A stretch of DNA of 64,000 nt from Colwellia sp. (lineage in GTDB: Bacteria; Pseudomonadota; Gammaproteobacteria; Enterobacterales; Alteromonadaceae): assembly GCA_002733765.1 (NCBI GenBank), contig NVWU01000007.1, positions 1 to 64,000 on the forward strand. The letters are read 5' to 3'. The position numbers and the translations under genes were made by a program. Within the stretch, counting starts at the first letter, position 1; every line of letters begins with the position of its first letter. The notes under the pieces are model-generated. The model saw only the letters and a program-made list of their open reading frames with translations. It made no database searches and was not told the DNA's origin. Shown here one piece after another: positions 1-64,000 of the stretch.

Positions 1-294
1 AATCTTCATCTTGGTCTTTTCCCTTTTTGATTGTGTGTAACAACTTCAATCATGGCACATAGATGCCGTATAGGGAGGAGACCATCACATCAGGTTAGTT
101 AAGTCGAATGGCTTTAAAACATAGATCCTAAAGAACACAAAGAAGATAAACAACGCGAACAGTAACTTGCAGCCAGACATACTTTTGAAAGTGTTGCCAC
201 AGATTAGTTTGTTATCAAATAAAAAATTACTGAAACCACCTTAATAAGCCTAAACTTTGAAAACCATATATTTCCCAAAATAGGGCATTGCGCT
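1..294. other. Gene-free left edge
   Basis: No convincing coding sequence, RNA gene or repeat was recognised on either strand here. It lies beside an insertion-sequence remnant that begins at 295, so it may itself be decayed mobile DNA, but I could not match any product. Confidence 0.4.
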
Positions 295-347
295 ATTGAG
301 TTTGAACAGTCCACAATAAATGTGTTTTATGCCGTTTGACCAGAATA
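295..347 (+). mobile_element. IS3-family transposase 3' end remnant
   Basis: About 50 bases read as the last codons of an IS3-type transposase (IEFEQSTINVFYAV, then stop at 337-339). They are nearly identical to the end of the decayed transposase at 26500-26544, and the likeness continues a few bases past the stop. Only this tail is left, so an element of the same type once sat here and was almost entirely lost. Confidence 0.7.
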
Positions 348-491
348 CGTAAAGCTCCTTTTATTTACTATACTTTCTTGCAATCATTTCAAATAATTGA
401 ATCCTATATTAATTATTATTGATAATTATCCCTCGATGCTTCCTTTCGATACATATGATGCGTTTTATAGAACCTGTGGGCTAAAAATAGT

Positions 492-507
492 TGCTACAAG
501 TGTTGCA
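492..507. promoter_or_regulatory. Palindromic operator, candidate activator site
   Basis: TGCTACA-AG-TGTTGCA matches the motif TGCWACA-NN-TGTWGCA at every defined position; it is the best copy in the window. Its centre lies about 84 bases upstream of the start expected from the candidate -24/-12 promoter at 558-573, a normal distance for an enhancer-binding-protein site. Confidence 0.55.
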
Positions 508-557
508 TTTTATTTTTTTTATTTTACTACCTATTGATTTTAAAAGGTTTGTTTGTT

Positions 558-573
558 TGGATTGAATATTGCA
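558..573 (+). promoter_or_regulatory. Candidate sigma54 promoter (weak -24)
   Basis: TGGATTGAATATTGCA has GG and GC exactly 12 bases apart and a perfect TTGCA -12 box, but the -24 box is TGGATT rather than TGGCAC. With the operator at 492-507 it could drive the gene at 765 and perhaps the YceI and TonB receptor genes after it. It is weaker than the other sigma54 candidates in this window. Confidence 0.4.
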
Positions 574-764
574 TTAATGAAGGTAGTTGTAACATGCACT
601 TTATAAAAATATTGCATTGTAGCTAGTATTTATCAGTTTAATTTACAGTACTAACCCTATAAAACAGTAATAGGGGAGTGTGTTTGGTCTTGCTAATGAA
701 TATGCCCAAAACGTGATTGAGCTAAAAACTCAGTTTCAAATTTCATAATTAAGAGGATAGAGCG

Positions 765-1055
765 ATGAAAGTAACCAATAGTAAAATACAAATAAGCTCG
801 GTGATACCCTTTAGGGAATTAATGTCTTTTGATAAGCCTAATGTTGATATTAAATCAGACTATGATTTTACGAATAATTGGAGCCTAAATCATTGTCTTG
901 AAGATAAAAAAACGCGAGGTCACACGGCTAAAACGGTGTCATCTATTCATGCTTTTTTAGCGCAACAAATCGAAATTAAAAAACTACAGAGCAAGATAAA
1001 AAAATTGCAAGATGAAAAATCGATTTTGGTCAAATGGATCCATTTTTTGTACTAA
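765..1055 (+). CDS. Small hypothetical protein with C-terminal coiled coil
   Basis: A 96-residue protein that I do not recognise. It has no signal peptide or membrane segment. The last third, from about residue 65, is rich in Lys, Leu, Ile and Gln with heptad-like spacing and probably forms a short coiled coil. A good ribosome site (GAGG, about 8 bases before the ATG) supports the start. It lies 70 bases upstream of the YceI gene and downstream of a candidate sigma54 promoter and operator, so it may be the first gene of that transcript. The function is unknown. Confidence 0.55.
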   Translation: MKVTNSKIQISSVIPFRELMSFDKPNVDIKSDYDFTNNWSLNHCLEDKKTRGHTAKTVSSIHAFLAQQIEIKKLQSKIKKLQDEKSILVKWIHFLY

Positions 1056-1124
1056 AGATTACATTGTTGTAATTTTCAGGGCCATATGTGAAACCATACT
1101 CACCAGTTTAATAAAGGAAATAAC

Positions 1125-1709
1125 ATGCAGTTTAAAAAAATTTTAATCATCAGTATTTTGGGAGTATTTGTCAGCCTATCATCACAGGTAAACTCGGCCG
1201 AATATAAATTAGATATCAAAGGTACTCATGCTTTTATCCAATTTAAAATTCAGCACTTAGGGTACAGTTGGATTATCGGTCAATTTAATCAATTTGATGG
1301 TAAGTTGAAATATGATAATACCGACGAGGAAGCAAGTGAAATCTCGATAATTATTGATACTGCTAGCATTGACACCAATCACAAGCTACGTGATAAACAT
1401 CTGCGTAATGACAAATTTTTAGATGTTAAAAAATACCCTCAAGCGATATTTATTAGTAAAAAATATAAACCAACTAGTCCAGGCAAGGCTATTTTAACCG
1501 GAGATTTTACTTTTCATGGTGTAACAAAATCGATAGATATAGACGTTCATAAAATGGGTGAAGGAAAAGACCCATGGGGCGGAGAGCGTGTGGGTTTTGA
1601 AGGAACAGCAAAGTTTAAACTTAAGGATTACAATATCAAAAAAAAATTGAGCCCAGCATCAGCAGAAGTTGAATTGTATTTTACTCTCGAAGGTATTAAG
1701 CAGCAGTAA
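1125..1709 (+). CDS. YceI family periplasmic protein
   Basis: A 194-residue secreted protein. Residues 1-24 form a signal peptide ending near NSA; the rest is a full-length YceI lipocalin-like beta-barrel. YceI signatures seen are HAFIQFKIQHLGYSWIIG near the N terminus, the charged LRDKHLRNDKFLDV stretch, and GDFTFHGVTKSI. Family members bind isoprenoid-type amphiphiles, and some sit beside quinone or cytochrome genes. The TonB receptor starts 28 bases after the stop, so the two are probably co-transcribed. The ligand cannot be read from the sequence. It may hold a quinone-like molecule for the redox genes nearby (inference). Confidence 0.9.
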   Translation: MQFKKILIISILGVFVSLSSQVNSAEYKLDIKGTHAFIQFKIQHLGYSWIIGQFNQFDGKLKYDNTDEEASEISIIIDTASIDTNHKLRDKHLRNDKFLDVKKYPQAIFISKKYKPTSPGKAILTGDFTFHGVTKSIDIDVHKMGEGKDPWGGERVGFEGTAKFKLKDYNIKKKLSPASAEVELYFTLEGIKQQ

Positions 1710-1737
1710 GTCAAAGTTAATATAACTAGGAGCTATT

Positions 1738-4065
1738 ATGAATCGCTTTAGCGCGGTAATTTTTCTGCTGTCGGTAGGATTTTATGCTTACGGGGAAGAA
1801 GAGCAACAAATTGAAAAAATATCAATTCATGGTCAAACACCAATTTCGCCACATGGTAATGAATATTATTTACTTGGCTCGGTGCAACAAATTAATAGTG
1901 ATACTTTAAGCCGATCTAATGCTATGTCATTGACAGAACAAATGAATAGCAGCTTGGCAAGTCTTAATATTAATGATGTTCAAAACAACCCATTTCAACC
2001 GGATGTTCAGTACCGTGGCTTTACTGCCTCGCCATTATTGGGATTACCGCAAGGGCTAAGTGTTTACCTTAATGGTGTTAGATTTAATGAGCCGTTTGGC
2101 GATACAGTAAATTGGGATTTGTTTTCTTTGTCTTCAATCGACAATGTCACACTTTATTCAGGCTCCAACCCTATATTTGGCCAAAATACGTTAGGTGGGG
2201 CTTTATCCTTAACCACTAAAAATGGCTTTGATTTTAACTATAATGAAGTGTCGTTGCAGTTGGGGAGCTTTGGTCAACAGCAGGTTAATTTCCAGTTTGG
2301 TGGTAGTACTGATAAATGGGCTTATTATATTAATGCGAATAGTTATCGAGAAGATGGTTGGCGAGATGGTTCGCCGAGTGAGATTAAACAATTATTGATT
2401 AATATTAGCTATCGGTCACCAAACTTAGTTGCAGACTTATTTATAGCGGGTAATGATAATAAAATGGTTGGTAATGGTGCCGTACCCGTTGAGCTATTAT
2501 CGCTACAATCATCAACCGCCATTTATACTCAGCCAGACGAAACTATCACTCAATTGGGGATGATTGGTTTAAATTTACAAACTAATCTATCAAGCAACTA
2601 TTCATTAAACGGTAATATGTATTATCGTCACAATAAAATAGCCAGTATTAATGGTGATGATAGCGATTATTTACCCTGTATGTTTAGCGGCAGCATTACC
2701 TTATGTGAAGGTGATGATGACGACGAAGTTGAAGCGTTGGAAGCGGTAATTTTCAAAGGTTTTGATGAAACCATTGGTTTGTCAGATTTAACCAATATCA
2801 ATGCTGAAGACGTTGATGGCACACGTAATACGGGTGAAACCGATAATAGCAGTTATGGATTTACCGTTCAGTTGGTACGTCATGATTCCTTTGCTGAAGC
2901 AGAAAATGAATTTATTATTGGGTTAGGCGTTGATAAAGCAAGCATAGACTTCTCCAGCGACAGTGAGTTTGCCATATTACATAACGATACCATTTACGAT
3001 GATCGTTCCGTGAGCGGTATTGGTTTGTTCGATTATGACTCTACGGTAAAACTAAAAACGGAAACATCACATTATTATCTATACTTTGTAAACTCGATTG
3101 ATTTGGACAACGGTTTAGCGCTAAGTCTTGCTGGTCGATATAATGAATCACAAATCAAAATGAACGATTTAATCGAATCAGGGCCAGGTTCACTTGATGG
3201 TTTACATAAATACCATCGCTTTAATTCTGCTATTGGCCTTAGTTATAGTGGCTTTGATAATTTGACGTTAAAAGTGAGTTACAGTCAGTCATCACGGTCG
3301 CCAAGCCCTGCTGAGCTAAGTTGTGCCGATGAAGAAGATCCCTGTAAATTACCGAATGGTTTTGTCTCTGATCCACCATTAGCGCAAGTTGTTGTTACAA
3401 CAACCGAAGCAGGCGTTATCTACCACCAACCTAATCAACAATATTCACTCACCCTTTATTCTAGTATCAGTGAAAACGATATTATCTTTCAGCAAGCGGG
3501 TAATAAACCGTCGCAAGGATATTTTGTTAATATTGACGAAACTAAACGGCAAGGGGTTGAGTTTTCCTCATTCTTTCTTTTTGGTGATTACCACTTAAGT
3601 GCTAGTTATAATTTTCTTGATGCTACTTTTGAGTCATCATATATTTCGTTTAGCCCTGTTAATCCTCAGGGACCTAATCGACAAGTTAGTCCTGGAGATA
3701 CGATCCCTGGGCAGCCAAAGCACCAAGTTAAATTATCTCTTGAACGTGAATTTACTGAAAAATTTAATGTAGGTGGTGAGTATATTTATAGCTCCTCTCA
3801 GTTTTATCGTGGTGATGAAGCCAATGAAAATAGTCAAATAGCAGGGCACTCTGTTGTTAATTTGTATTCAAATTATGATATTACTCCTCAGTTAGCGCTG
3901 TCTTTTCGTCTAGATAACCTATTCAATCACCAATATTTTACTTTTGGTACTTATGGCGAGTCGGAAGAAGTATTAGGAGATATTTATCCTGATATAAGTT
4001 CGGTAGCATTTGTAGGGCCAGCTAAACCTCGGGCATTTTCAGTGTCGTTAAATTATCAATTTTAA
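1738..4065 (+). CDS. TonB-dependent outer-membrane receptor
   Basis: A 775-residue TonB receptor with signal peptide, a TonB-box-like segment (QIEKISIHG, about 24-32), a plug domain (about 55-170) and a 22-strand-type barrel ending in the terminal aromatic (NYQF). The plug segment QPDVQYRGFTASPLLGLPQG is typical of a subfamily not tied to one substrate. An unusual acidic loop lies at about residues 308-340, flanked by two cysteines and containing a DDDDE run. A metal chelate or redox cofactor is a reasonable guess, since it follows a YceI gene and faces the PQQ-associated genes, but the substrate is unproven. A bidirectional-type terminator hairpin follows at 4111-4138. Confidence 0.9.
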   Translation: MNRFSAVIFLLSVGFYAYGEEEQQIEKISIHGQTPISPHGNEYYLLGSVQQINSDTLSRSNAMSLTEQMNSSLASLNINDVQNNPFQPDVQYRGFTASPLLGLPQGLSVYLNGVRFNEPFGDTVNWDLFSLSSIDNVTLYSGSNPIFGQNTLGGALSLTTKNGFDFNYNEVSLQLGSFGQQQVNFQFGGSTDKWAYYINANSYREDGWRDGSPSEIKQLLINISYRSPNLVADLFIAGNDNKMVGNGAVPVELLSLQSSTAIYTQPDETITQLGMIGLNLQTNLSSNYSLNGNMYYRHNKIASINGDDSDYLPCMFSGSITLCEGDDDDEVEALEAVIFKGFDETIGLSDLTNINAEDVDGTRNTGETDNSSYGFTVQLVRHDSFAEAENEFIIGLGVDKASIDFSSDSEFAILHNDTIYDDRSVSGIGLFDYDSTVKLKTETSHYYLYFVNSIDLDNGLALSLAGRYNESQIKMNDLIESGPGSLDGLHKYHRFNSAIGLSYSGFDNLTLKVSYSQSSRSPSPAELSCADEEDPCKLPNGFVSDPPLAQVVVTTTEAGVIYHQPNQQYSLTLYSSISENDIIFQQAGNKPSQGYFVNIDETKRQGVEFSSFFLFGDYHLSASYNFLDATFESSYISFSPVNPQGPNRQVSPGDTIPGQPKHQVKLSLEREFTEKFNVGGEYIYSSSQFYRGDEANENSQIAGHSVVNLYSNYDITPQLALSFRLDNLFNHQYFTFGTYGESEEVLGDIYPDISSVAFVGPAKPRAFSVSLNYQF

Positions 4066-4110
4066 AGAATGTGTATTTTAAATACATTCCATTAAAACAC
4101 GATTATAAGC

Positions 4111-4138
4111 AGTGGCTTCATCGTTTTATGAAGCCACT
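4111..4138. terminator. Hairpin between convergent genes
   Basis: A perfect 11-bp inverted repeat (AGTGGCTTCAT, 6-base loop, ATGAAGCCACT) lies between the convergent ends of the TonB receptor and the beta-propeller gene. It has no strong U-tract, but its position fits a terminator serving both strands. Confidence 0.65.
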
Positions 4139-4172
4139 AGAATAACTAAATACGTTAGTTAATTATCAATAG

Positions 4173-5126
4173 TTAATCATCGATAACAATACCCCAAGGA
4201 AATTTTCCCACCTTAGTAGTCGCAATAACGGTGTTATCAACCGTATTAATGATTGAGACATCAGAGCTAACCCCATTTGAACTATAAAGACGTTTGCCAT
4301 CCTTAGACAGTGCTAGCCCCCAGACACGTTTGCCAACAGGAATGCCTTTGATTAATGTTAACGAGTCGCTATCAAGTACCATTACTTGGTTCAACCTTCC
4401 ACCAGCAACATATAAACTTTTGCCATCTTTACTTAGTAGAATATCTTTGGGTTTTGCTTTATCGTCCCCTAAAGATATTCGTTGAACAATTTTTCCCGTG
4501 GCCATCTCAACTTTGATCACTTCACCCCCAATTTCAGCAGTCGCGTAGGCAAATTTACCATCATGAGTGAATGTTGCTGCCCGTGGGCGAGCGCCAACCA
4601 GAATATTAGTGATAATTTTATGCTCTGGTACGGCAATAACATGAAGCATGTTGGTTGACTCACTGGTAATGATAACGCGCTTACCATCCGAAGAAATAGC
4701 CACCCCTTCAGGCTCTATGCCAACGGGAATTTCAGCAATAACTTCACCATTGTTAGGATTGATTACCGTGGCTTTAGCACTGTCTTCATTTGATATGTAA
4801 ATATTGCCATTAGGGTGAACAGCAAAAGCTTCTGGGTCTTCGCCGGCGTGAAATGTTCGCAATATTTTTAACGATTTCGGGTCAAAAACCGCTATTTTGT
4901 CTTCTTTGCTTATCGCGACGTATACTTCGCTCCCATCGGGAGAAATACCAATACCGCGTGGTCGCTCTCCTATCTCTATTGTTGCTTCAAGCTGATGAGT
5001 TGTCCCATTAATAACACTAACCGTGTTACTTCTTTCGTTAGTCACAAAAACACGACCGGTAGATTGGGCAAGTACCGTTTGGGTGAAAAGTGCGGCCAAA
5101 AGGATAGCGGCGCTAGTTAATTTCAT
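4173..5126 (-). CDS. PQQ-catabolism-associated YVTN beta-propeller protein
   Basis: A 317-residue periplasmic protein. A signal peptide ending at VLAQ is followed by about seven YVTN-type repeats (VFVTNERSNTVSVING, VYVAISKEDKIAVFD, IYISNEDSAKATVIN and so on) that form a beta-propeller. It closely resembles the family found beside PQQ-dependent alcohol dehydrogenases (PQQ-dependent catabolism-associated beta-propeller). Its molecular job is not established; scaffolding or cofactor handling in the periplasm has been suggested. It lies 29 bases downstream of the binding-protein gene at 5156 and is probably expressed with it from the minus-strand sigma54 promoter at 5994-6009. Confidence 0.88.
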   Translation of the reverse strand: MKLTSAAILLAALFTQTVLAQSTGRVFVTNERSNTVSVINGTTHQLEATIEIGERPRGIGISPDGSEVYVAISKEDKIAVFDPKSLKILRTFHAGEDPEAFAVHPNGNIYISNEDSAKATVINPNNGEVIAEIPVGIEPEGVAISSDGKRVIITSESTNMLHVIAVPEHKIITNILVGARPRAATFTHDGKFAYATAEIGGEVIKVEMATGKIVQRISLGDDKAKPKDILLSKDGKSLYVAGGRLNQVMVLDSDSLTLIKGIPVGKRVWGLALSKDGKRLYSSNGVSSDVSIINTVDNTVIATTKVGKFPWGIVIDD

Positions 5127-5155
5127 AGTAGGCTCCAGTATTGATAAAATTAGTA

Positions 5156-5944
5156 TTATTTAGGACAGTGGGTTAGACCCAAGCTATCGAGATTAGTCGT
5201 ATTGGCAACACCGCGAACAGGGGCTTCACCGGCAATTTTTCCATTTTCGATTAAGAGTAGCGGCTGCCTCAACTGACCGGTCTGACGAAAGTTAAGTGAC
5301 ATACCTTTTTGGCCATCAAAAGCGAGTGCTGTTTTTAAAAACATTAATAAAGAAGTCGTATCCTTAAATTGATTTCTAGCAATGGAGTCTGAGAGTAATT
5401 TTACTGATGCCCATCCTGCCCAAGCAGTATCAGTCATCTTATGATGGGTTGATTGTGTAAATCGGGCATTAAGCTGACCCGCTGCATATTTTTTAAAGGT
5501 ATGATGCCAAGTTTGTGCTGTAGCATCACGGTTAGGGTGTTTTTTCTGCCACTGCGCTTCGGCATCTTGTTTCATTGCTTGGCTTGGCATCATGTGTAGT
5601 ACATTAGGTAAACACTTAGCGCGTAAATCATTATCCTCAGCCGTTAAGTTGAAAATGACTTTATCTGGATACATTTTACTGAGTTGAGTAAGATGCTCAG
5701 CATCCACCGTGGTTAATATTGCACGGCTTAAATCTGGCGAGATTATTAAAGCATAATGCTGGCCCAGAAATATCCCTTGAACATTGGCTTCATCTATCCC
5801 TTGTTTTACCCCCATAAAAGCTTGGCTGTCGGTATCACCAATAAAACTTAGCTTGATCTCATTTAATGGCTTTGTTGTGCCACTGGCAGAAAAAGTCACA
5901 CTGATAAGTAGTGCTAAAATAGTAAATCGGCATTTCTCTAACAT
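5156..5944 (-). CDS. ABC-type substrate-binding protein of PQQ-ADH systems
   Basis: A 262-residue secreted protein (signal peptide ending near SASG). It matches the periplasmic binding-protein family associated with PQQ-dependent alcohol dehydrogenases: KLSFIGDTDSQAFMGVKQGI near the N terminus, then FDGQKGMSLNFR, LRQPLLLIENG and the closing LDSLG-x-THC. As I recall, relatives are often longer, so this copy looks compact in the central region. No ABC permease or ATPase gene is in the window, so it either works without a transporter or pairs with one elsewhere. Ribosome site AGGAGAG precedes the ATG, and a divergent sigma54 promoter lies at 5994-6009. Confidence 0.8.
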   Translation of the reverse strand: MLEKCRFTILALLISVTFSASGTTKPLNEIKLSFIGDTDSQAFMGVKQGIDEANVQGIFLGQHYALIISPDLSRAILTTVDAEHLTQLSKMYPDKVIFNLTAEDNDLRAKCLPNVLHMMPSQAMKQDAEAQWQKKHPNRDATAQTWHHTFKKYAAGQLNARFTQSTHHKMTDTAWAGWASVKLLSDSIARNQFKDTTSLLMFLKTALAFDGQKGMSLNFRQTGQLRQPLLLIENGKIAGEAPVRGVANTTNLDSLGLTHCPK

Positions 5945-5993
5945 AAAACTCTCCTAAAAATAAATTGTGTTGACGAAGCTATATATCAATCAG

Positions 5994-6009
5994 AGCAATT
6001 ACTATGCCG
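5994..6009 (-). promoter_or_regulatory. Sigma54 -24/-12 promoter (minus strand)
   Basis: Read on the minus strand, CGGCATAGTAATTGCT fits the sigma54 consensus with GG and GC exactly 12 bases apart. The expected start is near 5983, about 40 bases before the ATG at 5944. The operator at 6186-6215 lies about 200 bases upstream and also serves the plus-strand promoter at 6345. Confidence 0.75.
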
Positions 6010-6185
6010 TAGCCTTTGCTATTATTTTTAATAAGTTCTTTAGTGTTTAACCGTATAAGTAAATGAATTAATTTACTGGGCTAAAAGCGCCATACCTACT
6101 ACGCCAAGTAAAAAATTAGTATTAAAAAATCCTCTTTATTTAGGTTGAAAAATGCTTTTTCTTATATTGGTCACCTTCATATGGT

Positions 6186-6215
6186 TGCTACAACTGCAGT
6201 GCTACAGCTGTTTCT
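6186..6215. promoter_or_regulatory. Shared activator-binding region between divergent promoters
   Basis: Two overlapping copies of the TGCTACA half-site (6186-6192 and 6200-6206), each followed by a degraded second half, form TGCTACAACTG and TGCTACAGCTGT. The region lies between two divergent sigma54 promoters (5994-6009 minus, 6345-6360 plus), roughly 215 and 170 bases from the two predicted starts, so one enhancer could drive both operons. Confidence 0.65.
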
Positions 6216-6344
6216 TTTTCACTTTTTTTTTGCGAAGAATAAAAATCAAGAAGTAAGTGTTCTGTCTGATAAAACTTTTTTATTTCTTATATATCAATTG
6301 ATTAGAATGTGTTTTTTTGAATAAAAAACGAAAGTGTTTTTTTT

Positions 6345-6360
6345 TGGCATAGCCTTTGCC
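6345..6360 (+). promoter_or_regulatory. Sigma54 -24/-12 promoter
   Basis: TGGCATAGCCTTTGCC has the GG/GC pair 12 bases apart and a TGGCA -24 box. The predicted start near 6371 leaves a leader of about 65 bases before the Rieske gene at 6437. It is expected to drive Rieske, quinoprotein dehydrogenase and aldehyde dehydrogenase together. Confidence 0.82.
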
Positions 6361-6436
6361 ATTTAACCTATATCTTGAATTAACAATCACAAAAATTAAA
6401 TATCCAAAATGTGGTTATTAACGGAGTAGGAAGTAA

Positions 6437-6994
6437 ATGCAAAGAAGAAATTTTTTTAAAGCGTGTGCCGGCTTATCAATCGCTGCCGTTGACATAACGG
6501 CTAATAGAGTAGAAGCGAAAACTAAAAAACCTGAAAAAATGCGACCTCAGGTAGGCGATCTTTTAGTTCATTATGATATTGAAGAGGGCATAAAACCAAT
6601 ATTGGTTAGCGAGTTGGAACTTTATGTTGAGCAAACAATGGCTTTTCCACAAGACAGTATCTCTAAAATAGTTCGTAACGGTTCACGCTTTAATAAAGTC
6701 ATGGTCATTCGTTTAGATCCTGAAGAAATGGATGAAAAAACTCTGGCGAACTCAGTCAACGGCGTTGTTGCCTATTCAGCTATATGTACTCATCAAGGTT
6801 GTGATGTAAATGCTTATTTAAAAGACTCAAAAGAGTTTTTTTGTTTTTGTCACCTATCTCGTTACGACCCACTCAAACAAGGACACGTTACTAATGGTCC
6901 TGCACAAAGAAAGCTAGCGATGTTACCACTGGAACAAATTGGTGATCAATTGATCGTTCGCAAAAAATTTACCCGAAAACCCGGACCAGCATAA
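6437..6994 (+). CDS. Tat-exported Rieske 2Fe-2S protein
   Basis: A 185-residue protein with a twin-arginine-like leader (QRRNFFKACAGLS). The Rieske cluster motifs are complete: C117-T-H119-Q-G-C122 and C136-F-C138-H139. Cys117, His119, Cys136 and His139 are the expected cluster ligands, and Cys122 and Cys138 the stabilising disulfide seen in higher-potential Rieske proteins. The protein is short and lacks an obvious second membrane segment, so it is a stand-alone periplasmic or leader-anchored electron carrier rather than a ring-hydroxylase component. It lies 70 bases before the quinoprotein dehydrogenase, which suggests it takes electrons from that enzyme (inference). Ribosome site GGAG supports the start. 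Confidence 0.9.
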   Translation: MQRRNFFKACAGLSIAAVDITANRVEAKTKKPEKMRPQVGDLLVHYDIEEGIKPILVSELELYVEQTMAFPQDSISKIVRNGSRFNKVMVIRLDPEEMDEKTLANSVNGVVAYSAICTHQGCDVNAYLKDSKEFFCFCHLSRYDPLKQGHVTNGPAQRKLAMLPLEQIGDQLIVRKKFTRKPGPA

Positions 6995-7064
6995 TTTTAT
7001 TATCTGATTTAAAAAGTACCCGCAAAGAAGAATAAACTTTTAAACACCCGATAGGAGTTACAAC

Positions 7065-8807
7065 ATGAAGAAAAATATAAACTTAAGCTTGCTGTTTGCA
7101 GCAGCTATGGTACCTGCAATGGCGATGGCCAGCAGCGTACTAGATAACTATAACCCAGTGACAGATGAACGGTTGAAAAACCCAGAACCTGAAAACTGGT
7201 TGCAGTGGCGTGGTAATTATGAAAGTTGGGGCTATAGCTCGCTAGACCAAATAAATACTGACAACATTGATGACTTAGTACCCGCATGGTCTTATGCAAC
7301 GGGCGAATTAGAAGGACATCAATCTCCTCCTATTGTTAATGATGGTGTGATGTTTGTTTCAACACCAAACAATAAAGTTATCGCGCTTGATGCGGCTAGC
7401 GGTAAAGAATTATGGAGCTATAAAAAAGAAATTCCAGAAGAATTATTTCAGCTTCATCCAACTAACCGTGGTGTGGGTTTATATGGTGATAAGGTTTATG
7501 TTGCCGCAACTGATGCATGTTTAGTGGCACTTGATGCTAAAACAGGTAAAGAAGTATGGGAAACATGTGTTGATGACTGGGAAGATGGTTATTACATGAC
7601 CATATCGCCTTTGATTGCCGAAGGCAAAGTAATGGTAGGTGTTTCAGGTGGTGAGTATGGCATTCGAGGTCATATTACGGCAGTTGATGCGGAAACTGGT
7701 AAAATTGCATGGAAAACTCATACTATTGCCGGTCCTGGCGATCCAGGTCATAAGACTTGGGAAGGAGATACTTGGAAAACTGGTGGTGGCTCTGTATGGA
7801 TTGCCGGTAGTTATGACGCTGATTTAGGTATTGCTTTTTATGGTACAGGTAATGGCGGTCCGTGGATGCCTGATGCTCGTCCAGGAGATAACTTATATGC
7901 AAACTCTGTTATTGCTTTAGATGTTAAAACAGGAGAAATGGTTGGTTATCACCAGTACCATCATAATGATGCTTGGGATTGGGATGAGGTATCTGCACCT
8001 TTGATCATTGATATCGAGCATGAAGGTAAAAAAATCAAAGCATTGGTTCACGCCGGTAGAAATGGTTACCTGTGGATACTTGAACGTAAACCCGATGGTA
8101 AAATTGATTTTGTTAAAGCAAAACCTTTTGTTAAAAACAATGTATTTACCAGCGTAGACAAAAAAACAGGTCGTCCAACTTATGATCCTAAACATACTCC
8201 GGGTATTGGTAAAACGGTAACTTTCTGTCCATCGCTATGGGGTGGTAAAGATTGGCCACCAGAGTCTTATAGTCCAAAAACTGGATTATTCTACATACCA
8301 GCTCACGAAAATTTATGTTCTGAAATGGGTGGTGTAAAACTTGGTAAACGCAAACCTGGCGAACTATATATTGGTGTTCCAATCTCAGAAATATTAACTA
8401 ACATTCGTTTAGGTGATGGTGCAGCTGATCATATTGGTGAGATTCAAGCTTGGGATTTAAACAAAAATGAAAAAGTTTGGACGTTTAATATCAAAGAAAT
8501 GAACTGGGGACCAATCCTAACAACAGGTGGTAACTTATTATTTTCTGGTGGTTCTAATGATCGTATGTTTCGTGCTCTAGATGCACGAACAGGTAAAAAA
8601 GTATGGGAAATGCCAATGAGTTCTGGTGTTACTGCCGTACCTTCAAGCTTTAAAGTTGATGGCGTGCAATACATTGCGGTTCAATCTGGCTGGGGTGTTG
8701 ATGCACAACGTATGCAGGGCGCTTTTGACGCGGTAATGGACCATAAAACGGTTGTACCACAAGGCGGCGTTATTAATGTATTTGCATTAAAAAATAAAAT
8801 TAAATAA
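7065..8807 (+). CDS. PQQ-dependent alcohol dehydrogenase, lanthanide-type residues
   Basis: A 580-residue periplasmic quinoprotein with signal peptide (cleavage near AMAS, residue 23) and the eight-bladed propeller of the methanol/ethanol dehydrogenase family, with repeated W-motifs such as VIALDAASGKELW and VALDAKTGKEVW. Predicted metal and PQQ residues are Glu197 (SGGE), Asn263 (TGNGG), the catalytic base Asp305 and an extra Asp307 in AWDWDEV. That second Asp marks lanthanide-dependent enzymes (XoxF, PedH); calcium enzymes have Ala or Ser there. The usual adjacent Cys-Cys pair is absent: the matching stretch reads LHPTNRGVGL. No c-type cytochrome domain is fused. It probably oxidises a small alcohol or diol to an aldehyde for AldA downstream (inference). 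Confidence 0.93.
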   Translation: MKKNINLSLLFAAAMVPAMAMASSVLDNYNPVTDERLKNPEPENWLQWRGNYESWGYSSLDQINTDNIDDLVPAWSYATGELEGHQSPPIVNDGVMFVSTPNNKVIALDAASGKELWSYKKEIPEELFQLHPTNRGVGLYGDKVYVAATDACLVALDAKTGKEVWETCVDDWEDGYYMTISPLIAEGKVMVGVSGGEYGIRGHITAVDAETGKIAWKTHTIAGPGDPGHKTWEGDTWKTGGGSVWIAGSYDADLGIAFYGTGNGGPWMPDARPGDNLYANSVIALDVKTGEMVGYHQYHHNDAWDWDEVSAPLIIDIEHEGKKIKALVHAGRNGYLWILERKPDGKIDFVKAKPFVKNNVFTSVDKKTGRPTYDPKHTPGIGKTVTFCPSLWGGKDWPPESYSPKTGLFYIPAHENLCSEMGGVKLGKRKPGELYIGVPISEILTNIRLGDGAADHIGEIQAWDLNKNEKVWTFNIKEMNWGPILTTGGNLLFSGGSNDRMFRALDARTGKKVWEMPMSSGVTAVPSSFKVDGVQYIAVQSGWGVDAQRMQGAFDAVMDHKTVVPQGGVINVFALKNKIK

Positions 8808-8837
8808 CTCTAGTAAATAGTAGCTGTAAATCAAAGT

Positions 8838-8864
8838 TCTGCTGGTTGCATCTTAATCAGCAGA
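8838..8864. other. Small hairpin between adh and aldA genes
   Basis: A 7-bp stem (TCTGCTG and CAGCAGA, 13-base loop) lies in the 95-base gap between the dehydrogenase and aldA genes. It has no U-tract. It could be a processing site or an attenuator that lowers aldA expression relative to the dehydrogenase; I see no firm proof of either. Confidence 0.35.
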
Positions 8865-8902
8865 CAATTTCATAGTTTATAAAATATCATAGGAGCCTGA
8901 CA

Positions 8903-10342
8903 ATGTTAGAGCCCATTACCCGTTACCAAAATTTTATTAATGGTCAGTTTACTGATTTATCAGGGGCTGAAATAGAAAATTACAACCCCGCAAGTCAAGT
9001 GTTGTTGTCGACCATTCCGCAATCGAGCGAGCAAGATGTTGATAATGCACTTAACTGTGCTAAGGATGCACAAATAGGCTGGAGTCTAAAACCAGCTATT
9101 GAGCGTGCTGGTTATTTACGTAAAATTGCTGAAGGTATTCGTAAAAATGCTTATGAGTTAGCGCTGTGTATTACCAAAGAGCAGGGTAAAGTACTCCCAT
9201 TAGCTGAAGTAGAAGTGAATTTTACTGCCGATTATCTCGACTATATGGCCGAATGGGCCCGACGTATTGAAGGTGAAATAATTACCAGTGATCGTGCAGG
9301 TGAAAATATTTTTTTATTTCGTAAACCCTTAGGTGTAGTGGCAGGGATTTTGCCATGGAATTTCCCTTTTTTCTTGATTGCTAGAAAGATGGCACCAGCC
9401 TTGATTATGGGCAATACCATTGTTGTTAAGCCTAGTGAAGAAACGCCTAATAATTGTTATGAATTTGCTAAAATTGTTGCTGAATCTGGGTTACCTGCAG
9501 GTGTATTTAATGTTGTCGGTGGTGCTGGAAGTGTTGGGCATCAACTGACCAGTGATAAACGAGTCAACATGATTAGCTTCACTGGTAGTGTTGATACAGG
9601 TAGTCGAATCATGGCAACCGCATCACAAAATATAACTAAGCTTAATTTAGAGCTTGGTGGTAAGGCACCAGCGATTGTACTGAATGATGCCGATATTGAT
9701 TTAGCGGTCAAAGCTATTACCGCTTCTCGTGTTATCAATACCGGACAAGTGTGTAATTGTGCTGAACGTGTTTATGTTCAGCCGGATGTTGCTGATGAGT
9801 TTATCAGTAAGTTAAAAATGTCGATGGATCAGGTCACCTTTGGCGATCCTTTATTAAAAGGGGACTTAGACATGGGGCCATTGGTTAATAAAATAGGGCT
9901 TGATAAGGTAGCACAAATGGTTGAAATAGCTCAAAACCAAGGTGCGGAGCTTATTACGGGCGGTCACATTGCCGACCTTGGTGCGGGCTATCACTACAAA
10001 CCGACTGTTTTAGCTAACTGTAGCAGTGATATGGAAATCATGAATAAAGAGATATTCGGTCCAGTTTTACCTATTCAGATTGTTAATGATTTACCCGAAG
10101 CAATCGCAATAGCGAATGCTAGTGATTATGGTTTAACATCTTCTTTATATACACGTGATCTTAGTAAAGCAATGCAAGCGGCTAATCAGTTGAGTTATGG
10201 CGAAACTTATATCAATAGAGAAAACTTTGAGGCGATGCAAGGGTTTCATGCAGGCACACGTAAATCAGGCATTGGTGGTGCTGATGGTAAACATGGTTTA
10301 TATGAATATTCACATACGCATGTTGTTTATATTCAAGCTTAA
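8903..10342 (+). CDS. aldA: AldA-type aldehyde dehydrogenase (lactaldehyde/glycolaldehyde)
   Basis: A 479-residue cytoplasmic NAD-dependent aldehyde dehydrogenase, the same length as E. coli AldA and very close to it throughout: FTADYLDYMAEWARR, GILPWNFPFFLIARKMAPAL, and ETYINRENFEAMQGFHAG at the end. The catalytic Cys lies in NTGQVCNCAERV (about residue 284) and the general-base Glu in LELGGKAP (about 250). AldA oxidises L-lactaldehyde and glycolaldehyde, which points to a 1,2-propanediol or ethylene-glycol type substrate for the quinoprotein upstream; this is inference. Ribosome site AGGAG supports the start. Confidence 0.9.
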   Translation: MLEPITRYQNFINGQFTDLSGAEIENYNPASQVLLSTIPQSSEQDVDNALNCAKDAQIGWSLKPAIERAGYLRKIAEGIRKNAYELALCITKEQGKVLPLAEVEVNFTADYLDYMAEWARRIEGEIITSDRAGENIFLFRKPLGVVAGILPWNFPFFLIARKMAPALIMGNTIVVKPSEETPNNCYEFAKIVAESGLPAGVFNVVGGAGSVGHQLTSDKRVNMISFTGSVDTGSRIMATASQNITKLNLELGGKAPAIVLNDADIDLAVKAITASRVINTGQVCNCAERVYVQPDVADEFISKLKMSMDQVTFGDPLLKGDLDMGPLVNKIGLDKVAQMVEIAQNQGAELITGGHIADLGAGYHYKPTVLANCSSDMEIMNKEIFGPVLPIQIVNDLPEAIAIANASDYGLTSSLYTRDLSKAMQAANQLSYGETYINRENFEAMQGFHAGTRKSGIGGADGKHGLYEYSHTHVVYIQA

Positions 10343-10389
10343 TACCAAATGAAATAATGAATGATCTATTCATTACTTCAATTGGTATA
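10341..10389. repeat. Palindromic intergenic repeat, copy 1
   Basis: An imperfect inverted repeat of about 21-base arms, outer ends AATACCAA and TTGGTAT, with ATTCATTA near the centre. It overlaps the aldA stop codon and nearly matches the repeat at 30985-31032. It could act as a transcript-stabilising hairpin or terminator, like REP elements. Confidence 0.75.
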
Positions 10390-10492
10390 AGTCAATAACA
10401 ATTTTATTTCGATAATTAGGCATTAAAGAGAAGGCATTCTTTTTAATGCCTATTATATCGGTTAAATGCCTTCCTTAAGTAATGGAGTTAAC

Positions 10493-10960
10493 ATGGGAAG
10501 ATTTGAAAGTATTCTACAGCGTTCTTCAGTATCATTTTCTATTATTGACACACTGGAACAGCTTCCACAGTGGGCAGCATTGTATCGGTATCGTAACAAT
10601 ATAAATGATAAAGTTTATATTCACAATTCGTCCATATTAGAGGAATTAAACTGGCATGCTGCTTCGATAGAGTTATCTTCTGACATCCATCAGTCTCAAG
10701 TACAGATATTTCACGCTTTAATGGCTAATAGTGAAAGTGGTTCACTTATATTTGACTACGATCTACAACAACAACTAAATCAAACTGATGACGGTGAAAG
10801 TACCATTGTTATTTTAAATACTTATAAATTGATGGACAGTATGGAATTTGTCGTCAACCAAATAGATGAGCTTAATAGGGATCAGCAAGAACGAAATATC
10901 AATGTGATACATCCTGCAGAACTTCCTTTTGGAACACAGCTTTGTTTATATCGTGGTTAA
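10493..10960 (+). CDS. Hypothetical cytoplasmic protein
   Basis: A protein of about 155 residues that I do not recognise. A longer reading starts at 10466, but the ATG at 10493 has a ribosome site (GGAG at 10484-10487) at the right distance, so I prefer it (MGRFES start). The protein is soluble, has no signal peptide, and includes an acidic Gln-rich stretch (DYDLQQQLNQTDDGE). It lies between aldA and the sigma54 activator gene and may belong to either transcript; a palindromic repeat separates it from aldA. Confidence 0.6.
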   Translation: MGRFESILQRSSVSFSIIDTLEQLPQWAALYRYRNNINDKVYIHNSSILEELNWHAASIELSSDIHQSQVQIFHALMANSESGSLIFDYDLQQQLNQTDDGESTIVILNTYKLMDSMEFVVNQIDELNRDQQERNINVIHPAELPFGTQLCLYRG

Positions 10961-10989
10961 ATAAATAATAAAACCTAGCTGCTGAATAA

Positions 10990-11026
10990 CATTACAAGTG
11001 TTGCATAAAATGCTACATGTGTCGCG
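10990..11026. promoter_or_regulatory. Paired activator operators upstream of regulator gene
   Basis: Two copies of the TGCWACA-NN-TGTWGCA motif: CATTACA-AG-TGTTGCA (10990-11005) and TGCTACA-TG-TGTCGCG (11011-11026). Their start points are 21 bases apart, two DNA turns, so both face the same side of the helix. They lie about 200 bases upstream of the start expected from the sigma54 promoter at 11182, which suggests autoregulation of the activator gene. A further half-site (TGTTGCA) is at 11113-11119. Confidence 0.6.
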
Positions 11027-11181
11027 AAAAGTGTAACGTGTATGCCGTATATGTTGGTTAAAGGATATTCAAATGTTGATGATATATTTTAGGCTCGTAG
11101 TTGAAGTAACAGTGTTGCACTTACCTATCCTAAGATATAAAGGATAACTTATTTCATTGAATTTGTTGTTTACTCACTGTT

Positions 11182-11197
11182 TGGCTCAGTATTTGCT
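11182..11197 (+). promoter_or_regulatory. Sigma54 -24/-12 promoter of the activator gene
   Basis: TGGCTCAGTATTTGCT has GG at 11183-11184 and GC at 11195-11196, exactly 12 bases apart. The predicted start near 11208 gives a leader of about 145 bases before the regulator at 11353, a long one. The rest of the 10961-11352 gap holds the operator pair upstream and no gene. Confidence 0.72.
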
Positions 11198-11352
11198 CTT
11201 ATACCTTAGATAAGATAGAACGACTGATTTTAAATAAAGTTAATATGGCTAGATAACCACGTTAATTATAACGAGTGAAAATTAACGGGTGTGTGACCTA
11301 TATATTTATCGTTCTTGACCACTTTCGAGAACCCTAAGTCAGGAAAATAATA

Positions 11353-13329
11353 ATGATAACTCAATACCCGACGAATAGAAAAACAGAAGATGTGGTTGCT
11401 TATATTACAGGTAACTTTCAACGAAGGGCTATCAAGCCAGAATCAATGATTGTGCAATCGTGGGAGCGGTGCTTTAGCGATTATCAATTAAACCCTGATG
11501 CTAATAGTGAAAGCATTGTGCTCACCTCACAAGAATTGAAAAATCATCAGCAATTGATGGGGGATTATTTCAAAATAGCAGCAGACGGTGTAAATAGTTT
11601 TGGTAATGCGTTAAATCAGGCAGGACTAGCTGTATTACTTGCGGATAGTCAGGGAGTAACCGTGGCTAAACGATTACCTTACGCAGAAACTGAGCTTTTT
11701 AAAGCAAATGGTTTTGTTTTAGGCTCTTGTTGGAGTGAAAAGCTAGTGGGCACTAATGCAATAGGGACGACACTAGTGGAAAAAAAACCGTTAATTGTAC
11801 ATGGTCAAGAGCATTATAACTTCAACAGTGGCAACCTTAGTTGCTCTACTGCACCTATTTTTGACTCTTTGGGTAATTTTATGGGGTGTTTAAATGCGTC
11901 ATGTCTTGCGGCTAATGGAGGAAAAGAAACACAGTTTCTGACACTGAAATTAGTTACTATGTACGCAAGAATGATTGAAAATAGTCATTTTTATCATTTT
12001 CATCGTAACAACATTGTTATCACTATCAAGCCGATGAATAACTTTGGAGAAGAAGGTCAAGGCTGTTTAATTGCACTGAGTGAAAATGGGAATATTATTG
12101 GTGCCAATCGAAACTCGTTCTCTCAGTATGCCATAACAACTATGGGTGATTTGATCGGTAAAAAAATAGAATCGCTCTTAGCATTATCAATTGAACAGTT
12201 GCAAATCCGTACTCAAGGAGGGTTAACTGATTCTTCCATCACCATAGGTAATAGTGATGAGAAATTTACGTTACAGCTTAATGTTCCTATACGATTACTC
12301 AGTAAAAATAATGCGATAGTTAAAAGTAAAAATAAAATAAATAAAATACATCATGGCCATCCGTCACTAGATCAGCTCAAAGGTAATGATCAAAATGTAA
12401 TCGCTAGTATTATCCGTATTCGAAAAATTATAAATCAAGATATTCCTATTCTTCTTCAAGGTGAAACGGGAACCGGTAAAGAAGCCTTTGCCAGAGCAAT
12501 TCATGATGAAAGTGATCGCGCTAATGGCCCCTTTATAGCACTTAATTGTGCTGCAATCCCAGAATCATTGATAGAAAGTGAGTTATTTGGTTATCAAAGC
12601 GGTACTTTCACTGGGGCCCGTAAAAATGGCATGAAAGGTAAACTAAGCCAAGCAAATGGTGGCACGATATTTCTTGATGAAATTGGTGATATGCCAATTC
12701 AACTGCAAACTAGATTACTGCGTACCCTTGCTGAAAAGGAGGTTTTGCCTTTAGGGGCCGAGGTGCCTGAAATATTAGATGTTAAAGTTATTTCGGCTAC
12801 CCATCAAAACTTAATGGAACAAATCAAAAATAAAGAATTTAGGGAAGATTTCTTTTATCGCTTAAATGGGATGTCTCTGAAGCTACCTGCGCTAAGAGAA
12901 CGTAGTGATAAGGGTAACGTTATTACATCGGTATTAAAAGTTGAAAACACCTCAATGGATGATATTCAATTTGAGCCACAGGCTTATCAATTGTTATTAG
13001 ACTATCCGTGGCCAGGTAACATCCGACAATTGAAGAATGTGCTTAAATATGCTTTAGCTTTAAAAGAGGGCTTAACCATAACAGTTAATGACTTACCCGC
13101 AGAAATAATCGATAGCAGTCCTTATATTAATACAATGCTAGTGGCTGATGACAACCAACCTAATATCTTTGTTAGTAGTAATGACCAAGGTGCTAATGTA
13201 TTGCTCAATTCATTACGTCAGCATAAATGGAATGTTACAGGTGTTGCAGAAGAATTAGGTATCTGTCGTTCAACCATTTATCGAAAAATGAAAAAATTTA
13301 ATATCATTCAACCTAACGATGTTTTTTAA
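11353..13329 (+). CDS. Sigma54-dependent activator, AcoR/Fis type
   Basis: A 658-residue enhancer-binding protein. The N-terminal GAF-like sensor region (about 70-210) includes GSCWSEKLVGTNAIGT, typical of AcoR relatives; a short PAS-like stretch follows (about 235-310). The AAA+ domain has Walker A GETGTGKEA (370-378) and Walker B GTIFLDE (about 437-443). The sigma54-contact loop reads GTFTGA (417-422) instead of GAFTGA. A Fis-type helix-turn-helix ends the protein. AcoR-type regulators sense small metabolites and activate alcohol or acetoin catabolism. A matching sigma54 promoter and operators lie upstream. It is the likely activator of the alcohol-oxidation genes; the ligand is unknown. 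Confidence 0.92.
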   Translation: MITQYPTNRKTEDVVAYITGNFQRRAIKPESMIVQSWERCFSDYQLNPDANSESIVLTSQELKNHQQLMGDYFKIAADGVNSFGNALNQAGLAVLLADSQGVTVAKRLPYAETELFKANGFVLGSCWSEKLVGTNAIGTTLVEKKPLIVHGQEHYNFNSGNLSCSTAPIFDSLGNFMGCLNASCLAANGGKETQFLTLKLVTMYARMIENSHFYHFHRNNIVITIKPMNNFGEEGQGCLIALSENGNIIGANRNSFSQYAITTMGDLIGKKIESLLALSIEQLQIRTQGGLTDSSITIGNSDEKFTLQLNVPIRLLSKNNAIVKSKNKINKIHHGHPSLDQLKGNDQNVIASIIRIRKIINQDIPILLQGETGTGKEAFARAIHDESDRANGPFIALNCAAIPESLIESELFGYQSGTFTGARKNGMKGKLSQANGGTIFLDEIGDMPIQLQTRLLRTLAEKEVLPLGAEVPEILDVKVISATHQNLMEQIKNKEFREDFFYRLNGMSLKLPALRERSDKGNVITSVLKVENTSMDDIQFEPQAYQLLLDYPWPGNIRQLKNVLKYALALKEGLTITVNDLPAEIIDSSPYINTMLVADDNQPNIFVSSNDQGANVLLNSLRQHKWNVTGVAEELGICRSTIYRKMKKFNIIQPNDVF

Positions 13330-13486
13330 ATAAACAGCCACTAATCAATGTATTACTGTAAACGTTCATTTCAATTTATTAGTATAATAAATGCTTATTC
13401 ATTAGCTAAACTCGTTGACCGTTGTTATTGGTAAAAATAATAGCAATATCTAAAAAAAACCGTAAATACAACTTTGGAGTATCATT

Positions 13487-13930
13487 ATGAAATTATTATC
13501 AGTAAGTCTTTTATGCCTTTTTAGTACGAGTATATTGGCGAGTAATCTTCCTCAATCAATGGAGGAATTAGAGCAACGTTATCTGACAGCCTATCAAAAT
13601 AAAAATATTGATAGTATTTACAATTTAATTGATTGGACAGGGGTTAGCGGTTACAAGAAAAAAATGGTTAAAGTTTACACGAGAAATAGCCTTGGAAAAA
13701 AAATTATAAAGACAGAATTTGAAGCGGTTGATGAAACGTTTTTTAATGATTTTTCTGTTGGTGAGAAACACTTTAAATCTAACCTTGCTGTTGAAAATTT
13801 ATTTAGGATCGAGTTTGATAATCCACAGAGAGAAGAGTCATTAGTCTATTTGGTCGGTAAAAGTTCAGAAGGTTATCAGTTTTCTCTTTCAATAAAAAAC
13901 AAAATAAAATCAAATGATAGCGACTTTTAA
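13487..13930 (+). CDS. Small secreted hypothetical protein
   Basis: A 147-residue protein with a clear signal peptide (MKLLSVSLLCLFSTSILAS, cut about residue 19). The mature start, MEELEQRYLTAYQNKNIDSIYNLID, resembles the first helix of NTF2/SnoaL-like folds, but I cannot assign a family firmly. A ribosome site (GGAG) precedes the ATG. It sits between the sigma54 activator and the DUF4242 gene and is probably periplasmic. No catalytic motif is visible. Confidence 0.6.
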   Translation: MKLLSVSLLCLFSTSILASNLPQSMEELEQRYLTAYQNKNIDSIYNLIDWTGVSGYKKKMVKVYTRNSLGKKIIKTEFEAVDETFFNDFSVGEKHFKSNLAVENLFRIEFDNPQREESLVYLVGKSSEGYQFSLSIKNKIKSNDSDF

Positions 13931-13985
13931 TGCTTTGTTAGCGCATTAGGCAATATTCTAACCCCCAACAAATGGAGAAAATACT

Positions 13986-14270
13986 ATGCCAAGATATGTA
14001 ATAGAACGAGACATTCCTGAAATAGGATCTGCTGAGCGTGAAGATCTGCGAGAAGCTGCTGATAAGTCTAATGGCGTACTAAATGCAATGCAGGCAGAAC
14101 AGAAGAAAATTCAATGGGAACATTCCTACGTGGCTGACAATAAGACATTCTGTATCTACTTAGCTGATAATGTCACACTTATCGAAGAACATGCGGAGCG
14201 AAGCGGCTTTCCTGCCACCAAAGTAACTGAAGTACGGAAGATTATTGATCCCGTAACAGCGGAAGACTAA
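13986..14270 (+). CDS. DUF4242 family protein
   Basis: A 94-residue protein matching the small DUF4242 domain: the opening MPRYVIERDIPEIGSA, a central HSYVADNKTFCIYLADN and EEHAERSGFPATKV are typical. These are ferredoxin-like-fold proteins, some described as small metal-binding or sensor-type proteins; the role is not established. Ribosome site GGAGA lies before the ATG, 55 bases after the preceding gene. It precedes the sigma54-controlled porin gene. Confidence 0.8.
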   Translation: MPRYVIERDIPEIGSAEREDLREAADKSNGVLNAMQAEQKKIQWEHSYVADNKTFCIYLADNVTLIEEHAERSGFPATKVTEVRKIIDPVTAED

Positions 14271-14468
14271 AATTCATTATGAGTACTTGAAGTGGCTCTA
14301 GCTAACGTTAGGCCGCTAAGGGCAGGTTTTATAAACTCTAATTTTTATAACTACTCTAAATGTTTTTTACCACTCTTCACTTAAATTTATCTATTAAGTT
14401 TTTAATATCAAGCCTTACCCCCTGTAGACAGCATCATCTAATTGACCCTTCTTTTCTTTTGATAAAAC

Positions 14469-14514
14469 TTAAACAGCTGTAGCAATTCTCACAAAAATTG
14501 CTACAGCTGTCCTA
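14469..14514. promoter_or_regulatory. Perfect inverted operator pair upstream of porin gene
   Basis: Two perfect 15-base inverted arms (ACAGCTGTAGCAATT at 14473-14487 and its complement at 14496-14510), 8 bases apart. Each arm contains the GCTACAGCTGT core also found at 6202-6212. The centre lies about 170 bases upstream of the start predicted from the sigma54 promoter at 14634, almost the same spacing as at 6186/6345. The rest of the 14271-14697 gap contains no gene that I can see. Confidence 0.7.
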
Positions 14515-14633
14515 ATATAACTGTAATTTTATAGTTAACATACTTAATAAGAAATAACGTGTTAAATAAAAAATACTATTTAAATCAATTTGTTGAGTGT
14601 TAATTCTGTTTTTTTTTATTATGTTTTTTTATT

Positions 14634-14649
14634 TGGCACAAGCATTGCG
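14634..14649 (+). promoter_or_regulatory. Sigma54 -24/-12 promoter of the porin operon
   Basis: TGGCACAAGCATTGCG is a near-perfect consensus (TGGCAC, five bases, TTGC) with GG and GC 12 bases apart. The start is expected near 14660, about 38 bases before the ATG at 14698. It is the strongest sigma54 match in the window. Confidence 0.85.
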
Positions 14650-14697
14650 ATATATAACCCCAGTATCTAAAAAAACAATCACTAAATGGGGAAAAAA

Positions 14698-15927
14698 ATG
14701 AAAAAAACAATTATTGCCGCTAATGTGGCTGCTCTATTAGCACTGGGTCTAACAGCTACTCAGGTTCAAGCGGTAGAGTTTATGGATGGTAAACTTAAGA
14801 TTAATGGTGCAGCTATGCAATCGTGGCAATCAGCTATGGAAGTTGATGGCTTCGCAAGAGCTCCGCAAGAAGCTGATAGTGGCTTTCATCGTCTACGTTA
14901 TGCGCTGCATTTTAATGCTCAAGTGACTGACACTATTTCCGTGTTCGCCGAGTTGGCGGAAGAACCAAATGACTTTGGTAACTTTAATGTTGCTCAAGAT
15001 TTGGCTTGGATTCAATTTGCTAAAGATGGTATTGGCCTTAGAGTGGGTAATGTAATTTCTACTACTCAAAACTTCATTGAGTATTCAGATGGTGCTGTTG
15101 TTCAAAGCAATCCACTAATTGGTAATAGCCCTGTAGATATGATTACTGCAGAAGAGGGTCTTTGGCTTTACGGTGCACATGACAATATCACTTGGGATGC
15201 TGTGGTAAGTAAGCCTAGTTTTGCTACAGATTTCTCTAAAGATTCTGGTTACAACTACGGTTTACGGGGTACCTATGGATTTGATAATGGTTTGTCTGTT
15301 GGTGCAGGTTTATTTATTACTACGGCTGAATTAAATTGTGCTACAGATGGCTCGTGTACAGATAATGTAGACGCTGCTATTGGTTCACTTATTGCTGTTG
15401 GTGATGGTGATAATTATCAGTTTGGTAGTGATGGTACAGGTTTAACCGGTACACCAGGTCGAGGTAGTCACTTTGCAATTGTTCCTGGCATTAGTGCAAC
15501 AATCTGGCAAATAGACGCTCAATATAAAACAGAGAACTTAAAATTAAATGCCTATTATGGTTTAGCTCAAGATGATTATAGCTGGGCTGATGATGGTATT
15601 GCCGGATATCGACCAGTCTCTGGAAGTTTCACTAATACCGAGTCTAAAGTCTCTTTTATAAGCGTTAAGGCTAAATACGATATTAACAAAAATGTCTACG
15701 TTGCAGCTCGTTATTCAATGTCTACTAATGAATCAGCGGGAATTTCTAGTGATGATAGTTTAGATCGTATTCAAGTAGGCGGCGGTTATTGGATTGCAGA
15801 TAAAGTATTGCTAAAAGTCGAATATGTTAAGCAAACAGAAGAAGCACATTCTGGTGGACAAGCGACTAATGGTGAAGGTGAAGCTGAATGGGATGGCATA
15901 TTAGCTGAGCTGTCTGTATCGTTTTAA
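14698..15927 (+). CDS. Outer-membrane porin
   Basis: About 409 residues, starting at the ATG at 14698, which is preceded by GGGGA; an in-frame ATG 12 bases earlier lacks a ribosome site. Signal peptide MKKTIIAANVAALLALGLTA... is cut near VQA. The mature protein is a beta-barrel with alternating polar and aromatic residues (LRYALHFNAQVTDTISVFAEL) and a terminal Phe (LSVSF), as in phosphate-selective-type or general porins of marine gammaproteobacteria. Because it lies directly behind the strongest sigma54 promoter, it probably admits the alcohol or diol substrate through the outer membrane (inference). Confidence 0.85.
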   Translation: MKKTIIAANVAALLALGLTATQVQAVEFMDGKLKINGAAMQSWQSAMEVDGFARAPQEADSGFHRLRYALHFNAQVTDTISVFAELAEEPNDFGNFNVAQDLAWIQFAKDGIGLRVGNVISTTQNFIEYSDGAVVQSNPLIGNSPVDMITAEEGLWLYGAHDNITWDAVVSKPSFATDFSKDSGYNYGLRGTYGFDNGLSVGAGLFITTAELNCATDGSCTDNVDAAIGSLIAVGDGDNYQFGSDGTGLTGTPGRGSHFAIVPGISATIWQIDAQYKTENLKLNAYYGLAQDDYSWADDGIAGYRPVSGSFTNTESKVSFISVKAKYDINKNVYVAARYSMSTNESAGISSDDSLDRIQVGGGYWIADKVLLKVEYVKQTEEAHSGGQATNGEGEAEWDGILAELSVSF

Positions 15928-16025
15928 TCAGTAACTGATTTATAAACGTACAATATTTCTATAAGACACAAGGACGTGTCCGACCATAAAAATTAAACTT
16001 TAATCTACTACTTTGTGAGTTCACT

Positions 16026-16550
16026 ATGAAAGAAATAACCGCAACATCTTTAAGTATTGGTCTTGTTGGCGCAATAGCCACTTGGCTTGCCTTTGGCCTT
16101 TTATCTGGTTACATTTTAATTTGGGCTGTTTTCATTGCTTGGGCAGGTTTCGCCGCGCTTGGTGGAGATAACCAAGCTTTAAAAAACACGATAGTTTGTG
16201 GTGTTTTTGGTGTTGTAATTGGTTGGGTTGCTGCTTTTATCGTATTAACTATTCCTCTAGCTGATACGTTAGGTATGCCACTTTGGAGCGCAATTGTTGT
16301 TGGTATAACGGCATTTACAGTTGTTTTTGCTTCAAATTTTAAAATGTTTTCGGCAGTACCCGCTTCAGTTTTATCGTACGCAGCAACTTTTGCCTACCTT
16401 TTACAAACTAATGAAAAGATGTCCCTAGTCACTTTAACCAATATTAATTTTGACAATCCATTATTGTTAATTTCTTTATCTGTTATTTTTGGAGGTGTAT
16501 TTGGTAAGATATCAGTGATAGGTGCCACCTATATGACCAAAGAAGTCTAA
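16026..16550 (+). CDS. DUF1097 inner-membrane protein
   Basis: A 174-residue hydrophobic protein with about five or six transmembrane helices (for example SIGLVGAIATWLAFGLLSG and NTIVCGVFGVVIGWVAAFIV). The pattern, including WAGFAALGGDNQALKNT, matches DUF1097, a family of uncharacterised inner-membrane proteins sometimes found with catabolic or transport genes. It lies 98 bases after the porin gene and 16 bases before the TonB receptor, so it is likely part of the porin operon. A transport role for substrate or product is possible but unproven. Confidence 0.8.
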   Translation: MKEITATSLSIGLVGAIATWLAFGLLSGYILIWAVFIAWAGFAALGGDNQALKNTIVCGVFGVVIGWVAAFIVLTIPLADTLGMPLWSAIVVGITAFTVVFASNFKMFSAVPASVLSYAATFAYLLQTNEKMSLVTLTNINFDNPLLLISLSVIFGGVFGKISVIGATYMTKEV

Positions 16551-16566
16551 AAAGGATATAAATAAT

Positions 16567-18717
16567 ATGTTACAACGATTCCCCATTTCAACTATTACGA
16601 TGGCTTGTTTTTCAATGGTCAGTTGTTCTTTGCTTGCGGCAACTGAACAAACTGAGACAGTTAAGCCAAATAGTACGGATGCTGCAATTGAGGTTATCGT
16701 TGTGACAGGTACTCTTCAGCAATCTGAACTTCTTACTTTAGCAGGCAATATTGATCGACTATCGCGTGAAGATATTGTCTCAGTTAGCGCTGTACATCCG
16801 AGTGATATTTTAAACAGAGCAACAGGCGTTCATGTTCAAACGAATAATGGTATGGAATCGTTGCCTTCTGTACGTTCGCCTGTTTTAACTGGCCCCGGTG
16901 CCGCGGGCGCTTTTTTATTCCTTGAAGACGGTATTGCTACGCGCTCGGCAGGTTTTGCTAATAACAATGGCTTATCAGAGTTAAATCTTACACAAGCACA
17001 AGAAGTTGAAATTATTCGTGGCCCAGCCAGTGCGGTTTATGGTTCAAATGCGGTTCATGGTGTGGTTAATGTTTTAACCAAAGCGCCAAATAATGGCGGT
17101 GATATAACCTTACTTGCAGGGCCTAATGAGAGGTATCAACTACAAGGTACGGTTGGAAGTGAATCAGATAATCAAGGTGTTAGTGGTAATATTCAAGCCA
17201 TTGATGATGGTGGTTACCGGGATGATAGCGACTTTACCTCATTAAAGTTGGGGCTGCGTCATGACTATGTTACCGGAGATGATCAGTTTAAGACAAGAGT
17301 CTCTGGTTTTATTCTTGATCAAAATACGGCTGGGTTTATTTCGTCTGGTGACAATGGCTCTGATTGCTATACCTCTACATACTCAGAAGAAAATCTCTAT
17401 AAAGATAGCAATGCCATGGAAAAAAACTGTGATAGTGATGCTTATCGAAAATGGTCATCTGTTCGTATTGCTACTAGTTGGCAACGTGAGCTGAGCGATG
17501 ATAGAAGCTTTTCCATGACACCTTATTTTCGACTTAATCAGATGGAATTTCGACAACATTATCTCCCATCAAAAGCCATTGAAGAAAACAGTCACTACAG
17601 TGTTGGTATGATTAATAGCTATCATTGGCAGGTAGATCAAAATTTTGCTTTAGTGATGGGCATTGATTTTGAGTGGACAGAAGGAGAGTTGACGCAAACT
17701 CAAGAAAAACCAGATACTTATAGTTGGGGTAAAGCGCGTCAACAGGGACTTCATTATGATTATAAAGTGGACGCTTCTACTATTGCTCCCTATATTCAGG
17801 CGGATTGGCAGTTAACTGAGCAACTTAAATTCACGGGCAGTATGCGCTTTGATGCGACCAAATACCGGTATGATAATTTAATCGCCGACGGTACTACCAA
17901 AGCGGATGGTAGTTCATGCGTAAATAATAATGATGAGCCTACCGAGTGCTTATATAAACGTCCTAGCGACAATAATGATAGCTTTGACAATACCAGCACT
18001 AAGTTAGGTTTTAATTATCGATTGAATAATGATATCGCATTTTTTGGTAGTTGGTCTCAAGGTTTTAGAGCACCACAAACCACAGATATGTATCGCTTAC
18101 AAAAACAACAGTTTGTTGGTGAAATTAAGTCAGAGCAACTTGACAGCTTAGAGCTTGGTTTGCGTGGGGTGAGCAATAAGCTAACCTATGAAGTTGTCGT
18201 TTATAATATGAACAAAGAAAACTTCTTTTTTCGTGATGCCGAAGGATTAAATGTTACTGACGGTGAAACTTCCCATCAAGGACTTGAATTAAGTATTAAC
18301 TATGAGTTAACTGAGCAATTAAGTCTTGCCCTTAATTATAGCTATGGCCAACATGAGTACGAATTTGATCGAGTGAGTAGCGGCGTAGTTAAGGGCAATA
18401 AAGTTGATACAGCGCCGGAGCAACTAGCAAATGTACGTATTGCTTGGCAACCGAGCGATAACAGTAAACTTGAGTTAGAATGGTTACATATGGGCAGTTA
18501 TTATTTAGATCCCGCTAACGAACATAGCTATGCTGGCCATGATTTATTACAACTTAGAGGCTCAGTGACGTTAAGTAATAATACTCGTTTGTTTGCACGT
18601 GTAGAAAATTTGACCGATGAACGCTATGCGAGTCGGGCTGATTATGCTTTTGGCTCATACCGTTTTTTTGGTGGTCAACCTCGGGCCTTACATGTTGGCG
18701 CGACTATTTCTTTTTAA
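16567..18717 (+). CDS. TonB-dependent outer-membrane receptor
   Basis: A 716-residue receptor with signal peptide, TonB box IEVIVVTGT (about 40-48), plug (LPSVRSPVLTGPGAAGAFLFL; EIIRGPASAVYGSNAVHGVVNV) and barrel ending in a terminal Phe (ATISF). Two loop cysteine pairs are visible (SDCYTSTY/KNCDSD and SSCVNNN/TECLYK). It follows the DUF1097 gene by 16 bases in the sigma54-driven operon. No PQQ biosynthesis genes are in the window, so PQQ or a metal complex for the quinoprotein is a plausible substrate, by analogy with E. coli PqqU. This is inference. A good terminator follows at 18755. Confidence 0.9.
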   Translation: MLQRFPISTITMACFSMVSCSLLAATEQTETVKPNSTDAAIEVIVVTGTLQQSELLTLAGNIDRLSREDIVSVSAVHPSDILNRATGVHVQTNNGMESLPSVRSPVLTGPGAAGAFLFLEDGIATRSAGFANNNGLSELNLTQAQEVEIIRGPASAVYGSNAVHGVVNVLTKAPNNGGDITLLAGPNERYQLQGTVGSESDNQGVSGNIQAIDDGGYRDDSDFTSLKLGLRHDYVTGDDQFKTRVSGFILDQNTAGFISSGDNGSDCYTSTYSEENLYKDSNAMEKNCDSDAYRKWSSVRIATSWQRELSDDRSFSMTPYFRLNQMEFRQHYLPSKAIEENSHYSVGMINSYHWQVDQNFALVMGIDFEWTEGELTQTQEKPDTYSWGKARQQGLHYDYKVDASTIAPYIQADWQLTEQLKFTGSMRFDATKYRYDNLIADGTTKADGSSCVNNNDEPTECLYKRPSDNNDSFDNTSTKLGFNYRLNNDIAFFGSWSQGFRAPQTTDMYRLQKQQFVGEIKSEQLDSLELGLRGVSNKLTYEVVVYNMNKENFFFRDAEGLNVTDGETSHQGLELSINYELTEQLSLALNYSYGQHEYEFDRVSSGVVKGNKVDTAPEQLANVRIAWQPSDNSKLELEWLHMGSYYLDPANEHSYAGHDLLQLRGSVTLSNNTRLFARVENLTDERYASRADYAFGSYRFFGGQPRALHVGATISF

Positions 18718-18754
18718 CGATAGATAGTTAGCTTCAAATCCATTGAACTGTTTG

Positions 18755-18790
18755 AAAAAGCCATCTGATTTTATCAGTTGGCTTTTTTTT
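18755..18790 (+). terminator. Rho-independent terminator
   Basis: A long stem (AAGCCA, one mismatch, CTGAT; ATCAG, mismatch, TGGCTT) is followed by a run of eight T. It lies 38 bases after the TonB receptor stop and ends the porin-DUF1097-receptor transcript. Confidence 0.88.
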
Positions 18791-18974
18791 CAGTGAACCA
18801 CATACCTTTAAAATTCATACTAATGTCTCCATTTGTGTTTTTTCTTAAACGGAGTAGTATTGAGCATAGGATCAGATTTTTTCAAGCTTTATGGTCTGCC
18901 AGTTAGGCGAACGAATCTCATATAAAGGACTAAGGCTACCCCGCCAATAGAACAATATAATAGAGAGTGCCATA

Positions 18975-20861
18975 ATGAAACCTGAGCTAAATAAAATCCT
19001 CGACCTTAAATTTTGGCAAAGCCTACAGGATAATTTTTCGGAATTATCTGGCATGGCGACCTTAACTGTAGATAACGAAAAACCGGTGACCTCTGGTAGT
19101 CATTTTACTGATTTTTGTACAATGTATACTCGTCAAAGTGAGTTGGGTCTTGAACGTTGTAATGATTGCGATCTCAAAGCGGGTCGAAAATCCTGGAAAT
19201 CTGGCAAGCCCTTAGTCTATAAATGTCATGCAGGCTTAGTCGATATGGCTGCTCCTATAATGGTTAACGGTCGACAAGTAGGCTCAGTATTAGGTGGTCA
19301 GGTATTGACCTCACCACCTGATGAATGGGTATTTAGACGTTACGCCAAGGAATTGGGAATTAACCCCGAGCAATACTTTGATGCAGTGAAACGAGTACCC
19401 ATTGTTTCAGAGGAAAAAGTAAAAGCAGCTTCTCGCCTTTTATTCCAGATTGCCACTAAAATGGGAGATGTTCATCTACAACAGGAGAACATTCAAAAAA
19501 TCAGCTATTTACTCGATCGGGAGAATTATTATTTTCGCCAAGCGCATGATAGTGCTCTGATATTGTCTTTTGATAATTCAGATGAAGGCAGTGATTTTAA
19601 ACAAAATGGTTTGTTGGCGGTAAACAAACAAGGCAAGGTAGTTGCGGCTAATAGTACCGCAGCAAAGGCCTATCAATTACGATCAGATACAAGTTTCACT
19701 GAGGTACCAGTTAATCAATTATTTGATGCATCAGTGAGTGACTTGAACTCAGCAGGAGGTTCTGTTTTACTGCGGTGTAAGCAAAGTGATGAGGTAGTTA
19801 AAGTTGATTTATCTGCCCCTTTCAACTTTGTTGCTAAACCCCTATCTAAGCAAGTAAATAATATTCATGCGAACAGATCAAAACACCCATCAATGGAAGA
19901 ACTAAGCGGTAAAGATCCCGTTATTCAGCATAATATTGGTTGTGTGCGTAAGGTACTGAATAAAGGTATTTCAATTCTGATATTAGGTGAAACAGGCACA
20001 GGAAAAGAAGCATTTGCTAGAGCAATTCATGAAGAAAGTAATCGTGCTAATGGACCTTTTATTGCACTTAACTGCGCTGCTATTCCTGAATCATTAATAG
20101 AAAGTGAGCTGTTTGGTTACAGTGGTGGAACTTTTACAGGCGCGAATAAAAAGGGCATGAAAGGAAAGCTATTATTGGCTAATGGCGGTACTATTTTTCT
20201 CGACGAAATTGGTGATATGCCTCTTTTACTTCAAACTCGGCTGCTGAGGGTGCTAGCAGAGCAAGAAATATTACCCTTAGGGGCAGAAAAACCAATCGCT
20301 ATAGATGTAAATGTAGTTTCTGCAACACATCAAAATTTATCTAGTTTGATTGCTAACAAGTTTTTCAGGGAGGATTTATATTACCGTCTTAACGGAGCAA
20401 CGTTAAAACTTCCACCTTTAAGGAAACGGCTCGATAAAGAACATTTAATAAACGCTATTTTTGCTCTAGAGTCGAAGAAAAAGTTTAAACTGGATCCGGG
20501 TGCGTTGTTGGTGTTATTACAATACCAGTGGCCAGGTAATATAAGGCAATTAGTGAATGTAGCTCGTTATGCTTTAGCGATTAGTGAGCATAATCAGGTT
20601 AAATTGGACTGCTTACCTGAGGAAATCTGTGAGCCAGAAATGACAAGTACAGTTGACTTAAGTGAAGTCGTTGGTGATAAAAATGAAAAGGTTACAATGC
20701 TCTCGACTAAATTGAGTGATAAAGGTGAGGCTTTGATAGAAACTTTGCGTAGGCACAAGTGGAATATTTCAGCGGCTTCAAATGAGCTTAATGTTAGTCG
20801 CTCTACACTATATCGTAAAATGGATCGATATCAAATTAAACAACCTAATACATTATATTAA
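18975..20861 (+). CDS. Sigma54-dependent activator with PocR sensor domain
   Basis: A 628-residue enhancer-binding protein. Residues about 5-170 form a PocR-type ligand domain, the family named after the propanediol regulator and proposed to bind small hydrocarbon derivatives. It contains a conserved cysteine group: Cys48, Cys62, Cys65 and Cys84. A degenerate PAS-like segment (about 210-270) precedes the AAA+ domain with Walker A GETGTGKEA (338-346) and loop GTFTGA (385-390); a Fis-type helix-turn-helix ends the protein. The AAA+ and C-terminal parts closely match the activator at 11353, so the two are paralogues with different sensors. It probably co-regulates the alcohol genes. No sigma54 promoter is seen before it. 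Confidence 0.92.
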   Translation: MKPELNKILDLKFWQSLQDNFSELSGMATLTVDNEKPVTSGSHFTDFCTMYTRQSELGLERCNDCDLKAGRKSWKSGKPLVYKCHAGLVDMAAPIMVNGRQVGSVLGGQVLTSPPDEWVFRRYAKELGINPEQYFDAVKRVPIVSEEKVKAASRLLFQIATKMGDVHLQQENIQKISYLLDRENYYFRQAHDSALILSFDNSDEGSDFKQNGLLAVNKQGKVVAANSTAAKAYQLRSDTSFTEVPVNQLFDASVSDLNSAGGSVLLRCKQSDEVVKVDLSAPFNFVAKPLSKQVNNIHANRSKHPSMEELSGKDPVIQHNIGCVRKVLNKGISILILGETGTGKEAFARAIHEESNRANGPFIALNCAAIPESLIESELFGYSGGTFTGANKKGMKGKLLLANGGTIFLDEIGDMPLLLQTRLLRVLAEQEILPLGAEKPIAIDVNVVSATHQNLSSLIANKFFREDLYYRLNGATLKLPPLRKRLDKEHLINAIFALESKKKFKLDPGALLVLLQYQWPGNIRQLVNVARYALAISEHNQVKLDCLPEEICEPEMTSTVDLSEVVGDKNEKVTMLSTKLSDKGEALIETLRRHKWNISAASNELNVSRSTLYRKMDRYQIKQPNTLY

Positions 20862-20894
20862 TGTTTTAGTCAGAACTAAAGTTGTTGATGTTTT

Positions 20895-22970
20895 TTACTC
20901 GTAAACAATCTCGATTAAACGCTCTTTCCGTTGTCTTTTTTTAGTTGCTACAACCTCTATGGCACATAATGAAGGGCTACTATTGATGACAATGCACTCT
21001 AAACATTGCACACATTCTTTCATATCAATATCTCCCTGTTTACTAATAGCATCAATTTCACACTTTACACGGCATTTTTGACAAGGTGTTCCACATTCTG
21101 CACGGCGAGTTAACCAGTTAAAAATTGGAAAAACACCCAATAATGCTAAGCATGCGCCAAGAGGGCATAGATATCGACAGTAAAATTTGTGTATTTTCAT
21201 TGATATAAGCAGAAGTATGGCTGCATAGATAACATATTGCCATTCCCTAATAAAATAGAGTGTGATGCTTGTTTTAAATGGCTCTAGCTCCGCTAACATT
21301 GCTCCAAGGGTTAAGGAGAAGAAAGATCCACCAACTATAATTATCAAAAAAAGATACTTTAGTTTTTGTAGGCGGTTATGCCATTTTTTAGAAACTTTCC
21401 ATTTTTTAATCTTAAATTTCGACGCGAAAATACCCGCAAGCTCCTGCAATGCACCGAATGGGCAAAGCCAACCGCAGAAAACTCCCCGTCCAAAAAATAC
21501 AAGACTCACCAAAACAAAACACCAGAGAATACTAATCATAGGATCAAGCAAGAAGGGGACTAATGAGGCTTCATCCATCATCAAGTGCTGGAATGTCAGT
21601 ATGTTAACAATACTGAGCTGTCCCTGAGCGTAGTAACCTATAAATATAATAGTGAAGAGTAAATAACCTAACCTTATTTTATTGAAGCTATTTGGATTTA
21701 GTACGAAATAATGTTGATTGAGAAATATAATTGAAAGCAGTACAAGTCCAAGCAGTAGTAAGGCAATTTCATTTTTCCTTTGATACCATAGTTGTTGCCA
21801 GAGAGCTATATCATCAGTTAATTGGCTATTATCTGAGGTGAAATATTCGGCAGGAAGTTGATAAATATCGACTAACCTTGCTTGCTTTGTCGCGTTAAAT
21901 GTCAACTTTATTCGATCTAAGGGATTAAAGTTAGCCACTGTTGGTATACGTAATAGTGAGACTTCATCCCATTTTCCATGTTTATCAGCAATGTTTTTCT
22001 CGGTTTTCTTTAATTTGAAAGGCTTGCGAATAATCTCAGTATTACGTTGTTTAAGGCTTAATCGCGAGGTGAGTAGTGTTTTCTCCCATTGGCCTTTACC
22101 TAGAATTAGCAGATATTGCTCATCTTTTTTAGATTGAGTTAGCCATGCTTGGTAGGCTTTTTCAGCGAAAATATTTTTGGCAACAAGTGGGTGACTAATA
22201 TAAACTAAATATATTTCTGCTAAGGGCGTCACATTGTCCATCGAGACTGGTTGGCTTGGATATCCCAGTCTCTTATCCATTTTGGCAGTATCAATCTGTT
22301 GTTTATAAATAGGCCAGTATTTTATTAATCCTGTTTCTACTAATTGTTTAAGTGTCAGTACTTCAAACTCTCCAACCTTAGGGATATTTCTAGACAGAGA
22401 TGCATAACCTGCTAATTGTTTTGCACGTGCAACAGCGCGAGCAGACTTGGTAATTGTTTTGTTGATAGCATTAGTGGTGACAGTTGCGCTGGTAATGCCA
22501 TCGATATAAGTACTTTTTCTATTACCTTGAAGTTCCTTTTTATCATCACCGCTGATGTAAATATTATTCGATGCAGCAACGTTAATTAGCTGCGCCATGT
22601 ATTTGTTTAATTTTTGAGGTCCGTTACCTTTGATAAAAATAGGCTCATAATGATCAATGACGACAAAGCCTGAGTATAATCCTTGTGGTGATAAGCCGAT
22701 CATAATATCAATCGGCTTGCCGCCATAACCCCTAACAGGAAATATCTCAGCGGTTCGAAATGCATAACCGGCTAATGTTCCTAGTTGATACACAGGAGTA
22801 ATACTTAAGTCTTTATCTTCCTGATTTGTATGACTTGCGTTGGGAAATAGCCGTTGAAGTTCAGGCGTGAGTGGTACCTCAACGGCCATTGATTTAGGGC
22901 TGATAGAAAAGGTAAAACTAATTAATATCACCATGACAAAATAATATAAAGATGAACGGTCAAAGTTCAT
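20895..22970 (-). CDS. NosR/NirI-like flavo-iron-sulfur membrane protein
   Basis: A 691-residue protein. After a signal segment, an FMN-binding domain (about 40-185) carries DGITSAT (157-163), close to the covalent flavinylation motif with Thr163 as acceptor. A middle periplasmic region is followed by about five membrane helices, with CGWLCPFGALQEL and CRYLCPLGACLAL motifs and then two 4Fe-4S Cys clusters (CGTPCQKCRVKC; CVQCLEC) on the cytoplasmic side. Relatives pass electrons across the membrane (NosR for N2O reductase). No nosZ lies nearby, so it probably serves other periplasmic redox partners, perhaps the quinoprotein/Rieske system. It converges with the PocR-type activator, 33 bases away. 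Ribosome site AAGGG. Confidence 0.88.
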   Translation of the reverse strand: MNFDRSSLYYFVMVILISFTFSISPKSMAVEVPLTPELQRLFPNASHTNQEDKDLSITPVYQLGTLAGYAFRTAEIFPVRGYGGKPIDIMIGLSPQGLYSGFVVIDHYEPIFIKGNGPQKLNKYMAQLINVAASNNIYISGDDKKELQGNRKSTYIDGITSATVTTNAINKTITKSARAVARAKQLAGYASLSRNIPKVGEFEVLTLKQLVETGLIKYWPIYKQQIDTAKMDKRLGYPSQPVSMDNVTPLAEIYLVYISHPLVAKNIFAEKAYQAWLTQSKKDEQYLLILGKGQWEKTLLTSRLSLKQRNTEIIRKPFKLKKTEKNIADKHGKWDEVSLLRIPTVANFNPLDRIKLTFNATKQARLVDIYQLPAEYFTSDNSQLTDDIALWQQLWYQRKNEIALLLLGLVLLSIIFLNQHYFVLNPNSFNKIRLGYLLFTIIFIGYYAQGQLSIVNILTFQHLMMDEASLVPFLLDPMISILWCFVLVSLVFFGRGVFCGWLCPFGALQELAGIFASKFKIKKWKVSKKWHNRLQKLKYLFLIIIVGGSFFSLTLGAMLAELEPFKTSITLYFIREWQYVIYAAILLLISMKIHKFYCRYLCPLGACLALLGVFPIFNWLTRRAECGTPCQKCRVKCEIDAISKQGDIDMKECVQCLECIVINSSPSLCAIEVVATKKRQRKERLIEIVYE

Positions 22971-22988
22971 TGTTTTACCCTTTGATAA

Positions 22989-23009
22989 AAGCCTATTAGT
23001 TGTAGGCTT
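22989..23009 (-). terminator. Short hairpin between lipoprotein and NosR-like genes
   Basis: A 7-bp stem (AAGCCTA/TAGGCTT) with a 7-base loop, followed on the minus strand by TTATC. It is a weak candidate terminator or attenuator ahead of the NosR-like gene. Confidence 0.4.
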
Positions 23010-23044
23010 AATTAATTTTTATTGACAAATCACCTCTGGTAATA

Positions 23045-23587
23045 TTATTTTTTATTTGTGTAGGAATATCTCTTTTTAAGAACTTCAAGAGAACCCTCAT
23101 AGAGCCCAGCTATTACCTTAATAGCTTCAGCATCAGAAACACCATCGGCTCTAAAATTGCTTTTCCAACTGAATTCACTGCTTCCATTACCAAGGTCTTT
23201 TACGCTGATAGTTGATGTGTAATTAGATAAAGGAAGTGGGGATTTTGTGATGATATAGCTATAACTTGTTTCGCTCTTATCAACCATTGTTTCCTCAACA
23301 ATACCTCCCCCTTTAAGGTTTACCTTACGAAATGATCCGATTTCGTTGCCATTAGATAAAATACTCGTAATAACTGTTGGTGCTAGATTATCGATACCTG
23401 TCCATCCTCCTGTAAAAGCCCAAACCTCATTAGCTGCGGCATGAATGACTAACGTTCTTTCTACACTTAGTTTTTCGGTTGCAGAAGGCATTGAGTTACA
23501 CCCGAGAAGAGTTAACGCAAGAATCAAAGAAGAGCAAATTTTAATCTTATGTTTTATGTTATATCTTAAGTTTTTAATTACTTTCAT
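23045..23587 (-). CDS. SRPBCC-fold lipoprotein
   Basis: A 180-residue protein. The leader ends in LTLLGC, a lipobox that puts a lipidated Cys at about residue 30, so the mature protein is membrane-anchored. The rest looks like the SRPBCC (START/polyketide cyclase-like) ligand-binding fold: LSVERTLVIHAAANEVWAF, FRKVNLKGGGIVEETMVD, and a C-terminal helix EAIKVIAGLYEGSLEVLKKRY. Most relatives are cytoplasmic; a lipidated, exported one is less usual. It is upstream of the NosR-like gene on the same strand, 74 bases away. The ligand is unknown. Confidence 0.75.
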   Translation of the reverse strand: MKVIKNLRYNIKHKIKICSSLILALTLLGCNSMPSATEKLSVERTLVIHAAANEVWAFTGGWTGIDNLAPTVITSILSNGNEIGSFRKVNLKGGGIVEETMVDKSETSYSYIITKSPLPLSNYTSTISVKDLGNGSSEFSWKSNFRADGVSDAEAIKVIAGLYEGSLEVLKKRYSYTNKK

Positions 23588-24007
23588 GTTATATCACTTT
23601 TTTTTATGGATGAATTAGTCAATAAACCCAGTATCTGGTTGGATAATTACAAATATAGATGATAATACTGTGTATTGTGGTTCCATATTTAATCTTACCC
23701 AACTCATATGATTTATTTGTTTAGCATAATTGTTAAGGCATAACTTTAGACTAAGAACAGTTATCGCTAGTAGTTTACTTTTAAATATTATGTTCTTTTT
23801 CTTTTGTTAAGTTATACCTAACAGTGTCGTACTTTATTGATAGAGCAATTTATATTCCAATATTTTAAACACCTTAAATTCAGTGTGTTACGGTGTTCTT
23901 CAGCAGGAAATGCGCCACCTGTATCATTTTTGAGAACAATTTGTTCTAAATAACACACCATCTGTCGCTAATCTTATTTAACTTTGCTACTTAGCGAAGA
24001 TTAATGC
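23588..24007. other. Intergenic, 15-bp palindrome
   Basis: No gene was recognised. One small feature is the perfect odd palindrome AGAACAATTTGTTCT at 23933-23947, about 60 bases past the end of the chemotaxis gene; it could be an operator or part of a terminator. Otherwise nothing supported. Confidence 0.4.
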
Positions 24008-25591
24008 TTAAGCTTTAAAACCAATTCTAAAACCGCCCCAATGTTTACCTTGAATAAAAATTGGAGCTGAAACATCGTGCATTATTTCGCCGGTATCGCG
24101 TTTGTAAGTTTGTAATAAAAACTTATCGGTATGTTGGCCACAACGAATACAAGTGGCATCATCATAAATTCGTTTAGTACGATTGTTGACTATATCTATT
24201 TGTGGATCGCCCGTTAGAGGTTTAGAAAAACATTTGTTATGGGTGGGAAGGTAACCATTGGTATCAGCAGCGACAGCATAAATTATATTACTGAATTCTT
24301 GCAATAATACTTCTTGAATTTTAGGTAAACATCTATCAGTAAAGCTATCAAAGCTGGTAGTAAACTTCTGAGGTGTAGTATTGACTATTGGTTGATAATT
24401 AAAGTTGAATAGCTGCTGAATGGTGATTGTTTTATCAGTAATGCTCTGTTCAAATAATCTTCCAACTCTATTTGCAGCAAGTTGTACTTGATCACACATT
24501 GACGTAATTACAGTTTTACTATTAAACGCAGATAGTTCCACAAATATTGATTCAGTACTGGTTGATAAACTTGAAGCTTGAATAGATACCTGCTGAGTTT
24601 CTTTGTTTTTATCTATTAGAAAATCATGTAAATTAACCACTGAAGTTGATATTTCAGCTGCGGCCAAATCCTGCTCTTGTAATGCATAACTTATTTGATC
24701 GCTTGCGCTTGATGAGTCTGACATCAGTTGATCTATTTGTTCAAATGACAGTGACAAGTCTGTCATTGTGGTGACAACACTGTTCGTTTGCTGCACTATT
24801 TCTGACATAACCGCTGTAGTCTCACTGGTTTCATAGCTAATTTGTTTTAACATGTCTCCAATTTGGCTGGTAGCATCCGCCGTTTTTGCTGCTAATGTTC
24901 TTACTTCATCAGCAACAACAGCAAAGCCTCTGCCTTGTTCTCCAGCACGAGCAGCTTCAATGGCAGCATTGAGTGCCAGTAAGTTTGTTTGTGAAGAAAT
25001 AGCATCAATAACATCAGTGATACTCTGAATTTCTAGTGCTTTTAGTTCAAGGGAGTGAATTTTATCTGAGGCATTATTTACCGAAAGGTTTAGTTGATTA
25101 ACTATTTTTATATTGGTAGTTAATTGCTGAGAGTTTAAGGAACTGGCATGCATTGCTTGATTTGATTGCTTTGAAGCAATAGCAGCATTATCATTTATCT
25201 GTTTACTATTAACAGACATTTGCTCAGCAGCGGTAGCAAGCCGGTCAACATCGTCACTAGATTTTTCAATGGCACTACTTAGTTGTTCTAAAAAGAAGCT
25301 GATCTCTGCGGAGTTAATAGCAAGTTCGCTAGCTTTTTTACCTATGATTTCACCAACAGTTTCAAGATTGTTATGTTCTTCATTAGCACGTTTCAGGGAA
25401 ATATTAAGCAACGTTGTTGAGGTGACTAGTTTACTAGTAAGAAAAGCCATACTTATAAAAACACCCACAACAGAGGCGGCAGTAGTGATTATTATAGAAT
25501 TGAATATTTGGTAAATAATGAAACTTATTAGTGAAATTATACCTACTATAATTGAGGTAATCGACATACATTTTATTAATTTTCTATTCAT
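24008..25591 (-). CDS. Methyl-accepting chemotaxis protein with C-terminal sensor
   Basis: A 527-residue chemoreceptor. Two membrane helices near the N terminus (about 10-57) have only a tiny loop between them, so there is no periplasmic sensor. The MCP signalling hairpin follows (about 80-350) with the conserved tip [20 protein letters not shown]. The C-terminal part (about 395-527) is a cytoplasmic ligand domain with [47 protein letters not shown] and HWGGFRIGF, found in many single-input MCPs. The arrangement implies sensing of an internal or energy-related signal. It could steer cells toward the alcohol or aromatic substrates encoded nearby (inference). Confidence 0.92.
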
Positions 25592-25989
25592 TAATTGTCC
25601 TAACAGGTTTAGTGATTAATGATAAAAGCAGAATGAGAAACGTAAGCTTCTTTTAATCTATTCATGCCGCATTAGTACTTTAGATAAACTGCTAAATGTC
25701 AGTTACAATGTAACAATTATGCAAAGATCATTTTACAGCTACCCTCATCAATGCAATATTCAACCCAATAATTAAAATTGTTAAATAACAGTGTGTTAAA
25801 TGTTTTGTTATGGGTTGTGTGCGACATTTGTAGTGGTCTTTTTCAGTAAAACTACACTTTAAAATGCATCATATGTATCAATGGATAGTATCGAAGAAGG
25901 TGATCTGGTTTAATGGCATTGGACACTTTAATAAAGGATAATATCCTAGCTAATCGAGGTGTTTATTAATCAAAAATGACAATAGAAAA
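25592..25989. other. Intergenic between chemoreceptor gene and IS remnant
   Basis: No gene was recognised. This must contain the minus-strand promoter of the chemoreceptor; I could not find a convincing sigma28 promoter. The right half may belong to the decayed insertion sequence, but no terminal repeat is clear. Confidence 0.4.
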
Positions 25990-26544
25990 CTTACACAAAA
26001 GCATTTAAAGAAGAAGCTATAATTGACCAGCAATTTAACCCAAAGCAAGCAAATCAAATTTGGGTTGGCGATGTGATGTACCTTAGAACGGATAAAGGTT
26101 AGGTGTACTTAGCGATTGTTATGGATTTATATTCTCTATATATTATCGGTTGGTCAATTTATAAATGCATGATCGTTGACTTGGTTAGAGCGAGCGATGA
26201 AAATGGTGCTGAACCTTAGGAAAACGGCTAAAGGTTTGATATTTCACAGTGATTGAGGCTCTCAATATTCTAGATATCGTTTTGGGCAACGGTTAAAAAA
26301 TAATATTACCGTTTCAATGAGTAGTCGAGGTGCCTGTTTGAATAATGTAGTTGTTGAACGATTTTTTGGTAGTTTGAAAAATAAATAATTGTTAAATATT
26401 TATTATTTAACACGCTGTGGTATGAAGGAAGATGTTGAAGCTTATATCCGATATTACAATCAGATCAGGCTTCATACATCAAACGCTGATTGTTCTCTAA
26501 TTGAGTTTGAACAGTCTACAATAAATGTGTTCTATGCCGCTTGA
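25990..26544 (+). pseudogene. Decayed IS3-family transposase (OrfB)
   Basis: The translation shows the rve/DDE core of an IS3 OrfB: NQIWVGDVMYLRTDKG (first catalytic Asp region), VYLAIVMDLYSLYIIGWSI, GLIFHSD-stop-GSQYS, and the closing ACLNNVVVERFFGSLKN and YIRYYNQIRLH. It is broken by in-frame stops at about 26100, 26254 and 26386 and by one frameshift near 26190, and the 5' part is missing. It is dead. Its last 45 bases match the remnant at 295-339. It lies between the chemoreceptor and the hpa cluster. Confidence 0.9.
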
Positions 26545-26597
26545 CCAGAGTATATTCATTTACTTTTACACTATGTTCAGCTTATACCGATCACTTG

Positions 26598-27044
26598 TTA
26601 TGAATCTTCTTCTTCTAACGTTTTAATTAAATCATCTAATAGTTCGTAAAGTAACTCTAACTTTCTTACGCCATATTTTTCTTCTATCGCAATATATCTT
26701 TCAACAGATTTTGGCGCTACTTTAGCAAATAATTCTAGGCCGAGTTGTGTTAAAAGTATTATAGAGCGGCGCTGATCACTATCAACAGCTTGACGTACGA
26801 TAATTTTTCTTTTATCTAGGTTATTGATAATGCGGGAAAGACTTGGCATAAGTAAATGGCAACGTTGCGCCAATGTACTCATGTCAAGGTTACTTTCATG
26901 CTCCAAAGCTCGAATCACTCGCCACTGTTGTGGTGTTAAATCATGTTCCTTGAGTGACGGAATAAACTTCTTCATCACTGCTTCCCTTGTTTGCAATAAG
27001 GTCATTGGCAGTGAGCGTTCGAAACTACGGAGGGTTTTTGTCAT
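26598..27044 (-). CDS. hpaR: MarR-family repressor of homoprotocatechuate genes
   Basis: A 148-residue MarR regulator matching HpaR: RSFERSLPMTLLQTREAVMK at the start, then LTPQQWRVIRALEHE, and the winged helix with LMPSLSRIINNLDKRKII and DQRRSIILLT. HpaR represses the homoprotocatechuate operons and is released by pathway compounds. It starts 2 bases after the hpaG stop, so the two are co-transcribed. Candidate operators lie in the hpaG/hpaE divergent region (27953-27964 and 28060-28071). Confidence 0.9.
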   Translation of the reverse strand: MTKTLRSFERSLPMTLLQTREAVMKKFIPSLKEHDLTPQQWRVIRALEHESNLDMSTLAQRCHLLMPSLSRIINNLDKRKIIVRQAVDSDQRRSIILLTQLGLELFAKVAPKSVERYIAIEEKYGVRKLELLYELLDDLIKTLEEEDS

Positions 27045-27046
27045 AA

Positions 27047-27907
27047 CTATAAAACTTCGTCCTTAACACCATTAACTAAAGTACCTACACCTTCAACATC
27101 TATTTCAACCACATCACCAGGTACCAAATATCTTGGTGGTTCAAAACGGGCACCAGCACCATTTGGCGTTCCTGTCGCGATAACATCACCGGGTTTCAAG
27201 TGGAAAAATTTTGAAAAGTAGCTAATGATATATTTAAAAGGGAACATCATACTCGCAGTTGTATCGTCTTGTCTAACTTCACCGTTAACTCTAGTAGTCA
27301 CTCGCATATTTTCAAATTGCTCTGGAGTGAATTCGTCCGCCGTTACCATCCAAGGACCCATTGCACCTGAATGGATAAAGTTTTTACCTTGGGTTACGTT
27401 AAATTTGGCATGACGTACCCAATCACGAAGCGTACCTTCGTTCATTATGGTTATTCCTGCAATATGATCATAAGCATCTTCTTCAGCAATACGGCGACCT
27501 TCTTTACCAATAATAATGACAATTTCGCCTTCATAATCTAATTTATCAGATTCTGGCGGTCGAATAAGCGGTTTGTCATGGCCGGTAAATGAATCGGGTG
27601 TACGAATAAATAAGCTTGGAAATTTAGGGGCTTCAGAGCCATCTTTATATTCAGCATTGCGGTTTGCATAGTTAACGCCAACACAAGCAATTTTTCCTGG
27701 GTTACTGATTGGAGGTAAAAATTCTACATCTTCCGCTTTGTAATCAACTTCTAAACCGTTGGCTAGCTTTTTCATCGCATCAAGTCGGTCTTGCTGTAAT
27801 ACTTCTAATAAACTACTGCCAAGTAAGTTGCCTAAATCAATAACTCCTTCGTTGGTGATTACACCCCATGACTCTTTTCCTGCATGATTAAACGTTAAAA
27901 ATCGCAT
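27047..27907 (-). CDS. hpaG: FAH-family isomerase/decarboxylase of the HPC pathway
   Basis: A 286-residue fumarylacetoacetate-hydrolase-fold enzyme. Metal-site motifs are LDYEGEIVIIIGKEGRR and the ITIMNEGTLRDWVRHA stretch, with GDVIATGTPNGAGARFEPPRYL near the end. In this cluster it most likely acts as HpaG, decarboxylating and isomerising 5-oxo-pent-3-ene-1,2,5-tricarboxylate to 2-oxo-hept-4-ene-1,7-dioate. E. coli HpaG is a two-domain fusion; this is a single-domain form about half that length, so the exact step division may differ. It is transcribed divergently from hpaE and followed at once by hpaR. Ribosome site AGGA. Confidence 0.85.
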   Translation of the reverse strand: MRFLTFNHAGKESWGVITNEGVIDLGNLLGSSLLEVLQQDRLDAMKKLANGLEVDYKAEDVEFLPPISNPGKIACVGVNYANRNAEYKDGSEAPKFPSLFIRTPDSFTGHDKPLIRPPESDKLDYEGEIVIIIGKEGRRIAEEDAYDHIAGITIMNEGTLRDWVRHAKFNVTQGKNFIHSGAMGPWMVTADEFTPEQFENMRVTTRVNGEVRQDDTTASMMFPFKYIISYFSKFFHLKPGDVIATGTPNGAGARFEPPRYLVPGDVVEIDVEGVGTLVNGVKDEVL

Positions 27908-27952
27908 TGAACATATCCTAAATCGTTAAAAGTTTACTATGAGAATATATAT

Positions 27953-27964
27953 ATAACACGTTAA
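27953..27964. promoter_or_regulatory. Candidate HpaR operator 1
   Basis: ATAACACGTTAA matches the perfect palindrome at 28060-28071 (TTAACATGTTAA) at 10 of 12 positions. It lies about 50 bases before the hpaG start, within the likely minus-strand promoter area. Confidence 0.5.
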
Positions 27965-28036
27965 GTAAAGTGCCACAACAAAGCGAGCACCTTTTTCTGT
28001 TTCTTTAGCATATATAGGAATTTTGTAGATTGATAC

Positions 28037-28071
28037 TTGACATGTACTGTGAATGATAGTTAACATGTTAA
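28037..28071 (+). promoter_or_regulatory. hpaE promoter overlapped by candidate HpaR operator 2
   Basis: A TTGACA -35 box at 28037-28042 is followed after 18 bases by TAACAT as a possible -10. The perfect 12-bp palindrome TTAACATGTTAA (28060-28071) covers the -10, as expected for repression by a MarR-type protein. The hpaE start is about 95 bases downstream. Confidence 0.55.
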
Positions 28072-28166
28072 TCAAATGATTTATTGTTTTTTTAATTAGA
28101 GAAGTTAGTAATTACTTATTGCTAAGCAAATAAAACTATTAACCACAAAATAACTTGGAGCGGCTA

Positions 28167-29681
28167 ATGTCTGAATTCGAACAAAATCTTAGTAGAGCAA
28201 AGCAATATTTAACGCGATTTAAAGAGACGCCTTTAGGGCAATTTATTGGTGGTGAGTTTTATACTAATGAGAAAACTTTCACTAATTTAACACCCGTAGA
28301 TAATACCTCTATTGGTGAAGTTTCAGAAGGTACTGAGATAGACGTTGATAAGGCGTGTGAAGCAGCCAAAAGTGCCTTTCCTGCGTGGCGTGATATGCCA
28401 GGTGCTGAACGCAAAAGAATATTACACCATTTTGCTGATAAAATAGTTGAGCGTGCTGATGAGATCGCCTTAGTTGAATCAATGGATTGTGGTCAACCTA
28501 TCCGATTTATGAAACAGGCAGCGATACGTGGTGCAGCAAACTTTAGATTTTTTGCCGATAAAGCACCAGAAGCGGCCAATGGTTTGTCACTTCACCAAGA
28601 AGATCACACTAACTTTACCGTACGTTCACCTATTGGCCCAGTTGGCATTATAACGCCTTGGAACACGCCATTTATGTTGGCAACATGGAAAATAGCACCA
28701 GCTTTAGCATCAGGCTGTACTATTGTTCATAAACCCGCTGAAAAAACACCATTAAGTGCAATGCTGATGGCTGAAATCGCAAAAGATGCTGGTATTCCAG
28801 ATGGTGTTTGGAATACCGTTAATGGTTTTGGTCATACTGTTGGCAAACGTTTAACTGAACACCCAGCGATTAAAGCCGTTGCTTTAGTGGGTGATTCTGC
28901 TACCGGTCGTCGTATTATGAGTCAAGGCGCCGATACTTTAAAACGTGTGCATTTTGAATTAGGCGGTAAGAACCCCGTTATAGTATTTGATGATGCTAAT
29001 TTTGATCGTGCACTCGATGCTGTGGTTTTTATGATTTACAGCCTCAATGGACAGCGTTGTACTTCATCAAGCCGTTTATTAATACAAAATGGCATTAAAG
29101 ATAAGTTCTTAGCGGCATTAGCGCAACGTGTACGTAACTTAAAAGTAGGTCACCCGCTCGATCCGAATACTGAAGTTGGACCGCTGGCTCACCAAGCGCA
29201 TTTTGATAAAGTGATGAGTTATATGACTATTGCCAAACAAGACGGTGCAACCACTAAAGTTGGCGGTATTCATCGTGAAGATCTCGGTAATGGTTGTTAT
29301 GTTTCGCCAACCTTATTTACCGATGCTGATAGTACTATGCGTATAGCCCAAGAAGAAATTTTTGGTCCTGTTTTAACAACGATTGGTTTTGAGACAGAAG
29401 AAGACGCTATTGCTATTGCTAATGATACTGACTATGGCTTATCGGGTTATATATGGACTGAAAATACCGGCCGAGCAATGCGTATGGCCAAATATGTTGA
29501 GTCGGGCATGTTGTGGGTTAACTCTGAAAACAACCGTAATTTACCGTCACCTTTTGGCGGCGTAAAGTCGTCAGGTATTGGTCGCGATGGTGGTGATTGG
29601 AGTTTCGATTTCTACATGGAAACTAAAAATGTTTGTATTGCACATGGTACTCATAAAATTCCAGTTTTAGGTGCATCATAA
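28167..29681 (+). CDS. hpaE: 5-carboxymethyl-2-hydroxymuconate semialdehyde dehydrogenase
   Basis: An NAD-dependent aldehyde dehydrogenase of 504 residues. I start at the ATG at 28167, preceded by GGAG; an upstream TTG would add four residues without a ribosome site. HpaE features: TPWNTPFMLATWKIAPAL, HFELGGKNPVIVFDDANFD (general-base Glu) and SLNGQRCTSSSR (catalytic Cys, about 298). It oxidises the ring-cleavage semialdehyde to the tricarboxylic acid that HpaF then isomerises. First gene of hpaE-D-F-H-I, all on the plus strand with short gaps; hpaD begins 32 bases later. Confidence 0.92.
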   Translation: MSEFEQNLSRAKQYLTRFKETPLGQFIGGEFYTNEKTFTNLTPVDNTSIGEVSEGTEIDVDKACEAAKSAFPAWRDMPGAERKRILHHFADKIVERADEIALVESMDCGQPIRFMKQAAIRGAANFRFFADKAPEAANGLSLHQEDHTNFTVRSPIGPVGIITPWNTPFMLATWKIAPALASGCTIVHKPAEKTPLSAMLMAEIAKDAGIPDGVWNTVNGFGHTVGKRLTEHPAIKAVALVGDSATGRRIMSQGADTLKRVHFELGGKNPVIVFDDANFDRALDAVVFMIYSLNGQRCTSSSRLLIQNGIKDKFLAALAQRVRNLKVGHPLDPNTEVGPLAHQAHFDKVMSYMTIAKQDGATTKVGGIHREDLGNGCYVSPTLFTDADSTMRIAQEEIFGPVLTTIGFETEEDAIAIANDTDYGLSGYIWTENTGRAMRMAKYVESGMLWVNSENNRNLPSPFGGVKSSGIGRDGGDWSFDFYMETKNVCIAHGTHKIPVLGAS

Positions 29682-29713
29682 ATTACAATTATAATGATTA
29701 GGAGAATTGAATT

Positions 29714-30565
29714 ATGGGTAAACTTGCCTTTGCTGCCAAAATAACACATGTGCCATCGATGTATTTATCAGAGATGGATGGCGAACATAAAGGTTGTCGT
29801 GAAGCGGCGATTAACGGTCATAAAGAAATAGCACGACGTTGTCGAGAGTTAGGGGTAGATACCATTGTAGTATTTGATACTCACTGGTTGGTAAATTCTG
29901 GTTATCATATTAACAACGCGCCGCATTTTGAAGGCGTTTACACCAGTAATGAATTACCACATTTTATCAAAAATATGCCATTTAGTTATGAAGGCAATGT
30001 TGAGCTTGGTGATTTAATTGCTAAAGCCGCAACTGACGCTGGTGTGCCAACGAGAGCTCATTCGGAGACGACCTTAGGCATGGAATACGGTACTTTAGTG
30101 CCAATGCGCTACATGAATGAAGATAAGCAGTTTAAAGTGGTGTCTATTTCTGCCATGTGTCAGGTTCATGATTTAGCAGATAGCGCTAAACTTGGCGCCG
30201 CATTAAGAAAAGCGATTGAAGAAGATTATGACGGTACTGTGGCTATTTTTGCTTCAGGTTCATTATCCCATCGTTTCGCTCAAAATGGTATTTCAGAGCA
30301 GTATTTACATAAAGTATGGTCGCCGTTGTTAGAAAACATTGATCACCGTGTTGTTGAAATGTGGCAACAAGGCGAATGGAAAGAGTTCGTTGAAATGTTA
30401 CCTGAATATGCCTTGAAATGTCATGGTGAAGGTTTTATGCATGACACTGCTATGTTACTTGGCGCGTTAGGTTGGGATGAATACCAAGGTAAAGTTGAAG
30501 TGGTTACGCCTTATTTTGGTAGCTCAGGTACAGGCCAAATTAATGCAATTTTCCCCGTTGAATAA
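29714..30565 (+). CDS. hpaD: 3,4-dihydroxyphenylacetate 2,3-dioxygenase
   Basis: A 283-residue extradiol dioxygenase of the LigB-type (class III) superfamily. AKITHVPSMYLSEMDGEHKGC at the N terminus and FDTHWLVNSGYHIN carry the expected His ligands; SETTLGMEYGTLVPMRYM and IFASGSLSHRFAQNG follow. It opens the ring of homoprotocatechuate next to the hydroxyls to form 5-carboxymethyl-2-hydroxymuconate semialdehyde, the substrate of HpaE. Ribosome site AGGAGA supports the start. Confidence 0.93.
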   Translation: MGKLAFAAKITHVPSMYLSEMDGEHKGCREAAINGHKEIARRCRELGVDTIVVFDTHWLVNSGYHINNAPHFEGVYTSNELPHFIKNMPFSYEGNVELGDLIAKAATDAGVPTRAHSETTLGMEYGTLVPMRYMNEDKQFKVVSISAMCQVHDLADSAKLGAALRKAIEEDYDGTVAIFASGSLSHRFAQNGISEQYLHKVWSPLLENIDHRVVEMWQQGEWKEFVEMLPEYALKCHGEGFMHDTAMLLGALGWDEYQGKVEVVTPYFGSSGTGQINAIFPVE

Positions 30566-30586
30566 AAATAAAATAGAGATTTATTT

Positions 30587-30970
30587 ATGCCACATTTCAT
30601 TCTAGAGCATTCTGGAAATTTAACCAACGAGTCACTTGATTTAGATGCTTTGTTTACCCGTTTAATTGATGAAGCGGTTGGCACGGGTATTTTTCCGTTA
30701 GCCGGTATTCGCTGTCGGGCACACAATTGTGAATATTTTAGAGTTGCTGACGGCACCGCTAGCTTTGGTTTTGTTCACTTACATGTGCGTATTGGCTCAG
30801 GTCGTAGTGAAGAACAAAAAGCCAGTGCCGCGAAAGTGTTGTTTAGTGTATTAACTGAGCACCTATCTGCTCTTTATGAAAGCCAAGGCTTAGCTATTTC
30901 ATTTGAGCTATCAGAATTACCTACTCATAAATTTAATCAAAACAACCTTCGTGATTACCTTATAAAGTAG
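30587..30970 (+). CDS. hpaF: 5-carboxymethyl-2-hydroxymuconate delta-isomerase
   Basis: A 127-residue tautomerase-superfamily enzyme. The catalytic Pro is exposed by loss of the initiator Met (MPHFILEHSGNL), as in other family members. Further signatures are AGIRCRAHNCEYFRVADG and HLHVRIGSGRSEEQK. It follows hpaD by 21 bases and is followed by an intergenic palindromic repeat at 30985. Confidence 0.92.
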   Translation: MPHFILEHSGNLTNESLDLDALFTRLIDEAVGTGIFPLAGIRCRAHNCEYFRVADGTASFGFVHLHVRIGSGRSEEQKASAAKVLFSVLTEHLSALYESQGLAISFELSELPTHKFNQNNLRDYLIK

Positions 30971-30984
30971 TCTGGCGAAGTCAT

Positions 30985-31032
30985 AATACCAATTGAAGTA
31001 ATGAATGATTAATTTATTACTTCAATGTGTAT
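30985..31032. repeat. Palindromic intergenic repeat, copy 2
   Basis: An inverted repeat with arms of about 21 bases (outer AATACCAATTGAAG, inner TAATGAAT), nearly identical to the element at 10341-10389. It lies in the hpaF-hpaH gap, 15 bases after the hpaF stop, where it could stabilise or partly terminate the transcript. Confidence 0.75.
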
Positions 31033-31058
31033 CACAAGTATTTTAGAGGATTTGGAAC

Positions 31059-31862
31059 ATGCTCAGTAAAGATATTATTGAACAAGCAGCGATAGACCAC
31101 TTAGCAGCAGAAGAGAACAGTAAACCCGGTTTACCTTTATCAATAAAGCACCCAGAAATGACATTAGAAGATGGTTATGCCATTCAAAAAAGTTGGGTGA
31201 GTAAAAAAATAGCACAAGGGCAAAAAGTTGTTGGTTATAAAATTGGCTACACTTCACGCGCAATGCAAAAAGCATTAAACATTGATGAGCCTGATTTTGG
31301 TGTGCTTTTAGATAGTATGGTTTTTAACGACGGTGCTCAAATTGACGTATCAAAGTTTTGTGATCCGCGTATTGAAGTCGAGCTAGCGTTTGTTTTAAAA
31401 GATCGTCTTGAAGGCGAGAACGTTACCATTTTTGACGTGTTAAATGCGACTGATTATGTGGTTCCTACCTTAGAGATTATCGACGCAAGAACGTATCGTA
31501 AAGATCCTGAAACAGGTTACACCAGAAAAGTATTTGATACCGTTGCCGATAATGCCGGTAATGCGGCCATTATTATCGGCGGACGACCAATTAAGCCCTT
31601 AGAAATGGATTTACGTTGGTGTGGTGGTATTTTAAATATTAACGGTGTGGTTGAAGAAACAGGCTTGGCTGCGGCAGTGCTTAATCATCCTGCCAATGGC
31701 ATTTGTTGGGTGGCTAAGCGTTTTGCCCCTCATGGTGTTTCTTTAGAGCCAGGCCAAATTATCTTATCAGGTTCTTTTACCGCGCCAGTTGCCGTAAAAG
31801 CAGGTGATACCGTGAATGCAGATTATGGCCCATTAGGCACTATTTCTTGTCATTTCATTTAG
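31059..31862 (+). CDS. hpaH: 2-oxo-hept-4-ene-1,7-dioate hydratase
   Basis: A 267-residue hydratase of the HpaH/MhpD (FAH-related) family. Typical segments are GQKVVGYKIGYTSRAMQKAL, DPRIEVELAFVLKD (metal ligands) and GNAAIIIGGRP. It adds water to 2-oxohept-4-ene-1,7-dioate to give 4-hydroxy-2-oxoheptanedioate for HpaI. Ribosome site GAGGA lies before the ATG; hpaI begins 33 bases after the stop. Confidence 0.92.
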   Translation: MLSKDIIEQAAIDHLAAEENSKPGLPLSIKHPEMTLEDGYAIQKSWVSKKIAQGQKVVGYKIGYTSRAMQKALNIDEPDFGVLLDSMVFNDGAQIDVSKFCDPRIEVELAFVLKDRLEGENVTIFDVLNATDYVVPTLEIIDARTYRKDPETGYTRKVFDTVADNAGNAAIIIGGRPIKPLEMDLRWCGGILNINGVVEETGLAAAVLNHPANGICWVAKRFAPHGVSLEPGQIILSGSFTAPVAVKAGDTVNADYGPLGTISCHFI

Positions 31863-31895
31863 AGCTCTTATTATTTTATTTAGGAAAGTATTACG

Positions 31896-32696
31896 ATGAA
31901 ATTACCACAAAATAAATTTAAAAAGGCGTTAACGTCTAATAAAACGCAATTTGGCTTATGGATGGGGCTACCTGATAGTATTTGTGCTGAAATTGGTGCT
32001 GGCGCTGGTTTTGACTGGCTTTTAATTGATGCGGAACATGCCCCTTATGATTTGCGCAGCATTCAAAGCCATTTACAGGCAATCGCACCTTATGATGTAC
32101 CAGCACTTGTTAGACCGCCAGAAGGCACAACAGCAATTATTAAGCAGTTACTTGATATTGGCGCACAAACGTTACTGATTCCCATGGTTAATACCGCAGA
32201 ACAAGCACGTCAATTAGTGCAAGATTCGCTATATCCACCACAAGGTATTCGTGGTTTAGGCACCTCGATGGCTCGCGCTGCTCATTGGAATGGAGTAGAG
32301 GGCTATTTACAAAAAGCGAATGATGAAATTTGCTTAATTGTACAAGCCGAAACTAAACAAGCCATTGATAATTTAGCAGAGATCGTTGCAGTTGACGGCG
32401 TTCATGGCGTATTTATCGGCCCATCTGATTTATCAGCTTCTATGGGCTACGTTGGTAATCCAGGGCACCCCGAAGTGGTTGCCGCAGTAGAGAAGGGGAT
32501 TGAAATTATTGTTAAAGCAGGTAAGGCCGCAGGGGTGTTAGCGGTTGATAAAGTATTGGCTGAAGGTTATGCCGCTAAAGGTGCTAGCTTTATTGGTGTG
32601 GGTGTTGATGTCAGCCTCTTGGCGACGTCAGTGCGTAATTTAGCTAGTCAGTTTTGTCGTTCTGATAAGGCTAGCGAGTTAACTGCTGGTTATTAA
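31896..32696 (+). CDS. hpaI: 4-hydroxy-2-oxoheptanedioate aldolase
   Basis: A 266-residue class II pyruvate aldolase. GLWMGLPDSICAEIGAG, DWLLIDAEHAPYD (His base), VRPPEGTTAIIKQLLDIGAQ, and the metal ligands Glu in VQAETKQA and Asp in FIGPSDLSASMG are all present. It splits 4-hydroxy-2-oxoheptanedioate into pyruvate and succinate semialdehyde, the last pathway step. Last gene of the plus-strand hpa operon; no hpaB, hpaC or hpaX follows. Confidence 0.93.
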   Translation: MKLPQNKFKKALTSNKTQFGLWMGLPDSICAEIGAGAGFDWLLIDAEHAPYDLRSIQSHLQAIAPYDVPALVRPPEGTTAIIKQLLDIGAQTLLIPMVNTAEQARQLVQDSLYPPQGIRGLGTSMARAAHWNGVEGYLQKANDEICLIVQAETKQAIDNLAEIVAVDGVHGVFIGPSDLSASMGYVGNPGHPEVVAAVEKGIEIIVKAGKAAGVLAVDKVLAEGYAAKGASFIGVGVDVSLLATSVRNLASQFCRSDKASELTAGY

Positions 32697-32748
32697 GTCG
32701 CTAATAGACAATATCCTTTTTGGGTTTTAATTATCTGCATAGGCATGT

Positions 32749-33207
32749 TTACAGCCAGCGTCGTACTTTTTGGCTGTAAACATGATAATCAATTGGAAAA
32801 AGTTTATTAAGCATCTCTTCTTCAGGCTTTATTTGGTAGCGAGTAATATAGTATATAAATAGCGGAATAACGGCGAAGCAAATAAAGTTCTTCAAATAAA
32901 GCGCTAAAGCGAATAATACTAACACTAATGCTAAATACATAGGATTACGTGAGTAGGCGTAAATGCCTGAGTCAACTACGGTGCTAGTTTTTTCTGGGGT
33001 ATGGGGGTGATATGTGGTTTTGTGTTTATGAAAATCATATAAAGCTAATACACCGATAATACTGGCTATGGCTAGCAAAAATATAATGAGAATAAAGCTA
33101 AATGGCAAAGCAAAATGAGACTGAGGGAAATAATAGGCTAAACCAAACATTAAGCTTGCACAAATACCAAGTTGCACAGGTGGAATAACTTTTAACGCTA
33201 GCTTCAT
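32749..33207 (-). CDS. Isoprenylcysteine-type methyltransferase membrane protein
   Basis: A 152-residue membrane protein with about four helices, matching the ICMT/PEMT-like family: the signature DSGIYAYSRNPMYLALVL and a C-terminal PEEEMLNKLFPIDYHVYSQKVRRWL are characteristic. Such proteins are predicted SAM-dependent methyltransferases acting on lipids or membrane-bound substrates; the bacterial substrate is usually unknown. It converges with hpaI and has no obvious functional link to it. Confidence 0.85.
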   Translation of the reverse strand: MKLALKVIPPVQLGICASLMFGLAYYFPQSHFALPFSFILIIFLLAIASIIGVLALYDFHKHKTTYHPHTPEKTSTVVDSGIYAYSRNPMYLALVLVLFALALYLKNFICFAVIPLFIYYITRYQIKPEEEMLNKLFPIDYHVYSQKVRRWL

Positions 33208-33407
33208 CTTTTATTCCACCATGATTTAGTGTTGTCTGATTTATTTTTCTCTTTATTTTTGGCAGGATTGCATATTTACATTTTAACTAAGTCACATCTG
33301 TTGATGCTAATGTAAAGTACCGCGGGAATTACGCCGATTATTGATTTTCACTCGTTGTTGAATGAGTTACACCAAAACTCATTCAGCATACCTAGGCAAC
33401 TATAGTT

Positions 33408-33851
33408 TTATAAATGCGTTATTCTATACTCTTCACAAGCAATTTTATCTTCACACTCGCCGTATAAATATAAACTATGGTTTGTCAGCGTGATTTTATG
33501 AGATTTAGCAATGTCTGATTGTCTTTGTTCAATGACATCATCCTCGAACTCAACTACTTTACCACATTTTAAACAGACCAAATGATCATGGTGTTTTTTA
33601 TGGGCAAGTTCAAATACTGATTTACCCCCTTCAAAATGGTGGCGGGTAACTATACCGGCATCATCAAATTGGTTTAGCACGCGATAAACTGTGGCCAAAC
33701 CTATTTCTTCGTGTTGCTCTAATAATATTTTATAAACATCTTCTGCGCTAATATGTTGATTATTTGGATCTTGAAGAATCGTTAATATTTTAATACGTGG
33801 CAAGGTAATTTTTAATCCAGCTCTTTTAAGTTCTTCGTTTTGATCTGCCAT
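33408..33851 (-). CDS. fur: Ferric uptake regulator Fur
   Basis: A 147-residue Fur protein. An in-frame TTG would add 11 residues upstream, but MADQNEELKRAGLKITLPR at the ATG at 33851 matches the usual Fur start and length. Winged-helix region: LKITLPRIKILTILQ and ISAEDVYKILLEQHEEIGLATVYRVLNQF; metal-site segments: HKKHHDHLVCLKCGKVVEFED and a C-terminal Cys pair. It represses iron uptake genes when loaded with iron. A terminator separates it from flavodoxin upstream. Confidence 0.96.
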   Translation of the reverse strand: MADQNEELKRAGLKITLPRIKILTILQDPNNQHISAEDVYKILLEQHEEIGLATVYRVLNQFDDAGIVTRHHFEGGKSVFELAHKKHHDHLVCLKCGKVVEFEDDVIEQRQSDIAKSHKITLTNHSLYLYGECEDKIACEEYRITHL

Positions 33852-33955
33852 GTAAATAAATTCTCTAAAGGTGATAATGTTCAAAAGTATATGAGGTTAT
33901 TGACTAAGGATAAAGGCTTAGTTGTCTTTATTAGGTTTTTTTAGTTTTAAATAGC

Positions 33956-33982
33956 AAAAAAGCTCATTTGGTGAGCTTTTTT
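33956..33982. terminator. Terminator between fldA and fur
   Basis: An inverted repeat AAAAAAGCTCA / TGAGCTTTTTT with a 5-base loop, flanked by A and T runs, so it can terminate on both strands. On the minus strand it ends the fldA transcript before fur. Confidence 0.85.
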
Positions 33983-34022
33983 GGTAAAATAGAGACTATT
34001 AAATCCCTATCTTTAATAAGGT

Positions 34023-34547
34023 TTAAGCAAGTTCTGCTAGGCACATTTCATCATTGAGTTGACTAACCCATTTAGTAACGCGCTCATTAGTTAATTCTGG
34101 CTGTCTGTCTTCATCAATACATAAACCAATAAAAGTATTTTCATCAATTAATGCTTTTGATGCTTCAAATTCATAACCGGTAGTAGGCCAATTACCGACA
34201 ACAATACCGCCTTTGCTTTCAACAATATCACGTAATGGCTCCATTGCATCGCAAAAATACTCTGCGTAATCCTCTTGATCGCCTAAGCCAAAAATGGCGA
34301 CTAGTTTGTCAGTAAAGTCTATTTCTTCAAGCTCAGGCAGAAAGTCATCCCAGTCACACTGGTTTTCACCATAGTACCAAGTTGGTATGCCTAAAATAAG
34401 CATATCAAATTCTGAAATTTCTTCTTTAGTACTTTTAGCGATGTCTTTAACATCGATCATTTTTTTACCGAGCTTTTTCTGGATCATTTTACTAATTGCT
34501 TCGGTGTTGCCGGTATCACTACCGAAGAATAAACCTACGATTGCCAT
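34023..34547 (-). CDS. fldA: Flavodoxin
   Basis: A 174-residue long-chain flavodoxin. The FMN phosphate loop is GLFFGSDTGNTEAISKMI at the N terminus; PTWYYGENQCDWDDFL and FGLGDQEDYAEYFCDAM form the isoalloxazine-binding loops. It is a cytoplasmic one-electron carrier replacing ferredoxin under low iron, and its place next to fur is conserved in gammaproteobacteria. ybfE lies 24 bases upstream in the same direction. Confidence 0.96.
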   Translation of the reverse strand: MAIVGLFFGSDTGNTEAISKMIQKKLGKKMIDVKDIAKSTKEEISEFDMLILGIPTWYYGENQCDWDDFLPELEEIDFTDKLVAIFGLGDQEDYAEYFCDAMEPLRDIVESKGGIVVGNWPTTGYEFEASKALIDENTFIGLCIDEDRQPELTNERVTKWVSQLNDEMCLAELA

Positions 34548-34571
34548 GGTTATTTACCTTTTATACTCAAT

Positions 34572-34853
34572 TTAATTTGTTTTATGGGCTAAAGATTTAA
34601 TCAATAGCGATTCAATTAATTCACTTCGGCTAATCTCTTTAGTTTTAGCCAGTTTTTCTAACTGTTCAAATAAGCTATGGTGTATTTTAAATTCAACTCG
34701 CTTTAAACCTTTAGTTTTATCTCGTTTGACTTGATTACGTTTATTCAGTTTTATTTGTACTTTACGTGGGTGTGGGCTTGTTTTGGGTCGCCCAGGACGT
34801 TTATCATCACTAAATAGGTCAATGGTGGTTAAATCAGTTAACTCTTTTGCCAT
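34572..34853 (-). CDS. ybfE: YbfE-type ribbon-helix-helix protein
   Basis: A 93-residue protein matching E. coli YbfE, described there as LexA-regulated and always near fldA. Matches include DLFSDDKRPGRPKTSPHPR, KRNQVKRDKTKGLKRVEFK and the C-terminal ribbon-helix-helix ISRSELIESLLIKSL. It probably binds DNA; the target is unknown. It abuts the DUF2788 gene with a one-base overlap and lies 24 bases before fldA. Confidence 0.88.
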   Translation of the reverse strand: MAKELTDLTTIDLFSDDKRPGRPKTSPHPRKVQIKLNKRNQVKRDKTKGLKRVEFKIHHSLFEQLEKLAKTKEISRSELIESLLIKSLAHKTN

Positions 34854-35074
34854 TACCCAACACCCTTACTTTCCCAGATTAATTGAATGATTCCTTTGGC
34901 AATAAATCCGAAACAACCTAAAAAAAGGACAAGATAAATGACTATTTTACCATTTTTAGGGACATTATTTTTATTCATCACATCGTGAATGGATAAACCA
35001 ATAAAACCAAAAATAAAAAGAAAAAATAAGTTAAGGCCTATCGCCTCAATAAGTTCTAAATGTTCAGCTAGCAT
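34853..35074 (-). CDS. DUF2788 membrane protein
   Basis: A 73-residue protein with two hydrophobic helices (LFFLFIFGFIGLSIH and GKIVIYLVLFLGCFGFIAKGI) matching DUF2788, a short inner-membrane family of gammaproteobacteria usually found in this gene neighbourhood. The function is unknown. It overlaps ybfE by one base. Confidence 0.8.
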   Translation of the reverse strand: MLAEHLELIEAIGLNLFFLFIFGFIGLSIHDVMNKNNVPKNGKIVIYLVLFLGCFGFIAKGIIQLIWESKGVG

Positions 35075-35257
35075 GTGTGTTATTTCACTATGAAAAATAC
35101 ATCAAGTGATGTAAGCCAAAAAATTGGCGACACTATAGCATGTAATGATATTAAACACATTTACTTTCAGAGTACTTACGTTGCCGAACTCTAACTTATC
35201 TGTGAAGTTAATTTGTTGATCCTCATCAAAGGCTTAACCTTATGAAGGATAAAAATG

Positions 35258-36064
35258 TTAGCGTTTTAAAAACACTTCTACTATTTTATTAAAGGCAACC
35301 GTCTTTTCAGCATGTAACCAATGACCAGCACCTTGAATTATTTTAGCTTTAGCTTTAGGGAAAAGTAATGCGATAGCACTTTGGTGTTCAGGCAAGATGT
35401 AATCTGAATCTGCCCCTTTAATAAATAAAGTATCACCGTTAAATTGTTGCTCAGTTTGGCCATTAATACTTTGCATTATTTGTTGGTAACCTTGTTCAAT
35501 GTAATGCAGATTACATTTGAATTGAAATTCTCCTTGATTATTTAGGGCTATATTTCTCAGTAGAAAAGATCTTATGCCTTTATTCGGTATATATTTTGCT
35601 AATTGAATGTCAGCATCATTGCGTTTATGGACTTGTGTTAAATCGATTGCTTGCAAGCCTTCAATTATCGTTAAATGATGGGCAGGGTATTTAACCGGGG
35701 CAATATCAGCAACAATTAGTTTATTCAGTCGCTCTGGAAAAGAAAGTGCAATTTTCATCGCAATTTTACCGCCCATTGAATGACCTAATATATGGCAACT
35801 TTCAATAGACAACGTATCTAATAAGTTAATTACATCTTGTGCTAGAACTTGGTAGTCCATATCTTGTTGATGAAAAGACCTACCATGGTTTCTTACATCA
35901 ATGCTCGTAACACAATAATGTTGACTGAGACTTTTAGCAACCATGTTTAAATTTTCTAAACTACCAAATAAACCATGAATAAGCACAATATGCTTACCTT
36001 CGCCTACTTGTTGATAATTTAGCTGCTTAGTGTGTTGTGGTGTTACTTGGCTTATATTTGTCAT
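35258..36064 (-). CDS. ybfF: Alpha/beta hydrolase, YbfF type esterase
   Basis: A 268-residue cytoplasmic esterase/thioesterase. The oxyanion HG motif is VLIHGLFGSLENL, the nucleophile elbow GHSMGGK, the acid region ADSDYILPE and the catalytic His in GAGHWLHAEK. E. coli YbfF hydrolyses short acyl-CoA and ester substrates. It is divergent from seqA, as in other gammaproteobacteria. Confidence 0.92.
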   Translation of the reverse strand: MTNISQVTPQHTKQLNYQQVGEGKHIVLIHGLFGSLENLNMVAKSLSQHYCVTSIDVRNHGRSFHQQDMDYQVLAQDVINLLDTLSIESCHILGHSMGGKIAMKIALSFPERLNKLIVADIAPVKYPAHHLTIIEGLQAIDLTQVHKRNDADIQLAKYIPNKGIRSFLLRNIALNNQGEFQFKCNLHYIEQGYQQIMQSINGQTEQQFNGDTLFIKGADSDYILPEHQSAIALLFPKAKAKIIQGAGHWLHAEKTVAFNKIVEVFLKR

Positions 36065-36174
36065 ATTATTTATTTATTCATTTTTTTTTTAACTTATGGC
36101 AACTTTATCATGAAATAACCTTGAATTTGGGTATAATCTCGCGGCAATTACAAATTCATAGAAGTTAGTGATAA

Positions 36175-36789
36175 ATGAAAAATATTGAAATAGACGATGA
36201 ACTTTATCTGTATATTGTTTCTAATACACAAGCTATTGGTGAGAGCGCCTCAAGTATTTTGCGTCGTTTACTCTCGTTAGAAAACACAAATCAGCCGCCT
36301 GTCCCACAGTCTCCTCTAGTAACCGAAATCAAAGGCGATGAGACTAATAACGATGAATTACCCCAAAATACCGAGGTGACTGACTCTGATATTGTTGCGA
36401 CTAAACTTAGCGAAGTAAAAATGATTACTGGCTCAGAAAGCGTTTTTAATTTTATTAATAAAGAAGAGCTTGCCATGCAGCGTGGCGCGGTAGGCCGTTT
36501 TTTATTAATTCTCGCTGCCTTGTATAGAGCGCACCCAAATACCTTTAATATTGTGACTAATATTGCGCCTAAAGTAAGTGCGAGAAAAACTAAACGTTTA
36601 TATTTTGCGTTGAGTGAAGAAATATTAACGGCGAGCGGTAGCAGTACTAAACCGAAGCAAGTTCCCCAAAGTCCGTTTTGGGTTATTACTAACTCAAATA
36701 CTACGCGTAAAAAAATGATGCTAACAGAAGCTGCGACTTTGTTAGGTTATGATGAGAGTGATGTGATAAAAATTCGAGAGTTACTTTAA
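36175..36789 (+). CDS. seqA: SeqA replication initiation regulator
   Basis: A 204-residue SeqA. The N-terminal oligomerisation helix pair ([30 protein letters not shown]) is followed by a low-complexity linker and the C-terminal DNA-binding domain ([49 protein letters not shown]). It binds hemimethylated GATC sites after replication and delays re-initiation at oriC, implying a Dam methylase in this organism. pgm lies downstream, as is typical. Confidence 0.96.
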
Positions 36790-36905
36790 CGTTAACTTTA
36801 GGTTATTCAAATAATAGACTCAAACAACTTTAAACAGCCGATACAAATAGTGTTGAAGTAGCTTGAATATAAGCCGTCATTAAATAAAACATAAAAAGGA
36901 AATAT

Positions 36906-38582
36906 ATGTCCGTTCATCCACATGCAGGTAAGCCAGCGCGTCCAGAAGATAGAATTAATATTGGTCAATTAGTTAGTGATTATTATCTTAAGACTCCCGA
37001 TGTCGATATTACCGCGCAACAAGTAAGTTTTGGTACTTCTGGCCACAGAGGCAGTGCGGTTAAAAATACTTTTAATGAACATCATATTCTTGCTATTTGT
37101 CAGGCTGTTGCCGAGTACCGAGTCGCTAAAAAAATTACTGGTCCACTGTTTTTAGGTAAAGATACTCATGCTTTATCTGAGCCTGCTTTTGCTAGTGCTA
37201 TTTCAGTATTAATTGCCAATGGAGTGCAGGTTGTTATCCAAGATGATGTTTTATCATCGTCTAAAAGTAATGGCGGTTTTACGCCGACACCCGTGATTTC
37301 ACGGCTTATTATTTCACATAATAAAACTCACGATGAGTCCTCTCTTGCTGATGGCATTATTATTACTCCTTCACATAATCCACCTACTGATGGTGGTATT
37401 AAATATAATCCACCACATGGTGGTCCTGCCGAAGGCGATATTACTAAACAGATTGAGCAAAGAGCAAATGAGCTTATTAAAGCAAATTTAGTTGATGTTA
37501 AGCAGCTTTCCTATACGCAAGCGCTAGAGTCTGAACGGTTAACGCAACAAGACTTTATTGAACATTATGTTAGTCAGCTTGAACAAGTTGTTGATATGCA
37601 AGCTATCGCTAAAGCTGGCGTTACTATAGGTGTCGATCCTCTTGGTGGCTCAGGCATTGCTTATTGGCCAGTTATCGCTGAAAAATACGGTATCAATATT
37701 ACTATTGTTAATCCGGTTGTTGATGCTAGCTTTGCTTTTATGCCGCTAGATAAAGATGGTAAAATTCGCATGGATTGTTCGTCTCCTTATGCCATGGCGG
37801 GTCTTATTGCGATGAAAGATGATTTCGACATTAGTGTTGGTAATGATCCTGATTTTGATCGACACGGTATAGTGACGAAAAGCGGCGGTTTGATGAACCC
37901 AAATCATTATTTAGCGGTTGCTATTAACTATTTGATGACACATAGACGCTGGCCTAAAAAGTGTAAAATAGGTAAAACGTTAGTATCTAGCTCACTCATT
38001 GATCGCGTAGCCAAAAAAATTAACCGACCATTATCAGAAGTACCCGTTGGTTTTAAATGGTTTGTCGATGGCTTATGCGATTCAAGTTACGCTTTTGGCG
38101 GTGAAGAAAGTGCTGGCGCTTCATTTATCGCTCGTGATGGCAGTACTTGGACTACCGATAAAGACGGTTTTATTATGGCCTTATTGGCCGCAGAAATATT
38201 AGCGGTTACCGGTAAAGACCCACATCAGCATTATCTTGAGTTGGTTAGTGAATTAGGCGAACCCTGTTATGGCCGTGTTGAAGCGGTTGCTTCGTTTGAA
38301 CAGAAAAAAGTACTCACCGCACTATCAAGTAATGATGTGACTGCTGAGTTGTTAGCAGGTGAAAAAATAATACAAATTCTTTCTCATGCACCGGGAAATA
38401 ATGCCGCTATTGGCGGTATTAAAGTTGTTACTGATAATGGTTGGTTTGCAGCCCGCCCATCGGGTACTGAAGAAATTTACAAAATTTATGCTGAAAGTTT
38501 TATTGATCAACAACATTTACAAACTATTATTAAAGAAGCTCAAGACATTGTTAGTGCTGCGTTTAACGCGGCAGGTTTGTAG
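36906..38582 (+). CDS. pgm: Phosphoglucomutase
   Basis: A 558-residue alpha-D-phosphohexomutase. The phospho-Ser loop is [11 protein letters not shown], the metal loop [10 protein letters not shown], the sugar-binding loop [10 protein letters not shown], and the phosphate-binding loop near the C terminus [13 protein letters not shown]. It interconverts glucose-1-phosphate and glucose-6-phosphate for glycogen and cell-surface sugar synthesis. Ribosome site AGGA; it lies 116 bases after seqA. Confidence 0.96.
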
Positions 38583-38687
38583 TAGTTGAGTGAAGTAAGC
38601 TAAATAAAACAAGATAAGAACAATTAAGTTGCGTGTGCGAAGACAAGGTGCAAAGGTAAAATACGAAGAAAATAAAGGTTATTCATT

Positions 38688-39815
38688 ATGGCATACCGGC
38701 AAACGCAATTATCTGCTTTACAGTTACAAGCTCAACTTAGAAAAACAGGTGATTTTTTGCATTTAACGCGCAGTCATGAGCATTTTATGGCTGCGTTTTG
38801 TTTTGACGTTGAGTGCACAAAAAGTTTAGCAAAAACTAAAGTATCAGTACTTGATACCGGTATTATCATTTTTGAACCATTACAGCACACCTCAAGTAAA
38901 GATATTGTTTTGTCTAGTGCAGTTCATGGTAATGAAACCGCACCGATTGAAATATGTAATACGCTAATCAAACAACTTATTTTAGGTGAGTTACACCTAG
39001 AACATAGAACGCTGTTTTTATTTGGTAATCCGCCCTCCATTAATATCGGACAACGTTTCGTTGAAGAAAATCTCAATCGATTATTCAGTGGTGCTCATTC
39101 ACAAGATTCTTTACTAGGTAAAAAACAAGATAAGAGGCAAAGTGAAGGTTTGAGTAACCAAGAACGTCACCGTGCTTTGTTATTAGAAAATACCGTCAAA
39201 GATTTTTATGAAAAACGTGATAATAAAAAATGTAACAGTGAGCGTTTTCATTATGATTTACACACCGCAATTCGTGGTTCTAAAAATGATAAATTTGCTG
39301 TTTATCCATACCGACACAATCAACCTTGGGTAAAAAAACAGCTTCAATTCATGCTTGCTTGTGGCATTAATACTATTTTATTTTCTACTTCGCCAACCAC
39401 AACCTTCAGCTATTTTTCTGCTCATCATTTTGGCGCGCATGCTTTCACCGTTGAACTAGGTAAAGTAAAGCCTTTTGGTGAAAATGACATGTTAAATTTT
39501 ACTGCGTTAAAGGGAAGTTTAATCGCTTTAATTTCAGGGCAACCGTTAGCGCTAATAGAATATAATAAAGAAGATTTTAGCTTTTTCGAAATAGACCAAA
39601 TTATAAACCGTCACTGTGATAATTTTAAATTTCATTTTAGCGACGATGTTGAAAATTTCACCGACTTTGCTATTGGCACTGTTATCGCAACCGATGGTGA
39701 GCAAGAAATTAAAACTAAAAAAGCAGGCGAGGCCATTATTTTCCCTAATGCTAATGTTGCTATTGGTCAACGAGCCTTGTTAACGGTCATTCCTGTAGAA
39801 GTTAATCCAGAGTAA
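38688..39815 (+). CDS. astE: Succinylglutamate desuccinylase
   Basis: A 375-residue zinc carboxypeptidase-like protein of the AstE/ASPA family. The first zinc ligands lie in SSAVHGNETAPIE; NLNRLFSG and FHYDLHTAIRGSKNDKFAVYP follow; the catalytic Glu is in FTVELGKVKPFGEND. It performs the last step of the arginine succinyltransferase route, freeing glutamate and succinate. No other ast genes are in the window. It is somewhat longer than E. coli AstE, with an insertion around residues 140-175. Confidence 0.88.
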   Translation: MAYRQTQLSALQLQAQLRKTGDFLHLTRSHEHFMAAFCFDVECTKSLAKTKVSVLDTGIIIFEPLQHTSSKDIVLSSAVHGNETAPIEICNTLIKQLILGELHLEHRTLFLFGNPPSINIGQRFVEENLNRLFSGAHSQDSLLGKKQDKRQSEGLSNQERHRALLLENTVKDFYEKRDNKKCNSERFHYDLHTAIRGSKNDKFAVYPYRHNQPWVKKQLQFMLACGINTILFSTSPTTTFSYFSAHHFGAHAFTVELGKVKPFGENDMLNFTALKGSLIALISGQPLALIEYNKEDFSFFEIDQIINRHCDNFKFHFSDDVENFTDFAIGTVIATDGEQEIKTKKAGEAIIFPNANVAIGQRALLTVIPVEVNPE

Positions 39816-39875
39816 AAATTTAATTGTTTAAGTGAGGTAATCAATAGGATTACTTATCTCAACAACGTTCCCCAA

Positions 39876-39918
39876 CTTTACCATTTTCACTACTTTGTAC
39901 GTAGTTAAAATGGTAAAG
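39876..39918. other. Long hairpin after astE
   Basis: Inverted repeat of 18-base arms with one mismatch and a 7-base loop (CTTTACCATTTT at one end, AAAATGGTAAAG at the other). There is no U-tract. It lies 60 bases after the astE stop, in a gap of 300 bases that otherwise contains no gene. It may be a terminator or a small mobile or regulatory palindrome. Confidence 0.55.
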
Positions 39919-40115
39919 CACAAGGTATTTATTAAGTAAATAACGAAGTCATGGATGATTTTAATATGACACCAAAGCGATAAAGTTTTCATCTCTATGG
40001 CATTCTGCCAATATAAATTTTACAAATGTTGTTATTAAAAGTTGAACCTCTATGTGAAAGAGTGAATTCTTTTGCTAGTCTTAAGCTTCAGTTAACACTA
40101 CGGTAATTAAATATA

Positions 40116-41168
40116 ATGAAGTATGTTCCTTTAGGCAGTAGTCCTTTAAATATTTCCCGAGTTTGTTTAGGCAGTATGACTTGGGGAGTACAAAATAATC
40201 AACAAGATGCCAATACTCAAATTGACTATGCTTTGTCGCAGGGCGTTAATTTTATTGATACCGCTGAAATGTATGCTGTTCCACCATCAGAGCAAACTTA
40301 TGGTAAAACAGAGTCTATCATTGGTAATTGGTTAGCCGCTAATCCTGCTAAACGAAAAGATATCGTGCTTGCATCAAAAATAGCTGGACCAGGTTTTTCT
40401 TATATACGTGATGGTAGTTATATTTCAGGGAAAACGGTAAAAGATGCGATTGATGCCTCTTTAATTCGCTTACAAACAGATTATATTGATTTATACCAAT
40501 TACATTGGCCTAATCGAACATCGCCACATTTTGGTAAACATTGGCCCAATAGTGAGGGATTTTTAAAAGAAGATACTGCTGAAGAAACTGAGCAAATGTT
40601 AGATATATTGCAAGGCTTGGCTGACAGTGTTAAAGCAGGGAAAATTCGCTATTGCGGGCTTTCAGATGATACCACTTGGGGAATTAATCAATATTTACGT
40701 TTAAGTGATAAATATGATTTACCCAGAATAGTTTCTATTCAAAACGAATTTAGTTTACTACAGACAAAAGATTGGCCTTACTTAATTGAAAACTGTGCAC
40801 GTGAAAATATTGCTTATTTACCTTGGTCTCCTTTAGCTACAGGGATACTGACCGGAAAATATATCAATGGTGCACGTCCAGAGGGAAGCAGATGGACTCT
40901 TATGCAAAGAAAAGGGCTATTTAGAGATACAAAAAACACCAATGCAGCAGCTCAAGCTTATGCTGATTTAGCGAAGCAATTTAATATAACCCCAGCTCAA
41001 CTGGCGTTGGCTTGGTGTGATCAAGTTAAAGGTGTTAGCTCTACTATTATTGGTGCAACAACAATGGATCAGTTAAAAGAAAACATAACCGCTTTTAACA
41101 CTGAATTGTCAAAAGAGTTAATAATTGAAATCAACGATATATTAAAGCAATATCCAGTTCCTTTTTAA
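40116..41168 (+). CDS. tas: Aldo/keto reductase, Tas type
   Basis: A 350-residue NADPH-dependent aldo/keto reductase very similar to E. coli Tas along its length: LGSMTWGVQNNQQDANTQIDY, the catalytic Asp-Tyr in FIDTAEMYAVPP, catalytic Lys in LASKIAGP, His in YQLHWPNR, and cofactor-binding SSTIIGATTMDQLKENI near the end. It reduces small aldehydes or ketones; the physiological substrate is not known. A hairpin terminator follows at 41263. Confidence 0.85.
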   Translation: MKYVPLGSSPLNISRVCLGSMTWGVQNNQQDANTQIDYALSQGVNFIDTAEMYAVPPSEQTYGKTESIIGNWLAANPAKRKDIVLASKIAGPGFSYIRDGSYISGKTVKDAIDASLIRLQTDYIDLYQLHWPNRTSPHFGKHWPNSEGFLKEDTAEETEQMLDILQGLADSVKAGKIRYCGLSDDTTWGINQYLRLSDKYDLPRIVSIQNEFSLLQTKDWPYLIENCARENIAYLPWSPLATGILTGKYINGARPEGSRWTLMQRKGLFRDTKNTNAAAQAYADLAKQFNITPAQLALAWCDQVKGVSSTIIGATTMDQLKENITAFNTELSKELIIEINDILKQYPVPF

Positions 41169-41262
41169 TTTTACGGTTTTGATTCCTCGTCGCTGATGAC
41201 GTGAATTCTTTTAACCTTGATTTTGACCTAACAAATATATTCCTCTTCGTATTCGCAAATTT

Positions 41263-41294
41263 ACGCCAAAGCGAAAGCTTTGGCGTGTTGATGT
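41263..41294 (+). terminator. Terminator with GNRA tetraloop
   Basis: A perfect 10-bp stem (ACGCCAAAGC / GCTTTGGCGT) closed by a GAAA loop, followed after a few bases by six T. It ends the tas transcript. Confidence 0.82.
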
Positions 41295-41331
41295 TTTTTA
41301 AGACGTCATTTTGTACACATCTTTAAATAGT

Positions 41332-41419
41332 CTAAATCTACAATTTCTGCGTTGCGCTCAATGCCAATAGCCCGCTATTGCTCAATCATGCACCTTGAGC
41401 TTGAACATTTATCCTCATT
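41332..41419. repeat. Dispersed intergenic repeat, copy B
   Basis: About 88 bases resembling 55710-55798, roughly seven positions in ten, with shared blocks AATAGCC-GCTATT-CTCAAT and ATTTATCCTCATT. Copy B lacks clear terminal inverted repeats. It lies in the 41169-41743 gap before the bkd operon, which otherwise contains a terminator and no gene. Confidence 0.65.
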
Positions 41420-41743
41420 GAACTTTGCTCATTAAATTAATCCAAAGGGTATGAAATTATTTTTTAACGGATAATTCATTCGACAGAGCTACGCTCGTTT
41501 CCTCACTGTAAACATTTCTGCTCACTTTTAACTAAAATTGGAGTATTTCATTGTTCAATAATCTTGAGTATTAGTTTACGTAAAGGTAATGTTTTGCGCG
41601 ATTGTTACTAATTATTGACTATACTCTAATCAAGAAAAGTCAGTATAAAACAACAAATGATAAAGAATAAAAATTGCACTTAATTTGGTTCTACCAATTT
41701 ATTATCTATTAAATAGCACGAATAACTAAAAGAAGAGAATGTT

Positions 41744-42925
41744 ATGAGTAGTGACGTTTATAATGACGGACCGGTTGTACATAAACCTACCTTTATCGAC
41801 GGTAGTAGCGTTGAAATTCCACAATTAAAAATTTTAAAGCAAGATGGTAGTATTTATGAAGGCAGTGATATGCCTGACATAGATGAAGCGCTTGCAATTA
41901 AAGTGTATAAAACCTTCGCTTTTCATCGTGTATTAGATGAACGTATGGTGGCGTCACAGCGCCAAGGCCGCTTAAGTTTTTATATGGCAGCATTAGGGGA
42001 AGAGGCCGCCAGTGTTGGTGGCGCAGCAGGTTTGCAACCACAAGATATGATCATGAGCCAATACCGCGAACAAGGTGCATTGATGTTTCGAGGTTTTAGT
42101 CTTGAAAATTTTATGGATCAAATGTTCTCTAATAAAAAAGACTTAGGTAAAGGTCGACAAATGCCGATTCATTATGGCTCAAAGGAATTGAACTATATAA
42201 CAGTTTCATCGCCACTAGGTACACAAATTCCACAAGCAACAGGCTACGCTTATGGTCAAAAACTTCGAGGTTTAGACGCGGTGACTCTTTGTTATTTTGG
42301 TGAAGGGGCAGCATCGGAAGGTGATTTTCATGCCGGTTTAAATATGGCCGCAGTGCAAGAAGCACCGGTGATCTTTTTCTGTCGTAATAATGGCTATGCT
42401 ATTTCAACGCCGTCAGATGAACAATTTAAAGGCAATGGTATTGCGTCGCGTGGTGTTGGTTATGGTATTAAAACCTTGCGGGTAGATGGTAATGATATTT
42501 TAGCGGTAATTAAAGCCACCCAAATAGCACGTAAGGTTGCGTTAAAAGAAAATGCTCCGGTATTAATTGAGGCGATGTCATATCGTTTAGGCGCCCATTC
42601 AACCTCTGATGATCCCTCAGGTTATCGTACCCGTGAAGAAGAAGCCAAATGGCAGGCCAATGATCCAATTTTAAGAATGAAAAATTGGTTGTTAGCACAA
42701 AATTGGTGGGATGAAGAGCAAGATAAAATGCTGTTTGAAAAACTTCGTGAAAAGGTATTAGCAGCCGTTAAAGTATCTGAAAAAATTAATAAGCCTCATA
42801 TCGATACCTTAATTACTGATGTTTATGATGTACCTTCAGCGCAATTAAAGTCGCAATTAGAACAAGTGAAAGCGCACATTAATAAATATCCAGAAGCCTA
42901 TCCCTTTACCGCAGGAAAATTTTAA
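41744..42925 (+). CDS. bkdA1: Branched-chain 2-oxoacid dehydrogenase E1 alpha
   Basis: A 393-residue thiamine-diphosphate subunit. The TPP motif is visible as [18 protein letters not shown] with the Asn pair in CRNNGYAIS; the phosphorylation-loop area reads [16 protein letters not shown]. It decarboxylates the 2-oxoacids of Val, Leu and Ile and passes the acyl group to E2. The start has GAAGAG before the ATG. E1 beta begins 2 bases after its stop. Confidence 0.95.
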
Positions 42926-42927
42926 TT

Positions 42928-43905
42928 ATGGCAAAGATGAATATGTTACAAGCTATTAATAGTGCGCTTGATATCGCCATGAGCGAAGATGAAAGCACCT
43001 TATGTTTTGGTGAAGATGTTGGTCATTTTGGTGGTGTGTTTAGAGCAACCAGTGGTTTACAGGATAAATATGGAAAATTACGTTGTTTCAATACGCCCTT
43101 AGTTGAACAAGGTATTATTGGTTTTGCTAATGGTTTAGCGGCACAAGGCTCTCGCCCGATTGCTGAAATTCAATTTGCGGATTATATTTTTCCAGCCTTT
43201 GATCAAATTGTGAATGAAGCGGCTAAATTTCGTTACCGTAGTGGTAATGAGTTTAATGTGGGTAGGTTAACTATTCGTGCGCCTTATGGCGGTGGTATTG
43301 CGGGTGGCTTGTATCATAGCCAATCACCTGAAGCTTACTTTGCTCACACCCCGGGTTTAAAAGTGGTTATTCCACGTAACCCCTATCAAGCCAAAGGGCT
43401 ATTACTTGCCTCCATTCGTGATGATAATCCAGTTATATTTTTTGAGCCTAAACGTCTATATCGAGCATCAACAGGGGAGGTACCGATAGAAGATTATCAG
43501 TTACCACTGGGTAAAGCTGAAATTATGCAAACGGGCAGTGATATCACGCTACTTGCTTGGGGGGCACAAATGGAAGTATTACAAAACGCGGCTGATTTAG
43601 CGGTTAATGATGGGGTTTCTTGCGAAGTTATTGATTTACGGAGCATATTACCCTGGGATATAGAGACAATAGTAAATTCGGTTGTTAAAACGGGTCGTTT
43701 ATTAGTTACTCAAGAAGCACCACTAACGGCTGGTTTTGCCAGTGAGATTGCGGCAACTATTCAACAAGAATGTTTTTTACATTTAGAGTCTCCGGTGGCA
43801 CGTGTTTGTGGTTTAGATACGCCATACCCATTGGCATTAGAAAAAGAATACGTAAGCGATCATTTAAAAATATATGAAGCAATTAAACGCAGTATTAATT
43901 ACTAG
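42928..43905 (+). CDS. bkdA2: Branched-chain 2-oxoacid dehydrogenase E1 beta
   Basis: A 325-residue transketolase-like beta subunit. Marks are [52 protein letters not shown] and [21 protein letters not shown]. It forms the alpha2beta2 E1 with the preceding protein and completes the TPP site. Translation is probably coupled, since the gap to E1 alpha is 2 bases and to E2 8 bases. Confidence 0.95.
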
Positions 43906-43913
43906 GAAAAAAT

Positions 43914-45176
43914 ATGAATATTGATTTTATATTACCTGATATTGGTGAAGGTATTGTTGAGTGTGAACTGGTTGAATGGTTAGTTAAAGAAGGCGAAACA
44001 GTCACTGAAGATCAGCCTATTGCCGATGTCATGACCGATAAAGCACTAGTGCAAATTCCTGCCATGCACTCTGGTGTGATAGGAAAACTTTTTTATAAAC
44101 AAGGTGAAATAGCCAAAGTGCATGCTCCGCTCTTCTCAATGATTGCTGATGGCGTCAATAGTGTCGAGTCAGCTGATGAGTTTGTTGAGGACAATACAGC
44201 AGCAGTGATGAAACCCGTGTCGAGTGAGGTGTTAGAAGAAAAAGAAAAACAAACTAATACCAAAGGTAAAGCGGTTGCTAGCCCCGCGGTACGGCGTGTT
44301 GCTAGAGAGTTATCGGTAAATATTAATGAAGTGCCCGGCTCTGGTAAAAAAGGTCGCGTGTATAAAGAAGATGTTGTGTCATTCGAGCAAGGTGGTAATA
44401 CTGTTGCTGTTCAAGTTCAGTCGCCTTCGGCACGTATTGAACCTAGCTATGTTGAAGCTATTTATACCGAAGAAATCAAGGGTATTAAAGCGGTAATGGC
44501 TAAGGCTATGGTTAATTCGGTTAGTACTATTCCTCACTTTACTTATTGTGAAGAAATAGACATGACCGAGCTCATTAGTTTGCGTAAGGAGCTTAAAGAA
44601 GCAACCATTGTTAAAGCAATGGCTAAGCAAGGTATTAAACTGACTATGATGCCATTTTTTATGAAAGCGATGTCGTTAGCATTAAAAGAGTTTCCGGTAA
44701 TTAATAGCCAAGTAAACGACGATTGTACGGAATTAACGTATTTTAATGATCATAATATAGGTATGGCGGTAGACTCAAAAGTAGGTTTATTGGTACCTAA
44801 TGTAAAACAAGTGCAAAATAAATCAATTTTAGATTTAGTGACAGAGATTAGTCGTTTAACGAGTGATGCGCGTAGTGGTAGAGTACAAGCGGCTGATTTA
44901 AAGGGCGGCACTATAACTATCTCTAATATTGGTGCTATTGGTGGTACGGTGGCTACACCTATTATTAACAAGCCAGAAGCGGCTATTGTGGCTTTGGGTA
45001 AATTACAAACATTACCACGATTTAATGAACAAGGTATCGTTGAAGCCCGTAGTATCATGCAAGTAAGTTGGTCTGGCGATCACCGAATTATTGATGGTGG
45101 CAGCATTGCTCGTTTTTGTAATTTATGGAAATCATTCCTAGAAAAGCCAAGTAGTATGTTAGTGCATATGAGTTGA
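43914..45176 (+). CDS. bkdB: Branched-chain 2-oxoacid dehydrogenase E2 (acyltransferase)
   Basis: A 420-residue dihydrolipoyl acyltransferase. One lipoyl domain (Lys in DVMTDKALVQIP), an E3-binding domain (ASPAVRRVARELSVNINEV, then GSGKKGRVYKEDV) and the catalytic domain ending with WSGDHRIIDGGSIARF. It builds the core of the complex. The E3 lipoamide dehydrogenase is not encoded nearby, so it must be shared with another complex, as is common. Confidence 0.95.
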   Translation: MNIDFILPDIGEGIVECELVEWLVKEGETVTEDQPIADVMTDKALVQIPAMHSGVIGKLFYKQGEIAKVHAPLFSMIADGVNSVESADEFVEDNTAAVMKPVSSEVLEEKEKQTNTKGKAVASPAVRRVARELSVNINEVPGSGKKGRVYKEDVVSFEQGGNTVAVQVQSPSARIEPSYVEAIYTEEIKGIKAVMAKAMVNSVSTIPHFTYCEEIDMTELISLRKELKEATIVKAMAKQGIKLTMMPFFMKAMSLALKEFPVINSQVNDDCTELTYFNDHNIGMAVDSKVGLLVPNVKQVQNKSILDLVTEISRLTSDARSGRVQAADLKGGTITISNIGAIGGTVATPIINKPEAAIVALGKLQTLPRFNEQGIVEARSIMQVSWSGDHRIIDGGSIARFCNLWKSFLEKPSSMLVHMS

Positions 45177-45272
45177 TATAGCATCACTTGGATTTTGGTC
45201 CATCAAAGTAGATAAGATGGGAATATATTTGTTTTCATCTTATCTTTTACTTAATTAACAACGAGAATAACG

Positions 45273-47108
45273 TTGAGCGAAAACCTACCAGAAAAAAAAC
45301 TCCAACATTTCTACATTGCTGAAGAGCAATCTATTTACCTGCTCAATCATAAAGATGCCACTAAATTAAAAGAGTGGGTTGATTTGTGTCAGCAACAACT
45401 AAAACAGCTTGGTTATAAAAATATCGCCTTACTAGGTAAGGGCGCTTATGGCTTTGTCTTTTGTGGCAATAATAGTATTGGTGATGATGTGGTGTTTAAA
45501 TTTTCAAGATTAAACTTACCTCAACATGTACAAGACAGGCTTAGCGAAGAAGCCGATATTCAAGGGCAGTTAAGTCACAGTCAAATCCCCCATGTTATTG
45601 ACTATCAAAAAATCAAACGACAATCTATTTTGCAAATGAGTCGAGCACCGGGTATTGATTTAGAGCAATTCTCACAACAACAAGGCCCTCTTGTGCCAGA
45701 GTTGGTGGTTAATATTGCTATTCAGTTAGCTGAAATATTAATTTATTTACGTGATATTAATGCACACAATAATAATAAACCCTATGTACATGGTGATATA
45801 AAACCTTCTAACGTAGTTTTTGATGAGCAAACAGGTTTAGTGCAGTTAATTGATTGGGGATCTTCGGTTATTGCTCAGTTAGATGCGAATGGGCAAAGCA
45901 CCAGTAACAATGTAATGGACTTAATGAGTAGTGATTTACAGCACAGTAACGCTAGATTAGGTGATGTTTACTTTATTGGCCCTGAGCAAATAAACGGTGG
46001 ACTTTCGTCGCCACGTTTTGATGAGCAAGGTTTAGCAGCCACACTCTATGCGATAGCCTCAGGGCAGTCATGTCGTTATGGCACAAAAGTTATTACACCC
46101 AACTCTTTAGGTTTACCAAAAATGCTAGCCAAGGTGCTTACGGCCATGCTTAGTGATGATGAACAACAGCGCAGTCAAGCAGGTGATTATTTCTTTAATA
46201 ACCTCTCTTATTTAAAGCAGTTAGTTTTATCCAAGAAGCCTACGGTTATACAAATAGAGCCATTAATTCCGGTGTGGACTAAACCTAAAAGAGAAGCCAT
46301 AGATACCGTCGTTTATGGCTCTCGTAAATCTTTTCTACGAGAAGAGTCTAGCGGTGATAACTTAAACGATATAGATGATGTGCAATTAGATAAGTATTAT
46401 AAAAATTATTTAATGGGCATGGGCGATAATGAAAAAGCGTTTATTGCGGCTTTAAGTCGTTTAGGTAACTTTCCTGTGGTAGGGGGCTTGGCTATTCGTT
46501 GGGCGAAAGAAGGTGTTTACATCGACTCTAATTTAACCTTGTTTGAACCGAGTTTAAAAAGATCTTTTGAAAGTGCCGTTAATAATATGATTCATTTGGC
46601 ACAGGGAATATTTCGACTTGGTGTCTTTAAAAGTTGTTTGTTCAATGCCCGTAATACCTTACATGTGGAGCGTGAAGATCAAAATACCCCCTTTATTGCT
46701 CTGTCTGAACAGTGTATTGCGTTTGAAGTAAGTGACGTTGCCGACATTGATGATATAACGCGGCTACATTCTTATTTTGAAGATGGTAAAGACCCTGATG
46801 AGTACTTGTATTTACCCGATGAGTTAATGGCGGTATTAGCAAGGTTAAACCTTATTCACCATACGGGTTGTATTATTTTTGAAGTCTTGCCTACACATTT
46901 AAAAATTCATAGTTACTTAATGCTGCTAAATCATGATAAAGAAGATGAATTTAGCCAATGTTTAGCTGAAATTATAGCGCTACTACCGACTATTAACGGT
47001 ATTGGTATCTCTGGCTTTATGAAACTACCCTATAAAGACACCCGCTTTTTTGAACATATCAGTAGCTTGCCAGAGCGTTTTTATCCTAAAAATCCTAAAT
47101 TGGTATAG
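45273..47108 (+). CDS. Atypical Hanks-type serine/threonine kinase
   Basis: A 611-residue protein beginning at a TTG (GAG 7 bases upstream); no Met occurs before the kinase core. Glycine loop LGKGAYGFVFCG (54-65), ATP-binding Lys76, catalytic loop VHGDIKPSNV with Asp175 (HGD instead of HRD) and metal-binding Asp194 in DWG instead of DFG. The kinase ends about residue 310; the second half, about 300 residues, matches no domain I know. It lies 96 bases after bkdB, same strand. Whether it is linked to the dehydrogenase complex is open. Confidence 0.85.
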   Translation: MSENLPEKKLQHFYIAEEQSIYLLNHKDATKLKEWVDLCQQQLKQLGYKNIALLGKGAYGFVFCGNNSIGDDVVFKFSRLNLPQHVQDRLSEEADIQGQLSHSQIPHVIDYQKIKRQSILQMSRAPGIDLEQFSQQQGPLVPELVVNIAIQLAEILIYLRDINAHNNNKPYVHGDIKPSNVVFDEQTGLVQLIDWGSSVIAQLDANGQSTSNNVMDLMSSDLQHSNARLGDVYFIGPEQINGGLSSPRFDEQGLAATLYAIASGQSCRYGTKVITPNSLGLPKMLAKVLTAMLSDDEQQRSQAGDYFFNNLSYLKQLVLSKKPTVIQIEPLIPVWTKPKREAIDTVVYGSRKSFLREESSGDNLNDIDDVQLDKYYKNYLMGMGDNEKAFIAALSRLGNFPVVGGLAIRWAKEGVYIDSNLTLFEPSLKRSFESAVNNMIHLAQGIFRLGVFKSCLFNARNTLHVEREDQNTPFIALSEQCIAFEVSDVADIDDITRLHSYFEDGKDPDEYLYLPDELMAVLARLNLIHHTGCIIFEVLPTHLKIHSYLMLLNHDKEDEFSQCLAEIIALLPTINGIGISGFMKLPYKDTRFFEHISSLPERFYPKNPKLV

Positions 47109-47454
47109 GGTTAGAATGTTTCGTTGTTTAGACTAGTCTCTATCCAACTACTACAGTTTTTAACCTATCGCCTTGAGACTGTCGATTTTAGTAAATTTTT
47201 TATAAGAATTTTTCAGATTTTAATAAGAAAAATTAGCATATAGCACCAATAAAATATCTATTTTGATATAAAAAAGCAATTTCATTCAATAAGTATTAGA
47301 CATTTAACCTTGCAACAATATATCCTACGAAAAATAATAGAACTATCTAAAGAACCATTATTTTACACGTTTGTATAAAAATGGTACGGAAAGATAGAAA
47401 TAATAAATAAAATCAACAGCAAAAAATATTGCCTTAATAATTGGAAACAATGAC
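47109..47454. other. Intergenic upstream of large TonB receptor
   Basis: No gene or convincing operator was recognised. It must hold the promoter of the receptor at 47455. A Fur box was looked for and not found. Confidence 0.4.
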
Positions 47455-49980
47455 ATGACTAAAAAATTCCGTAATCACTCCTTAGCCCTTGGTATTAGCT
47501 TGGCTTTATCAAGCTATAGCTTTATCGCCGCAGCAGAATCAGCGTCTGATGAGGCAAAAAATGTAGAAAGAATTTCAGTATTAGGTTCGAGAGTTTCAAC
47601 ACGAGTCATTACTGATTCTGCGGTTCCTGTCGATATTATCACTGCAGATGATTTAACAAAAAGTGGTTTTACTGAACTAGGTCAAAGCTTACAAGCCTCT
47701 GCGCCTTCTTTTAACTTCAGTAGAACCCAAGTTTCTGATGGTTCAGATCTTTTTAGGCCGGCAACACTACGTGGATTACAACCAGATCAAACACTTGTTT
47801 TAGTGAATGGTAAACGCCGTCATAACCAAGCAATATTTGGTTTAAATGGTACTGTTGGTGCTGGCGCTGCTGGTACGGATATGAATGCCATTCCATTAAT
47901 TGCCTTAAAAGATGTGCAAGTACTTAGAGATGGTGCTGCCGCGCAATATGGCTCAGATGCTATTGCCGGTGTAATTAATCTTTCACTGCGTGACTCAACT
48001 GATAAAACAACGGGTTATATACAAGCAGGCGGCACAACAGAAGGTGATGGCGATGGTTATTCGCTTGGTTTGAATACCGGATTTGAAATTGCTGAAGATG
48101 GTTTTATCAATTTATCCTTAGAATATCGTGATACTGACGGTACCAACCGCGCTCAAGCTGATACTGGTGGCTCTTCAACTATAGCGCCAGGTACGCTTTC
48201 AGATACCGTACGTTGGGGACAAGGTAATGCTGAGTCAGAATTCACTTCATTTTTTTATAATGCCATGATTCCGGTTGCTGATTATGAACTCTATTCATTT
48301 GGTGGTTACTCAAACCGTACTGCGCTAGGTAATGGTTTTTTTAGAAACTTTGATGAAGCAGGAAATAATGTCTCTCAAATTTATCCTGATGGATTTTTAC
48401 CTCTTATTGATAACGAAGCACAAGATATTTCTGTTGCTGTCGGTTTTAGAGGCGATATTAATAATGATTGGCAGTTTGATCTTTCAGGTGTTTATGGCGA
48501 AAACCGTTATGACTTTGATTCAAAAAACAGTATAAATGCCTCTTATGCTGCAGAATATGTCTTTAATAATCCTAGTGCATCTGATAATGATATTGCGGCA
48601 AACGCTGGACCTACTTCGGGTTATAGTGGCGGCTTTAGATTTGATCAATTAACGTTCAACGCGGATATTTCTGGTAGTGTAGACATTGGTCGCTCTGATG
48701 ATTTATATATTGCTTTTGGCGCAGAATATCGTCAAGAAAATTATGAAATTGTCGCTGGTGAATTGGCTTCATATGCTTGTGGTCCGTCAAATAGCAGTAC
48801 AGCGTTCCCATCGGTGATGGACCCAGCTGTTTTTGCCGTTTGTGGTTTTCAAGCTTACCCTGGTTTAAAACCTGATGCTGCAGGCAAAAGTGATAGAAAT
48901 AGCTACGCACTTTATGTCGATATGGAAACTCAAATCACCGATAGCTGGTTAATTGGTACAGCACTGCGTTATGAAGATTTTTCTGATGCTGGTGACGATT
49001 TAGTCGGTAAAATTTCTACACGTTTTGAAGTCAATGATGACTTGGCCCTACGCGGAGCTATTGCTACTGGTTTTAGAGCGCCATCATTACAACAAAGCGC
49101 CTATACCGCCTTTACCACAAATTTAGGCGCTGGCGGAGCATTAGAGCAATCTTTTACTGCGAATTCAGGTTCTCCATTCCCTACCGCATTAGGCGTAGAT
49201 AGTCTTAAATTAGAAACTTCTGAAAGTATTAGTTTTGGCGCGGTATTAGATATTTCTGATGAAGTGACGTTAACGATAGATGCTTACCATATTAAAATTG
49301 AAGATCGCATTAATCTATCGAGCTTTTTAAAAGAAGATGATGTAGCCTTTAATCCTGACGCCGTTGCCGCGTTACAGGCTACGGGTGCTGAGCAAGCTAA
49401 TTATTTTTCTAATGCGATAAACTCTACTACTAAAGGAATTGATTTAATCATTACCTATAAAACCGAGCTATATGATGGTAATTTTGGTGCTACATTCGCA
49501 GGCAATATTAATGAAACCGAAATTGACAGTGTTAACACGCCTGAAGGTATTCCTGAAAATATCGCCTTAGATGACTTACAACGTAGTTTTCTTACCGATG
49601 GTCAACCACAAGAGCGCGCTACTTTTACCGTCGATTATGCTAAAAATGATTGGAGCACATTAATACGCGCTAATTACTTTGGTGAAACAGATGTTTGGTA
49701 TTTTGGTAACAATCATATAGATTTAGATGCAAGCGTATTTAAACCTACCAGTACGGTGGAGTCAGCTGTACTAATTGACGTAAATGTAAATTATCAAATT
49801 AATGATACTTTTAATGTATCATTTAGTGTTAACAACGTGTTTGATGTAACGCCGGATGAATTAGGTAATGACGAAGTACTGGATGCTATCACCAATGGTG
49901 CGTTCCAATATCCGGTTAGGGCATTACCTTACGGGTTTGACGGCACGACCTATTCAGCTAAGTTAAATTTTAGCTTTTAA
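47455..49980 (+). CDS. Large TonB-dependent receptor
   Basis: An 841-residue receptor of the long type common in marine Alteromonadales. Signal peptide to about residue 28; TonB box VERISVLGSRV (about 38-48); plug with LFRPATLRGLQPDQTLVLVNG and VLRDGAAAQYGSDAIAGVINL; barrel ending KLNFSF. It carries GFRAPSLQQSAYTAF, typical of the group that takes up large substrates such as peptides or oligosaccharides. No degradative enzyme is adjacent, so the substrate cannot be inferred. A clear terminator follows at 50007. Confidence 0.92.
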   Translation: MTKKFRNHSLALGISLALSSYSFIAAAESASDEAKNVERISVLGSRVSTRVITDSAVPVDIITADDLTKSGFTELGQSLQASAPSFNFSRTQVSDGSDLFRPATLRGLQPDQTLVLVNGKRRHNQAIFGLNGTVGAGAAGTDMNAIPLIALKDVQVLRDGAAAQYGSDAIAGVINLSLRDSTDKTTGYIQAGGTTEGDGDGYSLGLNTGFEIAEDGFINLSLEYRDTDGTNRAQADTGGSSTIAPGTLSDTVRWGQGNAESEFTSFFYNAMIPVADYELYSFGGYSNRTALGNGFFRNFDEAGNNVSQIYPDGFLPLIDNEAQDISVAVGFRGDINNDWQFDLSGVYGENRYDFDSKNSINASYAAEYVFNNPSASDNDIAANAGPTSGYSGGFRFDQLTFNADISGSVDIGRSDDLYIAFGAEYRQENYEIVAGELASYACGPSNSSTAFPSVMDPAVFAVCGFQAYPGLKPDAAGKSDRNSYALYVDMETQITDSWLIGTALRYEDFSDAGDDLVGKISTRFEVNDDLALRGAIATGFRAPSLQQSAYTAFTTNLGAGGALEQSFTANSGSPFPTALGVDSLKLETSESISFGAVLDISDEVTLTIDAYHIKIEDRINLSSFLKEDDVAFNPDAVAALQATGAEQANYFSNAINSTTKGIDLIITYKTELYDGNFGATFAGNINETEIDSVNTPEGIPENIALDDLQRSFLTDGQPQERATFTVDYAKNDWSTLIRANYFGETDVWYFGNNHIDLDASVFKPTSTVESAVLIDVNVNYQINDTFNVSFSVNNVFDVTPDELGNDEVLDAITNGAFQYPVRALPYGFDGTTYSAKLNFSF

Positions 49981-50006
49981 ATTAATCTTCCAACCAGATT
50001 AGTTTT

Positions 50007-50036
50007 ATACCAGGCAGCAATGCCTGGTATTTTTTT
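50007..50036 (+). terminator. Rho-independent terminator
   Basis: A perfect 10-bp stem (ATACCAGGCA / TGCCTGGTAT) with a 4-base loop, followed by a run of T. It ends the TonB receptor transcript 27 bases past the stop codon. Confidence 0.92.
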
Positions 50037-50246
50037 GCCTTTTAGACAAAGTTAGAATGTATCCTGAAAGCCTAGCTGCATAGGAACGGCAGAACCTTGA
50101 TCAATAACTAAAGTGATAACCTTATACGTTAAGTTCACTTATAATAGTTCTGAAATTCGCATCCTGAGGTGATATGGGTATAATGTGGCGTTAAGTTTTC
50201 AAAGCCGACAACATTATTATATTGACCAATTTATATAGGAACAAAC

Positions 50247-50690
50247 ATGGACTTAAATGTATACCTCTCAGGCGAAATACACACAAACTGGAGACAGCGT
50301 TTAAAAGAGGGTTGTGAAGCGCACAATTTATCCATTGTTTTCACCTCTGCTGTTACAAATCATGAGGCTAGCGATAGTGCGGGTGATATTCTTGGCAAAG
50401 AGGATGATAACTTTTGGCGTGATCACAAATCCGCTAAAGTGAATGCAATACGAACTAAAACGCTTATTGAAAACTGTGACGTAGCTGTTGTTCGTTTTGG
50501 CAATAAATACAAGCAGTGGAATGCCGCTTTTGATGCTGGATATTGTGCTGCAATGGGAACGCCTTATATCACTCTTCATGATGAGGAGATAATTCACCCT
50601 TTAAAAGAAGTTGATTCGTCGGCGATGGCTTGGGCCACAACACCAGAACAAGTTATTGAGGTGTTAAAGTACGTTCTCACCAAAGCGTAA
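50247..50690 (+). CDS. YtoQ family protein
   Basis: A 147-residue protein matching the YtoQ family: LNVYLSGEIHTNWRQRLKEGC, SAGDILGKEDDNFWRDHKSAKVNAIRT, and QWNAAFDAGYCAAMGTPYI are characteristic. The fold resembles nucleoside 2-deoxyribosyltransferases (Rossmann-like, with the SGEIH loop), but the biological role is not established. It stands alone with its own spacing. Confidence 0.85.
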   Translation: MDLNVYLSGEIHTNWRQRLKEGCEAHNLSIVFTSAVTNHEASDSAGDILGKEDDNFWRDHKSAKVNAIRTKTLIENCDVAVVRFGNKYKQWNAAFDAGYCAAMGTPYITLHDEEIIHPLKEVDSSAMAWATTPEQVIEVLKYVLTKA

Positions 50691-50795
50691 AACCCAATAA
50701 TAACTTAAAGCAGAATTTTATGTTGACGAGTTCTGCTTATCTTTACCTTTTAGTTAACTATTTTCTCCGCTTAAGCGGATATTTTTTAGGATATT

Positions 50796-51062
50796 ATGAA
50801 AATAAATTTTATCCCACTGTTCATTGGCGTCATTTTTAGTTTAATCGCTATTTGGTTAGTAAATGATTATTTGTTGGTAAATCAATGTTTAGATAATGGC
50901 GGTAGCTTTGATTACAGTAAAGCGGAATGTTTATTAAAAAATGGCGAGGTAAAAACGTCGGAGTTAGGCTCGTATATAATGGCAGTATATTTTTTTATGG
51001 GGCTATTCATCTCATTATTTGTTTCATTTTCTATTCGTAAAATATTCAATATTGAGCAGTAA
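50796..51062 (+). CDS. Small two-helix membrane protein
   Basis: An 88-residue protein, not recognised. It has one hydrophobic helix at the N terminus (FIPLFIGVIFSLIAIWLV) and another near the C terminus (YIMAVYFFMGLFISLFVSF), with a short loop between that contains two Cys (QCLDNGGSF...AECLL), likely periplasmic and able to form a disulfide. Ribosome site AGGA supports the start. Confidence 0.65.
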   Translation: MKINFIPLFIGVIFSLIAIWLVNDYLLVNQCLDNGGSFDYSKAECLLKNGEVKTSELGSYIMAVYFFMGLFISLFVSFSIRKIFNIEQ

Positions 51063-51129
51063 AATATTACGAGATTAAGCTGAAAAAATACGGCGTATAA
51101 CTTTAGGTGAGCTTGAGGAATCGTAGACA

Positions 51130-51327
51130 TTGAATCAATTAACTGAAAAATCGATAATATGTCCATATTGTGGTGAAATGATTACAGTGCTAATTGAGCC
51201 AGCTGACTTGGAACAGCAGTATATTGAAGATTGTCAGGTATGTTGTAAACCTATCGTTTTTTTGATTTCTGAACATGTTAATGGTGAGCTTGACGTTAGT
51301 GTTTATCGTGAAGATGAATCGTTTTAA
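51130..51327 (+). CDS. CPXCG-type zinc-ribbon protein
   Basis: A 65-residue protein that starts at a TTG. It has two Cys pairs, ICPYCGE and CQVCCKP, and an acidic stretch between, matching the CPXCG cysteine-rich family. It probably binds one zinc. The function is unknown. The start is uncertain because the nearest ribosome-like sequence (GAGG) is about 11 bases away. Confidence 0.75.
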   Translation: MNQLTEKSIICPYCGEMITVLIEPADLEQQYIEDCQVCCKPIVFLISEHVNGELDVSVYREDESF

Positions 51328-51604
51328 TCAATACTTAAGTAAATAAAGTGACAGATTAACCGTGTCTAGGAACCGCCTATTTCCATCTTATAGCCAGTAG
51401 TAGCTGTCGCTTATTGGGGAGTTATATTTGATAGGTTATCGCAATATTATTAAATATGTGATCATTTCTACTGGTTAAAACAACCAACTACTTCGTTATT
51501 TTTCCTGCGCATAAAGTAGTTCACCTAATTAATGAAACTGCGATTAGTTATTTAAAATCAGCTGTTTTTGTTCACTATCTTGGTATAGAATCCACAGTAT
51601 GATG

Positions 51605-51634
51605 TTTACTTATTGAATATATTCAATAAGTAAA
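51605..51634. promoter_or_regulatory. 30-bp perfect palindrome upstream of MYG1 gene
   Basis: Thirty bases read the same on both strands; the left half begins TTTACTTATTGAATA and the centre lies between 51619 and 51620. It ends 49 bases before the MYG1 start codon. The length and perfection suggest an operator for a dimeric repressor, although no regulator gene is adjacent. The rest of the 51328-51683 gap shows nothing recognisable. Confidence 0.5.
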
Positions 51635-51683
51635 ATTTACATAGATACACCTTCTTATTCCTTTCCAAAATGACAAAAAATAA

Positions 51684-52553
51684 ATGAATGATCTAACTAT
51701 AGCAACTCATAACGGCAATTTTCATGCAGATGATGTGTTCAGTGTCGCTGCACTTAAGTGCATTTTTTCTTCTTTTAATCTCATACGTACACGTAATTTA
51801 GCACTTATCTCTAAGGCCGATATTGTCATAGATGTAGGGGGTGAATATAACGCAGATTCTGGTCGTTTTGATCATCATCAACGTGGTGGCGCAGGTGAGC
51901 GCGAAAATGGTATTCCTTATTCATCATTTGGTTTGATTTGGCAAAAATATGGCTTAGCAATATGTCAGGATAACCAAGAGGTAGCAAATGCTGTTGATAC
52001 TGGTCTAGTCTCTATTATTGATGCAATCGATTGTGGTCATGTTGAGGGGGTATCTCAAGGTATCAGCCTTAGCCAAACTATTTCAATGTTTAACCCAACA
52101 TGGCAAGAAGACTCTAATTTTGATCGCTGCTTTGATGAAGCGGTTGATTTTGCATCGCGTGTTTTAACACGATTTATTGCCTCTGCTAACGGCGGCATTA
52201 GTGCGAAAGATATTGTGGCTAAAGCGATTGATAATGCAAAAGATCCAAGAGTCATTGTATTAGAAAAATATACGCCATGGAAAAGAACTGTTCATGCTTT
52301 ATCTGAAGAAGCTTTATATATGATTTACCCATCTAACTCTGGCCAATGGAGAATTCAAACCGTACCTGTTGAGCCGGGCTCATTCGAAGATAGAAAATCG
52401 TTGCCTAAGCAATGGGCGGGTTTATCCGACAATGAGCTGAAAGAAGTAACGGGTATCGATGATGCTATGTTTTGTCATAATGGTTTGTTTATTGCTGGTG
52501 CAGAATCATTTGAAAGCACAATGAAAATGGCATCTATAGCACTTAAAGCATAA
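51684..52553 (+). CDS. MYG1 family exonuclease-like protein
   Basis: A 289-residue DHH-like phosphoesterase. IATHNGNFHADDVFSVAALK supplies the first metal motif, DVGGEYNADSGRFDHHQRGG the DHH motif, and the C-terminal substrate part has WRIQTVPVEPGSFEDRKSLPK. Eukaryotic MYG1 is a 3'-5' RNA exonuclease; the bacterial role is little studied. No good ribosome site precedes this ATG. Confidence 0.9.
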   Translation: MNDLTIATHNGNFHADDVFSVAALKCIFSSFNLIRTRNLALISKADIVIDVGGEYNADSGRFDHHQRGGAGERENGIPYSSFGLIWQKYGLAICQDNQEVANAVDTGLVSIIDAIDCGHVEGVSQGISLSQTISMFNPTWQEDSNFDRCFDEAVDFASRVLTRFIASANGGISAKDIVAKAIDNAKDPRVIVLEKYTPWKRTVHALSEEALYMIYPSNSGQWRIQTVPVEPGSFEDRKSLPKQWAGLSDNELKEVTGIDDAMFCHNGLFIAGAESFESTMKMASIALKA

Positions 52554-52619
52554 TAAAAATCATTTAAAAATAATAATATAGCGGCCCATGTGCATAAAAT
52601 AACCTAGAGAGAGCAACGG

Positions 52620-53219
52620 ATGAAATTACTTCACAAAAAAAATCTATTTTGCTGGACCCATTTTGACGAAGATAGAAATATAGATTTTCACAGCTATCTT
52701 TGGGTTAGGGACGGCGGTAACGTGGTTTTTGATCCACTACCATTGACTGTCCATGATAAAAATCACTTGAATGCACTTGGAAAGGTTAATTATATTATTA
52801 TTTCTAATTCAGATCATATTAGGAATGCTGAAACCTTAGCTCAACAAACAGGCGCAGAAATATGGGGGCCAGCGGGTGAAAAGGCTAGTTTTCCTATTCA
52901 ATGCACAAAGTGGTTAAATGAGGCTGAAAATGTTATTGAAGGACTTGATGTTTATTCATTGAGTGGCTCTAAAACAGACGGAGAGCTTGCCTTTATTATT
53001 GAAGGACATACGCTAATCACGGGCGATCTTATTAGAGTTCATTCGGGTGGTAAGCTTTGTATGATACCCGACGGTAAACTACAAGATGTACAACAAGCGA
53101 AAAATTCGGTAAAAAGACTTGCTCTAATTAAGGGAATTGACGCTATTTTGCCTGGAGATGGTTGGCCAGTATTTAATCATGGTGAGCAAGCTTTGTTAGC
53201 GCTTGTTGACTCTATTTAA
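52620..53219 (+). CDS. MBL-fold hydrolase with altered metal motif
   Basis: A 199-residue metallo-beta-lactamase-like protein. The N-terminal beta strands (FHSYLWVRDGGNVVFDPLPL) and LITGDLIRVHSGG fit the fold, but the expected HxHxDH motif reads SNSDHIRN, so two metal ligands are missing. The GDGWPVF segment near the end replaces the usual final GH motif. It is probably a one-metal or non-metal variant. It follows the MYG1 gene, with 66 bases between. Confidence 0.75.
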   Translation: MKLLHKKNLFCWTHFDEDRNIDFHSYLWVRDGGNVVFDPLPLTVHDKNHLNALGKVNYIIISNSDHIRNAETLAQQTGAEIWGPAGEKASFPIQCTKWLNEAENVIEGLDVYSLSGSKTDGELAFIIEGHTLITGDLIRVHSGGKLCMIPDGKLQDVQQAKNSVKRLALIKGIDAILPGDGWPVFNHGEQALLALVDSI

Positions 53220-53264
53220 CTTGTCACGTTCTAGTCATTAAACAGAGATAAAACACGGTGCAAT

Positions 53265-53771
53265 ATGAAAGTCTATTTTTCACATGGAAAAGAAAGTGGC
53301 CCTTGGGGTAGTAAAATAACAAGGCTGGCAAATATTGCTAAAGAGCATAACTATCAGGTTGATAGTATTGATTATTCAGATATTCTTGATCCAGATCTTA
53401 GAGTCGAACGACTAGTAAAAGTATTAGCAGAGATAGAAGAAGATATTGTATTGGTTGGATCAAGTATGGGGGGCTATGTTTCTTTAGTTGCGGCAGAACA
53501 AGTTAGTGTGAAAAGCGTGTTTTTATTAGCGCCAGCACTATTTATGAAAGGCTACAAAAAACAAACTTATCACCATAACTCTAATACGACTATAGAAATT
53601 GTTCATGGTTGGTCAGATGATGTTATCCCACCAGAAAACTCAATCCAATTTGCTAAAAATATTGACTGCTCATTACATTTAATTACTGGGGATCATCGGC
53701 TTAACACCTCTATAGAGGTTGTTGAAAACTTGTTTTCACAGTTTCTTCATGCTCAAACAGGAAAAAATTAG
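53265..53771 (+). CDS. Small alpha/beta hydrolase
   Basis: A 168-residue single-domain hydrolase, YqiA-like in size. VYFSHGKESGPWG carries the oxyanion region, VGSSMGGYVS the nucleophilic Ser, HGWSDDVIPPENS the acid and GDHRLN the His. A short-chain esterase or peptidase role is possible. It lies 45 bases after the MBL gene on the same strand. Confidence 0.8.
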   Translation: MKVYFSHGKESGPWGSKITRLANIAKEHNYQVDSIDYSDILDPDLRVERLVKVLAEIEEDIVLVGSSMGGYVSLVAAEQVSVKSVFLLAPALFMKGYKKQTYHHNSNTTIEIVHGWSDDVIPPENSIQFAKNIDCSLHLITGDHRLNTSIEVVENLFSQFLHAQTGKN

Positions 53772-53952
53772 TTCGTTTTTCTCATACTGCGATAACGTTA
53801 GCTAACCATTGAACATCGCTTCTTTATCTATTTATTCTATTTCGCACCAATACCGGTATTTTTCAATACTGTTTTATTTGGTATAAATTGAAATATTTAA
53901 TAAACTCTATAAAATATAAGAAAATTTATTTATCGTTAAAAAAGGAAATTAA

Positions 53953-54789
53953 ATGAGCACATTAGACTTTTCTACTACACAACTCGAAACTCTTTCATTA
54001 AAAGCGTATGAATTAGGAATAGAATATGCGCCTAGGTTAGCGCTAGCTATTATTACCTTACTCTTGGGTTTATGGATTATTAGCGGGATTACTAAACTCA
54101 TTAAATTATCGATGGAGCGATCAAAGGTTGATCCCACGCTAATTCCATTTATGAGTAGCTTAGTTTCTTGGGTACTTAAAGTGTTGTTATTTATTTCTGT
54201 TGCTTCAATGATAGGTATCGCAACTACTTCATTTATTGCGGTATTAGGTGCAGCAGGCTTAGCTATTGGTTTAGCATTGCAGGGCAGTTTAGCAAACTTT
54301 GCTGGTGGTGTTTTAGTGATGATTTTCAAACCCTACAAAGTAGGTGATTTAATTGAGTCTCAAGGGCACTTAGGTGTAGTAAAAGAAGTACAAATTTTTA
54401 ATACTATTTTAATCGCTCCACAATCTAAACAAGTGATTATACCTAACGGCGCGGCATCTAACGGTTCTATTGTAAATTATACTGTTGAAGGAAAAATACG
54501 GGTCGACCTTACAGTAGGTGTTTCATATGATGCAGATATTGATAAAACAAAAGCGGTATTGATGGAGGTGCTCGTTGCTAACGACAAAGTGATGCAAGAT
54601 CCTGCCCCGTTTATTGGTGTTTTAGAAATGGCTGACAGCTCGGTTAATTTTGCGGTTAGACCGCATTGCTTACCAGAAGATTATTGGGATGTTTTCTTTA
54701 GTGTCAATGAAGCTGTTAAAAAAGCGCTTGATAAAAATGAGATTAATATTCCGTTCCCACAACGCGATGTACATTTAATTCAAAAATAA
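53953..54789 (+). CDS. mscS: Small-conductance mechanosensitive channel
   Basis: A 278-residue MscS channel with three N-terminal helices, the pore helix rich in Gly and Ala (VLGAAGLAIGLALQGSLANFAGGVLVMIFKPY) and the cytoplasmic cage domain (VIIPNGAASNGSIVNYT, DADIDKTKAVL). It opens on membrane tension during osmotic downshock. Ribosome site AAGGAAA lies before the ATG; a terminator follows. Confidence 0.95.
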   Translation: MSTLDFSTTQLETLSLKAYELGIEYAPRLALAIITLLLGLWIISGITKLIKLSMERSKVDPTLIPFMSSLVSWVLKVLLFISVASMIGIATTSFIAVLGAAGLAIGLALQGSLANFAGGVLVMIFKPYKVGDLIESQGHLGVVKEVQIFNTILIAPQSKQVIIPNGAASNGSIVNYTVEGKIRVDLTVGVSYDADIDKTKAVLMEVLVANDKVMQDPAPFIGVLEMADSSVNFAVRPHCLPEDYWDVFFSVNEAVKKALDKNEINIPFPQRDVHLIQK

Positions 54790-54807
54790 TAGTCTATATC
54801 ATTATCT

Positions 54808-54845
54808 AAAGGGCGTTGATATTTAAGTATTAGCGCCTTTTTATT
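54808..54845 (+). terminator. Terminator after mscS
   Basis: A stem AAAGGGCG / CGCCTTTT with a long loop that can form extra pairs, followed by a T-rich stretch, 19 bases past the mscS stop. Confidence 0.75.
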
Positions 54846-54976
54846 AAATGTATACAAAGGCTAATAAGCCGTTAAATAGGGATAAAAAAGTTAAATTTTT
54901 CTCTATGAAATTTTATCCAAACCTTTATGTCGCTTAGCAATATGTTAGGTGCACCATAGACTTATGAGTATTTAGA

Positions 54977-55213
54977 ATGATTTCACGTAAACATCACAAA
55001 ATAGTATTTTCGTTTTTTATGGCATTATTTATGTCAGGTATTATGTCTTTTGTTATCAGTGTTTTTAACGTAGGTCTGGTGACAAATATTATTACGCTTT
55101 GGTTACAAGCGTGGGGCTTTGCATTTATCATTGCTTTTCCAACAATACTGATTGTTTCCCCCGTTGTTCATAAACTCGTTTCGCTGGTATTACATGAAGA
55201 AACCAACCCTTAG
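54977..55213 (+). CDS. DUF2798 membrane protein
   Basis: A 78-residue protein matching DUF2798: two helices (IVFSFFMALFMSGIMSFVISVF; WLQAWGFAFIIAFPTILIVSPVVHKLV). These are small inner-membrane proteins of unknown role. It starts with MISRKHHK and is monocistronic. Confidence 0.85.
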   Translation: MISRKHHKIVFSFFMALFMSGIMSFVISVFNVGLVTNIITLWLQAWGFAFIIAFPTILIVSPVVHKLVSLVLHEETNP

Positions 55214-55325
55214 TATTAACGGTGAAGTACAACATAAAATAGTTCGTTTTATGTTGTACTTTATTATTTTAGTCATCAACATTTTGTGTATTATTAAAGC
55301 GTTGAGGCGGTAGGGTTTTTATTAA

Positions 55326-55499
55326 AATGAACATTTCGATAAAGAAGGCTTGATTGGTTGCTAGATACCTTTAATCGATGGTTTTAAAATCAAAGACATG
55401 AATAAACTGACCTTACGCGGTCAAGAAAAAGTGAATACGCAATGGAAAATATGCTGCTTAGTGAACCACATAGAAAAGTTAAAAAGTAACCTAGATTAA
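55326..55499 (+). pseudogene. IS1182-type transposase C-terminal fragment
   Basis: One reading frame gives KIKDMNKLTLRGQEKVN followed by TQWKICCLVNHIEKLK, then stop at 55497-55499. This is the typical end of IS1182-family transposases (RFTLRGK-KV...QW.LYC.VHNI-KL). An in-frame stop near 55362 and the lack of any upstream part show that it is only a remnant. The whole 55214-55896 gap contains this and the MITE-like element. Confidence 0.75.
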
Positions 55500-55670
55500 A
55501 GGGAAAATCCTTGTTTATTTCCACTAAACACCCTCAAAAGACAAAAACAAGTCATTATTCAACGTTCAGAAAGAAGAAAATAAAAACCGCTAAAAGTGTA
55601 AATATTTTTTATTGTTAAAAGAAAATAATCCAGTTAGAGTGTTTAATTCATAATAATATAAAAAACGAGT

Positions 55671-55832
55671 TATACCAATACGAATAAATATATGATCATT
55701 CTAAATGGACTAAATATTTCAATAACGTCGTTGCTTTCAATCCTAATAGCCAGCTATTACTCAATTAAGCGCCTTGTTCTTGAAAATTTATCCTCATTAA
55801 TCTTAGATCACTAACTTACTAGTATTGGTATT
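55671..55832. repeat. MITE-like element with terminal inverted repeats (copy A)
   Basis: About 160 bases bounded by TATACCAATAC and GTATTGGTATT (10 of 11 matching as inverted repeats) with no coding capacity. The interior (55710-55798) resembles the block at 41332-41419. The outer ends also resemble the ends of the palindromes at 10341 and 30985 (ATACCAA/TTGGTAT). It looks like a non-autonomous mobile element. Confidence 0.65.
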
Positions 55833-55896
55833 ATTCTCTAGGCTCGTTAACTTTGATAAAGAATACTTAATTAACATCTAATTAAAAGGAATTTAT

Positions 55897-57864
55897 ATGA
55901 AATGCGTAAATAAAAAACTCATTGCCGCGCTCTCGATATGCTTTACTGGAGCCGCTTTTGCTGGAACAGAAGCAAAACCCGCCACTCAATATACTATTGA
56001 AGTGAACCAGCAAGTATTAAAGAATTTGCCATTTAATGACAAAACAGACTTTGATAATGCCTTACGAGGTTTTATTGCTAAACCCGATACTCTAACCATC
56101 AAAACTAGTGACGGTGCCCCCGTTTGGGATATGGAAGCTTATAAAAAATATATCAGTATTGATAAAGCAGCTCCTGATACCGTTAACCCTAGCTTATGGC
56201 GTAACTCTCAACTTGTTATGCAGCATGGTTTGTTTGAAGTGACAGAAAATATTTATCAAGTCAGAAGTTACGACTTGTCTAATATTACTTTTATTAAAGG
56301 TGACACGGGTTGGATTGTTTTTGATCCACTTATTTCGAAAGAAACCGCCGAAGCGGCGTTGTATTTTATTAATGGTCAGTTAGGTCAACGCCCTGTGGTA
56401 GGTATTATCTATAGTCATAGCCATATTGACCATTATGGTGGTGCAGAAGGGCTTGTCACTAAAGAAGACGTTGCCGCAGGTAAAGTGAAAATACTTGCCC
56501 CTGAGAATTTCACTGAACATGCCGTTTCTGAAAATGTTATTGCTGGTAATGCCATGGGTAGACGCGCAGTTTATATGTATGGTGCATTATTACCTCGTAA
56601 TGCCAAAGGTGGCGTAAATGGTGGTTTAGGTATGACAGTGTCAACAGGGCATGCAGGATTATTACTGCCTACCCATGAAGTGACGCATACCGATGAAGTA
56701 GTGATCATAGATGGTGTCAAAATGGTCTTTCAAATGACACCAGGCACAGAAGCTCCTGCTGAAATGAATACTTGGTTCCCACAGTGGAATGCTTTATGGA
56801 TGGCAGAAAATACCACCAATACCATGCACAATATTCTAACTTTGCGTGGCGCCGTAGTACGAGATGCGCTTAAATGGTCAAGTTTTCTGAATGAAACTAT
56901 AGAAAAATGGGCCGATAAAGCGGTAGTTAAGTTTCAAGCGCACCATTGGCCAGTATGGGGCAGTGACAATATTATTCCTTATTTTGAAAAACAGCGTGAT
57001 ATTTATAAATTTACTCATGATCAATCAGTACGTTTAATGAACCAAGGCTATAATGGTGAAGAAATTTCTGAAATGATCACTTTACCTGAGTCTTTAGAAA
57101 ATAACTGGGCTACCCGCGGTTACTACGGTACTTTGCGCCATAATAGTCGCGCCGTATATCAGCGTTATATGGGTTGGTATAATGGTAACCCGTCAGACTT
57201 GAATAACTTACCCCCTGTCATGGTGGCAAAAAAATACATTGATTTTATGGGCGGTGAGCAGCAAGTAATTACGAAAGCGCAAAAGTCATTTGATAAAGGA
57301 GAATACCGTTGGGTTGCTGAAGTAATGAAGCATGCAGTATTTAATAATCCTAAAAGTAAAGCGGCGAAAGAGTTATTAGCTGATGCCTATGAGCAATTAG
57401 GTTATCAAGCTGAGTCTGGTCCTTGGCGCTCCGTGTATTTGCAAGGCGCTTTAGAATTGCGTAATGGCGTTCCTAGTGCAGGTGGCACTGATGTTGCGTC
57501 AGCTGACACTATTCGCGCAATGTCGCCAGAAATGTTATTTGATTATTTTGGCGTAAGGTTAAACCCAGAAAAAGCGGCAGGGAAAGACTTTGATATTAAT
57601 ATTAGTTTTACTGATATTGATAGCAAGCATACCTTGATGATCCAAAACTCTGTGCTTAATCATACCAGTAATCAGCATAAAACTGCCGATGTTAGTCTGA
57701 CTATGACCATGGCAACAATGAATGGGATTCAGCTAAAGGAATTTACATTAGAAGAAGCCTTTGATAGTGAAAAAATTAAAATCGCCGGCGATAAAAAATT
57801 AGTTACTGATTTTTTTACCATGTTGGATAATTTTGATTTTTGGTTTAATATCGTTACGCCATAA
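55897..57864 (+). CDS. Periplasmic alkyl/aryl-sulfatase (SdsA1/BDS1 type)
   Basis: A 655-residue secreted alkylsulfatase. Signal peptide to about residue 22 (ends AFAG). The metallo-beta-lactamase domain has the two-zinc motif SHSHIDHYGGAEG and downstream LTLRGAVVRDALKW; a dimerisation domain and a C-terminal SCP2-like domain (from about 530) follow, as in SdsA1. It hydrolyses primary alkyl sulfates such as SDS to alcohol and sulfate. The alcohols produced could feed alcohol dehydrogenases, but this is speculation. A strong hairpin follows at 57871. Confidence 0.93.
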   Translation: MKCVNKKLIAALSICFTGAAFAGTEAKPATQYTIEVNQQVLKNLPFNDKTDFDNALRGFIAKPDTLTIKTSDGAPVWDMEAYKKYISIDKAAPDTVNPSLWRNSQLVMQHGLFEVTENIYQVRSYDLSNITFIKGDTGWIVFDPLISKETAEAALYFINGQLGQRPVVGIIYSHSHIDHYGGAEGLVTKEDVAAGKVKILAPENFTEHAVSENVIAGNAMGRRAVYMYGALLPRNAKGGVNGGLGMTVSTGHAGLLLPTHEVTHTDEVVIIDGVKMVFQMTPGTEAPAEMNTWFPQWNALWMAENTTNTMHNILTLRGAVVRDALKWSSFLNETIEKWADKAVVKFQAHHWPVWGSDNIIPYFEKQRDIYKFTHDQSVRLMNQGYNGEEISEMITLPESLENNWATRGYYGTLRHNSRAVYQRYMGWYNGNPSDLNNLPPVMVAKKYIDFMGGEQQVITKAQKSFDKGEYRWVAEVMKHAVFNNPKSKAAKELLADAYEQLGYQAESGPWRSVYLQGALELRNGVPSAGGTDVASADTIRAMSPEMLFDYFGVRLNPEKAAGKDFDINISFTDIDSKHTLMIQNSVLNHTSNQHKTADVSLTMTMATMNGIQLKEFTLEEAFDSEKIKIAGDKKLVTDFFTMLDNFDFWFNIVTP

Positions 57865-57870
57865 GCTAAT

Positions 57871-57899
57871 CGCAAGGCTGAGGATACCTCAGCCTTGCG
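57871..57899. terminator. Strong hairpin after alkylsulfatase gene
   Basis: A perfect 13-bp stem (CGCAAGGCTGAGG / CCTCAGCCTTGCG) with a 3-base loop, 7 bases after the stop codon. No T-run follows, but stem strength and position fit a terminator. Confidence 0.75.
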
Positions 57900-58562
57900 G
57901 CCGCTCTGTGTATGACTCCGCACAGGGCCGAATCCCTAACTCAAACCTCTGATTAGGGCAGTGAAGCTTGACCTATCCATTTCTTTGTGAATACAAACTC
58001 TCTCATCCAAATAGGCATTGTTCAAGGTTTGTTGGAACTCTGGTGTCAGCTTACCGTTATCTCGAAAAGCTTGAACATTTTCATTTTCCTCTTTCTTGAT
58101 CTGGCAACCAAGTATTTGAACACTAACTTCTCATTACACCACGTCAGTATGGATGGTTTAGACACTAATATTATCCAAAAAATATAAATGATAAGAAGTA
58201 TTAATTGAGCTTGTTTAAAAAACTTCATAATTATACCGCTTTATAACCAATCTAAAATGAATAGGATAGGGTATTAATAACGTTAACAGTCAGCACTTTA
58301 ATACGCCTATATCCCAAATAAATAATAGTTATTGATGGTAATTAGATTTAACAAGTCTATCTCTTTTTTGTCCCCTTTATTTATTGTAAAGTTTTGTATA
58401 AAAAGAAAAATTATAAAATTAATTAAATTAAACTTATTTGATCTATATTAAGTATGTTATATTTTTTATGTGCTAGATAAAAAACAAAATAGACAGAATG
58501 AAACACGGATAATTATATTCTAACCTTATTAAAAACTACGAAAACAACACTAAGGGAAATTA
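57900..58562. other. Gene-free stretch upstream of GGDEF/EAL gene
   Basis: No supported gene. Short overlapping readings exist on both strands around 57987-58228 but lack ribosome sites and family likeness. The last 150 bases are very AT-rich and should hold the promoter of the gene at 58563. Confidence 0.45.
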
Positions 58563-60254
58563 ATGGATATACTGCTAGTCGATGACGACATTGTAGATAG
58601 AGCGGTTATCACACGCACCTTAAAAAAAAGTAATTTAAGTGTCAATATTACTGAAGCGAGGACTGTTGACCAAGGCATAAAACTATACAATCAACATAGT
58701 TTTGATGTGATATTGCTTGATTATAACTTACCTTTGCGTGATGGTATTGAAATGGTCGTTGAAATTCGGAATACGCCAAAAGATTCGAGTACGGCCATTG
58801 TTATGATGAGTACTTCTGAAAATGAAACACTTGCTCTTGAATGCATAAAAGCAGGCGCTCAAGACTTTTTAATAAAATCAGAAATATCTGAAAAAAGGCT
58901 AAGGCGCGCAATTCTTCATGCGACTACTCGACATGATTTAGAAAAAAAATTATTTGAAACATATCAAAAAGTTAAAATACTTGCCGAAACTGATTCTCTT
59001 ACCGGGTTACCCAATCGTTATTTTTTTGACGAATCGTTAAAGTTAGCACTGACCAATAACCGTCGAAATAGTAATACCTTAGCGCTACTATTACTCGATC
59101 TTGATAACTTTAAGTTAATTAATGATAACTTTGGTCACGATACGGGTGATATATTTCTTCAAAAGACAGTATCAATCATTAAAAACTGCCTTCGAGGAAA
59201 TGAAATTTTTGCAAGGTTAGGTGGTGATGAATTCGCGATTACACTTGTTAATCTTGAGAGTAGTGAACATGCAATCTTAGTCGCGCAGCGTATTATAAAT
59301 GCAATGCAGCAGCCTTTAGAGGTTGCATCTACTTTAATTCACTCCACGGTAAGTATTGGTATTGCACTTCAGACAGATAATAGTAAAACGAGTGAAGAAA
59401 TATTTAAACATGCCGATATTGCTATGTACCGCTCAAAAAAGTGGGGGCGTAATCAAGCCTGCTTTTTCGAAGACAAAATGCAAGAAAAATTTTATAAACG
59501 ATTACAAATAGAAGTTGAATTGAGAGTGGCGCTTGAAAAACAGCAGTTCCAATTATTTTATCAGCCTGTATTAGAGCCAAAAAGTGGTAGTGTTAAAGGA
59601 TTTGAAGCGCTCATACGTTGGGAAGTAGACGGTGTCATGAGAGCGCCAGATGAGTTTATTAAGGTTGCAGAGGAGACACAACAAATTTTACCCATTGGCT
59701 TATGGGTTATTGAACAAGCCATTTCTACTTTAGCCAAATGGAATGTTGGTCGAGAAGAGCCTTTTACAATGTCAATTAATGTATCGGCAGTACAATTAAG
59801 AAGTCTTGATATAGTCGACTTTTTAATTGATTGTTTATCCAAGCATAAAGTATCGGCTCATCTAATCGAAATTGAACTAACAGAAACGGTGTTATTTAAA
59901 GATACATTGACTTCTCGACAAGTTATTTCTGCCTTAACAGCAAGTGGTTGTCGTTTATCATTAGATGATTTTGGTACCGGTTATTCGTCTATTGCTCATT
60001 TACGTAATTATCCTATTTCTATTGTGAAAATTGATAAGAGCTTAATGCCCGAAACCGTATTAGATGTTAAAAAAACTGCCTTGGTTGAAGGGCTTGTCGC
60101 AATGGCAACTATATTGGGTTTAGATATTGTAGCAGAAGGTGCAGAAACTCAACTACATGTTGACTTGTGTACAAAACTTAAGATTCAACGTGTTCAAGGG
60201 TATTTTTATTCACGACCAAAACCCCAGCATGAAATTGAAAAAATGTATTTATGA
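58563..60254 (+). CDS. Response regulator with GGDEF and EAL domains
   Basis: A 563-residue c-di-GMP protein. Receiver domain (1-125) with Asp53 as phospho-acceptor and a Lys in LIKSE; GGDEF domain (about 140-300) with intact RLGGDEFAITL; EAL domain (about 315-563) with FEALIRW, INVSAVQL, IEIELTETVLF and LDDFGTGYSSIAHL. Both catalytic sites look intact, so it may make and degrade c-di-GMP under control of the receiver. The CHASE-PAS histidine kinase 53 bases downstream is its likely partner. Confidence 0.95.
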   Translation: MDILLVDDDIVDRAVITRTLKKSNLSVNITEARTVDQGIKLYNQHSFDVILLDYNLPLRDGIEMVVEIRNTPKDSSTAIVMMSTSENETLALECIKAGAQDFLIKSEISEKRLRRAILHATTRHDLEKKLFETYQKVKILAETDSLTGLPNRYFFDESLKLALTNNRRNSNTLALLLLDLDNFKLINDNFGHDTGDIFLQKTVSIIKNCLRGNEIFARLGGDEFAITLVNLESSEHAILVAQRIINAMQQPLEVASTLIHSTVSIGIALQTDNSKTSEEIFKHADIAMYRSKKWGRNQACFFEDKMQEKFYKRLQIEVELRVALEKQQFQLFYQPVLEPKSGSVKGFEALIRWEVDGVMRAPDEFIKVAEETQQILPIGLWVIEQAISTLAKWNVGREEPFTMSINVSAVQLRSLDIVDFLIDCLSKHKVSAHLIEIELTETVLFKDTLTSRQVISALTASGCRLSLDDFGTGYSSIAHLRNYPISIVKIDKSLMPETVLDVKKTALVEGLVAMATILGLDIVAEGAETQLHVDLCTKLKIQRVQGYFYSRPKPQHEIEKMYL

Positions 60255-60307
60255 GAACATTAAAATCATAATGAAATGCTACCTTAAAATTATTTGAAAA
60301 CTATTTA

Positions 60308-62395
60308 ATGGCTGAACAAATGTCTAAAACAAAAATGGTAATAAACGGGTATTACTGGTTAGTAATATTAGCATCACTTTTATTAACAATTTTTGCTTGG
60401 AAAATTTCTGATAACCAAATCCAAGAAAAAAGATCAGAACTATTCAAAACTCAATCAGCGCAATTACTTGACCAAATATCCGAACGAATGTCTCATTACG
60501 AAGTTGCATTAAAAGTTGGTGCAGCGGCCATTCAATTTATCTCCCATGACACCCATGTTGAGGAGTGGCAGCTATTTTCTGAAGCGTTGAATCTAACCGA
60601 AACTTATCCTGGAATTAATGGTATCGGTGTCCTTTACTTTATACAGCCCAACAATTTGAATGAATTTATCAACGCTCAACGTCAATATCGACCTGACTTT
60701 CAAATTCACCCAAACCATGATAAACAAGAATACTGGCCGATTACCTACATAGAACCACTCATCAGTAATGAGAAAGCCGTTGGGTTAGATATGGCATTTG
60801 AACATAATCGTTTAAGTGCGGCCAAAAAATCCAGAGATACAGGTACTACCCAAATTACTGGACCCATAATACTTGTTCAAGATGCGAAAAAAACGCCGGG
60901 ATTTTTACAATATGTTCCATTTTATGATAGCCAAAATATTGAAACGCTTGAACAACGTCAACAGCACTTTGTTGGTCATGTATACGCGCCATTTATTATG
61001 TCTAAATTAATAGAAGGCGCGCTTGAACACAGTAGTCACCAGTTAGTTTTTAGCATAGTCGATGGCAAAGATGTACTTTATGACGAACTACAATCTACTA
61101 ATGATAACTATGATGAAAATCCACTTTTTCAAAAAAAAATAATTCTTGATATGTACGGTCGCCCATGGTCATTTCAAATTCAAACCGCTAGTTCTTTTAG
61201 AGTTTCAACCAGTTCCAATCAACCATTAATTATTCTTATTAGTGGCATTGTGATTAATATTATGTTGTTGTTCTTGTTTATAACACTGACACGTTCACAA
61301 CAAAATGCCATCGAATTGGCGAAAAAAATAACACGTGAGCTTTCAATTAAAGAAGAATACTATCGGCATATAACTGAATCAGCACCTTGTGGCATTATCA
61401 TTATTAATGCAAAGGGCGAAATTGAAACAGTCAATCCTCAAACCTGCGTTCTTTTTGGCTATACTGAAGAAGAGATGATTGGCAAAAATATTGATTTATT
61501 GATACCGGTTAGATATCAAAGTCAGCATCCTCACCACCGTAAAAGCTTTACAGAAAACCCGTCACATCGTCGTATGGGGCTCGGGAGAGATATTTTTGGT
61601 TTAACCAAAAAAGGCGATGAATTCCCGGCTGAAATAGGATTAGCACAATTTTTAAATGGCGATGCACCAAAAACACTCGCGACCATTATTAATATGACCG
61701 AACATGTCCAAGTGACCGAAGAACTAAAGCGGAGTAATAAAGAACTTAATGATTTTGCTTATGTTGCTTCTCATGATTTGAAAGCACCTCTGCGGGGCAT
61801 TATGCAGTTGTCTGCTTGGATTGAAGAAGACATCGCTGATTACGCTACTGAAGATACTAAGTCTAATTTAGCGTTACTGATGAATAGAACATCTCGCTTG
61901 GAAAAATTACTAGAGGATTTATTAGATTATTCTCGTATAGGCCGAAAAGCGGGTGATATTCAAGCAGTTGATACAAAAGAACTTGTGTTGAATGTATTTG
62001 ATTTACAAGATCCTTCTGATAGCATTAAGTTGATTTGTCAAGAGACTATGCCTGTGATCGACATGGTGATATCTCCTTTTGAAACGATAATACGAAATTT
62101 GATCGGTAACGCTATTAAGCATAATAATAAAGAAAATGGGGTTATTACGGTCAGTGCTCAAGAGTTCCCAAGATACTACCAGTTTTCTATTAAAGATAAC
62201 GGTCCTGGTATCCCCGTACGTTATCATAAGCAAATTTTCGAACTATTTAAAACATTACAACCTCGTGATGAAGTTGAAGGAAGTGGTATGGGACTGTCGA
62301 TTATAAAAAAATTACTCGATTATCATGATGGTTCAATCGTTGTTGAATCTGACGGGAAAAGCGGCACATGTTTCACTTTTACATGGCCTAAATAG
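60308..62395 (+). CDS. CHASE-PAS sensor histidine kinase
   Basis: A 695-residue membrane kinase. One N-terminal helix (about 13-32), a periplasmic CHASE domain (about 75-300, with INGIGVLYFIQP and TGPIILVQDAKKTPGFLQYVP), a second helix (about 308-328), a PAS domain (about 345-470), a HisKA helix with His about 489 in YVASHDLKAPLRG, and an ATPase domain with NLIGNAIKH, DNGPGIP and GSGMGLSII. It resembles kinases paired with Rcp1-like regulators, and the next gene is one. The CHASE ligand is unknown. Confidence 0.93.
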   Translation: MAEQMSKTKMVINGYYWLVILASLLLTIFAWKISDNQIQEKRSELFKTQSAQLLDQISERMSHYEVALKVGAAAIQFISHDTHVEEWQLFSEALNLTETYPGINGIGVLYFIQPNNLNEFINAQRQYRPDFQIHPNHDKQEYWPITYIEPLISNEKAVGLDMAFEHNRLSAAKKSRDTGTTQITGPIILVQDAKKTPGFLQYVPFYDSQNIETLEQRQQHFVGHVYAPFIMSKLIEGALEHSSHQLVFSIVDGKDVLYDELQSTNDNYDENPLFQKKIILDMYGRPWSFQIQTASSFRVSTSSNQPLIILISGIVINIMLLFLFITLTRSQQNAIELAKKITRELSIKEEYYRHITESAPCGIIIINAKGEIETVNPQTCVLFGYTEEEMIGKNIDLLIPVRYQSQHPHHRKSFTENPSHRRMGLGRDIFGLTKKGDEFPAEIGLAQFLNGDAPKTLATIINMTEHVQVTEELKRSNKELNDFAYVASHDLKAPLRGIMQLSAWIEEDIADYATEDTKSNLALLMNRTSRLEKLLEDLLDYSRIGRKAGDIQAVDTKELVLNVFDLQDPSDSIKLICQETMPVIDMVISPFETIIRNLIGNAIKHNNKENGVITVSAQEFPRYYQFSIKDNGPGIPVRYHKQIFELFKTLQPRDEVEGSGMGLSIIKKLLDYHDGSIVVESDGKSGTCFTFTWPK

Positions 62396-62414
62396 TATTA
62401 AATAAGGAAAACAA

Positions 62415-62843
62415 ATGAGTAAAGACAATTACAAACACGCTACTATTTTACTTGTTGAAGATGACGATATCGACGCAAAAATAGTTGAACGTGCTTTTAA
62501 TAAATTAAGAATAGCTAACCCTATAATTCGCGCTAAAGATGGTGTTATGGCTTTAGAGTTATTAAGAGATGGCACAGTACCGAGCCCCTATATAATACTG
62601 CTTGATCTTAATATGCCTAAAATGGGTGGCTTAGAAATGCTAGAGGTACTACGAGGTGATAAATGCTTAAGTAAAAGCATAGTATTCGTACTAACAACCA
62701 GTAAAGATGATGAAGACAAAATTGCCGCCTATAACCAAAATATCGCGGGTTATATTGTAAAAGAAAGACTACAAAATGGTTTTGATGAATTAGTTAAGTT
62801 ATTAGATTATTATTGGAGAATAGTAGAACTTCCTGAACAGTAA
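62415..62843 (+). CDS. Single-domain response regulator, Rcp1-like
   Basis: A 142-residue receiver-only protein. Acidic pocket VEDDDID, phospho-acceptor Asp64 in ILLDLNMPKMGG, Thr in VLTTSKDDED and Lys in YIVKERL. Its Rcp1-like form fits the kinase 19 bases upstream, to which it is probably co-transcribed. Having no output domain, it may relay phosphate to another protein, for example the GGDEF/EAL protein at 58563. Confidence 0.93.
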   Translation: MSKDNYKHATILLVEDDDIDAKIVERAFNKLRIANPIIRAKDGVMALELLRDGTVPSPYIILLDLNMPKMGGLEMLEVLRGDKCLSKSIVFVLTTSKDDEDKIAAYNQNIAGYIVKERLQNGFDELVKLLDYYWRIVELPEQ

Positions 62844-62918
62844 TTTATCTGTTTCATTGTGGATAGTAGCTTTTATTATAGTGAATCATTAGTCAGGTTA
62901 TGTATTAAATGAGTATAT

Positions 62919-63809
62919 ATGTTTGATAATTATTTATTAAAAACTAGTTTACTGACAAGTTTGGCGTTAATCGCATTCGCGGCAAACTCTGTACTATGTC
63001 GTTTAGCGTTAGGCAATGGAATCATTGATGCATCAAGCTTTACGGGCATTCGCCTATTATCAGGTGCGGTTGCTCTTTTTGTCATCTTAAGTATTAAGGG
63101 AGGCATTAAAGGTAGTAATAAAGGCTCATCATCCAAAGGCAGTTGGACTGCAAGTTTTACGTTATTTCTTTATGCAATAACATTTTCATATGCTTACCTT
63201 TCTCTTGATACGGGTACAGGTGCGCTTATTCTATTTGGCTCTGTTCAGATCACAATGATAATGCTGTCACTGATTTCTGGTACGCGATTACACCTTATTG
63301 AATGGTCTGGGGTTATTATCGCTTTTACGGGCTTTATTTATCTCATTCTACCAAACATAACTACACCTTCAATTAATGGTTTCATCCTGATGACAGTGTC
63401 TGGAATATCATGGGGAATTTATACATTGAAAGGGCGTGGTTCTAAAAATCCGCTGATGGACACAACCTATAACTTTTTAAGAACTATTCCCTTTGTTGCT
63501 TTATTAGCTGTTTTTACGATGCAAAATATGAATTATTCATCAGAAGGAATAGTTTTAGCCTTAATTTCTGGGGCTATAACATCTGGTGTAGGTTACACAA
63601 TATGGTATATCGTACTTGGCAGCTTATCTTCAACACAAGCCGCTGTTATCCAATTATCTGTACCTGTAATTGCTGCTATAGGTGGTGTTATTTTTGTGTC
63701 TGAGGTAATTACAGTACGTCTGATTATTTCAACCTGCATAGTGCTTAGTGGTATATTAATGGTGGTCTTAGGTAAATATTATTTCACTAAAAATAAAAAC
63801 ATAGAATGA
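62919..63809 (+). CDS. EamA/DMT-family transporter
   Basis: A 296-residue inner-membrane protein with ten hydrophobic helices in two homologous halves, matching drug/metabolite transporters (EamA, RhaT-like): ANSVLCRLALGNGIIDASSFTGIRLL was split here as ANSVLCRLALGNGI and DASSFTGIRLL, and SGAITSGVGYTIWYIVLG occurs in the second half. Substrates of the family range over amino acids and metabolites; this one is unknown. The ribosome site is weak. The gene stands alone at the right edge. Confidence 0.9.
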   Translation: MFDNYLLKTSLLTSLALIAFAANSVLCRLALGNGIIDASSFTGIRLLSGAVALFVILSIKGGIKGSNKGSSSKGSWTASFTLFLYAITFSYAYLSLDTGTGALILFGSVQITMIMLSLISGTRLHLIEWSGVIIAFTGFIYLILPNITTPSINGFILMTVSGISWGIYTLKGRGSKNPLMDTTYNFLRTIPFVALLAVFTMQNMNYSSEGIVLALISGAITSGVGYTIWYIVLGSLSSTQAAVIQLSVPVIAAIGGVIFVSEVITVRLIISTCIVLSGILMVVLGKYYFTKNKNIE

Positions 63810-64000
63810 CGCTGCTTAAATAATCTCTCTTGCCCAACGTTACTGTTAACTCCCATTGAAATTCTGTACTTTGAATAGTATGGCCTGTAATGTCGATGAT
63901 CTTTCCATTGAGTCAAGAAGTTACATGCATATAACCATATTTTGATGATTGTTATTAGGAATGGTTCAATTTTCATTCATAAAAAAAATAATAAACCGCT
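63810..64000. other. Right edge, nothing recognised
   Basis: The last 190 bases show no supported gene or terminator. Minus-strand readings lack any family likeness. Confidence 0.4.

Follow-up and report, generated by a model that had tools for sequence, protein, structure and literature searches.

The 64,000 nucleotides of a Colwellia sp. contig analysed here (the window) contain an island of genes for which a preliminary description had proposed one alcohol oxidation regulon with autoregulation, and the question raised by the locus is whether its promoters are controlled through a single palindromic operator, and by which activator. Catabolic regulons governed by a bEBP and sigma54 are an already known type. 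In the accessible parts of the literature, the PQQ-alcohol systems described have two-component/LuxR regulators or an ECF factor, and a search of that literature, thin on subscription papers, returned no sigma54/AcoR-type operator recognised for a PQQ alcohol oxidation operon. Sequence comparison supports the proposal: with a probability of about 0.86, the island would form one sigma54-dependent regulon in which an AcoR-type EBP acts on paired operators with IHF-assisted looping, and would offer, for the oxidation of alcohol by PQQ enzymes in marine Gammaproteobacteria, a concrete operator together with a regulon of seven promoters.

The gene content suits alcohol oxidation, comprising an aldehyde dehydrogenase and a PQQ alcohol dehydrogenase (7065-8807) that scores 559.8 bits against the methanol/ethanol family TIGR03075 (cut-off 480.05) and is rare in the order, being found in four of 247 genomes, its own included (E 1e-100). 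In the alignment, its WDWDEV corresponds to WDFDGV in 6zcv and to WDYDGI in 6dam, and not to WDYTAT in 1yiq; D-x-D at the catalytic aspartate is what we take to be the mark of lanthanide-dependent PQQ dehydrogenases, and by this mark the enzyme is probably of the lanthanide type. The porin-like protein had no match in Pfam or NCBIfam. Homoprotocatechuate-like genes adjoin the island, beyond an IS remnant.

Table 1. Predicted features of the window, with predicted targets of promoters (L035, locus of a Colwellia relative; L013-L016, Neptuniibacter loci)
Feature	Position	Strand	Remarks
Gene	5156..5944		Minus promoter 5994-6009; TIGR03863 match below cut-off
Gene	4173..5126		Minus promoter 5994-6009; TIGR03866 beta-propeller
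Rieske iron-sulphur protein	6437..6994	plus	PF00355; start Tat-type in appearance (by eye)
PQQ-dependent alcohol dehydrogenase	7065..8807	plus	TIGR03075; D-x-D as in lanthanide enzymes
Aldehyde dehydrogenase	8903..10342	plus	PF00171
AcoR-type sigma54 activator	11353..13329	plus	PF00158, PF25601, PF02954; proposed operator-binding protein
Porin-like protein (label of the preliminary description)	14686..15927	plus	Orthologues in L013-L016 and L035
PocR-sensor sigma54 activator	18975..20861	plus	PF10114, PF00158, PF02954
Promoter CGGCATAGTAATTGCT	5994..6009	minus	5156-5944 and 4173-5126; module score 29.5
Promoter TGGCATAGCCTTTGCC	6345..6360	plus	Rieske/quinoprotein/aldehyde dehydrogenase operon; top module, 35.7
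Promoter TGGCTCAGTATTTGCT	11182..11197	plus	AcoR-type gene; module 34.9
Promoter TGGCACAAGCATTGCG	14634..14649	plus	Porin, DUF1097, TonB receptor; module 31.1
Weak promoter TGGATTGAATATTGCA	558..573	plus	765-1055, YceI (1125-1709), TonB receptor (1738-4065)
Promoter TGGAATATAAATTGCT	23844..23859	minus	SRPBCC (23045-23587) and NosR-like (20895-22970); module 25.9, fifth in window
Weak promoter TGGGTTGAATATTGCA	25752..25767	minus	Chemoreceptor gene 24008-25591
Operator TGCTACAAGTGTTGCA	492..507		Perfect copy; 20.9 bits by model trained outside the window
Possible second operator CGATACATATGATGCG	447..462		45 bp upstream of 492
Two overlapping operator copies TGCTACAACTGCAGTGCTACAGCTGT	6186..6215		14 bp apart; common to divergent promoters
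Operator pair CATTACAAGTGTTGCA, TGCTACATGTGTCGCG	10990..11026		21 bp apart; upstream of activator gene
Operator pair	14469..14514		30 bp apart; strong half-sites facing: TGTAGCA ... TGCTACA
Operator	23911..23926		For SRPBCC/NosR-like promoter; centre about -86
Operator pair (25820, 25865)	25820..25880		45 bp apart; chemoreceptor promoter; 14.3 and 13.6 bits
IHF-like site TATCAATTGATTA	6292..6304	plus	Between operator and promoter; exact WATCARNNNNTTR
IHF-like site AATCAATTTGTTG	14583..14595	plus	Exact; identical in L035

The four strong -24/-12 promoters are present at the places proposed, with 12 bases from GG to GC in each on direct reading, and the one at 558 is the weaker promoter it had been said to be; those at 23844-23859 and 25752-25767, both on the minus strand, had been overlooked. 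Compared with TGGCAYNNNNNTTGCW (GG and GC 12 bases apart), five of the seven carry one mismatch and two (558 and 25767) carry two, and all seven are by this consensus putatively sigma54-dependent. The SRPBCC/NosR-like, chemoreceptor and 492/558 promoters probably also belong to the regulon. Another locus, L090, carries TGGAATGATATTTGCC and a two-mismatch operator at the places aligned to the 23844-23859 promoter and to 23911-23926, respectively. The 25752-25767 promoter lies within a 98-bp block with 79% identity to the 558 promoter region, and 447-462 belongs to a stretch with 85% identity to the control region of the chemoreceptor, in which the operators at 25865 and 25820 are likewise 45 bp apart; as judged from these alignments, the 492/558 control region is a duplicate of that of the chemoreceptor.

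Operator copies were also present in all the regions proposed (492-507, 6186-6215, 10990-11026 and 14469-14514), and 492-507 is indeed the best of them, being the sole perfect TGCWACANNTGTWGCA in the window; the copies at 6186/6200, 10990/11011 and 14469/14499 have two to three mismatches each. Of the motif first given, TGCWACA-NN-TGTWGCA, the palindrome and the half-sites stand and the W should be N, giving TGCNACA-NN-TGTNGCA. The -24/-12 pattern (up to two mismatches) occurs 27 times in the window against 16.3 +/- 3.8 in shuffles, and the operator pattern (up to three mismatches) 23 times against 12.9 +/- 3.4, numbers reached in 0 of 100 shuffles in either case. Since this excess of the single patterns is modest, any single site alone is weak evidence; the operator-promoter combination is strong evidence. 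An operator match at 13233 inside the AcoR-type gene was taken as chance because it falls in HTH codons, despite its score of 15.9. In the whole genome, the N-form operator (up to one mismatch) has 25 matches against nine for the reversed pattern; 15 of the 20 with surroundings inspected lie within reading frames (one of these 15 being a perfect copy inside a pilin-like gene), and six other genomes in which the regulon is absent hold three perfect matches and three of the reversed pattern. The operator alone was therefore rejected as a genome-wide predictor, given the intragenic matches and the chance copies in genomes devoid of the regulon.

The modest excess and the lone operators found by chance elsewhere would suit a reading of the motifs as accidents of AT-rich intergenic DNA, which is, however, contradicted by conservation across genera and by the model tests, and is extremely improbable. 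A matrix built from the window sites and applied to relatives scored 17 SD above block-shuffled upstream DNA, the sum over 14 upstream regions (11 of Neptuniibacter and three of the genome G121, sites in most of which were already known when chosen) being 234.5 against 64.2 +/- 10.0, which none of 1000 column permutations reached. Omitted from the 14 were the L016 activator (absent at the locus), the DUF1097, second-ALDH and divergent promoters, and the G121 AcoR, which shares its region with the G121 QDH. With up to two mismatches, the pattern as first proposed occurs ten times in the upstream DNA tested (4,857 bp) and eight times in the other 78,350 bp of L013-L016 (Fisher p 1.3e-8). A model from the Neptuniibacter and G121 sites, not fully independent as its 34 operator and 24 promoter words were chosen for resemblance to the window motif, ranked the four promoters first described as the top four of eight window modules (29.5-35.7); the best of 14 modules in 400 kb taken from the window's genome (20 hand-picked stretches) scored 24.9, below all four. 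The window-trained matrix applied outward is the cleaner test. The window modules at 9355 (minus), 15381 (plus) and 7529 (minus) were rejected, being intragenic and, at 18.8-23.6, within the control range.

Conservation of the motif upstream of orthologues had been set beforehand as a test, and wherever a locus has the gene in question, both motif and -24/-12 are retained at the promoters of the quinoprotein operon, the porin and the activator, in the Colwellia relative (L035) as well as in Neptuniibacter (L013-L016). In L035, the 5994-6009, 11182-11197 and 14634-14649 promoters are unchanged and that at 6345-6360 has a single base change; the 6186-6215 operators fall in 35 identical bases (6185-6219) of the alignment, the 14469-14514 pair is in a near-identical block, and the activator upstream region has three operator copies, 20-21 bp apart. 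The spacing of the porin operator pair is 30-32 bp across the window, L035 and L013-L016. The L035 copy of the 492 operator has three mismatches, and the distance from this operator to the 558 GG is 59 bp in the window and 60 bp in L035. The proposed autoregulation gains support from six whole genomes (G121 and G247-G251), in which perfect TGCNACANNTGTNGCA occurs six times and the reversed pattern not once: four copies sit upstream of an AcoR-type gene, one at pqqA and one within a reading frame. A sigma54 gene was found in all five genomes searched.

Five loci (L017-L020 and L036) keep -24/-12 at the Rieske operon, where no operator was found within two mismatches, and the activators linked to them carry different HTH sequences; across loci, activator HTH and operator appear to change together. 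At L022 and L024, two dehydrogenase loci that are more distant, there is no -24/-12 and the palindromes are of other kinds. Seventeen of the 27 dehydrogenase loci were scanned whole for the operator. In the G121 AcoR/QDH divergent region, one two-mismatch operator and no -24/-12 within two mismatches were found, and 13 loci of AcoR-like proteins in 12 other gammaproteobacterial genomes gave one two-mismatch operator, within a reading frame. PQQ biosynthesis was rejected as a regulon member in the window's genome, in which, as in G251 and G247, pqqA has no operator within two mismatches; in the Neptuniibacter genomes G248 and G249, the operator sits between -24/-12 and pqqA, which is odd for an enhancer.

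The palindromes might instead serve a different regulator (a LuxR-type response regulator or a repressor), with the sigma54 activator acting on unrecognised sites. Palindromes fit many regulators, PQQ-alcohol systems with the LuxR-type regulators AgmR and PedR2/ExaE are known (accessible part of PMC12997753), and a perfect site at C21:68541 lies upstream of a histidine kinase/LuxR-like pair at which no -24/-12 was found. However, paired copies at -84 to -225 suit an enhancer and, from genus to genus, the operator is found together with the AcoR type and its HTH, which makes such a regulator very unlikely.

The operator centres at 6200 and 14491 are, in agreement with the near-equal distance proposed, separated by 171 and 169 bp from the starts predicted at 6371 and 14660; this geometry of 170 bp is limited to these two promoters, the operators of the activator and 5994 promoters being at about -190 to -225. 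An exact IHF consensus occurs between operator and promoter in eight of 21 regions, where 0.57 would be expected (eight was attained in none of 500 simulations), the L035 Rieske/quinoprotein promoter region likewise having one; at the activator promoter of the window and L035, no exact consensus was found, the best match having two mismatches. In the favoured model, the AcoR-type enhancer-binding protein (11353-13329) would bind paired copies of TGCNACA-NN-TGTNGCA, the TGCTACAGCTGTAGCA duplex being its predicted target; its N-terminal domain may sense alcohol or the oxidation product of alcohol, and it would activate sigma54 polymerase at the -24/-12 promoters, through IHF-assisted DNA looping from operators 150-225 bp upstream and, at the three weaker promoters, from about -85. 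Its core targets would be the Rieske/PQQ dehydrogenase/aldehyde dehydrogenase, divergent PQQ-associated and porin/DUF1097/TonB operons and its own gene, with the SRPBCC/NosR-like, chemoreceptor and YceI/TonB operons as probable further targets. The contrast between the -85 and -170 operator classes is one on which looping and the need for IHF could naturally be tested.

Likenesses to known systems are described here from the accessible parts of the sources. The BmoR/butane monooxygenase promoter similarly combines an alcohol-responsive sigma54 activator, a distant upstream inverted repeat and an IHF-like site between, a likeness of layout; its target is a monooxygenase and the bmoR promoter is described as constitutive, whereas an operator and -24/-12 precede the activator gene here (PMC8899819). 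Clostridial EBP regulons (AcoR, AdhR, BldR) have likewise been reconstructed from an EBP-specific UAS and a sigma54 promoter, and fifteen clostridial EBP groups have TGT/ACA repeats with a 10-12-bp spacer, near the TGC-N10-GCA found here; however, the half-site is another one, the motif of the clostridial AcoR is given as a distinct one and no PQQ enzyme is mentioned in the part available (PMC6615313). The AcoR of B. subtilis acts on a palindromic stretch some 30 bp long, likewise composed of repeated half-sites and again alike in layout, but its targets metabolise acetoin (PMC10018347). In Pseudomonas ped/exa, a PQQ alcohol dehydrogenase, an aldehyde dehydrogenase and PQQ-associated genes are similarly under common control, but the local regulators are of the two-component/LuxR type and sigma54 enters via CbrB only (PMC12997753).

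Domain matches agree with the presence of two AcoR/PocR-type activator genes inside the island. The 11353-13329 protein has the makings of an AcoR-type bEBP, namely Walker A GETGTGK, a GTFTGA loop, and sensor, Sigma54_activat and Fis-type HTH domains; exact GAFTGA is given for 355 of 490 clostridial EBPs in the accessible part of PMC6615313. A strict acetoin AcoR was rejected, the conserved neighbours being PQQ dehydrogenase, Rieske, ALDH and porin and not acetoin dehydrogenase, and the protein is filed, from its sequence, as AcoR-like only. The AcoR type is the most likely operator binder and autoregulator, because operators accompany it across genera and are missing at the five loci with another activator HTH.

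Over its C-terminal two thirds, the PocR type resembles the AcoR type (identity of 47% across 455 columns of linker, AAA+ and HTH); it differs in the sensor, and it may read the same sites. The HTH ends are similar (HKWN[IV]...[CS]RST[IL]YRKM..[FY].I.QPN). It is possible, though not favoured, that both types read the operators with different sensors, integrating two signals, or that the PocR type is the main regulator in Colwellia: among its 120 listed relatives, 48 are full-length orthologues (74-100%), the others being AcoR types with 43-51% identity over 70-84% of the query, and six equal-sized longest contigs common to the PocR-type and AcoR-type orthologue rows suggest linkage in other Colwellia. 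Yet in the four Neptuniibacter genomes and G121, which keep the operators, the sole matches for the PocR query (E 1e-100) are C-terminal ones of AcoR type, the PocR-type HTH differs at several residues, and no operator or -24/-12 was found upstream of its own gene at the thresholds used. In the tree, in which long branches were flagged, the PocR type does not group within the AcoR types, be they from marine bacteria or from Pseudomonas (support 92/86), and is therefore not a recent copy. More tentatively still, two sensor heads on one DNA-binding/AAA+ body in Colwellia could let two signals converge on one operator set for a probably lanthanide-type PQQ dehydrogenase, porin, TonB receptors, chemoreceptor and NosR-like electron carrier, in a regulon grown partly by duplication of operator-promoter modules. 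The pair, with unlike sensors on closely similar DNA-binding ends, would give direct access to the question of how input domains are swapped among bEBPs.

The window forms the opening 64 kb of a 270-kb contig from a Colwellia-like genome, and its putative alcohol-oxidation island is summarised in the table. The nearest named relative is a Colwellia MAG locus, L035, the dehydrogenase of which is 94% identical. Of 27 related loci, 24 combine the dehydrogenase gene with a nearby Rieske gene. A Pfam scan detected no cytochrome c domain in 20 island proteins. Alignment of the window dehydrogenase to 6zcv (which we take to be P. putida PedH) and 6dam revealed the D-x-D motif that marks lanthanide-dependent PQQ dehydrogenases; therefore, a TonB receptor serving metal or PQQ uptake would make sense.

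Genes of the putative alcohol-oxidation island (about 0.5-26 kb of the window) and their predicted -24/-12 promoters
Feature	Gene (nt)	Promoter (nt)	Family model
Minus-strand promoter		5994-6009 (minus)	
Promoter of 765-1055/YceI/TonB		558	
Rieske protein		6345-6360	
PQQ alcohol dehydrogenase	7065-8807		TIGR03075, above cut-off
Aldehyde dehydrogenase			
PQQ-catabolism beta-propeller			TIGR03866, above cut-off
PQQ-associated ABC binding protein relative			TIGR03863, below cut-off
AcoR-type sigma54 activator	11353-13329	11182-11197	
SCO4226-like small protein			
Porin-like protein		14634-14649	no family match
DUF1097 protein			
Two TonB receptors			
PocR-sensor sigma54 activator	18975-20861		
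SRPBCC protein and NosR-like protein		23844-23859 (minus)	NosR model, below cut-off
Chemoreceptor		25752-25767 (minus)	

The preliminary description had proposed a sigma54 regulon with four strong promoters and a palindromic operator, TGCWACA-NN-TGTWGCA. The four promoters and all the operators were found at their positions, the 12-base spacing of GG and GC is correct and the 170-bp geometry holds for two promoters; each W of the operator is better replaced by N, giving TGCNACA-NN-TGTNGCA. In the four strong promoters the operator centre falls between -154 and -225, and in the three weaker ones at about -84 to -87 (that of the chemoreceptor calculated from its coordinates). Within the window the excess of both patterns over shuffled sequence is modest (operator, 23 matches against 12.9; -24/-12, 27 against 16.3).

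Footprinting was performed on 27 loci with dehydrogenase relatives, taken from named records. The Rieske/dehydrogenase/porin set is closely kept in five, L035 and the Neptuniibacter loci L013-L016, and four of these five also carry the activator; for L016 an AcoR-type gene lies elsewhere, on G250:C109. Upstream of the orthologous genes, a comparison suggested at the outset, motif and -24/-12 are kept in all five loci wherever the gene in question is present there. Operators and promoters stand out against diverged intergenic DNA in L035: 6185-6219 is identical over 35 bases, the activator and porin promoters are unchanged, the Rieske promoter differs at one position, and the porin operators sit in a near-identical block longer than 40 bases. 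Neptuniibacter carries -24/-12 elements within one mismatch at the Rieske (4/4), porin (4/4) and activator (3/3 at the locus) genes, each with at least one operator within three mismatches, mostly 120-330 bp upstream. Operator and promoter also precede DUF1097 (4/4; one operator with three mismatches) and a second aldehyde dehydrogenase (4/4; one operator with three mismatches, one promoter with two). Transcribed away from the Rieske gene is a second operon, served by the same operators, for which three of four loci show a promoter within two mismatches; in L014-L016 its last gene is NosR-like.

A matrix built from the seven window sites was applied to 14 orthologous upstream regions and summed to 234.5 bits, against 64.2 +/- 10.0 in 300 block shuffles (maximum 89). 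None of 1000 column permutations reached this value, their maximum of 234.1 presumably reflecting near-equivalent column orders. The original pattern with up to two mismatches occurs 10 times in 4,857 bp of tested regions and 8 times in 78,350 bp elsewhere (about 20-fold, p 1.3e-8). Conversely, when sites from Neptuniibacter and G121 served as the training set, the resulting model gave eight operator-promoter modules in the window, the top four being the strong four (35.7, 34.9, 31.1, 29.5) and the fifth the SRPBCC/NosR-like promoter (25.9), compared with 14 modules, the best at 24.9, in 400 kb of the window's genome; the 558 and chemoreceptor promoters fell under its promoter threshold. Six perfect operators (none for the reversed pattern) occur in the six genomes G121 and G247-G251, two of which have none; four of the copies precede the activator gene, another is at pqqA and the last falls within a reading frame. 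Six other genomes hold three perfect operators and three for the reversed pattern; thus, the operator alone is not diagnostic.

The operator is probably read by the AcoR-type activator, with joint use by the PocR type possible, because an AcoR-type gene of this clade is present in every regulon genome (the window's own, G121 and G247-G251), helix-turn-helix (HTH) and site covary, and a full-length PocR-type match was missing from all four Neptuniibacter genomes at E 1e-100. The best Neptuniibacter operators are those at the AcoR-type gene's promoter. The AcoR-type protein has a conserved HTH end, in most cases ICRST[VI]YRKMKK[FY]NI. Activator protein and operator site change together: L017-L020 and L036 keep a -24/-12 within two mismatches at the Rieske operon and have no operator within two mismatches, their linked activators being 34-37% identical with different HTH sequences. 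Neither element was seen in L022 and L024. By eye, L017, L018, L020 and L036 have in common a different word upstream of the Rieske sigma54 promoter, TGTTTCAG or a close variant followed by CTGT, to which their own activator may bind. Outside the sensor, the PocR and AcoR types can be aligned throughout (47% identity); the best 120 of 7,474 proteins comprise 48 PocR-type orthologues (74-100%) and otherwise AcoR types, and in a tree with flagged long branches the PocR-type proteins group together, separate from the AcoR types of marine bacteria and Pseudomonas.

The SRPBCC/NosR-like promoter and operator are kept at aligned places in L090, from the same genome as L035. The chemoreceptor control region is a duplicate of the 492/558 region: 98 bp that span the promoter and extend past it align at 79% identity (E 3e-19), a further operator lies in a block of 39 columns at 85%, and two operators are 45 bp apart in both. 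The same operator-promoter module thus stands at either end of the island in opposite orientation, at 433-654 in front of 765-1055 and at 25690-25860 (minus) in front of the chemoreceptor gene. The exact IHF consensus WATCARNNNNTTR, as quoted in the available part of PMC8899819, is present in the operator-promoter interval of 8 of 21 regions (0.57 expected), including the window Rieske and porin promoters; at the window's activator promoter it is absent from this interval.

Regulons with upstream sites and -24/-12 promoters are a known kind in the accessible portions of PMC6615313, PMC8899819 and PMC10018347. PQQ dehydrogenases are placed under LuxR/two-component control in the available text of PMC12997753 and under an ECF factor in that of PMC12826043, which also lists EraR and RpoN as interaction partners. 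The sigma54-dependent regulator in the consulted part of PMC4630880 lacks a -24/-12 at its own gene, whereas the window's activator gene has one. No earlier report of the TGCNACA-NN-TGTNGCA operator was recognised in a search of literature listings and of passages from the papers cited here. In the proposed mechanism, an alcohol or its aldehyde would relieve the activator, which would assemble on paired operators; IHF would bend the DNA, GTFTGA loops would contact sigma54 at -24/-12 and positive autoregulation would amplify the response. The porin and TonB receptors could import substrate or cofactor, towards which the chemoreceptor might direct cells.

Perfect or one-mismatch operators lie between a -24/-12 site and pqqA in two Neptuniibacter genomes (L056 649-664, L066 1138-1153), where the regulon may therefore include PQQ synthesis. 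Elsewhere in the window's genome, a gene pair encoding a histidine kinase-like protein and then a LuxR-like response regulator has a perfect operator 163 bp upstream (L009 1501-1516; C21:68541) with no recognisable -24/-12. On both sides of the island, at 295-345 and 26500-26550, one insertion-sequence end (ATTGAGTTTGAACAGTC...) recurs in the same orientation, with a decayed transposase around 25980-26530, and these copies may have carried or framed the island. The adjoining genes at 26598-32696, putatively MarR (the one scanned for domains), FAA-hydrolase, aldehyde dehydrogenase, dioxygenase-like, hydratase-like and aldolase-like, look like a homoprotocatechuate (hpa) pathway.
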